Shown: positions 1 to 64,000 of the stretch, one piece after another
Layout: every line of letters starts with the position of its first letter
Numbering within the stretch: position 1 is the stretch's first letter
NCBI GenBank assembly: GCA_949358305.1
Contig: OX442314.1
Location: forward strand, 44,834,581 to 44,898,580
Length of the DNA: 64,000 nucleotides
Reading direction: 5' to 3'
Source: Strigamia acuminata
Taxonomy: Eukaryota; Arthropoda; Chilopoda; Geophilomorpha; Linotaeniidae
The notes under the pieces: generated by a model
What the model saw: the letters and a program-made list of their open reading frames with translations, nothing else
The model's database searches: none
What the model was told of the DNA's origin: nothing
Program-made: the position numbers and the translations under genes

Positions 1-1572
1 AAGCGCTGGCGGTGCCACGTTGCACCGGCCAATTTCGTCGCGGGAAACGTGTTTATGTTTGTCCAAAATCGTCCGCAACGTCTCGCGATCAGCTGCACTG
101 GCGGAGCACTGCGGCGCAGCATCTTTAGCTGCCGCAGCCACAGGAGGAGCCAATCTGTACGCAGGGGCAGCAACAGTCGACGGTGGAGACGGATCGTCTT
201 GCGGCGCAGTAAGCACTTCCCCCTCGCGAGTTGGAGCAATGGAGGCGGCCAATTCCAAGTTGTTTGGACCTGCAGCCTGCTGTCGAGTCGCACGTTTGCG
301 AGCGAATTTCGGAGGAACACCGGCAGCAGCATGATAAATTACGGTACGAAAGGCCGCACCAGCAGCGTGCAGCAAACCGAACTCGTCCATCCAGTCACGT
401 CCCAGCAACGGGACTTGACCGTGTTCAGCCACACACAACGGCAATTCGCGTGTTTTCCCGTCGTACGTAACTGGAACGATGCACACGCCCGTCATCGGCA
501 AGGAATGGCCATCGTACGACGAAAATTCAGTTGAAAGTGGTTGGATCTGGAACTGAGAAAAATATTTATTATGCATCGCGCGACTGATGATCGTGGCGCC
601 AGCTCCAGTGTCAATTTCCATCCATAACAGCGTCTGAGCGATTCGAAGCTCGAGAACTAGTGGTTTGGTCGGCCTGATGGACACTTCATTCACCGCGATC
701 GGGGTTTTAGGCTTCCTCGTACGAACGGTGTAAAATGTCAGCTTTCTCAAGGCGGACACGGTCGTGTGGTGCGCGGACGTTGACGATTTCGATGCGCGGC
801 AGACGGGCTTGATGTGGCCCTCGACGCCACAGCCGTGACATTTGGCTGTGCGGAAACGGCACTCGTCCTGTCGGTGTCCAGACCTGCCGCAGTGTTTACA
901 CTTTTTCGTTTCGTGCTGCGATTTGGTGTGGTCCGACTGGTGGTGTTGACCGCCGGAGCCTCTCGAGGGACGTCTACCGTTTTTCTGCGAATGAAAAGAG
1001 GATTTGGAGGAGTTTCCGGGTTCATTAATTTGGTGGATCGTTGATGGTGCGTCCACGAAACTGGAAACATCTGCCCCAGCAATCTCTGCAGAAGTGGCCG
1101 CCTCGAGCGCCTTGGCGAAGGTCAAGTCCTTTTGCAAATATAAGGTTTCTTGTACTTGCCGCATATTTAGGCCGACGATGAACTGGTTCCTCATTTCGTC
1201 GTCCTGATTTTCCCCGAAATTGCAGTATTTGGTGAGGGAATGAAGGGCCGCCGCGAAGTCGCTAACAGTCTCGCCCTTATTTCGTTTACGGTTGCGGAAT
1301 CGCACAATTTCGCCTTGCGCAATGGGCTTCGGTTTTTGATGTTTTTCCATCAGGTCCACTATTTCCTTGTACTTCATGGTTGTGGGGTCCTTTGGCCGGG
1401 TCAAATCGACGATTTTCGCGAACGTGGCCATTCCCACGCACGACAAAAGCGTGTTCACTTTGTCGGCGTCGTCGACGACTTTGTTGCAGGCGAACACGCA
1501 ACTCATTTGAAGCACGTACGTCGCCCAGTCGTCTTGCGGGTTGTATTTCTCGGGGGTTCCCGACAACGGCAT
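1..1572 (-). CDS. Gag-protease polyprotein, mag-like Gypsy (partial)
   Basis: An open frame of 524 codons from the ATG at 1572, with an in-frame TGA just upstream, to the window edge. In order: a capsid-type gag region (about residues 1-180), two tandem zinc knuckles of form CX2CX4HX4C (CKHCGRSGHRQDEC and CHGCGVEGHIKPVC, near residues 235-270), then a retropepsin with the catalytic motif IDTGAGATIIS, the Asp at about residue 321. A spacer leading toward RT follows. Gag packages the RNA; the protease matures the polyprotein. I checked the frame codon by codon and found no stop. The frame has no stop inside the window, so it must continue to the left. Confidence 0.87.
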   Translation of the reverse strand, partial: MPLSGTPEKYNPQDDWATYVLQMSCVFACNKVVDDADKVNTLLSCVGMATFAKIVDLTRPKDPTTMKYKEIVDLMEKHQKPKPIAQGEIVRFRNRKRNKGETVSDFAAALHSLTKYCNFGENQDDEMRNQFIVGLNMRQVQETLYLQKDLTFAKALEAATSAEIAGADVSSFVDAPSTIHQINEPGNSSKSSFHSQKNGRRPSRGSGGQHHQSDHTKSQHETKKCKHCGRSGHRQDECRFRTAKCHGCGVEGHIKPVCRASKSSTSAHHTTVSALRKLTFYTVRTRKPKTPIAVNEVSIRPTKPLVLELRIAQTLLWMEIDTGAGATIISRAMHNKYFSQFQIQPLSTEFSSYDGHSLPMTGVCIVPVTYDGKTRELPLCVAEHGQVPLLGRDWMDEFGLLHAAGAAFRTVIYHAAAGVPPKFARKRATRQQAAGPNNLELAASIAPTREGEVLTAPQDDPSPPSTVAAPAYRLAPPVAAAAKDAAPQCSASAADRETLRTILDKHKHVSRDEIGRCNVAPPAL

Positions 1573-1737
1573 AATTCACGGCAAAAAAAATTTCGATGAA
1601 AACGGCACAAAAACTCACGATACAAGGTGCTAAGCCTAACGGTCAACGCGTGGTCAGCAAGTCCAGTTTGACATCAAACGACGAGAAAAACACACAAAAA
1701 GTCACAAAAGATCGTGGATTCTTTGTTGAAATTCATA

Positions 1738-1748
1738 CCTCGTCGCCA
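1738..1748 (-). other. Primer binding site, tRNA-Ser
   Basis: The minus strand reads TGGCGACGAGG, complementary to the 3' end (with CCA) of metazoan tRNA-Ser(GCT). The match stops after 11 nt. Confidence 0.75.
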
Positions 1749-1752
1749 ATAA

Positions 1753-1897
1753 TGTGTTCTTATCGTCGAATAATTGATGAAAGTGGATGAAATTATGAGT
1801 GGTTGAAATAAGCAGCCATGTCTTAGTTGGAAATTAACATAAGTGATTTAATACGTGAATTAATACAGGGGGCGCTCGTGTTAGCGGGCGCGTCACA
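1753..1897 (-). repeat. 5' LTR of the mag-like element
   Basis: In minus orientation the segment starts TGTGACGCGCCCGC and ends ACACA, four bases before the tRNA-Ser primer site. About 145 bp, short but usual for mag elements. The boundaries are inferred from TG..CA and the primer site only, because the second LTR is outside the window. Confidence 0.68.
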
Positions 1898-2931
1898 AAA
1901 TAACGATAAAATAAAATGGAGTCGGAACACTCCAGAAAACACCGCCGAAATATTTCATTTTGGGGATGGAAATGGTCATTTTTAACATTTTTTATTTTCA
2001 ATTAATTATTATTATTGTTTTTTTATATTTTTTTTTAGTAAAAATTTGGTCCAATAGAAATTGTAATATTTTTATGAATGTGAGAGGGATGTGCTTGAGG
2101 GGTTTGAATCAGTGAGGTTCCCTTTTCTCTGACCTTGTTTGGTTGAAACTTGGGTTTAAAAGAGTAAGTAAATTTATTTACAAAACAATTTCTCTACTTT
2201 ATAATTATCATTTATTATTATTATTATTATTATTGTTATTACCATATTTTAAAAAAGAAATTTGAAAGATTGTTGAAAGTTTTTTGTATGTGTTAAAAAT
2301 GGCATCAAAATTACAAAAGTCATTGAAGAAGTGTGTTAACTTGAACCTGAATTCTGTCTCATTAACTGGTTTAAGCAGACACTTTAACCAAAAAATATTT
2401 TTTTTAAATCAGAAGGTGAAATATAATAAAAATCGTATCCAAAATGTGAAAAAAAAATTCAAGAAAAAAAAAATATTTTTTAAAATTTTACTTTTTAATA
2501 GAAGAAAATTAAATTTAAATTATTTACCATTGTAGCTATTTAATTTTAATTTATTACCGAAAAATGTTCTTTACGAAATTCGTTTGTTTAAAGGCTACTT
2601 TGGAATTTAATCTCAATTATTTTTGTCACACTCTTTCATTTTTTTTTTGAAAAAAGGCATTTTTTTACATACCGTACGTTTGAGCAAAATTGCAGTATTT
2701 AACGCGTTTTTACGAGATTTCTATAATTTTATATAAATTATTATAAAATTTTATATATAAAAAACTTAGAAATTACTTATTGCTTGTGACTAAAACTAAT
2801 TAAAACACACATTTGCTTCCTATAATAAAATTCAAGCCTTAATTACAGCTAATTGCTTCCCTTTATTTCCTAATGAAATGAATGAATATTTTATGTTTGC
2901 AATAACATTAAATTGCAGCGAACATTGGCCC
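1898..2931. other. AT-rich intergenic DNA
   Basis: About 1 kb of AT-rich sequence with long A and T runs and a (TTA)n microsatellite near 2212-2239. The 83-codon frame at 2284-2535 is low-complexity Lys/Asn/Phe-rich and looks like chance. No gene is supported. Confidence 0.6.
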
Positions 2932-2938
2932 TATATAA
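2932..2938 (+). promoter_or_regulatory. TATA box of the secreted peptide gene
   Basis: TATATAA lies 63-69 bp before the ATG at 3001. A start of transcription about 30 bp downstream would give a leader of about 40 nt. Confidence 0.55.
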
Positions 2939-3000
2939 TCCCAACAGTTTTTCACACATCTCCACTTGAAGACTCACCAGTGACAACTTCAGCAGTAACG

Positions 3001-4187
3001 ATGGTAAATTTTAACTCTTAAAAAAATTTGCAGCGCCTGAATTTTTAATTTACATATCATGTTTCTTTCAACTCAGAAATTCAGCAAGATCAGTCTAGCA
3101 GTTCTTTTGGTTTGTGTTATACTCATCATAACATGCGACATTGCAGCTGCTGCCCCCCGTGGAGGCATTAAACCCCCGACTGGTTTTAGAGGGGTGAGAT
3201 AAAAATATATATATATACAAGGTGTCCCAAATGAACGAAGCCGGTCAAATAACGAAAAGACTATTTGAGTGAGATGAATGAAACAAATGTAGTACTAGTA
3301 AACTAAGTGAGGGCATTTCAAAAATGTGAAAAAATTTGACCTCTGACCTTTTCTTCAAGGTCATTCCAACTCTAACTTTTAAACTAAGACTGGTAGAGCA
3401 AAATTCTCAATTGAAAAAACAAAGAGCACCTTCTGTTTAGTATAAAACTGCTCATCAAATTTACTCCGACACAATAACTGATAAAATTACGAAAAAAATA
3501 AATCGTGAAAAGTCTTGATCTGGGTTTTCATTTTTGTATTTTTTGACTTTTTTGTATTCAATTACTATGCAGTCATGAATTGTTATTAATTTAACTGGTT
3601 TTTTAAATGATATTTAACAAATAAAATTATGAAAAAGTCAAAAAATACAAAAAAGAAAACCAAGATCAAGAATTTTTCATGATTTATTTTTTTTCGTAAT
3701 TTTATCTGTTATTGTGTTAGAGTAAATTTGATGAGCAGTTTTCTACTAAACAGAAAATCTTAGTTTAAAAGTTAGAGTTGGAATGACCTTGAAGAACAAG
3801 CCAGAGGTCAAATTTTTTCACATTTTTGAAATGCCCTCACTTAGTTTACTAGTACTACATTTGTTTCATTCATCTCACTCAAATGGTCTTTTTGTTATTT
3901 GACCGGCTTCGTTCATTTGGGACACCTTGTATAGTTGTGTAAATAATTGTCAATAAGTTGATTTTGTGCTTTAATTTAATTTAATTTAATGTGTAGAATA
4001 AGTGTCCAACACATATTCTCATGTCGGTGTCCTGAATTGTTTGTTCCTTGGTTCAGGACAGCGACATTTATCAGAATGTGTGTCTTTCGTTAAAATCCGC
4101 GAGAAATTGGACTTAGATTCTAAACTTATTCTTCGGTTTATTGCAGAGATAGCAGCAATGATGCAAATGGGAGCCCGGTTGAATTGA
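3001..4187 (+). CDS. Candidate small secreted peptide, three exons
   Basis: Proposed exons are 3001-3003 (the ATG alone, followed at once by a GTAAAT donor), 3077-3193 and 4062-4187, all phase 0, giving 81 residues. The peptide starts with a clear signal sequence: Lys-rich start, then a hydrophobic run SLAVLLVCVILIITC, with a likely cut after the Ala-rich stretch DIAAAA. The mature part begins PRGGIKPPTGFRG and continues into a helix-prone segment with one Cys. A TATA box at 2932 and AATAAA at 4287 frame the gene. A second acceptor at 4057 would give a shorter C-terminus ending at a TAG near 4114-4116. I do not recognise the family; a host-defence or venom-type peptide is only a guess from size and layout. 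The last exon is the least certain part. Confidence 0.5.
3218..3929. mobile_element. MITE with ~300-bp terminal inverted repeats, TA target duplication
   Basis: The left end CAAGGTGTCCCAAATGAACG and its reverse complement at the right end bound a 712-bp element flanked by TA at 3216-3217 and 3930-3931. Inverted arms of about 300 bp cover most of it (left to ~3540, right from ~3620) with small differences. No coding capacity. TA duplication and the GGTGTCCC end suggest a Tc1/mariner-derived foldback MITE (inference). It sits in intron 2 of the peptide gene, not in coding sequence. Confidence 0.85.
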
Positions 4188-4286
4188 AGAGTAGAATTTG
4201 ATATTGCTAGTATTTTTTTGTATTATACCGTTTTTTAGTGGATAGTATAATATGCTAATTAATTCAAGCCAATATTGTAATAACTA

Positions 4287-4292
4287 AATAAA
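4287..4292 (+). terminator. Polyadenylation signal of the peptide gene
   Basis: AATAAA about 100 bp after the stop at 4187. Confidence 0.45.
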
Positions 4293-4511
4293 TTATCCAA
4301 GTTTAAAAATACACAAGAAATGCATTTATTTATTCGAATGACGAGCCCCAGAAATACATGCCCACCCTGAATGTTAATCAAGGATGTTTGGTTCAAGATG
4401 GCAAGCTGAAAAATAGCAACAAGATTCTAAGCTGTTGTCAGGCACTATTCCGCGCCATGTTAAAAATAGCAACTATAGACGAACAATTTTTTTATCTGGA
4501 TTAAATGTAGC

Positions 4512-4517
4512 TTTATT
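4512..4517 (-). terminator. Polyadenylation signal of the acidic-protein gene
   Basis: AATAAA on the minus strand, about 22 bp after the stop codon at 4540-4542. Confidence 0.6.
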
Positions 4518-4539
4518 TCAAACAAAACAAAATATTTAA

Positions 4540-4983
4540 TTATTTTTTAGAATGGTCGTGCGCAAAACCGTCACACAAACTGTTGTCGGAGTCATCGTCC
4601 GAAGTGTCCTCAAACCATCTGTCTTCCTCGTCACGATCGAGATTCTTCTCTGGATCTTGTTCGCCATCAACTATCGTGATGTGCACGAATCTCATTTTGT
4701 TTTCGACGGAGTTTTCCGTGCAGTTTCCGAGGTCATCCGACAGATTTCGATTAATATCGGAACTTAGATCTTGATTACCTTCGAAACTTGGATCCTGATC
4801 ATCTTCGTCGTCGTGTTCGACGTCATCGTCAACATCTGGAACTTGTTGAACGTGTTCTTCGACATTTGTACGAAAAAAATCGGCGTAATTCCCAAAATCA
4901 GCACCGACACCGAAACGCGATTCTAATTGCAACATTGCGTACAATTCCTGTTCGTAAAGTGATTGGTTTCCAACAGCGTTCAT
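4540..4983 (-). CDS. Hypothetical acidic intronless protein, 147 aa
   Basis: An open frame from the ATG at 4983 to TAA at 4540. The N-terminal ~45 residues are mixed and may fold. The rest is strongly acidic, with Asp/Glu runs such as DVDDDVEHDDEDDQD and a C-terminal EDTSDDDSDNS block, then a basic tail. No signal peptide, membrane segment or known domain was seen. I chose the ATG at 4983 because a TATAAA lies 47 bp upstream and AATAAA follows the stop within 30 bp, making a complete compact transcription unit of about 0.5 kb. That layout suits a retrogene or a small host gene; it could also be part of a decayed transposon. No homologue is recognised. Confidence 0.5.
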   Translation of the reverse strand: MNAVGNQSLYEQELYAMLQLESRFGVGADFGNYADFFRTNVEEHVQQVPDVDDDVEHDDEDDQDPSFEGNQDLSSDINRNLSDDLGNCTENSVENKMRFVHITIVDGEQDPEKNLDRDEEDRWFEDTSDDDSDNSLCDGFAHDHSKK

Positions 4984-5029
4984 GTTTGTGCTACAAGTAC
5001 AAATGAACAATTGGGGCAAACTAGCTGCA

Positions 5030-5085
5030 TTTATACGGCAATGGCGATACGTCTACAAGGCGTTGGCGATACGTTTACCAGGCGC
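5030..5085 (-). promoter_or_regulatory. TATA box plus two tandem 22-bp upstream elements
   Basis: On the minus strand TATAAA (5030-5035) precedes the acidic-protein gene. Just upstream are two adjacent copies of a 22-bp unit, 5042-5063 and 5064-5085 (plus-strand form TGGCGATACGTYTACMAGGC), differing at three positions. Position and spacing suggest a duplicated activator site (inference). Confidence 0.45.
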
Positions 5086-6936
5086 TATCTGAAATGCGTC
5101 CTTCATTTTTTTTAGGGGATTTGCGTCGCCATCTTGTTTATCTTGCAGAATGGCTACTGTTTCGGTTTCTTTTACTCCAGCAGCTGTATTCCTGCTAAAT
5201 ACATGGGCAAGGCAAACATCCATCTTTGATTGTGGGTGTCACTTGTATGTAATTCTATACTTTTCAGTTTCTGATGAATAAGTGATGAATGATTTACCTT
5301 CAAGACATGTGACCACAACACATCATTTTTATATTTTTTTGCATCCTTCTTGGTTGCAAAAAAGTATCAATTCAGCTGCTAATTGTTTGATCCCAATTCC
5401 ATAATCCAGTCCATATCTTTTTTAATAGGTTGAGTAAGCTGTGTGTTCTTCTAGGTGTCCGTACTCCGTAGGTAAAGTAAACCTTAAAGATTCGTTCTGT
5501 CTTTATTTTTTCGAGATTCTCCGTGATTTTCGTGTGAGATCCCCGTAGTCATGTTTCACAAGCAGGGTACGAAGCGTGCAGATTTACGCCTATCGTTTTC
5601 TTGATTCGAATTTTATTTTTCATTCGAATTTAACTTTGATTCTGAGACTTTGATAAGAGGAAACGAGGTAAGGTAAGCGCACAACTCATACCACCAACAA
5701 ATTAATTCATAATTATTAAAATCTCTTATTTTTTCTTCCAGTGCTAATGCGTCACAATGGAGGACTGACCACAGAAAATTCCTTCAATTCATCGCGGACA
5801 AAAGAAAATGAAGAAAAAGTTTTCAAATTTATTTACAAGTTTCTTAAATTGAATATGTTTCTTTAATCGTTACTTCTATTCTCTTATGTCGTGTGGGTAG
5901 ATATTTATTTGTTATTTTTTTTAATTTAATGTTTTCCATTCTCATCATAAGTTATCTGCCTCTGCACCACGGGTTAGCGCAGACATGTGGGTCTGTAGTA
6001 CGTGAAACCAATTGGTCTGTTTTTTGTTTTCTTCGCGCACATCTGCATCGTTTCAGTTTAGTAGGGGGTGTAAAATCCAACTCTCTACCTCCACGTGGTC
6101 ACCCCTGGATAAACTGGTGACTTGACACGTCTCAGTGGAACCAGAAGAGAGCTCTGGTCATTTGCAAATTTATTTATTGCATTTTTATTTCATTTCAAGC
6201 ACCCCTAGGGAGTAAATACAGTGTGATGCTGAGTGGCAGCAGGTGATTAGGTGTTACATTGAGTGAGCATTGTTATACATTGTTATACATTGTTATGTTG
6301 AGTGATAAGGGGCGGATTTTTGCCGTGGAATTGGCGGACCCCGACGCTACACGGCCACAGGTCTGGGGAGAGGAGCGAGGAGACGCTGTCAGAAGCTATT
6401 CGCAGGAAAAAGGATTTACTGACAGTGTTGTCAGTTTTAGTCCATCTCGCACATTGAAGTACGACGAGACCACGGGACTCGGCATGACGGCGGACATCGT
6501 CGGCGGAGGTGGAGGCCAGTAAGTTTGACAACAGGATGCGTGTTGTGGGCCGGGTGTCGAGAGTGGAGGCGGCACGAAGGGAGCAACCCACGGCGTTGCC
6601 AATCTGCGAGCGGACACGGGGCGGTCCGCGGGAGTCAGTGGCTCGGAGCACAAGATCACATGAAGTGGGAGGCAGTTGTTGTGATTGTTGCGCACGGGGG
6701 TCAGTCGAGAACTGCATGCTAGTGTTTGACTGGATCGGTGCACGGGGCAAGACGGACACAGCGTTCATAGGCCTTGGAGCAGGCAGGCGGCCAGATCGCC
6801 CAAAAGAGGGTTGGACAGCAGTAGAACGATTCTGTGCGGTGGTGGCGGCATATGTCAGTGGTGGCGTGGGGGCACGTGGGGTCGGCTGTTGAGTCAGTGG
6901 AGAGCCGACACTGTCGCCAGATATATTTCAATATAT
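5086..6936. other. Intergenic DNA with a GC-rich island near 6300-6900
   Basis: No gene is supported. From about 6310 to 6900 the base composition jumps and frames of 60-160 codons stay open on both strands; none has a recognisable domain, start context or splice pattern. The rest is AT-rich. Confidence 0.45.
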
Positions 6937-7100
6937 CTCTTTATGAATGTGGCATTTACATGACTTTGTAATGTAAGCCTGTATTCCTCTATGAATATGG
7001 CATTTACATGACTTGGTAATGTAAGCCCGCATTCCTCCACGAACGAATGTGGCATTTACATGAAATTTGTATTGCCTGCATTACCACACGAGTGTGGCAT
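6937..7100. repeat. Tandem repeat, ~48-bp unit, about 3.5 copies
   Basis: Units begin near 6937, 6987 and 7035 with a partial fourth. Each complete unit contains TGGCATTTACATGA and, in inverted form, TAATGTAAGCC, so each can fold into a hairpin. Copies differ by a few substitutions and small indels. Confidence 0.75.
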
Positions 7101-7313
7101 TTATTTTTTGCGATATCTAAGTTATGAAAAAAAAATGTTGATGAAACTCTACTCCACGCTTCTAATAAAAATTCAATCTAGCATATAATTAACAAGGGTA
7201 TTTTTTTTAGTTGAGGATACAACTGAACTAAAGTGAGTGAATTGCAAGAAATGTAAAATAGGAAAAGTAACGTAGATCTATTTCGACTGTTAACCCAGAA
7301 GTTTTTAGAAATT

Positions 7314-8286
7314 TGCTGCGATCCGGGTTTTTATCCACTTAATTTCTAATAAATTAAGCAGAAACCGCAGGTGAATGCTATAAAAGACTTACAATCGGCG
7401 GCCTTAAATTATCTAGGGGTTAAGTTTAAGGAAAAGAAATAAAAAGACAGTTTTTCGTATAAAAATCACAATAAATTATATTTATTCGGTTTATTAATTA
7501 CAATGACTAGTTAAAATTATGAAATAATATGAGAGCGACAAGTCGCTGAATAATGAGCGGGAAAAATAACAATGAAGGGCTTGCAACGACTGTTGCAAGC
7601 TACAAAGCGTCAGTAATGGCGCTTAAACAACACGATGTTGTTGAGCGAAGGCAAATGTCTTCGTTTTTGCAAACTCACGAACGATGGTCGAAGACGATGG
7701 TTCTCGTGGGTTTCTTCTGTCCTCGTACGACGGCTCAGCGGCGGTGGTTCACGGGGCAGGCGTCCGGCTCTCGTTCGATGGCGGTGGCTGTCGTTCGCGC
7801 GGCAGCGACGGCGATGGTTCACGATCGTCGGGAAACTTCTTCTCGTTACGATTGCTGGAATTAGCTTCGGCTAATTCAAGCAGGATAGCTGGCTTTGTAA
7901 TTCGTTACAAAGCAAGCTGGTGAAACTTGACGGTTACACGGTCCACTGTCAATACGTATTGTCGGAGCAGATATCGCAGTGATGTTGTGGGTTGTGTATT
8001 TTTGTCAAGAGTCTCGATTTGAGCCAAGGCGCGAGCCCAGCACGCTTCAATATTGCGCAGAAAACCTGCGCACTTAGCTCAAATGGGTGCAACTAGTGGT
8101 TATTACACCATATTGCACCATAACGGCTAATAACCGTTTTCACCCCGGACAACCTGGGGTGATATGTGCCTAGAGAGGATTTCTCCCCTCGGTCACATGA
8201 TCTGACTTGGCGTGTGCCACAGTCAAATTAATTAGAAGACAATTAATTTTATCTTCTAAGTTGGTGAATATTTTGAGATCACCACA
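7314..8286 (-). repeat. 3' LTR of E1
   Basis: 973 bp, TG..CA, nearly identical to 18701-19673 (two substitutions noticed, near 7839 and 8030). Contains many perfect short hairpins, for example 7579-7600, 7858-7877, 7892-7913 and 8054-8072. Confidence 0.96.
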
Positions 8287-8300
8287 CATCCCCCCATTCA
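8287..8300 (-). other. Polypurine tract of E1
   Basis: The minus strand reads AATGGGGGGATG directly before the 3' LTR, the usual place for plus-strand priming. Confidence 0.75.
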
Positions 8301-8338
8301 AGACGAATCCTACATGGAGAGAAAATGAACGAACCAAT

Positions 8339-10985
8339 TTATGATTCGTCCATGCTCTGAGTTCGCTCAGGCGTCAACGGGCGCATCATATCCGTATCGT
8401 TATTCCTCGGATCTGACCGCTCGTTAACCGTACACAGGTCGCGACCTGCGTTTGGTCCGGAGACCATTCCAGGGTTGACATGAAGCCAAACCTGGATGAT
8501 TCTTGCCGAGTTCGCTCGGTTGAAAAATCCTAGCGCCGCAAACTCTATCGGATCCTCTGGCGCCAATCGTGCTCTCAGGAGTCGGTTGTGGAGCACCGAT
8601 GGTGGGCTTAACACCCGAATGTGGTCTTCGAGCCACATAAACACCTGCCTCGACAACTTGTGGTTGTTGCTAAGCAGTGTTCGCGTATCCGGCGTCAAAT
8701 AGAAGTGCGGATACAGGCGCATCAGAGTCTTGTATGCCGACTCTTTCTTCATCGCCTTGACCTTCGTCTCCGGCTTGGCTGGCGGCGGCGGCGGCGAACC
8801 TTCCGTCGTGGCGTCGTCGAAATGGCTCGGCGAGCCCAAGAAAACCAACGCGGGTGCGGAGGTTGACGAGGGTGTGACGCCTCGTCCCTGTGCTCGACCG
8901 ACTCCGGTGAGCTTACGGGGTTCGACTGCCCGTTGAACTCCGGCTGGAGTTTGAGAACTTCCGGCGTTCTTCCGCCAAAATGAACATCCAGCGCCATCTT
9001 GGGCCGACTGGAAAACAGCTAGTGAAGTTGCTGCTGTGGCGCTCGTAACTGGAAGCGGTGTTCTTCCGGCCATTTGCGCCGAGGCCTTCGCAAAGGACCA
9101 CTCGGTTCGTAACCGAACGGCGGCCTCTTCTTCGGTCTCGCCGTTTGCTACGACTTGCTTAATGAGCTCGGCTAAGATCGTAGGCGGGTCGAGCCGGAGG
9201 TGGTACCACAGCTCGACTTTCTTCTCCGACAGGCCCATCGGCGCGGTCCAAAGGTAAGTAATGGCCGCTAACGCCTGTCCTGGCGAAGGAAGAACACCAG
9301 GGTACAACACCCTAGTCATCCCCGGAATTAGCTGACGCTGGAAATCCATTAGTCGGGGATCATCAATGGTCTTGATGTCGGAGAGTTCTAGCCTTTCAGC
9401 TAGTCTCTGCCAGTCTTTCTGCGACTCGGCGATCTGGGCGCTTTGGTATGCGTCCAGCTTCTGGAGCACTTCCTGCTGCGCTCTAATGGGTTGCTGCTCG
9501 TAGCAGGTCCATTGTGGTCCGAATGACTCACTAAAAAATGGCCGGAGCTGCAGGTTGCTAACTCCAGCCGGCAAGCGGGAAACATATCCATGTTCGGGCA
9601 AGCGGCTAGCATGTCCAGGTACAGGCACGCTACAGTCGGGAGAGATATCACCGACAACACGTCTCATGGCGTATGGAGTAGCCGGGTTGTCCACTTTGAA
9701 CGTGGAGGCGGTTCGGCTACTTCGTGCGGACTGGATTGTGGAGTCCGTTTCAAAGCTTAGCGAAGACAACGAGCCAAACGTTTCTGGTGTCCGTCCTCGT
9801 CGCGACTGCGGGCGTGATGGCGGTGCTTCAGTCGAATATGGGCGCGATCGCCTCTGTCGCTCCTCTCGATCGCGGCTCGATTCGCGGAACATCGGGCGTG
9901 TTGCTTGATCCGGCGGAGGGAGTCTTCCCACCCTCAAATCCTCGTCTTGCGGCGGAGGATTGATGGCCGCTGGGGCCGGAATTTCATCTTCCCGATAAAA
10001 AGGGAGAGCGCATCGCGCTTGCTCCTCTGACTCGTGTTCTTGAGCCAGTTGTCGATTTTCGTCGACGCGGAGCTGCACTGCGGCAGCTCGGAGTGCTTTT
10101 GACGGGAAGAATGCCGGAAAATCATTGAAGCACCCTGCGAGCGCCAACTGGTGGAGCTCGGTTTGTGTGGCGGGAAATTGCGGGTTCCCGTCACGAACGG
10201 ACTTGCGGTACCGTTGCACGACTTCGCGTTGTGTCGTTTTGAGGTTCTTCCTCAATTGGGTGAGAGCACCGTAATTAATTCTGGTACTCTTTAGCACTCT
10301 TCTGCGCTCGTGACGCTCTCGGGGCGTCACTGGCCACTGGTTGTGCAGCAGCTCGGCAGCTAGTGGTCCTGGGGGGCTCTCGTCGAGCGTCCACTCGATT
10401 CCGTCGACACCGTCCACGTGAAGGCGCTCGATGAATCTGCCTTTTGCACCAAATCCTTGCAGCGCCGATCTGCTGAAGTCGTGGCGCAACTTCCACCACG
10501 TGTTGTTTGCCGTCTTCAGTCTTCTGATTTTTTCGGGCAATGCCGCTCGAAAAATCAGCGGGTGTTGGGTCGGCACATGATCGGGGAGCGCAAACGGCGT
10601 CTCTCGATCCCTCTCGATCTATATTCGAAAAAAAAAATAAATAAATAAATTAGTTTATTTTAAAAATAAACAAATAATTTCTTATTTGAAATATTTTTTT
10701 AAGCTTAGCGCTTGTGGCCGTGAGCCACTAAGGGATGTTGGTTGTCATGGCAACTCCCTTCGCACATGCTTGAAGCACGTGACTTTTATAGCCGCCATTT
10801 TTATTTTTTTGCGGCTTGTGTTTGAAGTCAGGAAAAGTGAATTTTCTCAATTTTTCTGACTGAAACACCAAGTGAAAATTATTTTAATAATTTACCCTCT
10901 CTTGTAACGATAATTGGACATCGTTACCGGCTCCTTCCATCGGCATTTCATCGTCCGCATGGAGGTTGACTTCGTCGTCTGCCAT
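8339..10985 (-). CDS. E1 ORF3: spliced env-position protein of unknown function
   Basis: Two exons on the minus strand. Exon 10985-10896 starts MADDEVNLHADDEMPMEG and ends at a GTAAAT donor in phase 0. Exon 10618-8339 follows a T-rich acceptor ending ATAG and is open to its stop, for about 789 residues in all. The main exon has no ATG near its 5' end, so it needs the upstream exon. An earlier intron (donor GTAAGT near 11082, acceptor CTAG near 11025) precedes the ATG. The protein is Arg/Pro/Ser-rich in the middle and has a structured-looking C-terminus (about residues 655-755, containing MRLYPHFYLTPDTRTLL and WLHVNPGMVSGPNAG). No signal peptide, fusion peptide or membrane anchor, so it is not a typical envelope. 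It is related to E2 ORF3 at both ends. Confidence 0.8.
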
Positions 10986-11327
10986 TCGTTTTCTTTTTCG
11001 CGTCGAAAAAGAAATTCTTTCGGCTAGAAAGAATAATAAACTGTATTAAATATATTTTATCGAATTTTTCTATCAGAAAAACTACTTACAGTTCGTAGAT
11101 TCGCAAAAAACTATCGTGTTATAACGCACTCGACGCATCCACTTTGGAAACTATTGAGAAAGTGGCTAAGTTCGTTGATTGGAGAAACGAACTTGTTTCG
11201 GTGACACCGAATGACGTCACAAATTATAACGCATTGTGAACGTTGTCATTCGAGTGTGGACTACGAATGACGTCACGAGATTGCTCTCTCGGATCTTTTG
11301 GGTGAACCCAAAAGGTGAAAGTCAACG

Positions 11328-14300
11328 CTATGTCTTGACTCCCGGAACGCGAGATCTCAAGTTGTACTTTGACTTTCGCGAAGTACAATCCAACTTGTTT
11401 AGATTGTCATCAGCATCGTCTCCAATGTCAGATGAGTTATTTTCCTCATTGTTTGAAATTTTCTCTTTTTCTAAAAACATTTCCTTTTCTAGATTTTCAT
11501 CAAGAGAAACATTTTCAAGTTGCTTGTTTATTTCATCGACTTCGTTATTTTTGAGTTTCGATTTTTCACTCGATTCCGTGTTTTTGACAGGAATTTTGGA
11601 TAATTCAGCATCATCCAAGGTGTTAACAATATTTTTTGTTTTTTGACCCACTTCCTCCCCTTCCAGCCAAATTTCTTGGTTGAAAACAGGAAAGTACGGC
11701 ATTAATTCAGTGCCGTGAACAGCTGGATAATTTTTATTATCACTCAGCCGTCGAAGTTGAAAGGCGCCTCCTTGTAACCTTTTGACAATTACATAAGGCC
11801 CATTCCTTTTTGGTGAAATGCCTGCTGCTATACCTTTAGCGGCATTTGAGAGAATATGAGACTCTCGCCAGACTAAATCATTTTGTCTGAAGTTGTCGAA
11901 TTTCTTATCTGATTTTTCAGCTTCGACACGGCGTCTTAAATCTAAGACGTGAGACATCATATGCTGATACGTCTCTGCAATTATTGCTTCTAATTTCTGA
12001 ACATATAAATGCGGATTTTTTGGGTCAATGACTAAAATTCCTTCCGGAATTCTTGGATCCCAAGGAATTCTTAATTCTCGGAAAAAATTTAAGAAAGCAG
12101 GAGAATAATCTCTGCCTCTTGTTACAGTTGTTCTCAAACTGAATGCAAATTTGCGTAGATACTCATCCCATTGGTCGTGAATATCTAAATAAATCGAAAC
12201 TAAATATTTAATATCTCGATTGGTTCTCTCCACAGGATTGCTTTGTGGATGATAAATCGATGTCGGTGTTCGCGACATGTGGAATTTTTTGCAAAATTCT
12301 TTATAGACCTGTGATCGAAATTGTGGTCCATTATCACTTATGATTTGTCTCGGAAATCCGAAAGTCATTGATAAGTGATAAATTGTGTTGGCAACTTTTA
12401 TTGCCGTTGGATTACACATTGGAAATAATTCGGGCCAATGTGTAGCGACATCTACGATGACGCAAATGTGGGTATTGTTTTTTCTGGTTCTTGGTTTGGG
12501 ACCAGACAAATCCACACTGAGGCAGTCAAATGGTCCAAATGGTCCAATTTGAGCGCCTTCTATTTCTGTCTTCGATCTCGGCTTACAGGCCTGACATCCT
12601 TGACAATGCTGAATAAAACGTGTAATATCACGTTTCATACCTTTCCAGGTATAAACTCTTCGAGTTCGGTACATTGTCCTCGCAATGCCTGGGTGGCCGG
12701 ACAAGGGATGTCCGTGCATCAACCAAATGATTTTATAAATCAATTTTCTTGGCACAACAACTTTAAGTGCCCTACCATCCTCTCCTAATTCATCGGTGGA
12801 GGTAGGATGATAATGGAGTAACATATCTTCTTCAATGAGATAAGTACTCGCGTGTCTTTCAAAATTTCTTCTTTGAAGACGAGTTACTATGTAACTTGGG
12901 TATTGCTTGTTTAACAAGTAATTGCGAATATATTGGCAAAATTTGTCTGCTTTTTGCACTGCAATAATGTCATCTCTCGTTGGAGGATCACATTCTAATT
13001 GCTTAGCAATTTTAGCTGCAAATGCTTTAATTAAAACATTTGTTGTTGGCAGCTCGAATTTTTTAGCCATCATAGCTCTTAATTCGACGTCAGGGGTTCC
13101 TGACGGATCATGCATATTAATACAAAAATTAATTAATGCTTGATCATCTTCATTAACTATTATCGACTTGGGTAATTCGTTCAATTTTCCCATTTGCCAA
13201 CTTCGGCAAGGAGATGGGCAATATGATAATAAATCATCATTATCGCCATCGTCTTCTGGTTCGTCAGGTGCGCTGACAGGTGCACGTGACAATGCGTCTG
13301 CTATTACATTCAGCGGACCTTTGACGTACTGTATTTCGAACGAATACGCCATCAGCTCCATTTGCCAACGAGCTAATCTGCCCGACGGGTCAGATAACGA
13401 CATCAACCACTTAAGTGCTTGGTGATCCGTTTGTACAGTGAATGTAGTGTACTCTAAATATGGGCGAAATTTGCGCAATCCCCATACTACTGCGAGACAT
13501 TCCAATTCTGTCACAGTATAATTTTTCTCTGCGGGCTGCAAGCTTCTGCTTGCATACACGCATGGCATTTCGACTTCTTGGCCATCCACAATTTTCTTTT
13601 GTGTAAGGGCTGCACCCAACCCTTGTCTACTGGCGTCAGTATGAACAATAAATGGCATGTACAAGTCAGGCATCTTCATTGTTTCAGCATTCGTAAGCAA
13701 GTCTTTTATTGCGTCGAATGCTGCTTGATGATGCAGTTCCCAATCGAACTTCGCATCTTTCTTCAAGAGAGGCCTTAGTGGTTCTGCCACTGTGGCCAAA
13801 TTCTTGATTAGGCGGTGAAAGAAATTCACCATGCCTAGAAATCTTTGTAATTCTTTAAGATTGGTAGGAGCCGGAAATTGCGTAATTGCAGCGACTTTTT
13901 TAGGGTCTACTGCAAGTCCTTCTACTCCTACTTTGTAGCCTAGAAAAATTAATTCCTTTCTACAGAGATGCGTCTTGCCAGGGTGCGCATGTAAATTAGC
14001 TTCTGCCAATTTTTTAAACACTATATCTAAATGTTTAATGTGTTCTTCGAACGATTTGGATACAACAATTATGTCATCCAAATATGCCCATGCAAATTTT
14101 CTGTAAACGTCACCCAAAACTTTTTCCATCAATTCTTGGAAAGTAGTCGGTGCGTTTACTAATCCAAAAGGCATTACTAAAAACATTAGTCTCCCCATTG
14201 GACTCCAGAAGGCAGTTTTTTCTCTGTCTTCAGGTCGCAATTCTATCTGCCAATATCCCTTGGTCAGATCTATCGTACTGACCCATTCGAATTCTCCGAT

Positions 14301-15581
14301 TTCTCGCAGAATTTCCTCAATTGTTGGCATTTGAGGTGGGTTGTACTTTGTATGTGTATTGATTGGGCGGAAATCAATACACAGACGCGGGTCATTTCCA
14401 GGTCGCATGACTAGGACTGGCCGCATTCCGTAATCGCCTTCAGCTTTGACGACTACGCCTTTGTCAATCATGTCTTGACAAAGTTGTCTTATTATTTTCC
14501 TTTTTTGAGGGTTTATGCTCTTAAAGGGGACACGGATGGGTTTCTCCGTGTCAAGCTCAATTTTGTGCTTAACCAGGTGTGTTTTACCTGGATTTTTAGA
14601 AATAATCCTTTTATGTTTGGATAACATCTTTTCTAATAATTTAGATTGCTCTAAATTTAAGTTAGCTTCTTCGACTAACTTCTGGGTGAAATTCTCTTCA
14701 TCAATTTTGCTTTGAGTTACACTTGCAGCGTAAGCTTTTGCGAAAGTCACAAATGAGGAATCTGGTTCCTCTATCTTTTCAAAATAACGTTCCAGCAACG
14801 CTTGTGGAATGTAGGGTAAATCTGCATCCACAGGTTGCGTGAAATTCCAAGACATCGTCTGTGGATTAGGTTGGATTTTTAATTTATTCATAAAATCGCA
14901 ACCCAATAGTACCATTGGATACTTATTTGGTATCACGATGAACGGATGACGTAACGTGCCATGTGTCCATCGAAATGAAAGATGGATGGTTCCATCTGGA
15001 GTGACTTCTTCACTTGCCGTCGTAACTCTGACACCAGGTCCGATAGGTCGTAGATATTCTTCTAGACCTAATTGATTAATAACTGAAGTGGCTAGGAAGC
15101 TTTTATTTGCTCCTGAGTCCAGCATTCCAGTTATTACGCCTTTTAACGTTTCTAACTTTAACGTTGGAAGGTCATGGCTGTTTGGTATTCCAGCCACTTT
15201 GCACTCGAACTTGCGCAATTTATGAGGAACTGTAATTGGAGGCTCCAAAGGCAGTTCGTCTAATAACTCATTGGCATCAAGAGTTGTAGTTGCAAATAAC
15301 TTAATGCACTCCTCAATTCCAGGTGTCTCTGGAACTGAGCTTGGTCTATTATCTGTAATTTCGACTTTATCTTGAATATTGGAAGTGTCTTCTTCAGTCG
15401 GAGTTTCGCCGACAATCTCCTTTTTTAACTCAAGAGATTCTTTTTCTTTTAGTTCTGTTTGACGAATTAATTCATCAATAACTTCTCCAACATCTTCCAT
15501 TATCTTCAGATTTTCATTCTCTGATTCCGATTTCGGAGGTGACGCAGTGTCCACTAGACCTGATGGATCTGCGTCTACAAG
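11328..15581 (-). CDS. pol: E1 Pol polyprotein (protease, RT, RNase H, integrase)
   Basis: Entered by -1 frameshift at 15581-15587; 1417 residues follow the slip. Counting from the GTG at 15554, the protease has MLDSGANKSF (Asp ~146), RT has YLDD (~491), RNase H has HTDAS (~640), and integrase has an HHCC zinc finger (HGHPLSGH..CQGCQAC, ~947), then D ~1015, D ~1074 and E ~1109 (DDX34-35E). A GPY/F-type module (NGPYVIVKRLQGG) and a tail with KYNLRSR follow. There is no ATG at the start, which fits frameshift expression. All catalytic residues are present, so the copy looks competent. RT copies the RNA and integrase inserts the cDNA. Confidence 0.95.
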   Translation of the reverse strand, partial: LVDADPSGLVDTASPPKSESENENLKIMEDVGEVIDELIRQTELKEKESLELKKEIVGETPTEEDTSNIQDKVEITDNRPSSVPETPGIEECIKLFATTTLDANELLDELPLEPPITVPHKLRKFECKVAGIPNSHDLPTLKLETLKGVITGMLDSGANKSFLATSVINQLGLEEYLRPIGPGVRVTTASEEVTPDGTIHLSFRWTHGTLRHPFIVIPNKYPMVLLGCDFMNKLKIQPNPQTMSWNFTQPVDADLPYIPQALLERYFEKIEEPDSSFVTFAKAYAASVTQSKIDEENFTQKLVEEANLNLEQSKLLEKMLSKHKRIISKNPGKTHLVKHKIELDTEKPIRVPFKSINPQKRKIIRQLCQDMIDKGVVVKAEGDYGMRPVLVMRPGNDPRLCIDFRPINTHTKYNPPQMPTIEEILREIGEFEWVSTIDLTKGYWQIELRPEDREKTAFWSPMGRLMFLVMPFGLVNAPTTFQELMEKVLGDVYRKFAWAYLDDIIVVSKSFEEHIKHLDIVFKKLAEANLHAHPGKTHLCRKELIFLGYKVGVEGLAVDPKKVAAITQFPAPTNLKELQRFLGMVNFFHRLIKNLATVAEPLRPLLKKDAKFDWELHHQAAFDAIKDLLTNAETMKMPDLYMPFIVHTDASRQGLGAALTQKKIVDGQEVEMPCVYASRSLQPAEKNYTVTELECLAVVWGLRKFRPYLEYTTFTVQTDHQALKWLMSLSDPSGRLARWQMELMAYSFEIQYVKGPLNVIADALSRAPVSAPDEPEDDGDNDDLLSYCPSPCRSWQMGKLNELPKSIIVNEDDQALINFCINMHDPSGTPDVELRAMMAKKFELPTTNVLIKAFAAKIAKQLECDPPTRDDIIAVQKADKFCQYIRNYLLNKQYPSYIVTRLQRRNFERHASTYLIEEDMLLHYHPTSTDELGEDGRALKVVVPRKLIYKIIWLMHGHPLSGHPGIARTMYRTRRVYTWKGMKRDITRFIQHCQGCQACKPRSKTEIEGAQIGPFGPFDCLSVDLSGPKPRTRKNNTHICVIVDVATHWPELFPMCNPTAIKVANTIYHLSMTFGFPRQIISDNGPQFRSQVYKEFCKKFHMSRTPTSIYHPQSNPVERTNRDIKYLVSIYLDIHDQWDEYLRKFAFSLRTTVTRGRDYSPAFLNFFRELRIPWDPRIPEGILVIDPKNPHLYVQKLEAIIAETYQHMMSHVLDLRRRVEAEKSDKKFDNFRQNDLVWRESHILSNAAKGIAAGISPKRNGPYVIVKRLQGGAFQLRRLSDNKNYPAVHGTELMPYFPVFNQEIWLEGEEVGQKTKNIVNTLDDAELSKIPVKNTESSEKSKLKNNEVDEINKQLENVSLDENLEKEMFLEKEKISNNEENNSSDIGDDADDNLNKLDCTSRKSKYNLRSRVPGVKT

Positions 15582-15587
15582 TTTTTT
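15541..15587 (-). promoter_or_regulatory. E1 gag-pol -1 ribosomal frameshift signal
   Basis: The gag frame reads CGA AAA AAC TTG TAG, giving the slippery heptamer A AAA AAC (15581-15587). After a 5-nt spacer, GACGCAG (15569-15575) pairs perfectly with CTGCGTC (15541-15547), and an inner TCCA/TGGA can extend the stem. The -1 frame runs directly into pol. Confidence 0.9.
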
Positions 15588-18500
15588 CGAAACATGTCAG
15601 TTATGATCTTGACTGCTTTTTCAAACTCAGCTGTTGACACTGGTTTGTCCTTTTTAGAGGAAGGGCAGTCTTTTTGCCAATGCCCTAATTTTTTGCATAA
15701 ATTGCATGGATCAGTGGCAGGCGATTTCTTTTTCGTTGCTGCTGGTGAGGCAGAACGAGAACGAGCGTCAGACCGGCGCTCGGGCGACACCGCAGGTGAC
15801 TTTGAATTCCTTTCGGTATTCACCTTCGATGCGTCAAATGAAACATTTTTTGGTTTTATTCTTGGCTTCCATTTGCCTGCAACGGGGTTATTTTTTGCTA
15901 ACAACGCCGCTGCTTTGGCCAATAAAGCCAACGTCTCATCTCCTGCTTCCTTCTCCTCTTCAGCTTCTTCAGCTTCAGACGGCGGAGTTTCAGCTCCAGT
16001 TATATTTGCATGCAACTTAGGGACTGAATGAGGATTTTTGACGTCCTTTTTGGAAGATTCTTTTTTCGAACTCTTTCCTTCCACCTCGTCTAGAAAGTCT
16101 TCGTAACTAGGTGGCTGCAACAATTTCAAACCATTAAAGGTTTCATTGTTTTGCTCAGCGAGTCTTTTTTCTCGCTTTAAGTACGCTGACCTTTCGGCAT
16201 CTGTAAGGTAAGCTTTGTACTTTTCGTCAATGCGCAATTGATTGACCTCCATGAACTCGTTTAACTCGGAGAATTTCCCCGGGTCGGGAGCGTCCGACAT
16301 CATCAGAATATTTTTACTATATTCTGTGAGACCAGCTCTAAACTGATCATCTGCTGTTGCGTCCGTAACGGCATGTGGCATTCTGCCAAGCAGATTCTCT
16401 GCTCTTAGCATGTACGAATGTAAGCTTTCGCCTTTTCGTTGCTTAAGACATCTCCAGAGCGTCTTGATGTCTTCGCTCGATTCACCAAATTTAAACATAA
16501 ATTGTTTAACGAAGTCATCCCACTTCGTGAAGTTTTTTCTGCGAAACCACTCCTTGACATCGCCAACCAGTATTCTTGGTACTAGATGGGCCAATGCACC
16601 TTCACAGCTAAAACTGTGAACTTTGCCTAGTTCGAATATTTCCAGCAAGAGGTTTGACCCTGCTTGCCAATTTCCATTATAGGCATGTGGGATAACTCGA
16701 TCCCATCTAATGAACTTTTCATCTGTTGTTTGATGAGTCCATTTATCAGAAGTAAATTCATTTATTTTTTGCAAAATAATTTTATCCCTTCTGTTTTTTC
16801 GCTGTTGTTGAGCATTTTGCCTCAACAACTGGTCAATCTCATCTTTCGTGTAAAAATCGGGTCTTTGAGTTCTACTACGTGTTCTGTGACGAGATCGCCC
16901 TCTCACACTGGGGTGTGAGGAATCTGTATCTGACGCAGATTCATGATTCGGATTTGGCGGCGGATCAGGGTCCGGAGGATCGTCGCCATCTGGCGGACGA
17001 CGGTCTCCATTTGGTGGTCCCCTTCCACCTCGATTGCCATTCGAATTGTGGTCACGTGAGTGGCCACCTCCATGTCCATCTGAACTGTCTCCACCTGGTG
17101 GGTCACCACCTGGCGGATTTCCACGGTATCTCGGCCCATCACGGATGTTGTTATGACAATCTCGTTTTGGTGAGCCTTCTCGCGGATTATCGCGGGTACG
17201 TCCACGATCGTGTGGTTTCTCACGTTCTTTATTCTTTTTCGCCAGCAATCCAATTAATTGGTCACTATTGCTAAAGAATCGATCCGAATTTTGCGGAACT
17301 TTTGGGGAATGATATTCGGTCGGGTCTGGTTGTCGCTTTCGCTTTTTGCGACTGTGATGACTATTACGACTACTGCGTGAGTCATCACTGTCAGTCCAGC
17401 TTGATTGTCGACTGACTTTCGGTTTAGCTGATGTTAACTCAATCAACTCAGGTGATTTGGAAGCACCTTTTTGCAAAACTGGGGCTGGCTTTGCAAAATT
17501 ATCTTCGCCGCAAACGTCTTGTACTTTTTGTACAACTACTGCAAAATTTTCTTGCACCGTCAATAGATCTGCGCGAAGAATTTCGTTTTCACGAGCTTGC
17601 GCAGCTAAGTCGGCACGCAATAACTGCTCTGCAATACTTTGACTTTTGGCGGCTTGACCAGCATCAATTACTGACTGCTGTCGAGCGAGAAATACTTCAT
17701 TTTCTCGTTGTGCTAATCGCTTAGCTCTTGCTGCTTGTTCTGCAGCATAATTCTCGTAATTTCGAGAACATGAGGGGATTGCTTCCCTCGCTCGAACTGG
17801 GGCGGTTAGTTCGGCAGTCATTAAATTTGTGTTGGCTTCTCGCAAATTTGCGTTGGCCAATCTCAAATTTTCATTAGCAATTTCTAAATCTTTTTGTGCT
17901 TGATTTAGTTGCTCGAGCCTTTGTTGTTGCTCTTCGTCAGTAATTAGCCAGGAAGCTTTTTCCTGCTCTAATTGTAACAACTTAACATGGTCATTCGCAC
18001 GTTGTTGTTTTAGTTCGGCATTTTGCTGCTGCATTTCTGCATGCATTCGCTCGAACTCTGCTTGCAAGCTTGTTCTGAAGATTTCAACGTCTTTTTGGCT
18101 TTGTTTGCGAACCATAGCTTTGTGGATTTGTTCCACAGTCATATCGCTAGTGACTTTTACTCCCTCGAGCCTAGCTTGCTCACGGAGTGCGTCCATCATG
18201 GTGACACGCACGGGAGAATGAGAAACTTCCATATTGGAATTCTCAGAATCTTGCTGTGCTGCACCTTGGACTGGTGATGAATTCAGCGAGTGCTCTGCAC
18301 TTGACGATTGAATTCGTAAATTCAAATCATCGTTTTGCGACTTGGAACGGCCACTTCCAGTTGGATTATTTAAGTCCAACTGGCCGCTGAGCGGGGATGG
18401 CTGTTGTCGCTCCAACGCTTGCGTGAATTCATTCACGATTAACTGTGCCGAGTTACAGTTAGCTGTTTGATCCATGGCTTCAAACAGTTCTTGTGACTCA

Positions 18501-18589
18501 GTCACTTCTTGATCCACGACTGGTAGATCGATCGCCACTCGTCTCTTCGCCGGCCTTCCTCTCGGTCTCTTCTCTGAAGGAGTCGCCAT
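15575..18589 (-). CDS. gag: E1 Gag (1004 aa)
   Basis: ATG at 18589, about 90 bp after the primer site. The N-terminus carries an AT-hook-like motif, KRPRGRPAKRR. A long coiled-coil-prone Gln/Glu/Leu-rich stretch (about residues 150-350) and a Ser/Arg/Asp/Gly-rich linker follow, then a Ty3-type capsid region (about 600-800, containing WQAGSNLLLEIFELGK and KEWFRR). One zinc knuckle, CNLCKKLGHWQKDC (CX2CX4HX4C), is near residue 962. It ends FRKNL at the TAG inside the frameshift signal. Gag forms the particle; the coiled coil and AT-hook are unusual additions compared with simple Gypsy gags. Confidence 0.93.
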   Translation of the reverse strand: MATPSEKRPRGRPAKRRVAIDLPVVDQEVTESQELFEAMDQTANCNSAQLIVNEFTQALERQQPSPLSGQLDLNNPTGSGRSKSQNDDLNLRIQSSSAEHSLNSSPVQGAAQQDSENSNMEVSHSPVRVTMMDALREQARLEGVKVTSDMTVEQIHKAMVRKQSQKDVEIFRTSLQAEFERMHAEMQQQNAELKQQRANDHVKLLQLEQEKASWLITDEEQQQRLEQLNQAQKDLEIANENLRLANANLREANTNLMTAELTAPVRAREAIPSCSRNYENYAAEQAARAKRLAQRENEVFLARQQSVIDAGQAAKSQSIAEQLLRADLAAQARENEILRADLLTVQENFAVVVQKVQDVCGEDNFAKPAPVLQKGASKSPELIELTSAKPKVSRQSSWTDSDDSRSSRNSHHSRKKRKRQPDPTEYHSPKVPQNSDRFFSNSDQLIGLLAKKNKEREKPHDRGRTRDNPREGSPKRDCHNNIRDGPRYRGNPPGGDPPGGDSSDGHGGGHSRDHNSNGNRGGRGPPNGDRRPPDGDDPPDPDPPPNPNHESASDTDSSHPSVRGRSRHRTRSRTQRPDFYTKDEIDQLLRQNAQQQRKNRRDKIILQKINEFTSDKWTHQTTDEKFIRWDRVIPHAYNGNWQAGSNLLLEIFELGKVHSFSCEGALAHLVPRILVGDVKEWFRRKNFTKWDDFVKQFMFKFGESSEDIKTLWRCLKQRKGESLHSYMLRAENLLGRMPHAVTDATADDQFRAGLTEYSKNILMMSDAPDPGKFSELNEFMEVNQLRIDEKYKAYLTDAERSAYLKREKRLAEQNNETFNGLKLLQPPSYEDFLDEVEGKSSKKESSKKDVKNPHSVPKLHANITGAETPPSEAEEAEEEKEAGDETLALLAKAAALLAKNNPVAGKWKPRIKPKNVSFDASKVNTERNSKSPAVSPERRSDARSRSASPAATKKKSPATDPCNLCKKLGHWQKDCPSSKKDKPVSTAEFEKAVKIITDMFRKNL

Positions 18590-18680
18590 TTTTCAATGAG
18601 GATTTAGAAAGGATAGAGAAGAAAGATAAGCAAGATAAAAATGGCGGGTAAATTTTAACTAACAAAGTTATACAATGACT

Positions 18681-18698
18681 ATCCCGGACGGGCCCCCA
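18681..18698 (-). other. E1 primer binding site, tRNA-Pro
   Basis: TGGGGGCCCGTCCGGGAT, two bases inside the LTR. It matches the tRNA-Pro 3' end (the site used by murine leukaemia virus) at 17 of 18 positions. Confidence 0.88.
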
Positions 18699-18700
18699 CG

Positions 18701-19673
18701 TGCTGCGATCCGGGTTTTTATCCACTTAATTTCTAATAAATTAAGCAGAAACCGCAGGTGAATGCTATAAAAGACTTACAATCGGCGGCCTTAAATTATC
18801 TAGGGGTTAAGTTTAAGGAAAAGAAATAAAAAGACAGTTTTTCGTATAAAAATCACAATAAATTATATTTATTCGGTTTATTAATTACAATGACTAGTTA
18901 AAATTATGAAATAATATGAGAGCGACAAGTCGCTGAATAATGAGCGGGAAAAATAACAATGAAGGGCTTGCAACGACTGTTGCAAGCTACAAAGCGTCAG
19001 TAATGGCGCTTAAACAACACGATGTTGTTGAGCGAAGGCAAATGTCTTCGTTTTTGCAAACTCACGAACGATGGTCGAAGACGATGGTTCTCGTGGGTTT
19101 CTTCTGTCCTCGTACGACGGCTCAGCGGCGGTGGTTCACGGGGCAGGCGTCCGGCTCTCGTTCGATGGCGGTGGCTGTCGTTCGCGCGGCAGCGACGGCG
19201 ATGGTTCACGATCGTCGGGAAACTTTTTCTCGTTACGATTGCTGGAATTAGCTTCGGCTAATTCAAGCAGGATAGCTGGCTTTGTAATTCGTTACAAAGC
19301 AAGCTGGTGAAACTTGACGGTTACACGGTCCACTGTCAATACGTATTGTCGGAGCAGATATCGCAGTGATGTTGTGGGTTGTGTATTTTTGTCAAGAGTC
19401 TCGATTTGAGCCAAGGCGCGTGCCCAGCACGCTTCAATATTGCGCAGAAAACCTGCGCACTTAGCTCAAATGGGTGCAACTAGTGGTTATTACACCATAT
19501 TGCACCATAACGGCTAATAACCGTTTTCACCCCGGACAACCTGGGGTGATATGTGCCTAGAGAGGATTTCTCCCCTCGGTCACATGATCTGACTTGGCGT
19601 GTGCCACAGTCAAATTAATTAGAAGACAATTAATTTTATCTTCTAAGTTGGTGAATATTTTGAGATCACCACA
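18701..19673 (-). repeat. 5' LTR of E1
   Basis: 973 bp, TG..CA, partner of 7314-8286. Confidence 0.96.
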
Positions 19674-20434
19674 AATTATGCACGAAAAATACTTTAAGTT
19701 TCTGCTGCTCAATATTGTCTCAAAAAAGTAGCTGCATTCAAAAAATCGGGTTATCGATGTTTGTGTTTTCGTTTGCGAAGTTAAAGGAAATAAAAACAAA
19801 CTGCAAAAACACTTTTAGAATGCAGCAGTTACTGTGCTTTTGGCCACTTAAGAAATAATTCTAAGCTGCTAACTGTTTGAAAGTGCTACCAAATGCTAAC
19901 AAAACAGTTACTCTTGCCATTTTTAGGTCATTATGATTGGCAACCCTGGCGATATAATTTCTTTAGGACGTTCCACACACAATCAAACATTCAAGTCAAG
20001 TTCAATAACTTACCATCGACAATGCCTACCGCTGGCTAGATGCCACGAGCTTCTGGGGTTGTTGTTGTTGTCTGGTTTGCTGATTCTGGACCACCTGGAC
20101 CACCTGGACCACCGCTGCTTTTGTCGGAGAAATGGTTAAAATTAGTAATAAAAGGTGGAAATGTAGAATAAAGACTAGTTTAAAAAAGGCTGTTATTAAA
20201 AGAGCATATATAAAAGAAGCTGCAATAGAAAAAGCTAAATAAATCGTTTGGAATAGAAAATAACTTTATTAAAAAGCTTAATAGAAAAAGGCTCTAATTA
20301 AAAGTGCTAAATAATAAAAAGCTAATATGAAAATATCCGGCCCGGAAAAAGTAAAGTAATTAATTCAATTCTCGGTAATTGTACTAGCTAATATAATTAA
20401 ATTTAATTAGTACAATTAAAAAATAGTTTCATTT
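19674..20434. other. AT-rich host flank of E1
   Basis: No gene is supported. A short Gly-Pro-Pro repeat frame near 20050-20160 is open for only 43 codons and lacks other support. From ~20140 the sequence is rich in short AAAAGCT-like repeats. Confidence 0.5.
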
Positions 20435-20855
20435 TCCCTACTTTTTCCTGATGGTACAGACTACATAAATGGCACATTCGCAACTTTCCTGTTCACTGCC
20501 TCCTCATCTTTCATTGCTGTTGCAAAACCAAATATTTGAGGAGAGTGATCAACAGAATCCATTTCAAAACTTATTTGTGATAATACCGGTAATCACAAAT
20601 TAAAGGTCGATCAACATGTCCGACAGGTTATTTTGTCAAGTCTAATATAACAAATTTGGTATTATTTAGTTTAGAAACAGAGCTTTATTTTAACTTTTTT
20701 AGTAAAATTCTATTTAAAAAATAAGCAGATTAATTTTGCGATAATAATTATAATCCGAATAAAAATGGTTCTTGACAAAACTATAAAAAGTTCTCTCCCA
20801 GTACTCTACTAATCTGTGTTCGAGGCTTTATACTAAATTGTGTAAAACGGCCTGA
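20435..20855. repeat. Duplicated unit 1, distal end
   Basis: About 420 bp starting at a TTTTCCTG.TAGTACAGAC-like block and ending near AAATTGTGT. A diverged direct copy lies at 23215-23493 and continues at 36593-36775 on the far side of E3. This copy has a single AGCT where E3 inserted in the other, so it shows the empty site. Confidence 0.8.
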
Positions 20856-21008
20856 AAGCAAGGTGAGGTAATGATGCACTTGCTGAATGATAACTAACTG
20901 TAAGTGTCGCTTCCGGTCAAAACGCGGGTTTATATAGGAACCGGAAGTGACATAATATGCAAATCATGATTGATTATGCAGTATCGAATAAAATGGGGAC
21001 TAGCCAAT

Positions 21009-21262
21009 CTAGTCTCCTCTTATATTAGCCCTGGTGGCAAGACTTAACAACATAGCTAATATTACTAATTTTACTTCAGGTGATTCGGGATCACCACAAT
21101 CTAAAGATTTGAAAGCCTTCATTTGGTCTTGTCTAGCAAATGGATCTTCATTAAGATTAACAAGATATTCATGAATGCCTCCATACAAAAGGTTACCGTA
21201 GGTGAATCTCGCGCGTTGAGGATCCTTGTGAAACCTTGTGACGGTGTTGTAATGGCTGCCTG
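21009..21262 (-). pseudogene. Exon-like frame, unknown protein (duplicated unit 1)
   Basis: On the minus strand a T/C-rich acceptor ending TTGTCCCCAG precedes an open stretch (GSHYNTVTRFHKDPQRARFT... to SLATRANIRGD, then a stop). Just upstream (21340-21420) a short block, GLKPLDKQLKATKPNNL followed by a stop, resembles a frame at 50300-50400 in the second unit. I do not recognise the protein. Stops between the pieces suggest decay in this unit. Confidence 0.35.
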
Positions 21263-22102
21263 GGGACAAGATACCCTCGGAGCCAGATACTGTGGGTTGG
21301 GTCGCATGCTCACGTAAATAAGAACCAGGACTACAGATTGTTTGGTTTGGTAGCCTTTAATTGTTTGTCTAAGGGTTTGAGTCCCCAGTCTGATACGTAC
21401 AGTCTTTTCAAAATGATGTTTGTCAAATGAAATATTCAAAATATTTTGCCATGCTGGCGTCCATCACACAGTCCTGTGAAAATCCTTCCCAAAGTACTTT
21501 CATTGTCACTTAAATTAGAAACCTTTCTTTTCTTATTTTTTGTGCTATATTCTTCGTTTTTGGACTTCTCACTTTCCAAACTTCTTTTGTTTGTGCCTAC
21601 CGTACGGTCATCTAGAGTGTCTAGAGTCATTTCTATTTGTTTAAGTGTTTGCTGGGGTGTGTTTGTTTGCAATTCCGTACACTGTCGTTGCTGAGGGAGA
21701 AATTCAATGAATACAAAGTGAATTTCTCAAAATAAACACGCAATATTTATTCGGGAACTTTGAATAAATCTTCTAATAAAATACATGAAATAATAAAGTA
21801 ACTATTAAAATTAAACATGAAAGACTAAATATTAGGATGATAAAATAGGAAAATAAAAGAAGACTGATGTCGACGACGATATCAACTTGGCATCGACGGC
21901 AAATGGCGGCGATGGCTTCTCGCCGTCCTCGGACTTCTCTACGAACGTTGCCCGTTTCGACCCGAAACAGCGACTTCAAATGCTGGCACGGATACGTTTC
22001 GTTTCGTTTCGTTCCGTTCTCGTGTGTTGGTTTCCTTCTCTAATCAATTATGAATAGCTGCCAGTGTTCCGGTATGGGCACCGGGAACACCCACACTGTC
22101 TT

Positions 22103-22692
22103 CTATCGTGATGGTTCTCGACGAACCAACCAACGCGCCGCGTCCATTCTCGTCTCCGGCTCGATAATTTTCAAAACCCAATCGATTTGGAAAGCTTCAA
22201 CAAATTTGTATTGGTTTTCCACCAATCTTAAATAGAAGTTAATCACACTTCCATACGTCCATACGTCTCGTCCTGGTTCGATGTCTCCCAGGGCGGCAAT
22301 CTCAAAATTCCGTACGAGTATTGGTGGGTTTCCTAATGCTGTAAATGCAATTTCGTTTGCCGGTGCTTCTTCATAGCCAATTACAAAACCTAAGGACTCT
22401 ACTCGACTCAGCATGTCCAACTCCACTCGATATACTCGAATAGGAAGCATGACGGTCGGGTCCTGAACCGACTCTCGCTTTGCTAGTGCAATTGCTTTTT
22501 CAATATTCTTTCTTATCTTTGCTTCTTGCACTAGCAATCGCTGTCCGCTCCCTCTCTCCAGAGTTGGTATTCTGCCACTCCCATCTTTCCTTTCAATTTC
22601 TTCTCTTTAATGGCGTTAACTAGGTTTCGATGTTCTGTTCGTAGTTCCTCCAATCGCCGTTTGTTTTGCGCGACGGTCAACTCATTCTCAAA
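22103..22692 (-). pseudogene. Ulp1/C48-peptidase-like fragment with frameshift
   Basis: An acceptor (T-run ending AG at 22693-22694) opens a coiled-coil frame (FENELTVAQNKRRLEELRTE...) that runs out at a TAG near 22541. The adjoining frame carries on from about 22615 to 22103, so one single-base shift separates them. The second part contains ALGDIEPGRDVWTYGSVINF followed by YLRLVE, resembling the start of a Ulp1 SUMO-protease domain (W-x-x-D-x-VINFYL). The catalytic His, Asp and Cys would lie further on and are not seen. It may be a host gene remnant or part of a DNA transposon. Confidence 0.4.
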
Positions 22693-23111
22693 CTAAAAAA
22701 ATAAAAAAAATTGAAATTGAAAAAAAAATTAAATAAATCGTTTGTTGGCTATTCGCTGACAGCAATTCAAATTTGGACATTGAGTGGTCGGTGTACGCAG
22801 ATTATTTGCATATTATCTTAGTTGTGCACCTTTCTCTTTGCTGAAACTGAAACATTTTCACGTAAAAAATATGGAGTATTAAAAACAATATATATTGTAA
22901 TTAATGGTACCTTATGCTTTGGGGAAAAGTAAACACTTGACGTTTTTACAGAGATTAGTTCGTTTCGGTGGTTGGATCGGCATCCACGATTCTATGTAGA
23001 AATGTAACACCACTGGGCCAAGCACATCCGTTATAACCCAGTTGATGTTTCTAATAAGGGCTTCCACGATTGTGTTAAAAAATCTACAAAAATTAAAGAA
23101 AACATTCAAAA

Positions 23112-23154
23112 AAATATATAAACGCCCGGGCGTTTAAACGAGGCGGTACGGTAA
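23112..23154 (-). promoter_or_regulatory. TATA box with perfect 16-bp palindrome (unit 1)
   Basis: AAACGCCCGGGCGTTT (23120-23135) is a perfect palindrome that abuts TATATATT read on the minus strand. The same block, including GGCGGTACGGTA, recurs at 51019-51060 at the matching end of unit 2, suggesting a shared core promoter for minus-strand transcription. Confidence 0.5.
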
Positions 23155-23214
23155 TATTAAATAAATAAAGAAATAAAGAAATATAAATAATTAAATTAAA
23201 TAAGTGGTTTTATT

Positions 23215-23493
23215 TTTCCTACTTTTTCCTGCTAGTACAGACTATGTAAATGGCACATTTGCATCTTTGCTGTACACTGTCTCCTCTTTCTCCAGTTGTT
23301 TTTTCCTTCTGTGAGGAAAAAAGAAAAGCAAATATTTGAGAAGAGTGATCAACAGAATCCATTTCTTACTTTAACATATCAAAACTGATTTGTGATCGTA
23401 CTCACAAATTAAAGGTCGATCAACATTTTCGACAGGTTATTTCTTCAAGTCTAACATAAAAAATGAGGTATTATTTAGTTTAGAAAAGGAGCT
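23215..23493. repeat. Duplicated unit 2, distal end (part before E3)
   Basis: Diverged direct copy of 20435-20680, broken by E3 at the AGCT target. It continues at 36593. Confidence 0.8.
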
Positions 23494-24624
23494 TGTGATG
23501 GATCGCGAGTCTAGGTGGTTTAGAAGCGTTTGAAAGACGCCGCGAAACAGTAAATTCACACACCCTGGTAGTTTCGTACCTGCCGTAAATCGAATGTGCG
23601 CAGGAAGTGGCAGCTAACACACTCTCAGATACTGTGCACCACACTAATATTTATTTGTGGCCGGGTATCCCGAGCTGTAAAACTCGGGGACAGAATGTCC
23701 AGTAGTCGCGTCTGAACCAAAACCCAACGCGTGACCCGCCAACAATCGTGTTTTCACACGAAGGCAAACGAATGCACGTCTCGTAGTGGCTCATAGGCAA
23801 CCCCAAACTGTCGAGTTTGAACGAGGATGGGCAATTTACTCGTGCTTACACAACGCACGGGCCCTAAACCTAACTCTAAACCTGACTTAATGCTTAATTA
23901 AAGCTAAAGCCCAAATGGCAGGCGGCTAAACTAAGCTAAATGCACGCGCACGCGAAATAAACGACACAAACTTCGAACTTATGGCCAACAAATCCTGTTT
24001 GGCCTTGGATAACGCGTCACGGCGATAAAACATGAACAAAAAGGAGCAGGAAAACAAATGGTGAACGAGTGGTGTAAAACCGTGAGTTAACACGCGAAAT
24101 GAAATGAAAGCCTGAAACCGTGTTGCAGAATTCCAGGGCGAATGCAAAGCTACGAGTGAGCTTCGGAGTTAAACCTCAGCCATGAGCACTGGCTCCAAAG
24201 GAGCACCTACGCGTTCGGGATACTGAGATCAACTGAAGCAAAAGAGGAAAAATAGGGTGAGAGGTAAACTTGGACTCAACCAAGCTTGACCAATCACGGA
24301 AGAGTCAAGAGCCACTCAGTACAGTCGGTGCATACTAAGTGTATGACTAACGCCGACGCGTACTGACCAGAATAGATATGCAAATAGACTTGCATCGAAA
24401 TCATAAACTAAAGAAGAAAAACTAGGAATAGATAAGAGAAAAGTGAGAGAATGAAGAGAAAGTTAGGAGAAAGTAAGAGATAAGATAGAAGGAAAATGAG
24501 GAAAACTCACGAATCAAACATAAACAAAACAACAAAGGTAGGAGAATCACAAATTAGGTTTAATAGGAACAAACACGGGTTAACAATGCGTAAACTATAC
24601 GCGTAGGAAACACGGGCCGTGACA
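23494..24624 (-). repeat. 3' LTR of E3
   Basis: 1131 bp, TG..CA, partner of 35462-36592. Confidence 0.96.
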
Positions 24625-24637
24625 CGCCCCCACAGCC
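24625..24637 (-). other. Polypurine tract of E3
   Basis: The minus strand reads GGCTGTGGGGGCG directly before the 3' LTR; short and interrupted. Confidence 0.6.
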
Positions 24638-25224
24638 AGAGTTTTATTACTCTGTTTGAATGAAAGTAATGAAACGATACAATTATAAACATAATGAAAA
24701 TCAACAACATAATCAATCGCAACATTAGCGAAGTAAACAAAATCAAAAGTGAACATGATGTTAAATCAAACAATCGCGTCAGACGCGTTAAAATATATAC
24801 TCAAATCACAGTAAGGCAAATTGACACTTTGAAATAAAGCTAAAACTAACACAAACTTACGCTTCCAAGCAATCGTTGATTGCTGGAACTCCTACGCTCA
24901 TTGCACCCATCCACACGACCGAGAGGAAAATTTAGGGGGTCATCTCCACCGGCACATGATTCTCGGAGGAGGAATGAGGCGTCTCCCGGGCACGCGGATA
25001 GGTACAAGAGGCGCGGAAAACACTAGAAAACAAACAAAAATAAATTAAATATTACAATCGGGTACAAAGCAAGGTTAACAAATATCACTCGAAATGCTAA
25101 ACACAAACAATAAAAGTAAACACGCGTCCAAATGGAGATTTATCCATTTGAACTTAAAAGTTGCGCACAAAACAAAAGTCACGTTCGAGAAACCGTTCAC
25201 CAAGTTCGCAATGGTACTTCTTGG

Positions 25225-26823
25225 CTAGTCACTATCACTGGCACCGTCCGGGAACATCAGCTGAAGAAGCTCCTCCACCAATCCAACGACGCGATACACC
25301 AGCACGTCCTCCATCTGCTCCTCCGTACGCGGGTGGTAACGCGTGAGTACATCTGCGATGAGGCTCTCCAGGAAGAGGATTTGTCCATTTCGAAGCTCCA
25401 AAATGGCATGGGCCTGCGATTCAGGCCATCCGTGCTCTGTGCGGGCGATGGCGTAGAAAAACTGTCGCCACAAATCCGGGTCTGCCTGAATATACGACGT
25501 CGCTCGTCGACGCGTTGGACACTGCCAGTCGAGGGTGCCGAAGGGGAAAATTTCGTTAAATCCCTTCCGCGCCCAGAATGTAGTGGGGAAATCCTGGTAG
25601 TCCAGGAATCGCATCCGGTTTCCATCGGACCGCTGCCTCGCTGCCACGTGTCGTATAGCCGTCTCCCAGTCGGTGGCTCGCGGGATCGCGAGCATGTTGA
25701 AAGGTGACGCGTCTCCAAAACATCGTCGACGCGGACCCGTCGCCACCAAATCCGGGTGTCGGATGGGCAACTGTGATTGAGGGCCCGACAAATCCGTCGA
25801 CCAACCCAGCCGCCGGGACATCGCTCGGTCTTTGATCGATCCAGTAATACTACCAAGGTACGGGTTGTCCTCCGGGTGGAACCAATCGATCGCATCCAAT
25901 TTCTCCAAAAGGACTAACTCCTTTCCCCGAAGATCCTCAGCCTCCTTCTGGGCTCGTGCCTGCCGCCGCGCACGCGTCGCAAAGCATCGTTTTCGGAAAT
26001 CCTCCGCCGACTCCCCTGCACGTTGAGTGAAGCCGTGCATCACTGTTTTCTCACTCTTTCGGGGGATGAGAGCTCCAACTCCTCTTCGGCTCCTTTCTGC
26101 AGCCGGCGGCCCCTCAATGGCTAGTTGTTCGTGTGCCTCCTCTCCCCACTCAGTGGTCTCTTCGTCCTCACTCTGGGTCTGGTGAAACTCCAACGCCGGT
26201 CGTGGACGTATGGTTCTCGGGTCTCTCGCCCGAACCGGAACGATGGCCAATGCCTCCACTTCGCAGATCGGCGCCCCCTCGATCGCTGGTAAATTGGGGC
26301 GATCTCGCTCGGTGACAACCACCGTTGAATTCGACGGAACGGCTTGATCCCGCGCTTTCGCATCCAAATGAAGTTTTCGCAGTTGGGCGATTGCGTCCAC
26401 GAGATGGTCGTTCCTCTCCTCGATGAGGCGGACGCGCTCTTGCTCCTCGGCCTCACGCGTCATTCCAGCCCTAACTACGGTCTGGAGAACGCCTTTCCCC
26501 AAACACGCGTTGCATTCTCTCGACATATTTTCCAGATGGCCCCAGCCGGAGCACAGGGGGCATATCTCGAAGTTTGGAAATACCCTTTCGCGTGGATGAT
26601 CCGGATGATATGGTGGGATTAGGAGCGGCCCCTTCGCGTACAAATCGGGTACCGGGTATGGCGGGCGGTAAACGCCACGACGCGAAGCAGGTCGGCGTTG
26701 TCCCGCACTTGAGCATTGTTCCGCTCCTGCCATACTGCCTAGTCCTTCATCCTCATAAAGCTCCTCATCCGATGTAAAATCGAGTGATTCGTCCCCCTCG
26801 GAACTGCTGTCCTGGTCCGCCAT
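25225..26823 (-). CDS. E3 ORF3: env-position protein with CXXCXGXG zinc motifs (532 aa)
   Basis: ATG at 26823, 14 nt after a strong 3' splice site (a T/C-rich tract ending CACCATTCAG, exon from 26837), so it is probably made from a spliced mRNA. Residues 1-30 are very acidic and start MADQDSSSEGDES. Residues 88-111 hold CPLCSGWG and CNACLGKG, two exact CXXCXGXG motifs like those of the DnaJ zinc domain. A helix-prone charged stretch follows (about 115-165), then a long region with a Trp-rich C-terminal part. No signal peptide or membrane anchor. The MAD acidic start and the splice-site position match the ORF3s of E1 and E2, but I could not align the rest with confidence. Confidence 0.8.
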   Translation of the reverse strand: MADQDSSSEGDESLDFTSDEELYEDEGLGSMAGAEQCSSAGQRRPASRRGVYRPPYPVPDLYAKGPLLIPPYHPDHPRERVFPNFEICPLCSGWGHLENMSRECNACLGKGVLQTVVRAGMTREAEEQERVRLIEERNDHLVDAIAQLRKLHLDAKARDQAVPSNSTVVVTERDRPNLPAIEGAPICEVEALAIVPVRARDPRTIRPRPALEFHQTQSEDEETTEWGEEAHEQLAIEGPPAAERSRRGVGALIPRKSEKTVMHGFTQRAGESAEDFRKRCFATRARRQARAQKEAEDLRGKELVLLEKLDAIDWFHPEDNPYLGSITGSIKDRAMSRRLGWSTDLSGPQSQLPIRHPDLVATGPRRRCFGDASPFNMLAIPRATDWETAIRHVAARQRSDGNRMRFLDYQDFPTTFWARKGFNEIFPFGTLDWQCPTRRRATSYIQADPDLWRQFFYAIARTEHGWPESQAHAILELRNGQILFLESLIADVLTRYHPRTEEQMEDVLVYRVVGLVEELLQLMFPDGASDSD

Positions 26824-26837
26824 GATAAGATCTCAAA

Positions 26838-28130
26838 CTGAATGGTGGAGAAAAAGTCACAACAATAAATTTACAAATCAAATAAAATATTCACTCGTGG
26901 GCAAACCACATCCAAACATGGCGAATGAACAAAAAATACACAGTGCTCAGAATAATAACGCTAGTTTTCACAAGGAAGCTCACATACGCATGTAACGCAT
27001 AAATATAAATAATGATCACAAAAAACGCGTGTGCTTCAACATTCACTAACATATCTACAACTCATAACTTATCCACCAAGCCATGGCGCGATTGAGTCGA
27101 ATTAAATACAGAAAGAACGCGTATACTGCCAGATTTAACAGTTCGAAAAATACACAAAAGCATACAAATGACTCTCGTCTGCACTCCAAATAGATTCCGC
27201 TAACTATAATGTAATACACCCAAAAACAAACGCATAAGACATGAACTTGCATTACGCGAACAGTAACTTGTACATAAATATCAAAATATGCAAAGTATAA
27301 ATCACTAAATAGTAGCAAATTTCCTCTAAATAAAACGCAAACAAGAATACAAAGAGAGCGCAATAAACTATCTCCAATCGCCTCGGCATTTTAAATACAA
27401 GTGAACAGACACGCGTGAGCACATGTGAATGACTAAACACGAAGAAAATTTTCTAAGTCCAACAAAGATGGACGCTCGAGCCCGGGTTGAGGTTAGAAAC
27501 CGACCACGTGACCCTCACACATTCCTAAGCAGGGGGAAAATTCGGCCATGTTGGATTTTCAAAAGCGAGAGTGACGAAGAATCCTAACCCGGGCCGTTTT
27601 GACACCAAAAACACGTAGAAAACGCGGGAAAGTCAGGTGAAATAGTTTGAACAATAAAATTACTCATTAATCCTAACATGACAACGCGTAATAATTACAT
27701 TATTGTCGGCACGGCACGAGCATCGGCGTTCGCCACTCAAACTCTCAAAATGGTTCATAATTGTCCACGGAAACAAAATAAAGTTACTCACGGCTACCAG
27801 CACACTTAACAGGCTCAAATCTTCGACAGTCAGGCGCTCAAGTGTATCGCCTCGACGCGTTTTCAATCTCCGCCCGCTTACACGAGGCATACGCGTTGCT
27901 CAACAAGTGGAAAAACAATGGCGGTCACACACATGTGTGAAAACTGACTCATTGGTCAGCTGACCAATGACGTTCAGCGCCACCACTTGAGCAAATTGCT
28001 TACTAGCAATCACAAATAGCGAACTTGAGTCCCGACATGCGCAGAATGAACATGAAAAGGTGCAATAACCGGAGAAAATAAACAAAATACACTAAAAATT
28101 GTCAAAGAATAAACAAAAACATTGACACGA
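26838..28130 (-). other. E3 pol-ORF3 spacer with splice-like signals
   Basis: 1.3 kb without a long frame. A short frame from the ATG at 27890 (MPRVSGRRLKTRRGD...) reaches a GTGAGT donor near 27793 and could be an upstream exon of the ORF3 mRNA. A 3' splice site ends at 26838. The remainder is AT-rich. Confidence 0.4.
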
Positions 28131-31100
28131 TTAGGAGATAATTTCTGCCGCTAATTTCGATGTTTTGACGCGTTTATTCCTTTCTTCGAAGTCGACGCAA
28201 ATACTACGGACTTCAGTTTGGAATTTAACAACGCGTGCAGAAATATCATCCAAGTCTTCTTGGGGAATGTCCTCATCAATTTCCAACTCAGAATCCAATT
28301 CCTCGTGATCCTCTGCCCCACTAGCCACACCGGAGACATCGGAAACTTCAATTTCCGGCTCTTCAGCCCGGTACCAATGGCGAAGATCCGACACATGAAT
28401 AGGTTGGGAAATCTTCCCGTCCTGGTCCATCAAGAGCACGGTATTTGGTCCCAGGAGTCGATGAATCATATAAACTCCTTCAGTCCGGTGTTGGAAACCC
28501 GAACTTATTTGTTTATCAGTTGATGACAAAACACGACTTTTGACGGTGACCCAATCCCCGGGTTTAAACGTATGGGGCCGCCGTTTTCGGTCATACCAAC
28601 GCTTATGGCGTAGATGGGCGGCATCCAAGTTCTTCCTCGCCTCTTCACGGATGCGTAATAAGTATCGATGAAGAAAACGCGATTCATCTGGCGGTAAGGG
28701 TTCTCCGTCGTCAGTGTCAGAGTCGACATCTCCTGGAAAACGTGCTTCTTGTCCTGTGACCATCATGTAAGGTGAAAATTTGAGTGAAGTCTGATAAGCC
28801 GTATTAATTGCTAAAATGAAAGAACCAATGTGCTTATCCCAACGCGTATGTTCGTCTATATACGCGAGGATGCACGTTTTAAGTGATTGGTTGAGTCTTT
28901 CTGCCAAGTTCCCCTGCGGATGGTAGGCGGAAATATATTTATTGACCATTCCCATTTCGGCGCACTGTGCCTGGAACTTGGCAGAGCGAAAGGTTGGGGC
29001 GTTATCACTTATTATAGTTTTTGGATAAGCCCATCTATAAGTGAACTTTTTAAGTTGTTTCACTGTTGTAGAAACGTCTGCCTTTTCGGTGAGTCTAACG
29101 TCCACCCAGCGACTGGCTGCATCCACCATTACGAACGCGTAGCAGTGTCCGCCAGTAGACTTCAACTTTTTCCCGAAGTAGTCGACGTAAATGGTCCGAA
29201 ATAACCGTCTCGGTTTCGCGGTCTCCATCTCGCCATACGGTAGCCTCCGCTCGACCTTCGCCCTTTGACAAGGTTCACAGACTTTAATCCAATTTGCTAC
29301 ATCTTTTTTCATCCCCGGCCAAAACACACGTGTTTTTAGACGCATTAGTGTTTTCTCGATCCCGAGATGGCCGGAGGTTGGTGGGAAATGTAAGCAATGA
29401 AAATACTTGTAACGAAGGGATTGAGGGAGGTAAATACGACGCGTAGGAGCTCGTTGACCGATCTTAGTTGGTGGAAACTTGCAGAGCAGACCACGGTGTA
29501 ACGCCATGTCCACTGCTCGTTTCTTAAGTTCTGCAGCCTCCATCTCACCTGGCGGCAGAGACCCTGAATTGAGATATAATATAAGTCCCTTAGACCATTC
29601 ATCGGCTAGTTGGGCTTCTTTAACGGCTTTCTGTGTTGGGAGAATCTCAATTGTCGGATGATCCGCCGGAAGTGAGTAGAAACTCTCGTCAGACGAGTGC
29701 TCAGAGTGGTCAAGCAACTCCACATCGATAGAGGGTGTTGGTGAGGCCAAATCTCGCCGTGGTTGCGTCCTCGGTGACAAGTCCCGTGGAATCACAGGAA
29801 TTTGAAACTCCTCGGAGTCCGTGTCTCCCGGCAGCTCCTCACTGTCCAACGACATTTCACTGGCTTCCGAGCCCGTAGAGCGATCGAAGATGATGGGAAT
29901 CTTTTTCGGCCTTCCGACTGGTCGCTTCTCCACAACCTTTTTTGGTCGCCCCCGTTTTCTCTTCTCAGGAACGTCAATTGGCAAAGAAACCGCACCTGAC
30001 TCTTCTTCCGAAGTTGGTGGAATAGGACGCGTTACGGGTAAAGATTTAGGCTGCGTCATGTCCCCGCTAGCCGGAGTCTTCCGCGGACGACCTCTTTTCC
30101 TTTTTACAGGAATGTCTTCCTGAGGCAAAGACACCGCCACAGATTCTTCGTCCGACATTGGCAGAGTAGGCTGTGCTCCCGGCAAGGGTCCCGCCTGAGT
30201 CGGCCCCTTCGCAATGGGATTTTTCCGTGGACGTCCCGGTCCTCTTTTTGGAGGGGGCTCGTCCTCGACCGGACATACATCCACTGCCGTAGCCGACAAG
30301 GCGTTCAATCTCGCCAGGAACGCACGTTTCTGTTTACGCATTGTTACCGCTCTAACGATTTTACAGTTGGGTGATTTCCAATGTGTCAACTCATCTAACT
30401 CCTCCATTTTGAGTACTGGCCAGTCGTTGAAATCATCGAAGTACGCACAGTAATATGTGTCATCCAACGCTGGACAGTCTTCGTCATCCAGCTCGATCGG
30501 CGGGTCAACCGGCGCCCGACTCAACGCATCGGCGACCCGATTCTTCGTACCACTACAGTGGAGGAATGTGAATCGGTATTCCGACAGCGAAAGAATCCAT
30601 CTCGCCAGTCGGCCCTTTGGCTCGCGCTGGGCCCAAAGCCATGTTAAAGACTTGTGATCACTCTCAAGATAGAAATCCATTAACTCGAGGTATGCTCTAA
30701 AGCGTTTAACGGCCCAGACGGCGGCCAGGCACTCAATTTCCGTCGCCGTATAGTTTTTCTCTGCACTGTTTAAGGCCCGTGATGCAAAGGCAATTGGGAC
30801 GCGTACGCCGTCATTGTTAATCTGCATCAACGCAGCCCCTAGACCAGAATAACTCGCATCGGTTTGTAAGATGTAAGGTTTACTCCAGTCCGGGAAGTTC
30901 CTGTGCAAAGTAGATAGCGACACTTGATTTTTGAGATACTCGAAAGCTGCCTGGTGCGCCGCCGTCCAGTTCCATGGCGCATTCTTACGCATAAGAACTC
31001 GAAAGACTTCACAGGTCTTGGAATATCCGGGGAAGAACGACGAGTAGTACCCGATCATACCCTTGAAGCGTTGTAACTCCTTCAAGTTAGTGGGGGCCGG

Positions 31101-33233
31101 GTACTTGCTGATCGCGTCGGTCTTCTTTGGGTTAGGACGAATAAGTCCCTCCTCGACAATATGTCCGAGCACCTCAAGACTTGTCTTGCACAACTCCGTT
31201 TTTCCTGCGTTCATTGTAAACCCCGCTTGGTCGAGCAAAGTGAGCACTTTTTGCAAGTGGGTCACATGCTCTTCGAAGGTCTTACTAAACACGATTATGT
31301 CGTCGATGTACACAAAGACAAACTTGTAGAGATGCTCAGCTAGAGTCAAATTCATGGCCCTTTGTAAGGTGGCAGGGCCATTGATCGGACCGAAGGGCAT
31401 ACGCGTATACTCAAAGAGTCCCCTGTGGGTGATAAATGCGAGATATCGTTCATCTCCAGGTCGGACTCCTATTTGGTGGAACGCTTCCCTTCCGTCGATG
31501 ATGGAAAACCATTTTGCCCCACCCAGATATGCAAAGATGTTGTCGATATCTGGGAGGGGGTAAACATCAGGCAAAGTTTGAGAGTTGATCGGCCTAAAAT
31601 CCATTGCGCAGCGCCAGCGTCCGTCCTTTTTGGGGACAACTACGGGCGCCACGGCGCAGTCGCTTTTGGAGCGCTTGATTACTCCTTGCGCCAACTTTTG
31701 GTCGATATAGGCATCGATTATTTCCCTTTTTGCCGGATTCACCGGACGTACCGGGACATGAATAGGTCGGAAATCAGGCTTCAGATTCACTTCAAACTGT
31801 GTGTTATTACAGAGCCCCAATTCCTCACGAAAGATGTGAGCAACTGGTTTCAACGCATCCATTAAGTGGTTAATGCGTTTCGGCTCCAACTGATTACACA
31901 GCTGATCATACACCCAAGCGAGGTTGGTAGGATCTCTGTTTGGGATGTATTGGACGAAATTAACATCATGCTGTCTTGGAGTACCTTCCGTCTTTTGACA
32001 AGCAGAAGAGATCTCCGCGTTGCCGACGACATTTCTCTCTCCACTCGGAGAATCTGCAGTCTCAACCAACGTTCGTTTAGCCACCGCTTTAACTCTTGCT
32101 TTACGCAACTTAATGGCTCGACGCATCTGACTCAAACACATGGCCTTTCTCCCAAGTTTACGCGTAACTCGCACGATGTTCCTTCGTGCGGTTTTTTCAC
32201 GTCTCTTAGGTGACCATATGAAGGTCCATTTTTGAGCGTCCTGCCCTCTTCGAGCAACAACCACTTTGACAATACAAGGATTGTCCTCATGTGGGGGCTC
32301 GAATAACTCCACTTCGAAATTACGCTTATTTAGCAAGACACAGTTAGCCTCACTAATTGGTGGTTTTGTAGCAACCACAGACTTCTCCTCTGCCTTCTCC
32401 TCCTTTGCAGGAATCTCGGGGGTCAGTTCCCGCTCCTTTTGGCCGACAAGCTTGACGGGCACCGCCGTTTCCTCTGGCTTGGGGACCAGCGGATTTCGCA
32501 AAGCCGGAAGGTTGTAAAGAGGGGGCCCCTTAACCGCAATTCCCTCCGGGAGGGAAGGTTGTTCCTTTGTTAAAGGGAATAAGATCACTGGATCAGATGC
32601 CCTAGCTTGCTCTTCTGTGAGGAAGGGATGCCTCGTGCCATCCCCTAAGAGGAACCAGTATTCATTGGCGTGGTCGGTACACAGACCAACTGCCTTACAG
32701 AAATCTAGCCCCAAGAGGAGCTCTTGAGACCCCTCCTCTATGATGAGGCAAGTAAAGCAAACTACCGCCGTAGGAGCACGGACGGCTAGTTGTGCACAGC
32801 CAACCACTTTGGTAATATGATTGTCGGCTGTCCGGATGGTTTCGTCCAGTTTCACCATTTCTATGCCTATCTCTTTTGCGAGTTTTTCATACAATGCCAT
32901 GGTCATTATGCACGTCTGTGCACCGCTGTCCATCATTGCAATGAACTCGATATTGATCCAGGCGATTTTAACAAAGGCCGCGTCTCGCCGACAACGGTCC
33001 TTCAACCCGATTATCAATTTCGGCTCTTTGGAAGCCAAAAATTCGGGTGGTGACAACATTATGAAATTTGTCATTTTCGGCTTAGCAGCCGCTAGAGCGG
33101 TGGTACTGGTCCTCTGCAACGCAGGGGGTACCATCCAACCGCTTATGCTATCTAAAGCTTCCAACGTCCGACTTATTTGGGTTTCGGGTCCGCTGCCTTT
33201 CCGTTGGATGGTTTGGACAGTGGACCCTGGTCG
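28131..33233 (-). CDS. pol: E3 Pol polyprotein with AT-hook insertion
   Basis: Entered by -1 frameshift at 33233-33239; about 1700 residues, larger than usual for Gypsy Pol. Counting from the TTG at 33164: protease MMDSGAQTC (Asp ~79), RT YIDD (~619), RNase H QTDAS..ESDHKSLTWL, then an inserted Pro/Ser/Glu-rich segment with four AT-hooks (GRP cores within KRGPGRPRKN, KRKRGRPRKT, KRKRGRPKKV and KRPVGRPKKI, residues ~970-1086). Integrase follows with an HHCC finger (~1255-1300), D ~1328 (YVDYFG), D ~1387 (ISDNAP) and E ~1422 (LAERLN). All catalytic residues are present. AT-hooks bind the minor groove of AT-rich DNA; here they could help target integration (inference). Confidence 0.94.
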   Translation of the reverse strand, partial: RPGSTVQTIQRKGSGPETQISRTLEALDSISGWMVPPALQRTSTTALAAAKPKMTNFIMLSPPEFLASKEPKLIIGLKDRCRRDAAFVKIAWINIEFIAMMDSGAQTCIMTMALYEKLAKEIGIEMVKLDETIRTADNHITKVVGCAQLAVRAPTAVVCFTCLIIEEGSQELLLGLDFCKAVGLCTDHANEYWFLLGDGTRHPFLTEEQARASDPVILFPLTKEQPSLPEGIAVKGPPLYNLPALRNPLVPKPEETAVPVKLVGQKERELTPEIPAKEEKAEEKSVVATKPPISEANCVLLNKRNFEVELFEPPHEDNPCIVKVVVARRGQDAQKWTFIWSPKRREKTARRNIVRVTRKLGRKAMCLSQMRRAIKLRKARVKAVAKRTLVETADSPSGERNVVGNAEISSACQKTEGTPRQHDVNFVQYIPNRDPTNLAWVYDQLCNQLEPKRINHLMDALKPVAHIFREELGLCNNTQFEVNLKPDFRPIHVPVRPVNPAKREIIDAYIDQKLAQGVIKRSKSDCAVAPVVVPKKDGRWRCAMDFRPINSQTLPDVYPLPDIDNIFAYLGGAKWFSIIDGREAFHQIGVRPGDERYLAFITHRGLFEYTRMPFGPINGPATLQRAMNLTLAEHLYKFVFVYIDDIIVFSKTFEEHVTHLQKVLTLLDQAGFTMNAGKTELCKTSLEVLGHIVEEGLIRPNPKKTDAISKYPAPTNLKELQRFKGMIGYYSSFFPGYSKTCEVFRVLMRKNAPWNWTAAHQAAFEYLKNQVSLSTLHRNFPDWSKPYILQTDASYSGLGAALMQINNDGVRVPIAFASRALNSAEKNYTATEIECLAAVWAVKRFRAYLELMDFYLESDHKSLTWLWAQREPKGRLARWILSLSEYRFTFLHCSGTKNRVADALSRAPVDPPIELDDEDCPALDDTYYCAYFDDFNDWPVLKMEELDELTHWKSPNCKIVRAVTMRKQKRAFLARLNALSATAVDVCPVEDEPPPKRGPGRPRKNPIAKGPTQAGPLPGAQPTLPMSDEESVAVSLPQEDIPVKRKRGRPRKTPASGDMTQPKSLPVTRPIPPTSEEESGAVSLPIDVPEKRKRGRPKKVVEKRPVGRPKKIPIIFDRSTGSEASEMSLDSEELPGDTDSEEFQIPVIPRDLSPRTQPRRDLASPTPSIDVELLDHSEHSSDESFYSLPADHPTIEILPTQKAVKEAQLADEWSKGLILYLNSGSLPPGEMEAAELKKRAVDMALHRGLLCKFPPTKIGQRAPTRRIYLPQSLRYKYFHCLHFPPTSGHLGIEKTLMRLKTRVFWPGMKKDVANWIKVCEPCQRAKVERRLPYGEMETAKPRRLFRTIYVDYFGKKLKSTGGHCYAFVMVDAASRWVDVRLTEKADVSTTVKQLKKFTYRWAYPKTIISDNAPTFRSAKFQAQCAEMGMVNKYISAYHPQGNLAERLNQSLKTCILAYIDEHTRWDKHIGSFILAINTAYQTSLKFSPYMMVTGQEARFPGDVDSDTDDGEPLPPDESRFLHRYLLRIREEARKNLDAAHLRHKRWYDRKRRPHTFKPGDWVTVKSRVLSSTDKQISSGFQHRTEGVYMIHRLLGPNTVLLMDQDGKISQPIHVSDLRHWYRAEEPEIEVSDVSGVASGAEDHEELDSELEIDEDIPQEDLDDISARVVKFQTEVRSICVDFEERNKRVKTSKLAAEIIS
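29905..30250 (-). other. Four AT-hooks between RNase H and integrase of E3
   Basis: Four R/G-G-R-P cores flanked by Lys/Arg lie in about 115 residues, separated by acidic and Ser-rich linkers. The same position in E1 and E2 pol has no such insertion. Confidence 0.85.
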
Positions 33234-35284
33234 TTTCCCGGAAACTGCCAGGGCTTAAAGCAGTGGGGACATAATGCGATGCGTTTTTCAATATCACGCA
33301 TGTACCATCTGTCCTTCCGATTGCGCACCCACTCAGCTCCGGGTGGCAACGGTGTCGTTGGAGGATTAGCCGTATTAGCGAAAGTATGGGCAGAATGTCC
33401 ACATTGTGCCGCCCCCACAGCCGGAGTAGGCTTATTCTCCGAGACTTTTACAGACGCGTTTATTTGCGGCTCTGGCACTCTCGAAGGTGCAACACTAACA
33501 ACGGACTGCCCAGCAACACTCTGCAGGTCCTCACTCGTAGCCCCAAACATTTCAGCCAACGCAACCAATTTCCGTTTATCAAACTGGAAGCGACCGGGCG
33601 GAGGCTTTTCTGCCGCCTTTGTTTTGGCAGGCTCTACCACCTTTTTGGTTGCCTTAACAGCTTGCTTATCCTTGTCCTTGGATTGAGGTCGAGGCACCGG
33701 ACCTCTTCTCACTCCGCGCTCATCGAACTTATACTGCTGAAGAGAACGCAACGCCAATTCGCTGTCAGCCTCCTGCCCCATCTCTATGGCCTGCGACATG
33801 AAGCGGACTCCGTACCGAGTCATTGCATCCGTTATCTGCGGTTGAAGGCGATGTTTCGCCATATTCCATTGTTGCCTATCCCCCCGAATACCTATCATTT
33901 CGAGGTAACGACTGATCTCACACAGAAATTCGGCCGTATCATCCCCTACTTCCTGCCAGGCATCCGTCAGGAGGACCGTTGCTTCGGCCTCCTTGAGGGA
34001 ATAACGTTTCCGGAAACGCATAACAAATTCATCCCATGTTTTTGGTTTATGGCGTAAGTGCAAGTACCAATTTAAGGGCTTTCCACACAGCGCCAAAGGA
34101 ATGAACAAGTCAATATACGCTTCATCCGGAATGCGCGTCATGATATAGTGGGCGCGCAATTTCGCTAGGAATCTTTCGACCGCATTATAGGATTGGTCAT
34201 CCTCATCAAATATCGGCACATGTTCCGACCTCACATGCGACAAGTCATATTGATCATATCGCGTCTGCGGCCGCTGCCGGGGCGTCGGCGTTACCGCTGC
34301 GGCTTGGGCGTCTCGCGCCCGTTGCAAACGCGTATTTACCGAATCCCCGCGCGCAGCTGCTGCGCGATCAACACTTGCTGTATCCGGCAAGCTAACAGCT
34401 GTCGACTTTGAGCGTATAATACTCCTCATCACCTCACTGTTACATTGTGAGGGCGTACCCATTCGAGACCCCGCGCGAGCGGTCACGTCCGATGGTCTCT
34501 CATTTGAAGGTAAACGAGGATTTACATCCCCTTGTAACCTTCCTACTACTGCAATTCCGTGCCTGTTCAACTCGCTAGGCGTCAGAATGCGTGAAGACTG
34601 AACACTTCCCCCAGGTTCCCTCTGACCGTCAGAACGAGGTCCATCACCAGGCAAAGGGTTATGAGGTCTTTGCTGAGCTGGTGGAATTACCTCCTCCTCG
34701 GGCTGTACAGCTAATGCCACGATTTCGGCCCTAACCACTTGTCTCACCCCCACAAGAGTCTCATCTCTATAATTTTCCAGTCGGTAGTCAACATGCTGAC
34801 CGAACTGGTTTAATGCTCGGACCATACGCTCATTCATGGCCAATTCCGCATTTTGCAAATACGGTAGCCATTCTGGAGGCTGTTGACCAGCCTCTCCTTC
34901 CTCTTCCTCGACGTTATCCTCAGGACTACTCCTTTGTTGAGGTGGCGCCGAAGGATTTGGTTGCACGGGCGTTAAAAGATCCGAAGCAGACACATCGACA
35001 CGAGACTCACGCGTAGACGGAGTAGTGTCCGGGCAGTAGGTACTATCCGTTGAAGTGGATTTGTCTTCTACCTTTACTCGTGTGACATCCCCGTGTGGTC
35101 GCAAGAGGTACGGCGGCCCACCGCCCCTTGCCACGGGCAAGCCATACTCTGAGCGGGTTCTCGGAGAACGCGCATCGAGGGGACGCCGTGGAGTTTCATC
35201 ACACAAGCGCTCCCCGACTCTACGCATCCAGCTAGGCCACACACTCTTGGAGTTATCCTCTTTAGGATGCCCTCCCTCTGCCAT
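33173..35284 (-). CDS. gag: E3 Gag (703 aa)
   Basis: ATG at 35284, about 135 bp after the primer site. The N-terminal half is Pro/Arg/Ser-rich and low in order. The capsid-type region (about residues 350-500) contains NWYLHLRHKPKTWDEFVMRF and a following RKRYSLKEAEA segment, typical of Ty3/Gypsy gag. There is no full CCHC knuckle: only CPHC near the C-terminus and a loose CGHSAH. RNA binding may rest on the basic KDKDKQAVKATKK stretch (inference). It ends at TAA 33173-33175, about 60 nt beyond the slippery site. Confidence 0.88.
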   Translation of the reverse strand: MAEGGHPKEDNSKSVWPSWMRRVGERLCDETPRRPLDARSPRTRSEYGLPVARGGGPPYLLRPHGDVTRVKVEDKSTSTDSTYCPDTTPSTRESRVDVSASDLLTPVQPNPSAPPQQRSSPEDNVEEEEGEAGQQPPEWLPYLQNAELAMNERMVRALNQFGQHVDYRLENYRDETLVGVRQVVRAEIVALAVQPEEEVIPPAQQRPHNPLPGDGPRSDGQREPGGSVQSSRILTPSELNRHGIAVVGRLQGDVNPRLPSNERPSDVTARAGSRMGTPSQCNSEVMRSIIRSKSTAVSLPDTASVDRAAAARGDSVNTRLQRARDAQAAAVTPTPRQRPQTRYDQYDLSHVRSEHVPIFDEDDQSYNAVERFLAKLRAHYIMTRIPDEAYIDLFIPLALCGKPLNWYLHLRHKPKTWDEFVMRFRKRYSLKEAEATVLLTDAWQEVGDDTAEFLCEISRYLEMIGIRGDRQQWNMAKHRLQPQITDAMTRYGVRFMSQAIEMGQEADSELALRSLQQYKFDERGVRRGPVPRPQSKDKDKQAVKATKKVVEPAKTKAAEKPPPGRFQFDKRKLVALAEMFGATSEDLQSVAGQSVVSVAPSRVPEPQINASVKVSENKPTPAVGAAQCGHSAHTFANTANPPTTPLPPGAEWVRNRKDRWYMRDIEKRIALCPHCFKPWQFPGNDQGPLSKPSNGKAADPKPK
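33186..33239 (-). promoter_or_regulatory. E3 gag-pol -1 ribosomal frameshift signal
   Basis: The gag frame reads CCG GGA AAC GAC, giving heptamer G GGA AAC (33233-33239), the site used by Mason-Pfizer monkey virus. After a 5-nt spacer, GGGTCC (33222-33227) can pair with GGACCC (33186-33191). The -1 frame is open only from about 33254, so the slip must fall in this short overlap. Confidence 0.8.
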
Positions 35285-35420
35285 TGCGTCAACTCAAGCA
35301 ATTTCGCAGCAAAACTCAAATGGATGATCCACTCTAAAAAAGGCGAGTAACGATACCACTCGACCTTTGTTTTCCGAATAATGATTACTAGCCCACTGGA
35401 AACAGTTTATACGGCTAGCA

Positions 35421-35459
35421 ATCTAAAGGTCCCTGGTTCAATCCCGGGTTTCGGCACCA
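35421..35459 (-). other. E3 primer binding site: 39-nt match to tRNA-Phe 3' part
   Basis: On the plus strand 35421-35459 reads as tRNA-Phe from A38 through the 3' CCA, including variable loop, T-arm (GGTTCAATCC) and acceptor strand (TTTCGGCACCA). A usual primer site is 18 nt. The match stops between tRNA positions 38 and 37; the preceding bases differ. It sits two bases inside the LTR. Confidence 0.85.
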
Positions 35460-35461
35460 AG

Positions 35462-36592
35462 TGTGATGGATCGCGAGTCTAGGTGGTTTAGAAGCGTTTG
35501 AAAGACGCCGCGAAACAGTAAATTCACACACCCTGGTAGTTTCGTACCTGCCGTAAATCGAATGTGCGCAGGAAGTGGCAGCTAACACACTCTCAGATAC
35601 TGTGCACCACACTAATATTTATTTGTGGCCGGGTATCCCGAGCTGTAAAACTCGGGGACAGAATGTCCGGTAGTCGCGTCTGAACCAAAACCCAACGCGT
35701 GACCCGCCAACAATCGTGTTTTCACACGAAGGCAAACGAATGCACGTCTCGTAGTGGCTCATAGGCAACCCCAAACTGTCGAGTTTGAACGAGGATGGGC
35801 AATTTACTCGTGCTTACACAACGCACGGGCCCTAAACCTAACTCTAAACCTGACTTAATGCTTAATTAAAGCTAAAGCCCAAATGGCAGGCGGCTAAACT
35901 AAGCTAAATGCACGCGCACGCGAAATAAACGGCACAAACTTCGAACTTATGGCCAACAAATCCTGTTTGGCCTTGGATAACGCGTCACGGCGATAAAACA
36001 TGAACAAAAAGGAGCAGGAAAACAAATGGTGAACGAGTGGTGTAAAACCGTGAGTTAACACGCGAAATGAAATGAAAGCCTGAAACCGTGTTGCAGAATT
36101 CCAGGGCGAATGCAAAGCTACGAGTGAGCTTCGGAGTTAAACCTCAGCCATGAGCACTGGCTCCAAAGGAGCACCTACGCGTTCGGGATACTGAGATCAA
36201 CTGAAGCAAAAGAGGAAAAATAGGGTGAGAGGTAAACTTGGACTCAACCAAGCTTGACCAATCACGGAAGAGTCAAGAGCCACTCAGTACAGTCGGTGCA
36301 TACTAAGTGTATGACTAACGCCGACGCGTACTGACCAGAATAGATATGCAAATAGACTTGCATCGAAATCATAAACTAAAGAAGAAAAACTAGGAATAGA
36401 TAAGAGAAAAGTGAGAGAATGAAGAGAAAGTTAGGAGAAAGTAAGAGATAAGATAGAAGGAAAATGAGGAAAACTCACGAATCAAACATAAACAAAACAA
36501 CAAAGGTAGGAGAATCACAAATTAGGTTTAATAGGAACAAACACGGGTTAACAATGCGTAAACTATACGCGTAGGAAACACGGGCCGTGACA
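35462..36592 (-). repeat. 5' LTR of E3
   Basis: 1131 bp, TG..CA, partner of 23494-24624. Confidence 0.96.
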
Positions 36593-36994
36593 AGCTTTAT
36601 TTAGACTTTTTTAGTGAAATCCTATCTGAAAATAAGCAGATTAATTTTTGATAATCATTCTAATAAAAATGAAATGGTTATTGACAAAACTATAACAAGT
36701 TCTCTTTGAGGCCACAGATTAGTAGGGTAGTCTATTAATCTGTGTTAGAGGCTTTATACTAAATTGTGTCAGTCTTAAAGCGAGAAATTTTACAAGGTTT
36801 TACAAGCTGTCCCTGCACTGTTCACTGCCCTGCACAGCACAAATCTCCAATTGTCGCTTCTCGTATTGCATGTGCGCCTGCTGCGGTCCCTTGCAACCGA
36901 TTGGATCTCTGGGCTCCGGATATGATCTTCCGGAAGTGGCTTGGGATACCGTAGTGGCCCACGAGTTGTTCTTGCAACCAGCGAGGTAAACAGT
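36593..36994. repeat. Host spacer between E3 and E2 (unit 2 continues)
   Basis: 36593-36775 continues the duplicated block (compare 20685-20855). The rest, to the CAGT target duplication of E2 at 36991-36994, holds no supported gene. Confidence 0.7.
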
Positions 36995-37815
36995 TGTCGC
37001 GTCCTACCTGGTGATAGGTTTAAATAGCGCTAACGTGTAATACTTTACCTGTGATCAATTATGCAAATACCCAAATGAATACCAAATGTATTTAAATGAA
37101 CAAGTAATTTATTCAGTAGGCTTGAAGGCCTTAAAATACACTTAGTAATAATTCTAGAGTCGACGTGGTCAGCGTCGAACAAAGGATTTCTCAAGATGGC
37201 GTCGTCGGTTCCGCGTGGTCGACGGAACAAAGGCGGCGTCTCGAGTTGTCGTTAATTCGTCACGGATTCGTCTTCACGGACGCGGTGGAATGCTCTTTCG
37301 AGTCTTCTATCCGTGCCTGTTGTCTAGGGTTTGGTTTAGCGTCGCAGAGGCCTCGTCTAGGAACTTTGGGGTTCCCTACAAAGCACTCGGACACTTACTT
37401 CGGCGAATAATCGTCTGGGCGATTATTCTGGGTGATTTCACGAGGGCTACTCTCGTGCTTTCGCAGGAATAGCTCGCAAGTGACTTCGTGAGAGTTACAG
37501 TTTGCACTTTACTCAGCGATCCTCGATCAATCCTAACTTGTAGTTGAAGTTGGCCTGACGGTGAGGTAGTTGCTGTGTTCTTGGTGTCGTTTGTGTAAGT
37601 TCTAACTTTAGGCGGGAAACACAGCCTTTTATGCAGTGGGGTGAAGGGCCGGCGATCAACCAATGGGGGCTGACCACCAGCCGCTTCCTCCCCTCGGGGC
37701 ACACACCTGCCATGGGCAGGCGGAGCCAACTCGGGGGGGAACGACTCTTCAATCATAGTGACTCAGAGGACAAGTATCCGCCCTGGGGGGACACTTATCC
37801 AACTGGGTCACCACA
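36995..37815 (-). repeat. 3' LTR of E2
   Basis: 821 bp, TG..CA, partner of 49031-49851. Includes the hairpin GAATAATCG..CGATTATTC near 37404-37427. Confidence 0.96.
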
Positions 37816-37830
37816 CGTCCCTCCTCCAGC
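37816..37830 (-). other. Polypurine tract of E2
   Basis: The minus strand reads GCTGGAGGAGGGACG directly before the 3' LTR. Confidence 0.7.
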
Positions 37831-37860
37831 TTCGATCTCGGATCGGAGCGATCTCAAATT

Positions 37861-40800
37861 TTATCGTTCTCCTCTGCGGAGCGCCGGCAATACACCTCTG
37901 CATGGGCGGAGGATAACCGGTGGTACTGCTGGTGGCGGCGGTGGTAAATCCGGGGGCAGGGAGGTTGTCAGATCCGCCGGATTCTGCCGCTCATTGATGA
38001 AATATTGCGGGTGACCACCGACGGGTTCGCCGATCAGTCCCGTACGCTCATGGATCCAAATCCGGGTAGATGCAGGGAATCGGTCTGGAACGAGTCGAAT
38101 CCTTCGCGACTCGGCGCTCGATCCGGGCTTCCTGTGGGCCCGTAGGATACGGCGATGGAAGACGGCGTCCATGATAGATCGGGCTTCTCTATTTAGCCAT
38201 TTGAGGATCGACTCGCCATGATCATCGGAGGCAATGATGCGCTGTCGCGTGAGCTCCGACATCTGAAGGAATGGATACTCCACTCCCAACCTCAAGTAAA
38301 GCTGCGCTGCTGGGGGCGGCGGAGGCGATGGAGGAAGTGGAATCTCCATGGGACTCTCCAACGGTGGCGTAGCCAGCTCTGTTGCAAGAGCGGCCAGCTC
38401 TGCCGCTGGTGGTGAAGGAGAGGGCAGCGGAGGAGTTCGTGGTCCTCGGTTGGAGCGCTTCGGAATCAATTTGGGTCGATTCGCGTACCGCTTCTCCTTC
38501 GGGAATACCGGCTTTGGGGTCGGTATGTATGGTTGGACCGCCGCCTCTGGGGGGGCGGTCTCGATGGCCTGTGGCAGGCTCGCTGCCGTTCCCGGTATCT
38601 CCGGAGCCTCCCGAATTGTTCGCAACAAGGAAGGGTGGACTCCGGGGTTCCGGTAGCGGAATGCTAACGAACGCATCTTTGAAAACTGTAGGCCTGGGTT
38701 TTCTGTATTTCTGGCCAGGTCGAAGCGCAGCGAGGCGGGCTCAGGAGTCCATCCGGCCCATACCTGGTACAACGCCCGAGGAAGGTGAACTCCCTTACGG
38801 TCGACGATTGTCCAGGCCGCCATAGCCTGCCGACTGTCCAAGAAGACGCCCAGGGACAACAGCTGGGCCAAGACGTTCGTCACGGCCAAATTCAAACTGC
38901 TCCGATGGCAGGGGTGAGCGCGGTCCGGATTGTCACTGAATTGTTGTGACAGCGTCCGCATCTGTTCGATCGCCCAATTGATGTGGTGAGTTTGGGCGGC
39001 GTCGGCCTGTCGTATGGCCAACTCGGCAATCGCGGGGTTCTCGTATTCGGCCAGATATTCTTGTAGTTCGCTGAGTGGAGGATAGGCCGCTTCACGCCGG
39101 CACCGGGCGTCCATCTCTCGCTGTGCGTACCACTCGGCGTTGCGATGAGGTCGATACACGCGTGGCGTTGGGGGTGATGGTGGACGGCCCAACCCGGGTA
39201 AGTCATCGTATCTGACCCGTTTCGGAGTTGGATCTCCCACCGGAATCATCCGGGGAGGAGTCCACGCGGTCACGGCTGGGTTTGTACCCTCGAGGAGTGG
39301 CGGCCATCGCGGTTGCACCTGTGGGGGCACAAGCGCGGTTGGCACAGCCGGTGTTGAGCTCGACGGCCGGTTGGCCGCGTATCCTCGGAAGGCGTTCTTC
39401 AATGCCACGGCCAGATCCTGCTTCGTAACCGGTCCATCCTTATCCGACTCATCTTGGGACAATTGTTCCTCCGTCAATTCTCCCAAATCGATCTCCGCTT
39501 GGAGCCTGGATGGCCCAGCCGTGGGTCCGAGACTTCGGGGTTCGGATCTTTTCACGGCGGCCATCTCTCGCTCTTTCTCCAATCCTTTAGCGATCAGAGA
39601 CTGTGCACGCATCTTCTGTCGTATTTTACGCTTCCGATTCCTCCTGGTGCTGGCTGCGACGGACCTTCGTTGGACCGTCCTCTGGGGGACGTCCGTCGGA
39701 GAATCCGGTCTCTGGTGTGATGAGACGGTTCGTCGCGACGAGGATTGATCTGACGACTGTGTGGTAATCGTCATAAACAACGAGGATCTTTTCTTTCCTC
39801 GATCTTGGTGTGTCTCGGTCCTCGCAGCCCAGTGGGCGGAAGATTCGACTGTTCGCTCAGCCCGCGCGTCGTCTGGCGAGGCAGGCTCGAGCGTTACTAC
39901 TCGGCGACACTCCGAGCGCACGACAACTCGAGTTCGGGAACTGGAGCTGCTCGAGCGGCTGCGGTAGTCGCGACTCGTTGACGGGCCGGCCTCTATTGGG
40001 GAGACGGCCTGTCTTCTCCGTGCGGGTCCGCGTGGAGCGGACTCCGCCGGACGCTTCGATCTTCTGTGATGGCGGCGACTTCCCAGGATACCAGCGTGGT
40101 ATAACTGCCACATCTCAGACTGCGTGGCCGTAAAATTCGCCGGCGGTATCCATCTGGGTGTCAGATGGTCTTCTTCGATGTCGCGAAGCCATCTACGGAT
40201 TTCTTCGGGGGAGAAACCGTTTCTCTCGAGAACTCGGGTTACTCCGTGAGTCTCGGTGCGCTTTAAGCGTTTGATCTCGTCGTCCACTATTCTCTGGCGG
40301 GCTGCCAAGGTCGGGGCCTCGCGCCACCTGTGGGAGGTGTGCAGCTCGGCCACCGTGCCTGGGTAAGCCTCTTCCAGATACCCGGAGTAAACGGGGCTCG
40401 GCGGATCCGCATCGGGTGGGATCCGCGGCCCCACTCGCTCCCTCATCTCCTTCGTCATGCACTCGACCAGCGTTTTCGATCGCTCGAATTTTTCTTCGAG
40501 GGTCCTGGAATACATCAATCGAATTTTCCAGGCGCTGGTCTCCGCAGGATAGGCCTGCCGCAGGTAAATCGGCAGGGCTCCGCGAAAGATGTTGTTGGCG
40601 GTTGCCGCCGTCGGAGGCAGGGCGTCCCACGATTCTAGCGGGTCGACCTGAATAATTTTAGATCACAAGATTAATATAATAAATCCCAGTTAACGATGGG
40701 GATCAGAAATATGCTCAAGATCGACGGTGGCAGCAACTCCTTTCTTTTGTTGCGGCCGTCGGTCTTATTTTCTTGTTTCGCAGTTCTGCGATGATCTCCG

Positions 40801-41323
40801 CCGTCGTAGCGCTGATCCAACACTACTTTTGAACTCAGGTGATCCGCTTTTAGGAAGGGGTCGCAGGCAAAACCGATCGTTAAATTTTTAATTTTACGTT
40901 AAACTTTTTTATTTTAACTCTAATCGTATTTTAATTTATTACGATGTTTAAATTTAAAAGAAAGAAAACCTTTAGTTTTGGTTTTGGTTTGCCACGACGC
41001 CATTCCGCGAACACTTCCTTTGTTCTAGTTTTTTGGCGGCCTTGACTCCGAGGTGAATCTGGGTCCACTCTCGGGTTTTTAGCCAGCCTTAAATCAACAA
41101 TAAAACAGAAAGAAATATATCAGTCACAAGTCACGCTCCAATCTGGGTTGGATGCAACAGATTCAAAGAATTATGTGATTTCTCTGGGGAAATCACACTA
41201 CTTTACCTGCAACGGCGGTTGTTCGTCCCAATTCTCATCTTCTTCTGCATTTACGATTAGGCCGTCGCTCTCGTCTCTCGACGATGCGCTCGGCTCTAAT
41301 CGTGGGTTGCGTCGATCGGCCAT
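37861..41323 (-). CDS. E2 ORF3: spliced env-position protein of unknown function
   Basis: Exon 41323-41207 encodes MADRRNPRLEPSASSRDESD and further acidic residues, ending CAG at a GTAAAG donor in phase 0. Exon 40647-37861 follows an acceptor ending ATTATTCAG; together about 967 residues. The start of exon 2 (NNIFRGALPIYLRQ..) matches E1 ORF3 (PLIFRAALPEKIRR..), and the C-terminus (about residues 820-918, LYLRLGVEYPFLQM.., IWIHERTGLIGEPVGG) matches the E1 C-terminus. An F.ATQ.E motif is also shared. Arg-rich Ser repeats and Pro-rich segments lie between. No signal peptide or membrane anchor. The function is unknown; the position and splicing recall env genes of errantiviruses, but the sequence does not. 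Confidence 0.82.
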
Positions 41324-41703
41324 TTCAATTTAGGAAAATGAAGTTTTGTTTGAGAGGTCTTTGTTTTCTCTTTGGGGAGAAGCAAAAAACACGTCTCGTC
41401 GTGTTAAAAAACAGTCGGAAACTGGGCCTATCGACGCTGAGAATTGTGGGTCTCGAACGCGTCTCGTATTTTGCGAGATCCGCCGTGCTGGCAATGACGC
41501 TACGGGGTCGACCGCGTGGTTTCATTGTCACGTGGTCGCCCGATACGTCATAACTTCTCGTCTGTTAGTGGTGACTGCGACAATTCGTTGCGAAGTTTGG
41601 ACTTAGCCAAATTTTCGCGTCTCAACATGTGCAGCAGCTCTCGTAAGTACTTCTTTCTATTTTACAAGGCCTCCGCTCCATGTTACCACATTTTCTTTTA
41701 TTT

Positions 41704-44700
41704 TTAGTTCTTCCCCACGACTTTGCCTTCCCGAATGAACGGATTATTGCTTCGTCGTGGTCGAAGGTTGATTTTCGACGTGCATGTAGATCGTGACTCT
41801 ACTTGCTCGTTCATCTCCGATGTGTTGGCATTTTTCTCATTATTAATTTTTTTATTTTCTATTTCAGAAGTACATTCTTCTGCTTCCTCCCTCTCCGAAA
41901 TTGCTTGCTCCGGTTGAGTTGGAGCCTCGTCGGCTGGGGATTCGGCGTCGAAGAATTCGTCCTCGTCCTCCGCTATATTTTCAGCTTCATTTGTTTTTTG
42001 GAACGTGTCGACCACGGTGCCCCCTTGGCCGCTGTGTGTCTGACCTTCCAGCCAGATTTCTTGGGGAAACTCTGGCAGATATGGCCTTAAATCTCGGCCA
42101 TGTATCGACTGAAAATTTTTGTTGTCCTCTAAGCGGCGTAGTTGGTATGCGTTGCCGCCGTGTTCGGCCACAATTACATAGGGACCGTCCCTCTTGTCGG
42201 CTAAACCGGCGGCGATGCCCCTCGCTGCATTGGACAACGTGTGTGCCTCCTTCCACACTAGATCATTCACTTTAAAGTTCGCGAAAGGGAGATCGCCTTC
42301 TTTATCTGCGATTCTCTCTCTCATGTTAAAAATATGCGCCATCATATGCTGGTATGTGTCGGATATAGTCTGTTCCAACCGGCACACGTACTCATGTGGG
42401 CTCGATGGGTCTAATACGTTAACAGCTTCGGCAACGCGCGGGTCCCATGGCATCCTTAATTCGCGGGCGAAGTTGAGGTACGCCGGTGAGAATTCGCGTG
42501 TTCTTGACACGGTTGAGCGAATGCTGAAAGCGATTTCTCGCAGGTATTCGTCCCATTGATTGTGAATATCGGTGAATACTGTCAGCGCATATTTTATGTC
42601 TTTATTTAATCTCTCGACTGGATTTGTCTGAGGATTATACGTGGAGGTGTTCGATGTATCCATTTTAAATTTTCTACAGAAGTCCTTATATATTCTTGAT
42701 CGGAATTGGGGGCCGTTATCCGAAATGAGTTTTCTGGGAAACCCAAATCGCATTGCCACGTCGTAAAGGCACTCGACTATGTTTTCAGCCGAGGGCTTTA
42801 CGAGGGCGTACAGCTCCGGCCATCGGGTGGCCACATCCATAATTACGAGAATATACATGTTCTTGTTTCCCGTTGTGGGCTTGGGGCCCATCAAGTCTAT
42901 GCTTAGGCAGTCAAATGGTGCGTAGGGTCCGAGAGACATGGCGTTTCTGGCCACTTTATCTCGCGGTCTGCACGCTTGGCACCGGGGGCAGTGTCGGATA
43001 AATTTCGTTATCTTTTGCCGCGCGCCCGGCCAGAAGAAAAGTTGTTTTACTCGATAAAGGGTCCTCGCCACGCCAGAATGGCTGGCGAGCGGGTGTCCGT
43101 GCATCAGCCACAACAGTCGGGTGTGCAGCGATGCCGGCACGACCACTTTAACCGAGTTTCCCGCTCCGCTGAGGTCGTCTTGAAACGTCGGGTGGTATTT
43201 TACCAGGAGTTCATCATCTATGAGGTAGCTTGTTGCTTCCTTGACGAACTGTTTTCGGCGGTGGGGTTTTGTCATCCCTTCCGGAAATTCGCCGTTTAGC
43301 AAATATTGTGTTATAATTTGACATTTTGCGTCTGCTGCCTGGTGTTCGACGAACTCACGTCTCGTGGGTGGAGCGTATTGCGTTTTTTCTTCAATTTTTG
43401 CTGTGAAGGCGCGTAGTAGTGTTTTGTGGGTTTCTCCGGGGGGCGGAGGTTGAATTTCAGATGTTGAATTGTTTGTCCCAGCTGGCTGGTACGTTCGAGT
43501 CCAAAAACCACAAAACGTTCTATCTTCGGGCTCCATCACTGGTAGCTCGTTCGCCTTCCGCAAACGCCATATTCTTCGTGGAGTCGGGCAGTACAAGAGG
43601 TGGGTGTCGTCCTCGCCGTCGTCGTCTGGTCCCTGGGGGTCAGAGGCTGGGGCTCTTGAGAGGGCGTCGGCCACATGATTGTACTTCCCGGGGCGGTACG
43701 TAATTGTTATATCGCACGCCATTAACTCCAGTTGCCATCGTGCGAGTCGGCCGGAGGGTTCCTTGAGCTTCATCAACCAGCTTAGTGCCTGGTGATCTGT
43801 CTGAACCTCGAAGTTCGTGTACTCCAGATAGTCGCGAAATTTCCGAACTGCCCAAATTACGGCTAGGCATTCTAGTTCCGTTGCCGTGTAATTTTTCTCC
43901 GCGCCCTGTATTTTTCTGCTTATAAACATACAGGGTACTTCCTGCGAGATTCCGTTGTACACGTGGGTCTGCAGAAGGGCTGCACCCAGTCCGATTTTAC
44001 TCGCGTCGGTGTGCAACACGAACGGTCGGTTTAGGTCCGGCAATGGCATCTTTTCGACGTCAGCCAGCATTTGCTTGATAGTGCTAAATGCGGCCTCGCA
44101 CTGGACCGTCCACTCAAACTCTTTATCCGTTCGTAAGAGATCCGTTATAGGCGCGGCCACCTCAGCCAGACCAGAGAGTAGTCGGCCGAAGAAATTGACC
44201 ATGCCCATAAATCTCTGGACACCTTTTATATCTTCGGGGGCGGGGAATCCGTTTATTGCTTTAACCTTTTCGGGGTCAATCGCGATTCCCTCGACTCCTA
44301 TTCGGTATCCTAGGAAGGCAAGCTCTTTTCTGCAAAACTTGCTCTTCCCTGGATGGATGTGGAGTCCCGTCTTGGCTAGGCGAGAGACCACTCTGTCGAT
44401 GTGGTCTATATGCTCTTCGAATGTGTCCGACGTTATTATGATGTCGTCGAGATACGCCCACACGAAGTCGTGAAGCATATCTCCCAACACGCTTTCGATC
44501 AATTTCTGGAACGTGCTCGGGGCGTTTACAAGCCCGAACGGCATCACGTTGAACATTAATCTTCCTATCGGGGAGTAGAAAGCCGTTTTCAGTTTGTCTT
44601 CGGGTTTGAGTTCCACTTGCCAATACCCCTTTGACAGGTCCATGGTGGTTACCCACTTAAATGGGCTCAGCTCCCGGAGGATCGAATCTATAGACGGCAT

Positions 44701-45834
44701 CTGAATCGGGTCTATAACCGTTATCGCGTTCAGGGGGCGATAATCGATGCATAGTCGAGGTTCCGAACCTGGACGCATTACCAGGACGATCCGCATGGCG
44801 TATTCGCCCAGGGCTTGCGTCACTATGCCCTTGTCGAGCATGTCTTGGCACATTTGCGTCACAATGTCTCTTTTCTGGGGGTTCATCCCCTTGTAAGGCA
44901 CTCGAATCGGCTTGTCTGTGGTTAAGACTATTTCGTGGGTTGCTTCCGTTGTTCGACCAGGTGTCTTGGTCAGAATTCTTTCATGTTTTCGAAGCACTCG
45001 CCTTAGTAGCGATGCCTCGTTGACGCGCAGTGCTGCCTCCTCGACTAGAGTGTCCACGACGTTACTCCTTTGTAATTCCAGAGTGAAGGCTGCGAAATCG
45101 TAATCTTGGACGAATTTTCGCAATCCTCTTCCGTATTCCTCTTTGTCCTTGGCTTCGTCCAGTAATTTTTGGGAAACTACGGGGACTGGCCGTTCTCTCT
45201 CGGGACTGATCCAGTTCCATGAACGGGTTATCGGGTTCGGCTGGATTTTCAGTTTCGCCATGATATCCATCCCTAGGAGGAATACCTGGTCATGGGATGG
45301 CAAGACTATGAAGGGGTGGGACAAGTTCCCTCCCTTCCAGTCGATCATGAGGCGGACTACGCCTTTCGGCTTGACGTAGCCGTTGGCGGTGAGTAATTCT
45401 ACGTTCGCGTTCACTTGTGCCATTTTTTTTTCAATATCCAAGTCCTTTACTATATCCTCGGATATGAATGAACGATCCGCTCCTGAATCCAGCAGACCGA
45501 ACAATTTTTGGTTTTCTATCTCCACTGGCAGCATACACAGAGTTTCGCAATGCGCTTTCGTGACATTGCAGTGAAATACGCGTAATGTCTGGGGCTCAAC
45601 CTCCAGATTGAACGGAAGGTCCGTCCAATCCATGTCGACCTCCGGTTTCGTTCTCACTTGCATACTCGTTAACGTCACTTTTTCCTCCTTCTTCGGAACG
45701 GCCTGTATGCGGTCTTTGATCTGTGCCTCTGCCAAGGCATGACCTGCGGGTCCAGTGTGATATTTCTTCTTTTTAATTTCCGCGGCTGGCGCAGACGAAG
45801 CTGAATTTATTTCGGCGACGCCTGCGCTTGGAAG
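41704..45834 (-). CDS. pol: E2 Pol polyprotein (protease, RT, RNase H, integrase)
   Basis: Entered by -1 frameshift at 45834-45840; about 1376 residues. Counting from the TTG at 45735: protease LLDSGADRSF (Asp ~83), RT YLDD (~428), RNase H HTDAS..TDHQALSWL, integrase HHCC (HGHPLASH..CPRCQAC), SIDLMGP, ISDNGPQF and NPVERLNKD supplying D, D and E. A DGPYVIVAEHGG GPY/F-type module and an acidic then basic tail follow. All catalytic residues are present. Clearly the closest relative of E1 pol in the window. Confidence 0.95.
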   Translation of the reverse strand, partial: LPSAGVAEINSASSAPAAEIKKKKYHTGPAGHALAEAQIKDRIQAVPKKEEKVTLTSMQVRTKPEVDMDWTDLPFNLEVEPQTLRVFHCNVTKAHCETLCMLPVEIENQKLFGLLDSGADRSFISEDIVKDLDIEKKMAQVNANVELLTANGYVKPKGVVRLMIDWKGGNLSHPFIVLPSHDQVFLLGMDIMAKLKIQPNPITRSWNWISPERERPVPVVSQKLLDEAKDKEEYGRGLRKFVQDYDFAAFTLELQRSNVVDTLVEEAALRVNEASLLRRVLRKHERILTKTPGRTTEATHEIVLTTDKPIRVPYKGMNPQKRDIVTQMCQDMLDKGIVTQALGEYAMRIVLVMRPGSEPRLCIDYRPLNAITVIDPIQMPSIDSILRELSPFKWVTTMDLSKGYWQVELKPEDKLKTAFYSPIGRLMFNVMPFGLVNAPSTFQKLIESVLGDMLHDFVWAYLDDIIITSDTFEEHIDHIDRVVSRLAKTGLHIHPGKSKFCRKELAFLGYRIGVEGIAIDPEKVKAINGFPAPEDIKGVQRFMGMVNFFGRLLSGLAEVAAPITDLLRTDKEFEWTVQCEAAFSTIKQMLADVEKMPLPDLNRPFVLHTDASKIGLGAALLQTHVYNGISQEVPCMFISRKIQGAEKNYTATELECLAVIWAVRKFRDYLEYTNFEVQTDHQALSWLMKLKEPSGRLARWQLELMACDITITYRPGKYNHVADALSRAPASDPQGPDDDGEDDTHLLYCPTPRRIWRLRKANELPVMEPEDRTFCGFWTRTYQPAGTNNSTSEIQPPPPGETHKTLLRAFTAKIEEKTQYAPPTRREFVEHQAADAKCQIITQYLLNGEFPEGMTKPHRRKQFVKEATSYLIDDELLVKYHPTFQDDLSGAGNSVKVVVPASLHTRLLWLMHGHPLASHSGVARTLYRVKQLFFWPGARQKITKFIRHCPRCQACRPRDKVARNAMSLGPYAPFDCLSIDLMGPKPTTGNKNMYILVIMDVATRWPELYALVKPSAENIVECLYDVAMRFGFPRKLISDNGPQFRSRIYKDFCRKFKMDTSNTSTYNPQTNPVERLNKDIKYALTVFTDIHNQWDEYLREIAFSIRSTVSRTREFSPAYLNFARELRMPWDPRVAEAVNVLDPSSPHEYVCRLEQTISDTYQHMMAHIFNMRERIADKEGDLPFANFKVNDLVWKEAHTLSNAARGIAAGLADKRDGPYVIVAEHGGNAYQLRRLEDNKNFQSIHGRDLRPYLPEFPQEIWLEGQTHSGQGGTVVDTFQKTNEAENIAEDEDEFFDAESPADEAPTQPEQAISEREEAEECTSEIENKKINNEKNANTSEMNEQVESRSTCTSKINLRPRRSNNPFIREGKVVGKN

Positions 45835-45840
45835 TTTTTT
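45789..45840 (-). promoter_or_regulatory. E2 gag-pol -1 ribosomal frameshift signal
   Basis: The gag frame reads GCA AAA AAC TTC, heptamer A AAA AAC (45834-45840). After a 6-nt spacer, GCGCAG (45822-45827) can pair with CTGCGC (45789-45794). The gag stop TAA is at 45807-45809. Confidence 0.88.
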
Positions 45841-48800
45841 GCCAGATTAGTATTTAACTCCATCATCATTTTCATCATGGTTTGCATGATGTCCTTTTCT
45901 TTGACGGTTTTCTCACATTTATCTGAGTAGTGGCCGTATTCTCCACAGCTGTAACATTTGATGTTACTTTTATCCCCTGTGGGGGTGAATCCCGGTTTCT
46001 TGGGGACGAAGGGCGTCGGGAATCGTCTTTTTCCTCCCAATGTCCCTCTCGCTTTTGTTGCCTGCACGTGTGCTCTGAATTGTGCGATTGCCAAGGCCCG
46101 GTGCGCATGGTGCAAATAGGGACCTTGATTGTCGCATCCCGTCGATAAGTTTTCGAGGTGCTCATTTAGGGCTTCCTCGTCGCTTGATGCTGGCTCTTCT
46201 TCTTTAGCCGTGGCGAGAGGTGTTGTCTCTTCGACTTTCTCCATCTGGGTGGAGTCCGTCGAGGTCACCTGCATCGCCGTTGCTGCCGGTGCCTTCTTTG
46301 GGGCAGCTATTGGGTTGGCTGGAAGAATACTGCCTGCTTTAGGCGTCAGCATTCGTCCGAAGGAGGCTTCGGTGAGACTCATGATGCCGCTCAAATATTC
46401 ACTTGGCCTCATTAATTTCTCTGAGGTCTTGTGACGTTCGGCGCTCGTCTGCAACCGTTTCTCGTGTGCGTCAGCTTCCTCCGGGGGCAGAGTGGCGTAA
46501 TACCGCTGTTCTATTTCTAACGTGTTTGTTAGAAGATAGTTACTGACATCTTGGTAATCGCCAGTGCGGGGTGCACGCATGTCTAGCAGAATTCTTTGCG
46601 AGTGGGCCGATAATCCTCCGTAAAAGATCATCGTAAAACCAGCGGGGTTTATTTCATACGGCGCTCTTGCAAACAGGAGTTTCGCTCGGGCGTCGTAGTC
46701 GGCTAATGTTTCTCCTGGGGCTTGTCGTAGACCACGTAATTTGTTACTGATCTCGTCTGGAGTCTCGCCGTATCGGAGATCGAAACGGACGAGAAAATCG
46801 TCCCAGGTTGGGTTTTTCAGTCCCTGATACCATTCTCGAGCTGACCCCGTGGTTAGCTCCACTAGCCCGTGGGTTAGCATGTCGGCGACGGTGGCTTTTG
46901 TCGCTTTCTTGATACGCATTACTTCGTCCAGGAAGCGGTCTCCGGCCTTCCACGAACCGTCAAATCGCGTTTGAATATAGTGCTGCCAGCGGATGTTACC
47001 CGTGGCTTCACCGCTTGGTTCGTTTCGTACGCCATATTTGCGCTTAACCCTCTCTCCAGCGCGATTATGTTCGTCGCCTGGATGGCCTAGATCGATTCCT
47101 TCTCTTCTGAAAGAGTTCAGCAGGGCTCGGCCTAGCTCAGACATCGTGTAATGTCGGCCAGATGAGTCCTGAAAGTTCCCTTCCTCCGAACGAGGGTTGG
47201 AGCTCCGGGAGGAGCGGTCTGAAGCATTCGGCCGGTTCGACCGGTGCCCATCGCTGCCTTCTTGACTCCTCCCTGTAGACGGTCGACTCGGATGGTCGTC
47301 GTCCGACGAATCGGAGGGCTCGGAGGGATCTCCTTGGGGGTGAAACCTCGGCCCTCTCGGTGGGGTCTCTCCGCCAGCCTTCTTCTGTTTCGAGCCTCCG
47401 GATGGCGGCGGCTCCTCTCCGTCGTTGTTCCCGTAAAAAAAACGCCATCTCTTTTCGTCATTTTCCGGGTGTTCTCGATCCTTATTTGCGTTCTTTTTGT
47501 CGAGCAATGCTTTGATGGCGGCCCCCGTTTCGGATCTTTTCGAGGGGTGACGGTCCCTTTGCTCGGGGATCGTCTCGTCCTTGTCTCGAGATTTTTCTCT
47601 TTTTGTCTCTTTCCTGGACCTTTTCTCATTCTCTCCTGAGTCGGTGTCCGAGCCACTGGAGGGCTCTGGTTTCCGTTTCAGGTTCTCCTCTCTTTTCCTC
47701 TTTTCCGAAACGTCCTGCTCGTACTCCTTTTGGAATTTTTCTGTCTCCTTCTCCCAGTTTTCGGCTTCCCATCTTTTTTGCTCATCTATTATGGCTTGCT
47801 TCTTCGCTTTGTACTCTTCGGTCCATCTGTCTCGTTCCCATTCTTCTTTCTCTTTTAGAAACTGCTCTTTTTCTTTTCTGGCTTCCTCTTCTCTCAACCT
47901 CTCGCGATGTTGCTCTTCCCATTTCTGATGTTGTAAAATGGCTTCTTTTCGCAACATTTGTAGCTTTTCCGCTTTTCTTTGAGTTATGAGGGCTTGAAAT
48001 TGGTCCTCGTACTCTTGAGCTTCTCGATGTCGCCCTTCTACTGTGGCGTTCCATTCTTTTCGAATTTTAGCTTCTCGTTCTTCCCTCATCTTTTGGACTA
48101 GTTTCTCTGTTCTCTCGATGGTTCTTCTCTCGCGTTGCTCCCTTTCTTCCTCTTCCTTCCAGAGTTCTCGCCGCTCTGCGCTCAGTCTTCGTTGGCGATT
48201 AATTGCTTCTTGTCTGGCTTCTTCGCGGGCTTTCTCTCTGGATTCGTGAAGTGCTCGGTTGGGGTCTGGCGCGAAACCTCCGGTGTCACTGGGCGTTACC
48301 TGGGGCATGGGCGTCTCCGCTGCTGGTCTTGCGACCGGCGTCGGGGCTTGTGCCGCGCAGATAGCGTCCGTGAGTAGAGTAATTGATTCCCAGACTGATG
48401 TTCCTACTGGGATGTCTATCATCGCTTTTAGTTGGGCAGCTTGCTGCGTCAACCGAATTAGGTGAGATACTTCGAAGGAAACAACTGCAGGACTCGCCGT
48501 AACTCGGGGGGTTATCGGGGTCCCGCCGTCGTTTTTCCGTGGGGTTTGCTCTACGGACGTCTGAGCCGTTGGTGGCGATGGGTTTGTGCCGACCGTGACC
48601 GTTTTTCTCGGAGCTTCATTCGTCTCCTCGGTCATTAATATCGATACTCGTCCCGGTGATACGTCGCGAATTTCTTCTCGATTTTCTTGGGCTTCCGGAT
48701 CGGTATCTTCGAAGGGTTGCATATTCAAGGGAACCCGCTCTCGCTCTGGCCCGTCTAGGGCCGCGAGCGATGCAGCTTGCTCCTCTTTCTGCGCCTTCGC

Positions 48801-48947
48801 TCTCCTTTTATTCGCTCGGGCTTTCGCCTTTGCGGACATTTCCGGGACGGGACCATCCGACCTTAGGTGGTAGTCGGAGGTCCTTTTTCCCTTCTCGGGC
48901 ATTCTCTGCTCGGTTTCAGACGTGGATTGTTCGTCTTTGTCTGACAT
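45807..48947 (-). CDS. gag: E2 Gag (1046 aa)
   Basis: ATG at 48947. After a disordered Pro/Thr-rich N-terminus (to about 200) comes a very long Glu/Arg/Lys-rich helix (about 230-460), probably a coiled coil or single alpha-helix. Acidic and Arg/Ser-rich linkers follow, then a capsid-type region (about 620-800, containing WKAGDRFLDEVMRI and REWYQG) and one knuckle CYSCGEYGHYSDKC (CX2CX4HX4C) at about residue 998. The layout parallels E1 gag, with a helix in the same place and a single knuckle before the frameshift site. Confidence 0.92.
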   Translation of the reverse strand: MSDKDEQSTSETEQRMPEKGKRTSDYHLRSDGPVPEMSAKAKARANKRRAKAQKEEQAASLAALDGPERERVPLNMQPFEDTDPEAQENREEIRDVSPGRVSILMTEETNEAPRKTVTVGTNPSPPTAQTSVEQTPRKNDGGTPITPRVTASPAVVSFEVSHLIRLTQQAAQLKAMIDIPVGTSVWESITLLTDAICAAQAPTPVARPAAETPMPQVTPSDTGGFAPDPNRALHESREKAREEARQEAINRQRRLSAERRELWKEEEEREQRERRTIERTEKLVQKMREEREAKIRKEWNATVEGRHREAQEYEDQFQALITQRKAEKLQMLRKEAILQHQKWEEQHRERLREEEARKEKEQFLKEKEEWERDRWTEEYKAKKQAIIDEQKRWEAENWEKETEKFQKEYEQDVSEKRKREENLKRKPEPSSGSDTDSGENEKRSRKETKREKSRDKDETIPEQRDRHPSKRSETGAAIKALLDKKNANKDREHPENDEKRWRFFYGNNDGEEPPPSGGSKQKKAGGETPPRGPRFHPQGDPSEPSDSSDDDHPSRPSTGRSQEGSDGHRSNRPNASDRSSRSSNPRSEEGNFQDSSGRHYTMSELGRALLNSFRREGIDLGHPGDEHNRAGERVKRKYGVRNEPSGEATGNIRWQHYIQTRFDGSWKAGDRFLDEVMRIKKATKATVADMLTHGLVELTTGSAREWYQGLKNPTWDDFLVRFDLRYGETPDEISNKLRGLRQAPGETLADYDARAKLLFARAPYEINPAGFTMIFYGGLSAHSQRILLDMRAPRTGDYQDVSNYLLTNTLEIEQRYYATLPPEEADAHEKRLQTSAERHKTSEKLMRPSEYLSGIMSLTEASFGRMLTPKAGSILPANPIAAPKKAPAATAMQVTSTDSTQMEKVEETTPLATAKEEEPASSDEEALNEHLENLSTGCDNQGPYLHHAHRALAIAQFRAHVQATKARGTLGGKRRFPTPFVPKKPGFTPTGDKSNIKCYSCGEYGHYSDKCEKTVKEKDIMQTMMKMMMELNTNLAKNFQAQASPK

Positions 48948-49010
48948 TTTCTTTCGATTTGGGTTATCTTATTGAGAGATCACAAGTTCAGATTTGAGAT
49001 TTATTTCTAA

Positions 49011-49028
49011 ATCCCGGACAGGCCCCCA
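49011..49028 (-). other. E2 primer binding site, tRNA-Pro-like
   Basis: TGGGGGCCTGTCCGGGAT, two bases inside the LTR, 16 of 18 positions matching the tRNA-Pro 3' end. Confidence 0.8.
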
Positions 49029-49030
49029 CG

Positions 49031-49851
49031 TGTCGCGTCCTACCTGGTAATAGGTTTAAATAGCGCTAACGTGTAATACTTTACCTGTGATCAATTATGC
49101 AAATACCCAAATGAATACCAAATGTATTTAAATGAACAAGTAATTTATTCAGTAGGCTTGAAGGCCTTAAAATACACTTAGTAATAATTCTAGAGTCGAC
49201 GTGGTCAGCGTCGAACAAAGGATTTCTCAAGATGGCGTCGTCGGTTCCGCGTGGTCGACGGAACAAAGGCGGCGTCTCGAGTTGTCGTTAATTCGTCACG
49301 GATTCGTCTTCACGGACGCGGTGGAATGCTCTTTCGAGTCTTCTATCCGTGCCTGTTGTCTAGGGTTTGGTTTAGCGTCGCAGAGGCCTCGTCTAGGAAC
49401 TTTGGGGTTCCCTACAAAGCACTCGGACACTTACTTCGGCGAATAATCGTCTGGGCGATTATTCTGGGTGATTTCACGAGGGCTACTCTCGTGCTTTCGC
49501 AGGAATAGCTCGCAAGTGACTTCGTGAGAGTTACAGTTTGCACTTTACTCAGCGATCCTCGATCAATCCTAACTTGTAGTTGAAGTTGGCCTGACGGTGA
49601 GGTAGTTGCTGTGTTCTTGGTGTCGTTTGTGTAAGTTCTAACTTTAGGCGGGAAACACAGCCTTTTATGCAGTGGGGTGAAGGGCCGGCGATCAACCAAT
49701 GGGGGCTGACCACCAGCCGCTTCCTCCCCTCGGGGCACACACCTGCCATGGGGAGGCGGAGCCAACTCGGGGGGGAACGACTCTTCAATCATAGTGACTC
49801 AGAGGACAAGTATCCGCCCTGGGGGGACACTTATCCAACTGGGTCACCACA
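49031..49851 (-). repeat. 5' LTR of E2
   Basis: 821 bp, TG..CA, partner of 36995-37815. Confidence 0.96.
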
Positions 49852-49855
49852 CAGT

Positions 49856-51018
49856 CTTCTCTCGACTACCCACTCAAACTGGTAACTGCTTTGATCGGCG
49901 CGGTGAGACCTGAGGGTCCGAGAATAGCCACGTTCGATGTATGTTGTTCTCAATGAACTGATTGAATCTTCTAGCTTGGGGTTGTTGGCAGGGTGACTTC
50001 GATATCGGCCATCTGCGCCTTTTTCACCAGTTCATAATCTAAAAAAATATTAACAAAGAAGGCTGCCCATGGGCGGGTACTGCCAATTAATTGGACAGAT
50101 AGTTAGCATTGGTTTATTGGTATTCTAAAGGAATTGTATTAGACTGTTATAATACGAGCACAATATAGACATCTGAAAATAAATTAGTTTTTAAAAATAT
50201 AAAAAATACTCCGTAATAAAGCAAATGTATTAACTTACCATGTGACTGGATATGGTCTTACCCACTGCAGTATGGGGATTTACTACAATGGAAGGGACGC
50301 ATACATTACGTAAGAATGAGACGGACTCCAGATTGTGGGTTTTGGCCTTTAATCCGTTGTTTAGGGGTTGGAGTCTCCCATCTCCTTTGTGTGGCAGTGC
50401 TATTAGGCACGCTACACCGGCAACCGAGCCGTAGCACACAGGACCTGAGTTCCATAGGTGACGTAGTTCTATCGTACTAACCTAACACGGTCCATGTAGC
50501 TGCTCATGGAGGCTGCAACAGGCTCCAGACCATGTTACTGAGCATCACAGTGGTGAATGGTGAGAGGAGCAGAGTCAGCAGCAGGCAGAGTTGCCTCTGC
50601 TGGCGTCAGGAGCGTAACAGAACATACTTCTCCCCTTCTACCGCGCATTCTTCCTCTCTGTTCTCCAAGCAACGTCTCTCTCTCATCACACCACTCAGCT
50701 CTCTTCTGCATGGGAATGACTGAAATGAAATTCACCAGGTTCGAAAATAGGAGCGGTGAACGAGTTATTCCTCCTAGAAGTCCAATGTTCTTCTGGATAG
50801 GTATCACTCGTATCAGAAGCCTCATACATTTCATGTGCTGATACAACAGTTTTAACAAAATATTTTACGTCTTCATAAAGTGGTGTATCAAATGGTGGAT
50901 TATTCATTAGTACACACACATTCAATTTACTGAAAATTCTAAATCCACATGATTAAATGTACTTAATATCACCAATTATTTGCGGGCCGGAATAAGCGCC
51001 GGGTTGATCAACTAAAAA
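49856..51018 (-). other. Proximal part of duplicated unit 2, exon-like pieces of an unknown gene
   Basis: On the minus strand a 76-codon frame (50925-50695, MNVCVLMNNPPFDTPLYEDV...) lies downstream of the TATA/palindrome block. A second frame (50439-50237, GRLQPLNNGLKAKTHNLESV...) ends at a good ATG|GTAAGT donor, with a T-run acceptor near 50042. The second frame resembles a decayed block at 21340-21420. The protein is not recognised. E2 and E3 interrupt the locus to the left, so this unit is probably inactive. Confidence 0.35.
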
Positions 51019-51060
51019 AAATATATAAACGCCCGGGCTATTAAATGGGGCGGTACGGTA
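51019..51060 (-). promoter_or_regulatory. TATA/palindrome block of unit 2
   Basis: Matches 23112-23154: TATATAAACGCCCGGGC followed by GGCGGTACGGTA on the plus strand; the palindrome is imperfect here. Confidence 0.5.
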
Positions 51061-51344
51061 TTTACTTTATTTGAGCATCATTAGGCCTAATATTAGGCTT
51101 AATACTGCTAAATAACAACTAGAATTAGAAAATCATCTGCGCAGAATGAATGGGATGCTCAGTACCAATTTAGCATCAAGATACTGGGCGCGAATCAAGG
51201 TTGACACTTTTGATATAAATGTGTTTATTAGTTTGTCACTCAAATGTACAACGTAATATTAACATTTCGTTGTGAATAGATAGAAAAGGTAATACAATTC
51301 AATTTATTTGGTTTTTACGGATGTTTAAAAAGCTTTTTATCTAT

Positions 51345-51415
51345 GTTTCTTGCCACACTCATTTTGACACACCTAGCGATACACTTAAAATGTTTCCGAT
51401 AAAACATTCATTATT
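51345..51415 (-). pseudogene. Decayed DEG/ENaC TM2 exon, copy 1
   Basis: The minus strand encodes IGNILSVSLGVSK then a stop, matching IGNILGLSLGLSILS of the intact exon at 51865-52234. The flanking DNA is also alignable. Confidence 0.6.
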
Positions 51416-51527
51416 TGGTTAAAATTAACTTTGTACAGATTATGCTCTTGTTCTTTTCTGAATATTAAAACACAATTCATTTGGTGTTTTCTAATGTCGA
51501 AAAACAATTTTTTCCTAATTTCTTTTT

Positions 51528-51605
51528 TTTTTGCCAAATTCAATATTCGCACATCTAGTGATAGAGTTAAAGTATTGACATTTATTTGTGAATCGAAGAA
51601 AGGGA
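51528..51605 (-). pseudogene. Decayed DEG/ENaC TM2 exon, copy 2
   Basis: The minus strand encodes INVNTLTLSLDVRILNLAKK, a degraded version of the same TM2 segment; the G-x-S filter is lost. Confidence 0.5.
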
Positions 51606-51864
51606 GCAAAATGGCTCCTTAACAAACTAGATCAAGTTTTAATTGCAATTAAAATATGATAAATATTTAAAAAGTTAATAAATTATTATTGTGATTTATC
51701 CAGGAATAAATTGCTCGTGATTTTTTTAAGAATTGCATGATTTAGGTTGCATCATTCTATTTGATTTTGAGTCTAATTTCAGTAATTTTTATCAAATTAT
51801 TAGTGTGCAAATTTGTAACTTAATACTTTTATTTTTTTTCGATGTTGAACCCATCAGAATGATA

Positions 51865-54800
51865 TTATTGTTGGTGATGTTGAAAAATAAGTTTTTCCAT
51901 TTTTCCAGCCACACTCAATATTGACAGACCTAGCGATAAACCTAAAATATTTCCGATGTCGCATATGAACGAGATAATGTCGTATTCAAGTCGGTCAATA
52001 AAAATTTGAATTTTGTTTGTTTCGAAAAAATGGCCTATTACAATGGTCATAAGTCTTTTATAGGATGTAAGTTGTGCCAAGCTAGAGTACTTAGATTCTT
52101 TGCAGGGTATGTGACATTGACATTCATCTTTAACATTTGTGTCAAGAAAAGTCTTTTTGTAGATAGAATCAGTCGTTTTCGCCGATTGAGAAGTGTTGCA
52201 CATGGGATATCGCAGTTGGTCTATGTACGGTAATCTGGGGAGAGAACATTTTTGTTAGCTATGATGTAGTGGTTTATGCATTTTACAAATCTAAATTCGG
52301 TATTCCGATTAACGTGCAGTTAATTTCAAAGTCAAAGATGGGGAATGTGAATAATTTGTTGCCAAAACAATAAATAGAATTTGTTTGAAACAAATGAATA
52401 AATATTTTTTCTGATAGTTGGTTTAGAAACTTTGATGTTTTTATGACTGGGTGCGTATACTGTATGCTGCCAGTACAAACATACCGGCATGTTAATTTTT
52501 CATTCAGTTTTTTGCGGTAACATTGCTTTTTGCACTGATAGAAATCGTTTGGTGGCATACATTTTCGTCTTGGTGTATTTATGCGATCAAACTATTAATA
52601 AATTAAAAGAAATATTTGTTAGTTTATATTTTTGTAATAATTACACAGTGATCACTGATCAGGATTCAATCAATGCATCTTAGATCAGGCAACAAAGCTC
52701 ATACTACTCTGACCGGACTTTGTGGAGTGGACTGGGTATATTTTTTGGGGCCTAAGCTATCCCATATGACTCAAAAACAAGATCTCGGAACCATACTCCA
52801 TTGTAAATTGAGGACTAAGTCTCCTGACATGTATCCTCATGGTTTTCTCTAATTCAATGTTCAAAAACAGTTTTTTTTTGCGACCCATTTTGACATAAAA
52901 TCTACTCTCTTGGAACACTGTATAAGAGCAGTCGGGTGATGGCTTTTTGAGTTTGGAACCAATTGATGCTTTTGACTAAAGTATGATGTGTTCGAGTTTT
53001 CTCACCTTTATCAGGCGATACCCAACCATTACTAAGGTGCCACCTCTGAATGGTAATAATCCATTTGAAGTCAAATCCAAATCTTGGTCTTCTCTTGTTG
53101 TTATGAAAAACTTTGTGATACATGACAATCCATTAACATACGAAATGAAATGACTGATTGATGTGCTTTTTTTACCTCGTAGTATTGGTCACATAACGTC
53201 AATTTAGGAGTCTCGTACAATTTCAGAAGCATCGTGGCTTGGCCATTGTACGGAGCTTCATCTAGTAAAAGGATTTGTGATTAAATTTTTATTCATTCAT
53301 TTTCAGTAAAATCCACCATTCAATCAGTTAATCGGCATTTTCCATATTTTGCGGACGATAAAATGCGTTAGACCAAAGATGTACAGCAAATTTTTGAATC
53401 ATAACATGCGAAGGATCAAAAGATTTAAAAAATGTAAAAAATCAAATTTAAAATTTAATTTTTTATTATTATTTTCATAATTGTCCGAATTATTTTCATG
53501 GGAATGCTCGAAATAATTTTATGGGATTTCTCAGATTTGCAATAAGTTTGGATTATAAGACGCACTTCGGACCATAAGACGCACCCAACTTTTGGTCGAA
53601 TTTTCAAAGTCCGTCTTATGGTCTGCAAAATACTGTAAACTATCTCAAAGCTGAGACTAGCTGACCCGAAATTACCAAGACACAACTACAAGCTCTAGTT
53701 AACTTCAAGTAATTTTATTAACAAACAATTCTTCTTTATATATCTCATTGGTCAGCTCTGATTGGCTGACCAGAAACGAACAGCCCCGATTGGCTGTTTT
53801 ACCCCAAAACGTCTACTGGACATATTTGCGTATGTCTGCCCGCCCCCTGGCGACCGTTGTCGCCCGTCCTCGGTCTCGAACCCGAAAAACTCCACAATAC
53901 GATGATGCAAAATAATATTAAAAACAGAAGAAGTCGAAAGTGTTTTGTCTACAATTCTCGATACAATAACTTATTTGGATTGAAGTGTCGATTGCTTCCA
54001 ATACTGTGACACTCGATAGAAAGGTTGATAATGTAAGTCATTTTGGAGCATGAAGTTAAGACTCACCAATTAAGTAATGTGTACATATTCCTCTTGGGGT
54101 ATTTATTTCAACGTCTGAAAACTGTACCTGTCAAAAGATAACATTTATAAGTTGACTATCTGGTAAGTTGCATAATTCTACTTACGAAATCAAAGGGGGT
54201 TAGAGCTTCTGAAGGGGAAGACTGCTCCCATAGTTCTTCTATTGTGAGGTTTTCTCCTTTTAGGTTTAGTAGGCTCAACATGTGAATGGGACAATCACTT
54301 TGACTCAGATTATTTTCATCAGCATACATCTTCTCCAATTCAACGGTTGTCGGATTCGTCATTACACAAGCTGTTATGTTTGGAAAGGTTACATTTGCTT
54401 CGTCCGCAACTGCAATGTTTACTCGTATGGGATATGCCATGTAAGTCATCAATTTGAAGTATATCATGACTAGAAACAGAGAGGTGCAGCCGAGATAAAC
54501 AACCTTTTCCAATAAGCTTGTGTTTTGAATACAGCTGCAAGGAATTGACTCGTTTTCTTTCAGCAGGGATGAGAAATGGCTTTTTGTTTTGTGGAGATAA
54601 TGCCATACTTTGAAGTGAATTCTTCTATTGTTCCGTGAAGTTGCATTACATTTTCGATAATTGATGATTAATGTGATCAAATCCAAAACTGAAAGTATTG
54701 ACATTCCGAGGTAAAGGCCAATGTTTCCGGCTGCATCAATGAGTAAATCGACAAATCCATAAGCAAATCTTTCTTTGATGACTTCAATAACGGTTGATGC

Positions 54801-55640
54801 TACTCCGTTTTCGCGTTCTGTCAACGGGGCATCTGATGTAGTAGATGTAACATATTTAATCGGCTTTTCTATTTGAGTGCACATTCGGTTGCACAAGCAC
54901 TTTAATTCTGAGTTTATTTTTTTTAGTTTTAAACGAATGCTTTGGTACAGGTTGTATGTATCGATGGAAGTATTGCATGTGTCGCCCGTCTTTCCACTTA
55001 TAAATGGCATTCTGAATAAACATTAGGGAGTTTCATTAATTAAGGCAATTTTGTACTTTTGTAAATTTTGCAATTTTGCAATTTTGAATTTGTCACATGC
55101 TATCAGTTCCGCCAATCATGTGCATAATTGCAAATATGCAAAAGAGAAAAGAATACACAATCACAAAATCAAAGTTAGTTTTCAATTCATTCATTCATTT
55201 CAATTCATTTCAATTCTATAAGAAAAAATTAGAAAACTGAACTGAAATATTGGTGAAAATTGTAGTGAACATGAACTAGTTCACACGGTGTACTTTAGTG
55301 TACTTTGTACTTTAGTACTTTTGTGCTTTGTACTTTGTACTTTAGTGAATGTACAAATATACAAAATTGTCCAGATCATACAATTGCAAAATTGATTAGG
55401 TTAGTAATGTAATCCCCTTTTTGGAAGCATCAGAAATTAATAATTTTGTGGTTAATACGAAATCACAAAATTGCAAAATCATTGATATATAATGAAACCC
55501 CCTAAGAATATTTAATCAAGCTTATGTTAGTATTGTGTATTTGTTCACAAATTCATTTAGATTGCTACTGTGTAGAAAGTGATCCCTCACCTGCACGGTT
55601 GTTGACTGTAAAAATCTTGTAGGCATTTCTCGTGACATTT
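51865..55640 (-). CDS. Concatenated DEG/ENaC (pickpocket-type) sodium channel, partial, TE-disrupted
   Basis: Seven exons: 55640-55591 (cut by E1b), 55011-54186, 54127-54067, 53261-53176, 53110-53006, 52591-52485, 52234-51865. All junctions are GT..AG and in phase. The first exons give the end of unit A: KCHEKC..PCR joined to MPFISGK, extracellular Cys, TM2 GNIGLYLGMSILSVLD with the G-x-S filter. The same exon then runs into unit B: cytosolic linker, TM1 (YLGCTSLFLVMIYF), FPNITACVMTNPTTVE, then GICTHY, the Cys-rich YQCKKQC..LTCR joined to LPYIDQLRYPMC, and TM2 GNILGLSLGLSILS, stop at 51865. The R-codon split (phase 2) is identical in A and B. No ATG separates A from B until inside TM1. The family forms trimeric amiloride-sensitive cation channels in the plasma membrane. 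Confidence 0.83.
53548..53629. mobile_element. Short MITE-like inverted repeat in intron 3
   Basis: ATAAGACGCAC blocks and the inverted GTCCGTCTTATGGTC lie within about 85 bp, typical of short DNA-transposon derivatives. Ends are not defined. Confidence 0.4.
53634..53896 (-). repeat. Solo LTR, 263 bp, in a DEG/ENaC intron
   Basis: Starts TGTAAAC and ends CCACA on the plus strand, flanked by ATAC on both sides (53630-53633 and 53897-53900). Read on the minus strand it begins TGTGGAGTTTTTCGGG and holds TATATAAAG followed by AATAAA, so that is probably its sense. Two perfect hairpins (GGTCAGC..GCTGACC, AACAGCC..GGCTGTT). A different family from E1-E3. Confidence 0.78.
55012..55590 (-). other. 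DEG/ENaC intron between the split Arg codon exons
   Basis: Donor GTGAGG at 55585-55590, acceptor TTTATTCAG before 55011. The intron contains runs of short GTACTTT and CAATTTTG repeats and no coding potential. Confidence 0.65.
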
Positions 55641-56624
55641 TGTGGTGATCTCAAAATATTCACCAACTTAGAAGATTAAATTAATTATCTTCTAATTAAT
55701 TTGACTGTGGCACACGCCAAGTCAGATCATGTGACCGAGGGGAGAAATCCTCTCTAGGCACATATCACCCCAGGTTGTCCGGGGTGAAAACGGTTATTAG
55801 CCGTTATGGTGCAATATGGTGTAATAACCACTAGTTGCACCCATTTGAGCTAAGTGCGCAGGTTTTCTGCGCAATATTGAAGCGTGCTGGGCTCGCGTCT
55901 TGGCTCAAATCGGGACTCTGAAAAATACAACAACAACCTCAACATCACTGCGATATTTGCTCCGACAATACGTATTGATAGAGGACCGTTGTAACTCAGT
56001 TTCATCTGCTATCTTTGTGTCATCCAAAGCACAAAGCCAGCAATTCAGCTTGAATTAGCCGTCGCTAATTCCAGCTATCGAGAAGAAGAAGTTTCCTGAT
56101 CCAAGTGAACCATCGCCATCGTTGCCGCGCGAACGGCAACCATCGCCATCGTACCTGGACCAGACGCCTACAGCCGTCAACCACCGCCGCCGAGCCGTCG
56201 CACGAGCCGTAGAAGAAACCCACGAGAACCATCGTCTTCGACCATCGTTCGTGAGTTTGCCGAGAACGAAGACATTTGCCTTCGATCAACAACATCTCGT
56301 TGTTCAAGCGCCATTTCTGACGCTTTGTAGCTTGCAACAGTCGTTGCAAGCCCTTCCTTTGTTTCATTGTTTCCCGCTCATTTTATTCTTGCGACTTGTT
56401 GCATATCGTGATATTCATAATCATTATTAATATATATATTGTAATTTAAACCGAATAAATAATTGTGTGATTTTTATTACCATAATAAACTGTCTTTTTA
56501 TTCCTATTTTCGTAAACTTAACCCTAGACAAGTTTCGGCCGCGATATAAGTCTTGTTAAGCATTCACCTGCGGTTTCTGCTTAATTTATTAGAAATTAAG
56601 TGGATAAAAACCCGGATCGCAGCA
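55641..56624 (+). repeat. 5' LTR of E1b
   Basis: 984 bp, TGTGGTGATC..GCAGCA. Shares hairpin arms with the E1 LTR (GCTTGCAAC..GTTGCAAGC, GAATTAGC..GCTAATTC) while one loop differs (CGTC here, CGAA in E1 sense). AATAAATAA near 56453 may be its poly(A) signal. Confidence 0.92.
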
Positions 56625-56626
56625 CG

Positions 56627-56644
56627 TGGGGGCCCGTCCGGGAT
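56627..56644 (+). other. E1b primer binding site, tRNA-Pro
   Basis: TGGGGGCCCGTCCGGGAT, identical to E1. Confidence 0.88.
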
Positions 56645-56738
56645 AGTCATTGTATAAATTTTGATAGTTTAAAATTTACCCGCCATTTTTATCTTGCTTA
56701 TCTTTCTTCTCTATCCTTTCTTTGTCTTCATTTGAAAA

Positions 56739-59700
56739 ATGGCGACTCCTTCAGAGAAGAGACCGAGAGGAAGGCCGGCGAAGAGACGAGTGGCGATCGA
56801 TCTACCAGTCGTGGATCAAGAAGTGACTGAGTCACAAGAACTGTTTGAAGCCATGGATCAAACAGCTAACTGTAACTCGGCACAGTTAATCGTGAATGAA
56901 TTCACGCAAGCGTTGGAGCGACAACAGCCATCCCCGCCAAGCGGCCAGTTGGACTTAAACAATCCAACTGGAAGTGGCCGTTCCAAGTCGCAAAACGATG
57001 ATTTGAATTTACGAATTCAATCATCAAGTGCAGAGCACTCGCTGAATTCATCACCGGTTCAAGGTGCAGCACAACAAGATTCTGAGAACTCCAATATGGA
57101 AGTTTCTCATTCTCCCGTGCGTGTAACCATGATGGACGCACTCCGTGAGCAAGCTAGGCTCGAGGGAGTAAAAGTCACTAGCGAAATGACTGTGGAACAA
57201 ATCCACAAAGCTATGGTTCGCAAACAAAGCCAAAAAGACGTTGAAATCGTCAGAACAAGCTTGCAAGCAGAGTTCGAGCGAATGCGTGCAGAAATGCATC
57301 AGCAAAATGCCGAACTAAAACAACAACGTGCGAATGACCATGTTAAGTTGTTACAATTAGAGCAGGAAAAAGCTTCCTGGCTAATTACTGACGAAGAGCA
57401 ACAACAAAGGCTCGAGCAACTAAATCAAGCCCAAAAAGATTTAGAAATTGCTAATGAAAATTTGAGATTGGCCAACGCAAATTTGCGAGAAGCCAACACA
57501 AATTTAATGACTGCCGAACTAACCGCCCCAGTTCGAGCGAGGGAAGTAATTCCCTCCACTTCTCGAAATTACGAGAATCATGCTGCAGAGCAAGCAGCAA
57601 GAGCTAAGAGATTAGCACAACGAGAAAACGAAGTATTTCTCGCTCGACAGCAGTCCGTAATTGATGCTGGTCAAGCCGCCAAAAGTCAAAGTACTGCAGA
57701 GCAGTTATTACGTGCCGACTTAGCTGCGCAAGCTCGTGAAAACGAAATTCTTCGCGCAGATCTGTTGACGGTACAAGAGAACTTTGCAGTAGTCGTACAA
57801 AAAGTACAAGACGTTTGCGGCGAAGATAATTTTGCAAAGCCAGCCCCAGTTTTGCAAAAAGGTGCTTCCAAATCACCTGAGTTGATTGATTTAACATCAG
57901 CTAAACCAAAAGTCAGTCGACAATCAAGTTGGACTGACAGCGATGACTCACGCAGTAGTCGTGGAAGCCGTAATAGTCATCACAGTCGCAAAAAGAGAAA
58001 GCGACAACCAGACCCGACCGAATATCATTCCCCAAAAGTTCCGCAAAATTCGGATAGATTCTTTAGCAATAGTGACCAATTAATTGGATTGCTGGCGAAA
58101 AAGAATAAAGAACGTGAGAAACCACACGATCGTGGACGGTCACACGATAATCCGCGAGAAGGCTCACCAAAACGAGATTGTCACAACGACATCCGTGATG
58201 GGCCGAGATACCGTGGAAATCCGCCAGGTGGTGACCCACCAGGTGGAGACAGTTCAGATGGACATGGAGGTGGCCACTCACGTGACCACAATTCGAATGG
58301 CAATCGAAATGGAAGGGGACCACCAAATGGAGACCGTCGTCCGCCAGATGGCGACGATCCTCCGGACCCTGATCCGTCGCCAAATCCGAATCATGAATCT
58401 GCCTCAGATACAGATTCCTCACGTCCCAGTGTGAGAGGGCGATCTCGTCACAGAACACGTAGTAGAACTCAAAGACCCGATTTTTACACGAAAGATGAGA
58501 TTGACCAGTTGTTGAGGCAAAATGCTCAACAACAGCGAAAAAGCAGAAGGGATAAAATTATTTTGCAAAAAATAAGTGAATTTACTTCTGATAAATGGAC
58601 TCATCAAACAACAGATGAAAAGTTCATTAGATGGGATCGAGTTATCCCACATGCCTATAATGGAAATTGGCAAGCAGGGTCAAACCTCTTGCTGGAAATA
58701 TTCGAACTAGGCAAAGTTCACAGTTTTAGCTGTGAAGGTGCATTGGCCCATCTAGTACCAAGAATACTAGTTGGCGGTGTCAAGGAGTGGTTTCGCAGGA
58801 AAGACTTCACGAAGTGGGATGACTTCGTTAAACAATTTATGTTTAAATTTGGTGAATCGAGCGAAGACATCAAGACGCTCTGGAGATGTCTTAAGCAACG
58901 AAAAGGCGAAAGCTTACATTCGTACATGCTAAGAGCAGAGAATCTGCTTGGCAGAATGCCACATGCTGTTACTGATGCAACAGCAGATGATCAGTTTAGA
59001 GCTGGCCTCACAGAATATAGTAAAAATATTCTGATGATGTCGGACGCTCCCGACCCGGGGAAATTCTCCGAGTTAAACGAATTCATGGAAGTCAATCAAT
59101 TGCGCATTGACGAAAAGTACAAAGCTTATCTTACAGAAGCCGAAAGGTCAGCGTACTTAAAGCGAGAGAAAAGACTCGCTGAGCAAAACAATGAAACCTT
59201 TAATGGTTTGAAATTGTTGCAGCCACCTAGTTACGAAGACTTTCTAGACGAAGTGGATGAGAAGAGTTCGAAAAAAGAATCTTCCAAAAAGGACGTCAAA
59301 AATCCTCATTCAGTTCCTAAGTTACATGCAAATATAACTGGAGCTGAAACTCCGTCGTCTGAAGCTGAAGAAGCTGAAGAGGAGGAGGAAGCAGGAGATG
59401 AGACGTTGGCTTTATTAGCCAAAGCAGCGGCGCTGTTAGCAAAAAATAACCCCGTTGCAGGCAAATGGAAGCCAAAAATGAAACCAAAAAATGTTTCATT
59501 TGACGCATCAAAGGTGAATACCGAAAGGAATTCAAAATCACCCGCGGTGTCGCCAGAGCGCCGGTCTGACGCTCGTTCTCGTTCTGCCTCGCCAGCAGCA
59601 ACGAAAAAGAAATCGCCTGCCACTGATCCATGCAATTTATGCAAAAAATTAGGGCATTGGCAAAAAGACTGCCCTTCCTCTAAAAAGGACAAACCAGTGT

Positions 59701-59762
59701 CAACAGCTGAGTTTGAAAAAGCAGTCAAGATCATAACTGACATGTTTCGAAAAAACTTGTAG
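56739..59762 (+). CDS. gag: E1b Gag (1007 aa)
   Basis: Same plan as E1 gag: AT-hook-like KRPRGRPAKRR at the start, coiled coil, RS/DG-rich linker, capsid-type region, zinc knuckle CNLCKKLGHWQKDC at residue ~965, FRKNL end at TAG 59760-59762. Three residues longer than E1 because of an extra RGS unit in the Ser/Arg stretch. Most differences are single substitutions. Confidence 0.93.
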   Translation: MATPSEKRPRGRPAKRRVAIDLPVVDQEVTESQELFEAMDQTANCNSAQLIVNEFTQALERQQPSPPSGQLDLNNPTGSGRSKSQNDDLNLRIQSSSAEHSLNSSPVQGAAQQDSENSNMEVSHSPVRVTMMDALREQARLEGVKVTSEMTVEQIHKAMVRKQSQKDVEIVRTSLQAEFERMRAEMHQQNAELKQQRANDHVKLLQLEQEKASWLITDEEQQQRLEQLNQAQKDLEIANENLRLANANLREANTNLMTAELTAPVRAREVIPSTSRNYENHAAEQAARAKRLAQRENEVFLARQQSVIDAGQAAKSQSTAEQLLRADLAAQARENEILRADLLTVQENFAVVVQKVQDVCGEDNFAKPAPVLQKGASKSPELIDLTSAKPKVSRQSSWTDSDDSRSSRGSRNSHHSRKKRKRQPDPTEYHSPKVPQNSDRFFSNSDQLIGLLAKKNKEREKPHDRGRSHDNPREGSPKRDCHNDIRDGPRYRGNPPGGDPPGGDSSDGHGGGHSRDHNSNGNRNGRGPPNGDRRPPDGDDPPDPDPSPNPNHESASDTDSSRPSVRGRSRHRTRSRTQRPDFYTKDEIDQLLRQNAQQQRKSRRDKIILQKISEFTSDKWTHQTTDEKFIRWDRVIPHAYNGNWQAGSNLLLEIFELGKVHSFSCEGALAHLVPRILVGGVKEWFRRKDFTKWDDFVKQFMFKFGESSEDIKTLWRCLKQRKGESLHSYMLRAENLLGRMPHAVTDATADDQFRAGLTEYSKNILMMSDAPDPGKFSELNEFMEVNQLRIDEKYKAYLTEAERSAYLKREKRLAEQNNETFNGLKLLQPPSYEDFLDEVDEKSSKKESSKKDVKNPHSVPKLHANITGAETPSSEAEEAEEEEEAGDETLALLAKAAALLAKNNPVAGKWKPKMKPKNVSFDASKVNTERNSKSPAVSPERRSDARSRSASPAATKKKSPATDPCNLCKKLGHWQKDCPSSKKDKPVSTAEFEKAVKIITDMFRKNL

Positions 59763-59796
59763 ACGCAGATCCATCAGGTCTAGTGGACGCTGCGTC
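59750..59796 (+). promoter_or_regulatory. E1b gag-pol -1 ribosomal frameshift signal
   Basis: A AAA AAC at 59750-59756, 5-nt spacer, GACGCAG (59762-59768) paired with CTGCGTC (59790-59796). The only change from E1 is in the unpaired inner part (CA to CG), so the stem is conserved. Confidence 0.9.
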
Positions 59797-62700
59797 ACCT
59801 CCGAAATCGGAATCAGAGAATGAAAATCTGAAGATAATGGAAGATGTTGGAGAAGCTATTGATGAATTAATTCGTCAAACTGAACTAAAAGAAAATGGAT
59901 CTCTTGATGTAAAAAAGGAGATTGTCGGCGAAACCCCGACTGAAGAAGACACTTCCAATATTCAAGATAAAGTCGAAGTTAAAGACGATAGACCAAGCTC
60001 AGTTCCAGAGACACCTGGAATTGAGGAATGCATTAAGTTATTTGCAACTACAACTCTTGATACCAATGAGTTATTAGATGAATTGCCTTTGGAGCCTCCA
60101 ATTACAATTCCTCATAAATTGCGCAAGTTTGAGTGCAAAGTGGCTGGAATACCAAACAGCCAAGACCTTCCGACGTTAAAGTTAGAAACGTTAAAAGGTG
60201 TAATAACCAGAATGTTGGACTCAGGAGCAAATAAAAGCTTCCTAGCCACTTCAGTTATTAATCAATTAGGTCTAGAAAAATATCTACGACCTATCGGACC
60301 TGGTGTCAGAGTCACGACGGCAAGTGAAGAAGTCACTCCAGATGGAACCATTCATCTTTCATTTCGATGGACACATGGCACGTTACGTCATCCGTTCATC
60401 GTAATACCAAATAAGTATCCAATGGTACTATTGGGTTGCGATTTTATGAATAAATTAAAAATCCAACCTAATCCACAGACGATGTCTTGGAATTTCACGC
60501 AACCTGTGGATGCAGATTTACCCTACATTCCACAAGCGTTGCTGGATCGTTATTTGGAGAAAATAGAGGAACCCGATTCCTCATTTGTGACCTTTGCAAA
60601 AGCTTACGCTGCAAGTGTAACTCAAAGCAAAATTGATGAAGAGAATTTCATCCAAAAGTTAGTCAAAGAAGCTAACTTAAATTTGGAGCAATCCAAATTA
60701 TTAGAAAAGATGTTATCCAAACATAAAAGGATTATTTCTAAAGATCCAGGTAAAACACACCTGGTTAAGCACAAAATTGAGCTTGACACGGAGAAACCCA
60801 TCCGTGTCCCCTTTAAGAGCATAAACCCTCAAAAAAGGGAAATAATCAGACAACTTTGTCAAGACATGATTGACAAAGGCGTAGTCGTCAAAGCTGAAGG
60901 CGATTACGGAATGAGGCCAGTCCTAGTCATGCGACCAGGAAACGACCCACGCTTGTGCATTGATTTTCGCCCCATCAATACACATACTAAGTACAACCCA
61001 CCTCAAATGCCAACAATTGAGGAAATTCTGCGAGAAATCGGAGAATTCGAATGGGTCAGTACTATAGATCTGACCAAGGGATATTGGCAGATAGAATTGC
61101 GACCTGAAGACAGAGAAAAAACTGCCTTCTGGAGCCCAATGGGAAGACTAATGTTTTTAGTCATGCCTTTCGGATTAGTAAACGCACCAACTACCTTCCA
61201 AGAATTAATGGAAAAAGTTTTGGGTGACGTTTACAGAAAATTTGCATGGGCATATTTGGATGACATAATTGTTGTATCCAAATCGTTCGAAGAACACATT
61301 AAACATTTAGATATAGTGTTTAAAAAATTGGCAGAAGCTAATTTACATGCGCACCCTGGCAAGACGCATCTCTGTAGAAAGGAATTAATTTTTCTAGGCT
61401 ACAAAGTAGGAGTAGAAGGACTTGCAGTAGACCCTAAAAAAGTCGCTGCAATTACGCAATTTCCTGCTCCTACCAATCTTAAGGAATTACAAAGATTTCT
61501 AGGCATGGTGAATTTCTTTCACCGCCTAATCAAGAATTTGGCCACAGTGGCAGAACCACTAAGGCCACTCTTGAAGAAAGATGCGGAGTTCGATTGGGAA
61601 CTGCATCATCAAGCAGCATTCGACGCAATAAAAGACCTGCTTACGAATGCTGAAACAATGAAGATGCCTGACTTGTACATGCCATTTATTGTTCATACTG
61701 ACGCCAGTAAACAAGGGTTGGGTGCAGCCCTTACACAAAAGAAAAATGTGGATGGCCAAGAAGTCGAAATGCCATGCGTGTATGCAAGCAGAAGCTTGCA
61801 ACCCGCTGAAAAGAATTATACTGTGACAGAATTAGAATGTCTCGCAGTGGTATGGGGATTACGCAAATTTCGCCCATACTTAGAGTACACTACATTCACT
61901 GTACAAACGGATCACCAAGCACTTAAGTGGTTGATGTCGTTATCTGACCCGTCGGGCAGATTAGCTCGTTGGCAAATGGAGCTGATGGCGTATTCGTTCG
62001 AAATACAATACGTCAAAGGTCCGCTGAATGTAATAGCAGACGCATTGTCACGTGCACCTGTTAGCGCACCTGACGAACCAGAAGACGATGGCGATAATGA
62101 TGATTTATTATCATATTGTCCATCTCCTTGCCGAAGTTGGCAAATGGGAAAATTGAACGAATTACCCAAGTCAATAATAGTTAATGAAGACGATCAAGCA
62201 TTAATTAATTTTTGTATTAAAATGCATGATCCGTCAGGAACCCCTGACGTCGAATTAAGAGCCATGATGGCTAAAAAATTCGAGCTGCCAACAACAAATG
62301 TTTTAATAAAAGCATTTGCGGCTAAAATTGCGAAGCAATTAGAATGTGATCCTCCAACGAGAGATGACATTATTGCGGCGCAAAAAGCAGACAAATTTTG
62401 CCAACATATTCGCAATTACTTGTTAAACAAGCAATATCCAAGTTACATAGTAACTCGTCTTCAAAGAAGAAATTTTGAAAGACACGCGAGTACTTATCTC
62501 ATTGAAGAAGATATGTTACTCCATTATCATCCTACCTCTACCGATGAATTAGGAGAGGATGGTAGGGCGCTTAAAGTTGTTGTGCCAAAGAAATTGATTT
62601 ATAAAATCATATGGTTGATGCACGGACATCCACTGTCCGGCCACCCAGGCATTGCGAGGACAATGTACAGAACTCGAAGAGTTTATACCTGGAAAGGTAT

Positions 62701-64000
62701 GAAACGTGATATTACACGTTTTATTCAACATTGTCAAGGATGTCAGGCCTGCAAGCCGAGATCAAAGACCGAAATTGAAGGCGCTCAAATTGGACCATTT
62801 GGACCATTCGACTGCCTCAGTGTGGATTTGTCTGGTCCCAAACCAAGAACCAGAAGAAACAATACCCACATTTGCGTCATCGTAGATGTCGCTACACATT
62901 GGCCCGAATTATTTCCAATGTGTAATCCAACGGCAATAAAAATTGCCAACACAATTTATCACTTATCGATGACTTTCGGATTTCCGAGACAAATCATAAG
63001 TGATAATGGACCACAATTTCGATCACAGGTCTATAAAGAATTTTGCAAAAAATTCGACATGTCGCGAACACCGACATCGATTTATCATCCACAAAGCAAT
63101 CCTGTGGAGAGAACCAATCGAGATATTAAATATTTAGTTTCGATTTATTTAGATATTCATGACCAATGGGATGAGTATCTACGCGAATTTGCATTCAGTT
63201 TGAGAACAACTGTAACAAGAGGCAGAGATTATTCTCCTGCTTTCTTAAATTTTTTCCGAGAATTAAGAATTCCTTGGGATCCAAGAATTCCAGAAGGAAT
63301 TTTAGTCATTGACCCAAAAAATCCGCATTTATATGTTCAGAAATTAGAAACAATAATTGCAGAGACGTATCAGCATATGATGTCTCACGTCTTAGATTTG
63401 AGACGCCGTGTCGAAGCTGAAAAATCAGATAAGAAATTCGACAACTTCAGACAAAATGATTTAGTCTGGCGAGAGTCTCATATTCTCTCAAATGCCGCTA
63501 AAGGAATAGCAGCAGGCATTTCACCGAAAAGGAATGGGCCTTATGTAATTATCAAAAGGTTACAAGGAGGCGCCTTTCAACTTCGACGGCTGAGTGATAA
63601 TAAAATTTATCCAGCTGTTCACGGCACTGAATTAATGCCGTACTTTCCCGTTTTCAACCAAGAAATTTGGCTGGAAGGGGAGGAAGTGGGTCAAAAAACA
63701 AAGAATATTGTTAATACCTTGGATGATGCTAAATTATCCAAAATTCCTGTCGAAAACACGGAATCGAGTAAAAAATCGAAACTCAAAAATAACGAAGTCG
63801 ATGAAATAAACCAGCGACTTGAAAATGTTTCTCTTGATGAAAATCTAGAAAAGGAAATGTTTTTAGAAAAAGAGAAAATTTCAAACAATGAAGTATATAA
63901 CTCATCTGACATTGGAGACGATGCTGATGACAATCTAAACAAGTTGGATTGTACTTCGCGAAAGTCAAAGTACAACTTGAGATCTCGCGTTCCGCGAGCC
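59756..64000 (+). CDS. pol: E1b Pol polyprotein (nearly complete, open to window edge)
   Basis: I read the -1 frame codon by codon from 59756 to 64000 and found no stop (1415 codons). MLDSGANKSF protease (Asp codon at 60218), YLDD at 61253, RNase H HTDAS (61700), integrase HHCC from 62621, then D at 62825, D at 63002 and E at 63107. The tail KYNLRSRVP is reached just before the edge, so only a few residues are missing. It is an intact Pol like E1, with scattered substitutions. Confidence 0.94.

Follow-up and report, generated by a model that had tools for sequence, protein, structure and literature searches.

A DEG/ENaC gene with a joined exon

The window, a 64,000-nt stretch of the 237.5-Mb genome of Strigamia acuminata (C1:44834581-44898580), contains a gene for DEG/ENaC channel subunits. 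The arginine kinase of this genome, with two two-domain chains at the top set aside, scores highest against shrimp and crab entries, followed by Limulus, spider, and Daphnia, as would be likely for an arthropod. Six minus-strand exons, spliced via GT-AG introns, give a single 517-aa frame that enters toward the end of one subunit (unit A), runs through a second (unit B), and closes with a TAA stop codon (51867-51865). From 5' to 3' along the gene, the features are:

54186..55011, minus strand: joined exon, with unit A's terminal Cys-rich segment and TM2 (GLYLGMSILS), a linker, and TM1 (LLEKVVYLGCTSLFLVMIYF) and early ectodomain (FPNITAC) of unit B; open frame, Pfam ASC match, at least 286 loci in the genome
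54067..54127, minus strand: exon B2, with an RGICTHYLI motif; GT-AG, in frame, same exon in the intact paralogue L092
53176..53261, minus strand: exon B3; GT-AG, preceded by a phase-1 intron, homologue in L092
53006..53110, minus strand: exon B4; GT-AG, homologue in L092
52485..52591, minus strand: exon B5, with a C..C motif, ending in TCR and a phase-2 split Arg codon; GT-AG, homologue in L092, weak similarity to A5
51865..52234, minus strand: last exon B6, with the Cys-rich region, TM2 (GLSLGLSILS), and the stop; one Pfam ASC match (E 5.8e-12), paralogous last exons
51320..51400, minus strand: degenerate duplicate of the TM2 end of B6, 3' of the stop; 80% identity over 82 columns to 51876-51957

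The 826-nt joined exon is open throughout between a CAG acceptor and a GTAAGT donor, and its open reading frame was matched by Pfam ASC (PF00858) in two stretches (E 2.1e-12). Between TM2 of unit A and TM1 of unit B lies a basic linker of 47 aa that lacks Met, the first downstream Met being within TM1, and a phase-2 intron splits an Arg codon in both units (AG|A and CG|A). A sequence-only reading of the window had described an exon open from one subunit into the next, no ATG between them, and a shared phase-2 intron in the Arg codon, and all three were confirmed here. Between B3 and B4, a 22-nt intron was discarded in favor of one of 65 nt, which preserves both homology and phase; the L092 exons are identical in plan. 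By eye, the Cys-rich ectodomain between TM1 and TM2 was present in unit B of the window and in both units of L092. The predicted fold of the joined exon was unusable (pLDDT 39), and Rfam gave no match in the window above its gathering scores.

A recent retrotransposon in exon A5

The 5' side of the gene is occupied by a mobile element and reaches beyond the window:

55591..55640, minus strand: 3' part of exon A5 (..CHEKCLQDFYSQQPCR), cut by the retrotransposon, then donor GTGAGG; 72% identity to A5 of the paralogue L029 over 18 residues
55641..64000, continuing to position 4027 of the adjoining stretch (L009), plus strand: LTR retrotransposon inside exon A5, recognized by its LTR pair and target duplication

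The element spans 55641-68027, a distance of 12,387 bp from one outer LTR end to the other, and has identical LTRs of 984 bp each, a 4-bp target duplication (ATTT), a gag-like open reading frame (56736-59762), and a zinc knuckle that scores slightly below the Pfam cut-off. The piece at 55640-55591 had been assigned to the gene beforehand, and it does belong there, but it is only the 3' part of A5; the 5' part lies outside the window, at 4085-4028 of L009 (window-equivalent 68085-68028). We searched L009 for the missing unit A exons with L029 peptides from A1 (TM1), A2 (GTC motif), A3, A4, and A5 (..QQPCR|), and located A1, A2, and A3 of the window gene at 5432-4675, while A4 was not found there by this search. 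Since the LTRs are identical, the insertion is recent, and since it lies within a coding exon, the window copy as assembled cannot make an intact unit A. The joined exon is unaffected by the insertion. Judged from these features, the copy in the window belongs to the family but was disrupted recently.

An intact member with four transmembrane segments

The paralogue L092 (C4:3019300-3029000, minus strand) has 11 exons joined by GT-AG introns, giving 2349 nt and 782 aa with the sole stop at the end. Its hydropathy profile has four peaks (residues 43-61, 365-383, 431-449, and 743-761), two TMs per unit and four in the chain, compared with the two TMs per polypeptide by which the channel family is recognized. 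Pfam ASC scored over its cut-off in each half (E 4.4e-12 and 2.3e-13), and the HG motif before TM1 was absent from both units by eye. Each unit carries five introns at matching positions, with phases 0, 1, 0, 0, and 2 in both, and the joined exon corresponds exactly to the final exon of A followed directly by the first exon of B. Such a plan is the expected trace of a fusion that lost the stop of A, the intergenic DNA, and the start of B. The gene therefore reads A1(TM1)-A2-A3-A4-A5-[A6 fused with B1]-B2-B3-B4-B5-B6, in one frame in the intact member.

The GxS selectivity-filter motif in TM2 was found in all of the units examined (47/47 A and 14/14 B). The surrounding pore signatures were mostly D.[GA]GN..L..G.S in A and mostly D.GN...L..G.S in B, as displayed for all 14 B motifs and only 8 of the A motifs, and these distinct signatures suggest that the two units have fixed, different roles.

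Hundreds of joined exons in the same genome

We detected at least 286 distinct joined-exon loci; within the aligned stretch, 269 had no stop and 17 had one. This count is a hand merge of 309 matches, each with a minimum of 480 aligned bases, from the 684 returned by five genome searches; last-exon-only matches, fragments, and matches already taken from another list were left out. Some of the loci counted are near-identical segmental copies (C8:11.12-11.21 Mb), and loci on the small contigs C32 and C50, which score the same as one C1 and one C4 locus, may be assembly duplicates. The 517-aa chain had at least 85 matches in the genome and revealed more than 30 additional joined exons at 48-85% identity. 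A distant joined exon, that of L026, had at least 149 matches, of which 123 were judged joined exons, and queries from three further families had at least 150 matches each. The divergence among joined exons is wide, those of L026, L027, and L028 being 28, 22, and 19% identical to that of the window, respectively. A cluster at C6:3.70-4.34 Mb contains 38 joined-exon loci on a single strand. Relatives of the window gene were not found in viral contigs.

Among 45 joined exons (the window, 40 chosen from stop-free matches, and L026-L029), the coding frame held 0 stops, whereas the two remaining sense frames contained 884 and 790. The zero is partly a product of selection, and the 269/286 open loci are a less selected measure; by these frame counts, the openness of the joined exon exceeds chance. 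It had been anticipated that the idea of concatenated subunits would fall if the joined exon were unique to one broken allele, and the loci above show that it is not unique in this genome. The broken-allele explanation would see in the window only gene debris with an exon that is open by accident. It can point to the LTR element in A5 and to damage in some paralogues, such as a frameshift in A1 of L029 and a stop in the joined exon of L030. Yet the break in the window copy lies elsewhere in the gene and is recent, and the joined exon is open at nearly all loci with dN/dS below 1 (given below), so we assign this explanation a negligible probability. The sequence evidence refutes it for the joined exon, and it holds for unit A of the copy in the window.

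Two units per gene

We compared the order of first, joined, and last exons along the genome. In the L026-like subfamily, 76 of 81 joined exons were preceded by a first exon and followed by a last exon, each no more than 20 kb away on the same strand; two had the first exon only, one the last exon only, and two neither. These placements used 83/150 first-exon, 81/149 joined-exon, and 82/150 last-exon matches among those listed, with distant families and most fragments left out. The window subfamily, from which remnants and fragments were left out, had the order A1-joined-B6 within 40 kb in 35 of 37 cases. The three exon types thus occurred at nearly one to one to one (83:81:82 and 37:37:40), and in no case did a joined exon follow a joined exon within 20 kb (L026-like) or 40 kb (window subfamily). 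The order A-joined-B and the lack of consecutive joined exons indicate two units per gene.

Two candidates for a three-unit gene were rejected: on C3, two joined exons that have no other listed exon in between are 60 kb apart, and L027, where A1, a joined exon, and a second A1 occur and the later unit B exons are not recognizable, resembles a truncated gene. The sequence-only reading had proposed a chain with four or more TMs, and four TMs in two units is what we observed; the larger number was not seen.

Single-unit DEG/ENaC genes, examined among loci L001-L008 and L013-L025, also exist in this genome, with TM1 and TM2 in separate open reading frames that alternate in tandem arrays. Their presence in tandem lends some weight to the possibility that the window holds two adjacent genes, the joined exon being a read-through or overlap of separate transcripts with unit B starting inside the exon. 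Operon-like transcription of related genes has also been reported from Drosophila. Against two separate genes are the frame kept in the 269 open loci and the near-equal numbers of A1, joined exons, and B6.

The linker evolves as coding sequence

Linkers ranged from 33 to 48 aa and held 6-15 K/R and 0-5 D/E, a composition expected for a cytosolic stretch. Pooled pairwise dN/dS was calculated for 40 of the 45 joined exons in four groups of 16, 5, 9, and 10 sequences, giving 0.65, 0.68, 0.53, and 0.36 for the linker, 0.60, 0.45, 0.42, and 0.27 for the A part, and 0.34, 0.43, 0.25, and 0.23 for the B part. In each of the four groups, constraint within the joined exon was lowest in the linker; its values in the two window groups (0.65 and 0.68) are only moderately below 1, and the 0.36 of the fourth group is rough, with a linker dS of 1.66 near saturation. 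By this measure the linker still evolves as coding sequence.

Met was absent from 24 of the 45 linkers and present in 21, and in these 21 internal initiation could still occur, as two separate genes would require. The 24 linkers without Met and the linker dN/dS below 1 count against such a start, and we regard two adjacent genes as very unlikely. Another explanation is that one frame is translated and then cut into two subunits by a protease or by ribosome skipping, the fusion serving 1:1 co-expression of A and B. The low constraint on the linker and the full channel plan retained by A and by B both fit with cleavage. However, no 2A-like motif was seen by eye in the 45 linkers; the linker is predicted to be cytosolic, beyond the reach of lumenal proteases; and its length stays within the range above even in the distant joined exons of L026, L027, and L028. 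We therefore consider cleavage improbable. The locus is very probably a member of a very large two-unit DEG/ENaC gene family whose product would be a single A-B chain. The earlier proposal of concatenated subunits is thus borne out at the level of sequence, at hundreds of loci in one genome, even though the window copy itself is broken.

Origin of the fusion

Trees were made of TM2 exons (46 sequences) and TM1 exons (45 sequences), with weak deep forks in both. Across the families sampled, unit B formed one clade in the TM2 tree (99/98, 13 sequences) and in the TM1 tree (98/95, 19 sequences). The distribution of unit A implied two changes in the tree of TM2 exons and a single change in that of TM1 exons, where support was weak (57/51), and single-unit genes were placed between A and B. 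Because the trees separate A from B and place single-unit genes in between, the fusion appears to have joined subunits that had already diverged, and the trees speak against a recent tandem duplication. The prior suggestion, in which a gene duplicated in tandem and the boundary was then lost, therefore seems only partly right. We suggest one old fusion of two already distinct DEG/ENaC lineages, followed by radiation.

Known relatives and natural concatemers

Searches of protein collections with the 517-aa chain, the joined exon, and L092 residues 290-480 returned no match, and since ordinary ASC proteins were missing as well, this has no bearing on rarity. Databases may contain automatically predicted gene models that carry two ASC domains. 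Searches of an open-access literature collection, including the available text of PMC3583452, PMC9822975, PMC7738191, PMC12714832, PMC10507113, PMC10329638, and PMC4529235, showed no natural DEG/ENaC concatemer.

The best solved sequence relatives of L092 are the centipede PDPNaC1 (PDB 9jf7; E 8e-16) and BRTNaC1 (8ymr; E 1.2e-12 to 1.5e-12), which are short DEG/ENaC units like those of the family here. The two centipede channels are likewise the nearest solved sequences to the window gene. PDPNaC1, described as a homotrimer in the text available, also lacks the canonical HG motif according to the accessible part of PMC12714832, a likeness to the L092 units. In contrast to the two units of L092, both have one unit per polypeptide, with solved chains of 421 and 431 residues.

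Laboratory concatemers link subunits in one chain as here, but are engineered. As given in the text available, artificial ASIC1a chains of two, three, and four units produced typical ASIC1 currents, together with smaller bands that the authors ascribed to cleavage or incomplete synthesis, so the currents need not come from full chains (PMC4529235). Three-unit ASIC2a/3 chains have also been made, according to the available part of PMC10329638. The family described here differs in being a genomic fusion at hundreds of loci and in having two units only. The order and ratio of subunits in heteromers are explored by means of engineered concatemers; a family of natural ones would offer a ready-made experiment and, if real, would show which subunit pairing evolution retains.

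Assembly of A-B chains

Known DEG/ENaC channels are assemblies of separate two-TM subunits, and the novelty here is four TMs per chain. We propose that the two-unit gene would yield a single polypeptide, its termini and linker all on the cytosolic side and its A and B units covalently adjacent around the pore. The usual view is that DEG/ENaC channels are trimers, and three positions cannot be filled evenly by two-unit chains, which poses a puzzle of stoichiometry. Gene fusion has joined subunits in other channels, as four-domain sodium and calcium channels and two-pore channels are natural internal duplications; these divide evenly into a tetramer-like pore, in contrast to two-unit chains in a trimer.

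A trimeric channel therefore needs a third unit beyond the A-B chain. We tentatively favor one A-B chain together with a third subunit from a single-unit gene. An assembly of two A-B chains with one unit left out is unlikely, though it deserves consideration, and three A-B chains forming two linked trimers would be less likely again. It is improbable that A-B chains form no channel of their own. A tetramer of two A-B chains was considered because PMC4529235 argues, in its available text, for ASIC1a tetramers, which two such chains could fill; we think this highly improbable.

A putative receptor repertoire

The number of genes, their tandem arrangement, and the presence of damaged copies point to a putative repertoire of chemosensory-type receptors. 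The spider mite reportedly has a large ENaC expansion. Insect and mite DEG/ENaC (ppk/ENaC) members have been shown or suggested to be chemoreceptors, and the available text of PMC7738191, which describes them, makes no mention of a fused gene in these repertoires. It is conceivable, and we put it forward with reserve, that in S. acuminata a whole receptor repertoire of hundreds of genes consists of fixed A-B pairs that complete trimers with a shared third subunit or form linked double trimers, so that the gene would set subunit order and ratio. Two-unit DEG/ENaC genes may thus represent a putative, unrecognized class of sensory receptors.

Copies of the joined exon and single-unit genes

The joined exon, a single open exon that carries the TM2 end of DEG/ENaC unit A, the linker and the TM1 start of unit B, was found at no fewer than 38 loci, all on one strand, in an array at C6:3.70-4.34 Mb of the host genome (G000), and the order there was in most cases first exon (A1), joined exon, last exon (B6). 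Remnants with 58-59% identity to the joined exon of the window, interrupted by one or two stops apiece, were detected on two other contigs:

G000 C11:3666494-3727953, joined-exon remnants
G000 C8:3387591, joined-exon remnant

Because three of those on C11 are spaced at 18 kb and have equal scores, the C11 remnants probably represent a duplicated pseudogene block. At L027 4901-9998, in the same genome, later unit B exons were not recognisable between the joined exon and the start of another first exon; this is probably a truncated two-unit gene. DEG/ENaC genes with one unit each, a possible source of partner subunits, lie close together:

C4:7.356-7.386 Mb (L013-L015), tight tandem array of single-unit genes, one gene per 2-4 kb

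Surroundings of the window gene

Downstream of the B6 stop, 51320-51400 and 51481-51576 seem to be decayed TM2-tail copies of the last exon, the former with 80% identity to 51876-51957 and the latter with only a weak tblastn match. A large share of the window (1-64000) looks like LTR retrotransposons of Ty3 type, assigned by eye from open reading frames (ORFs):

11328-18592, 28131-35293, 41704-48968 and 56736-59762, ranges containing long gag-/pol-like ORFs (named by eye)

Of two such ORFs tested against Pfam, one had no match and the other a zinc knuckle slightly below the cut-off. The DEG/ENaC exons of the window form an island amid this Ty3-type retrotransposon-like sequence.
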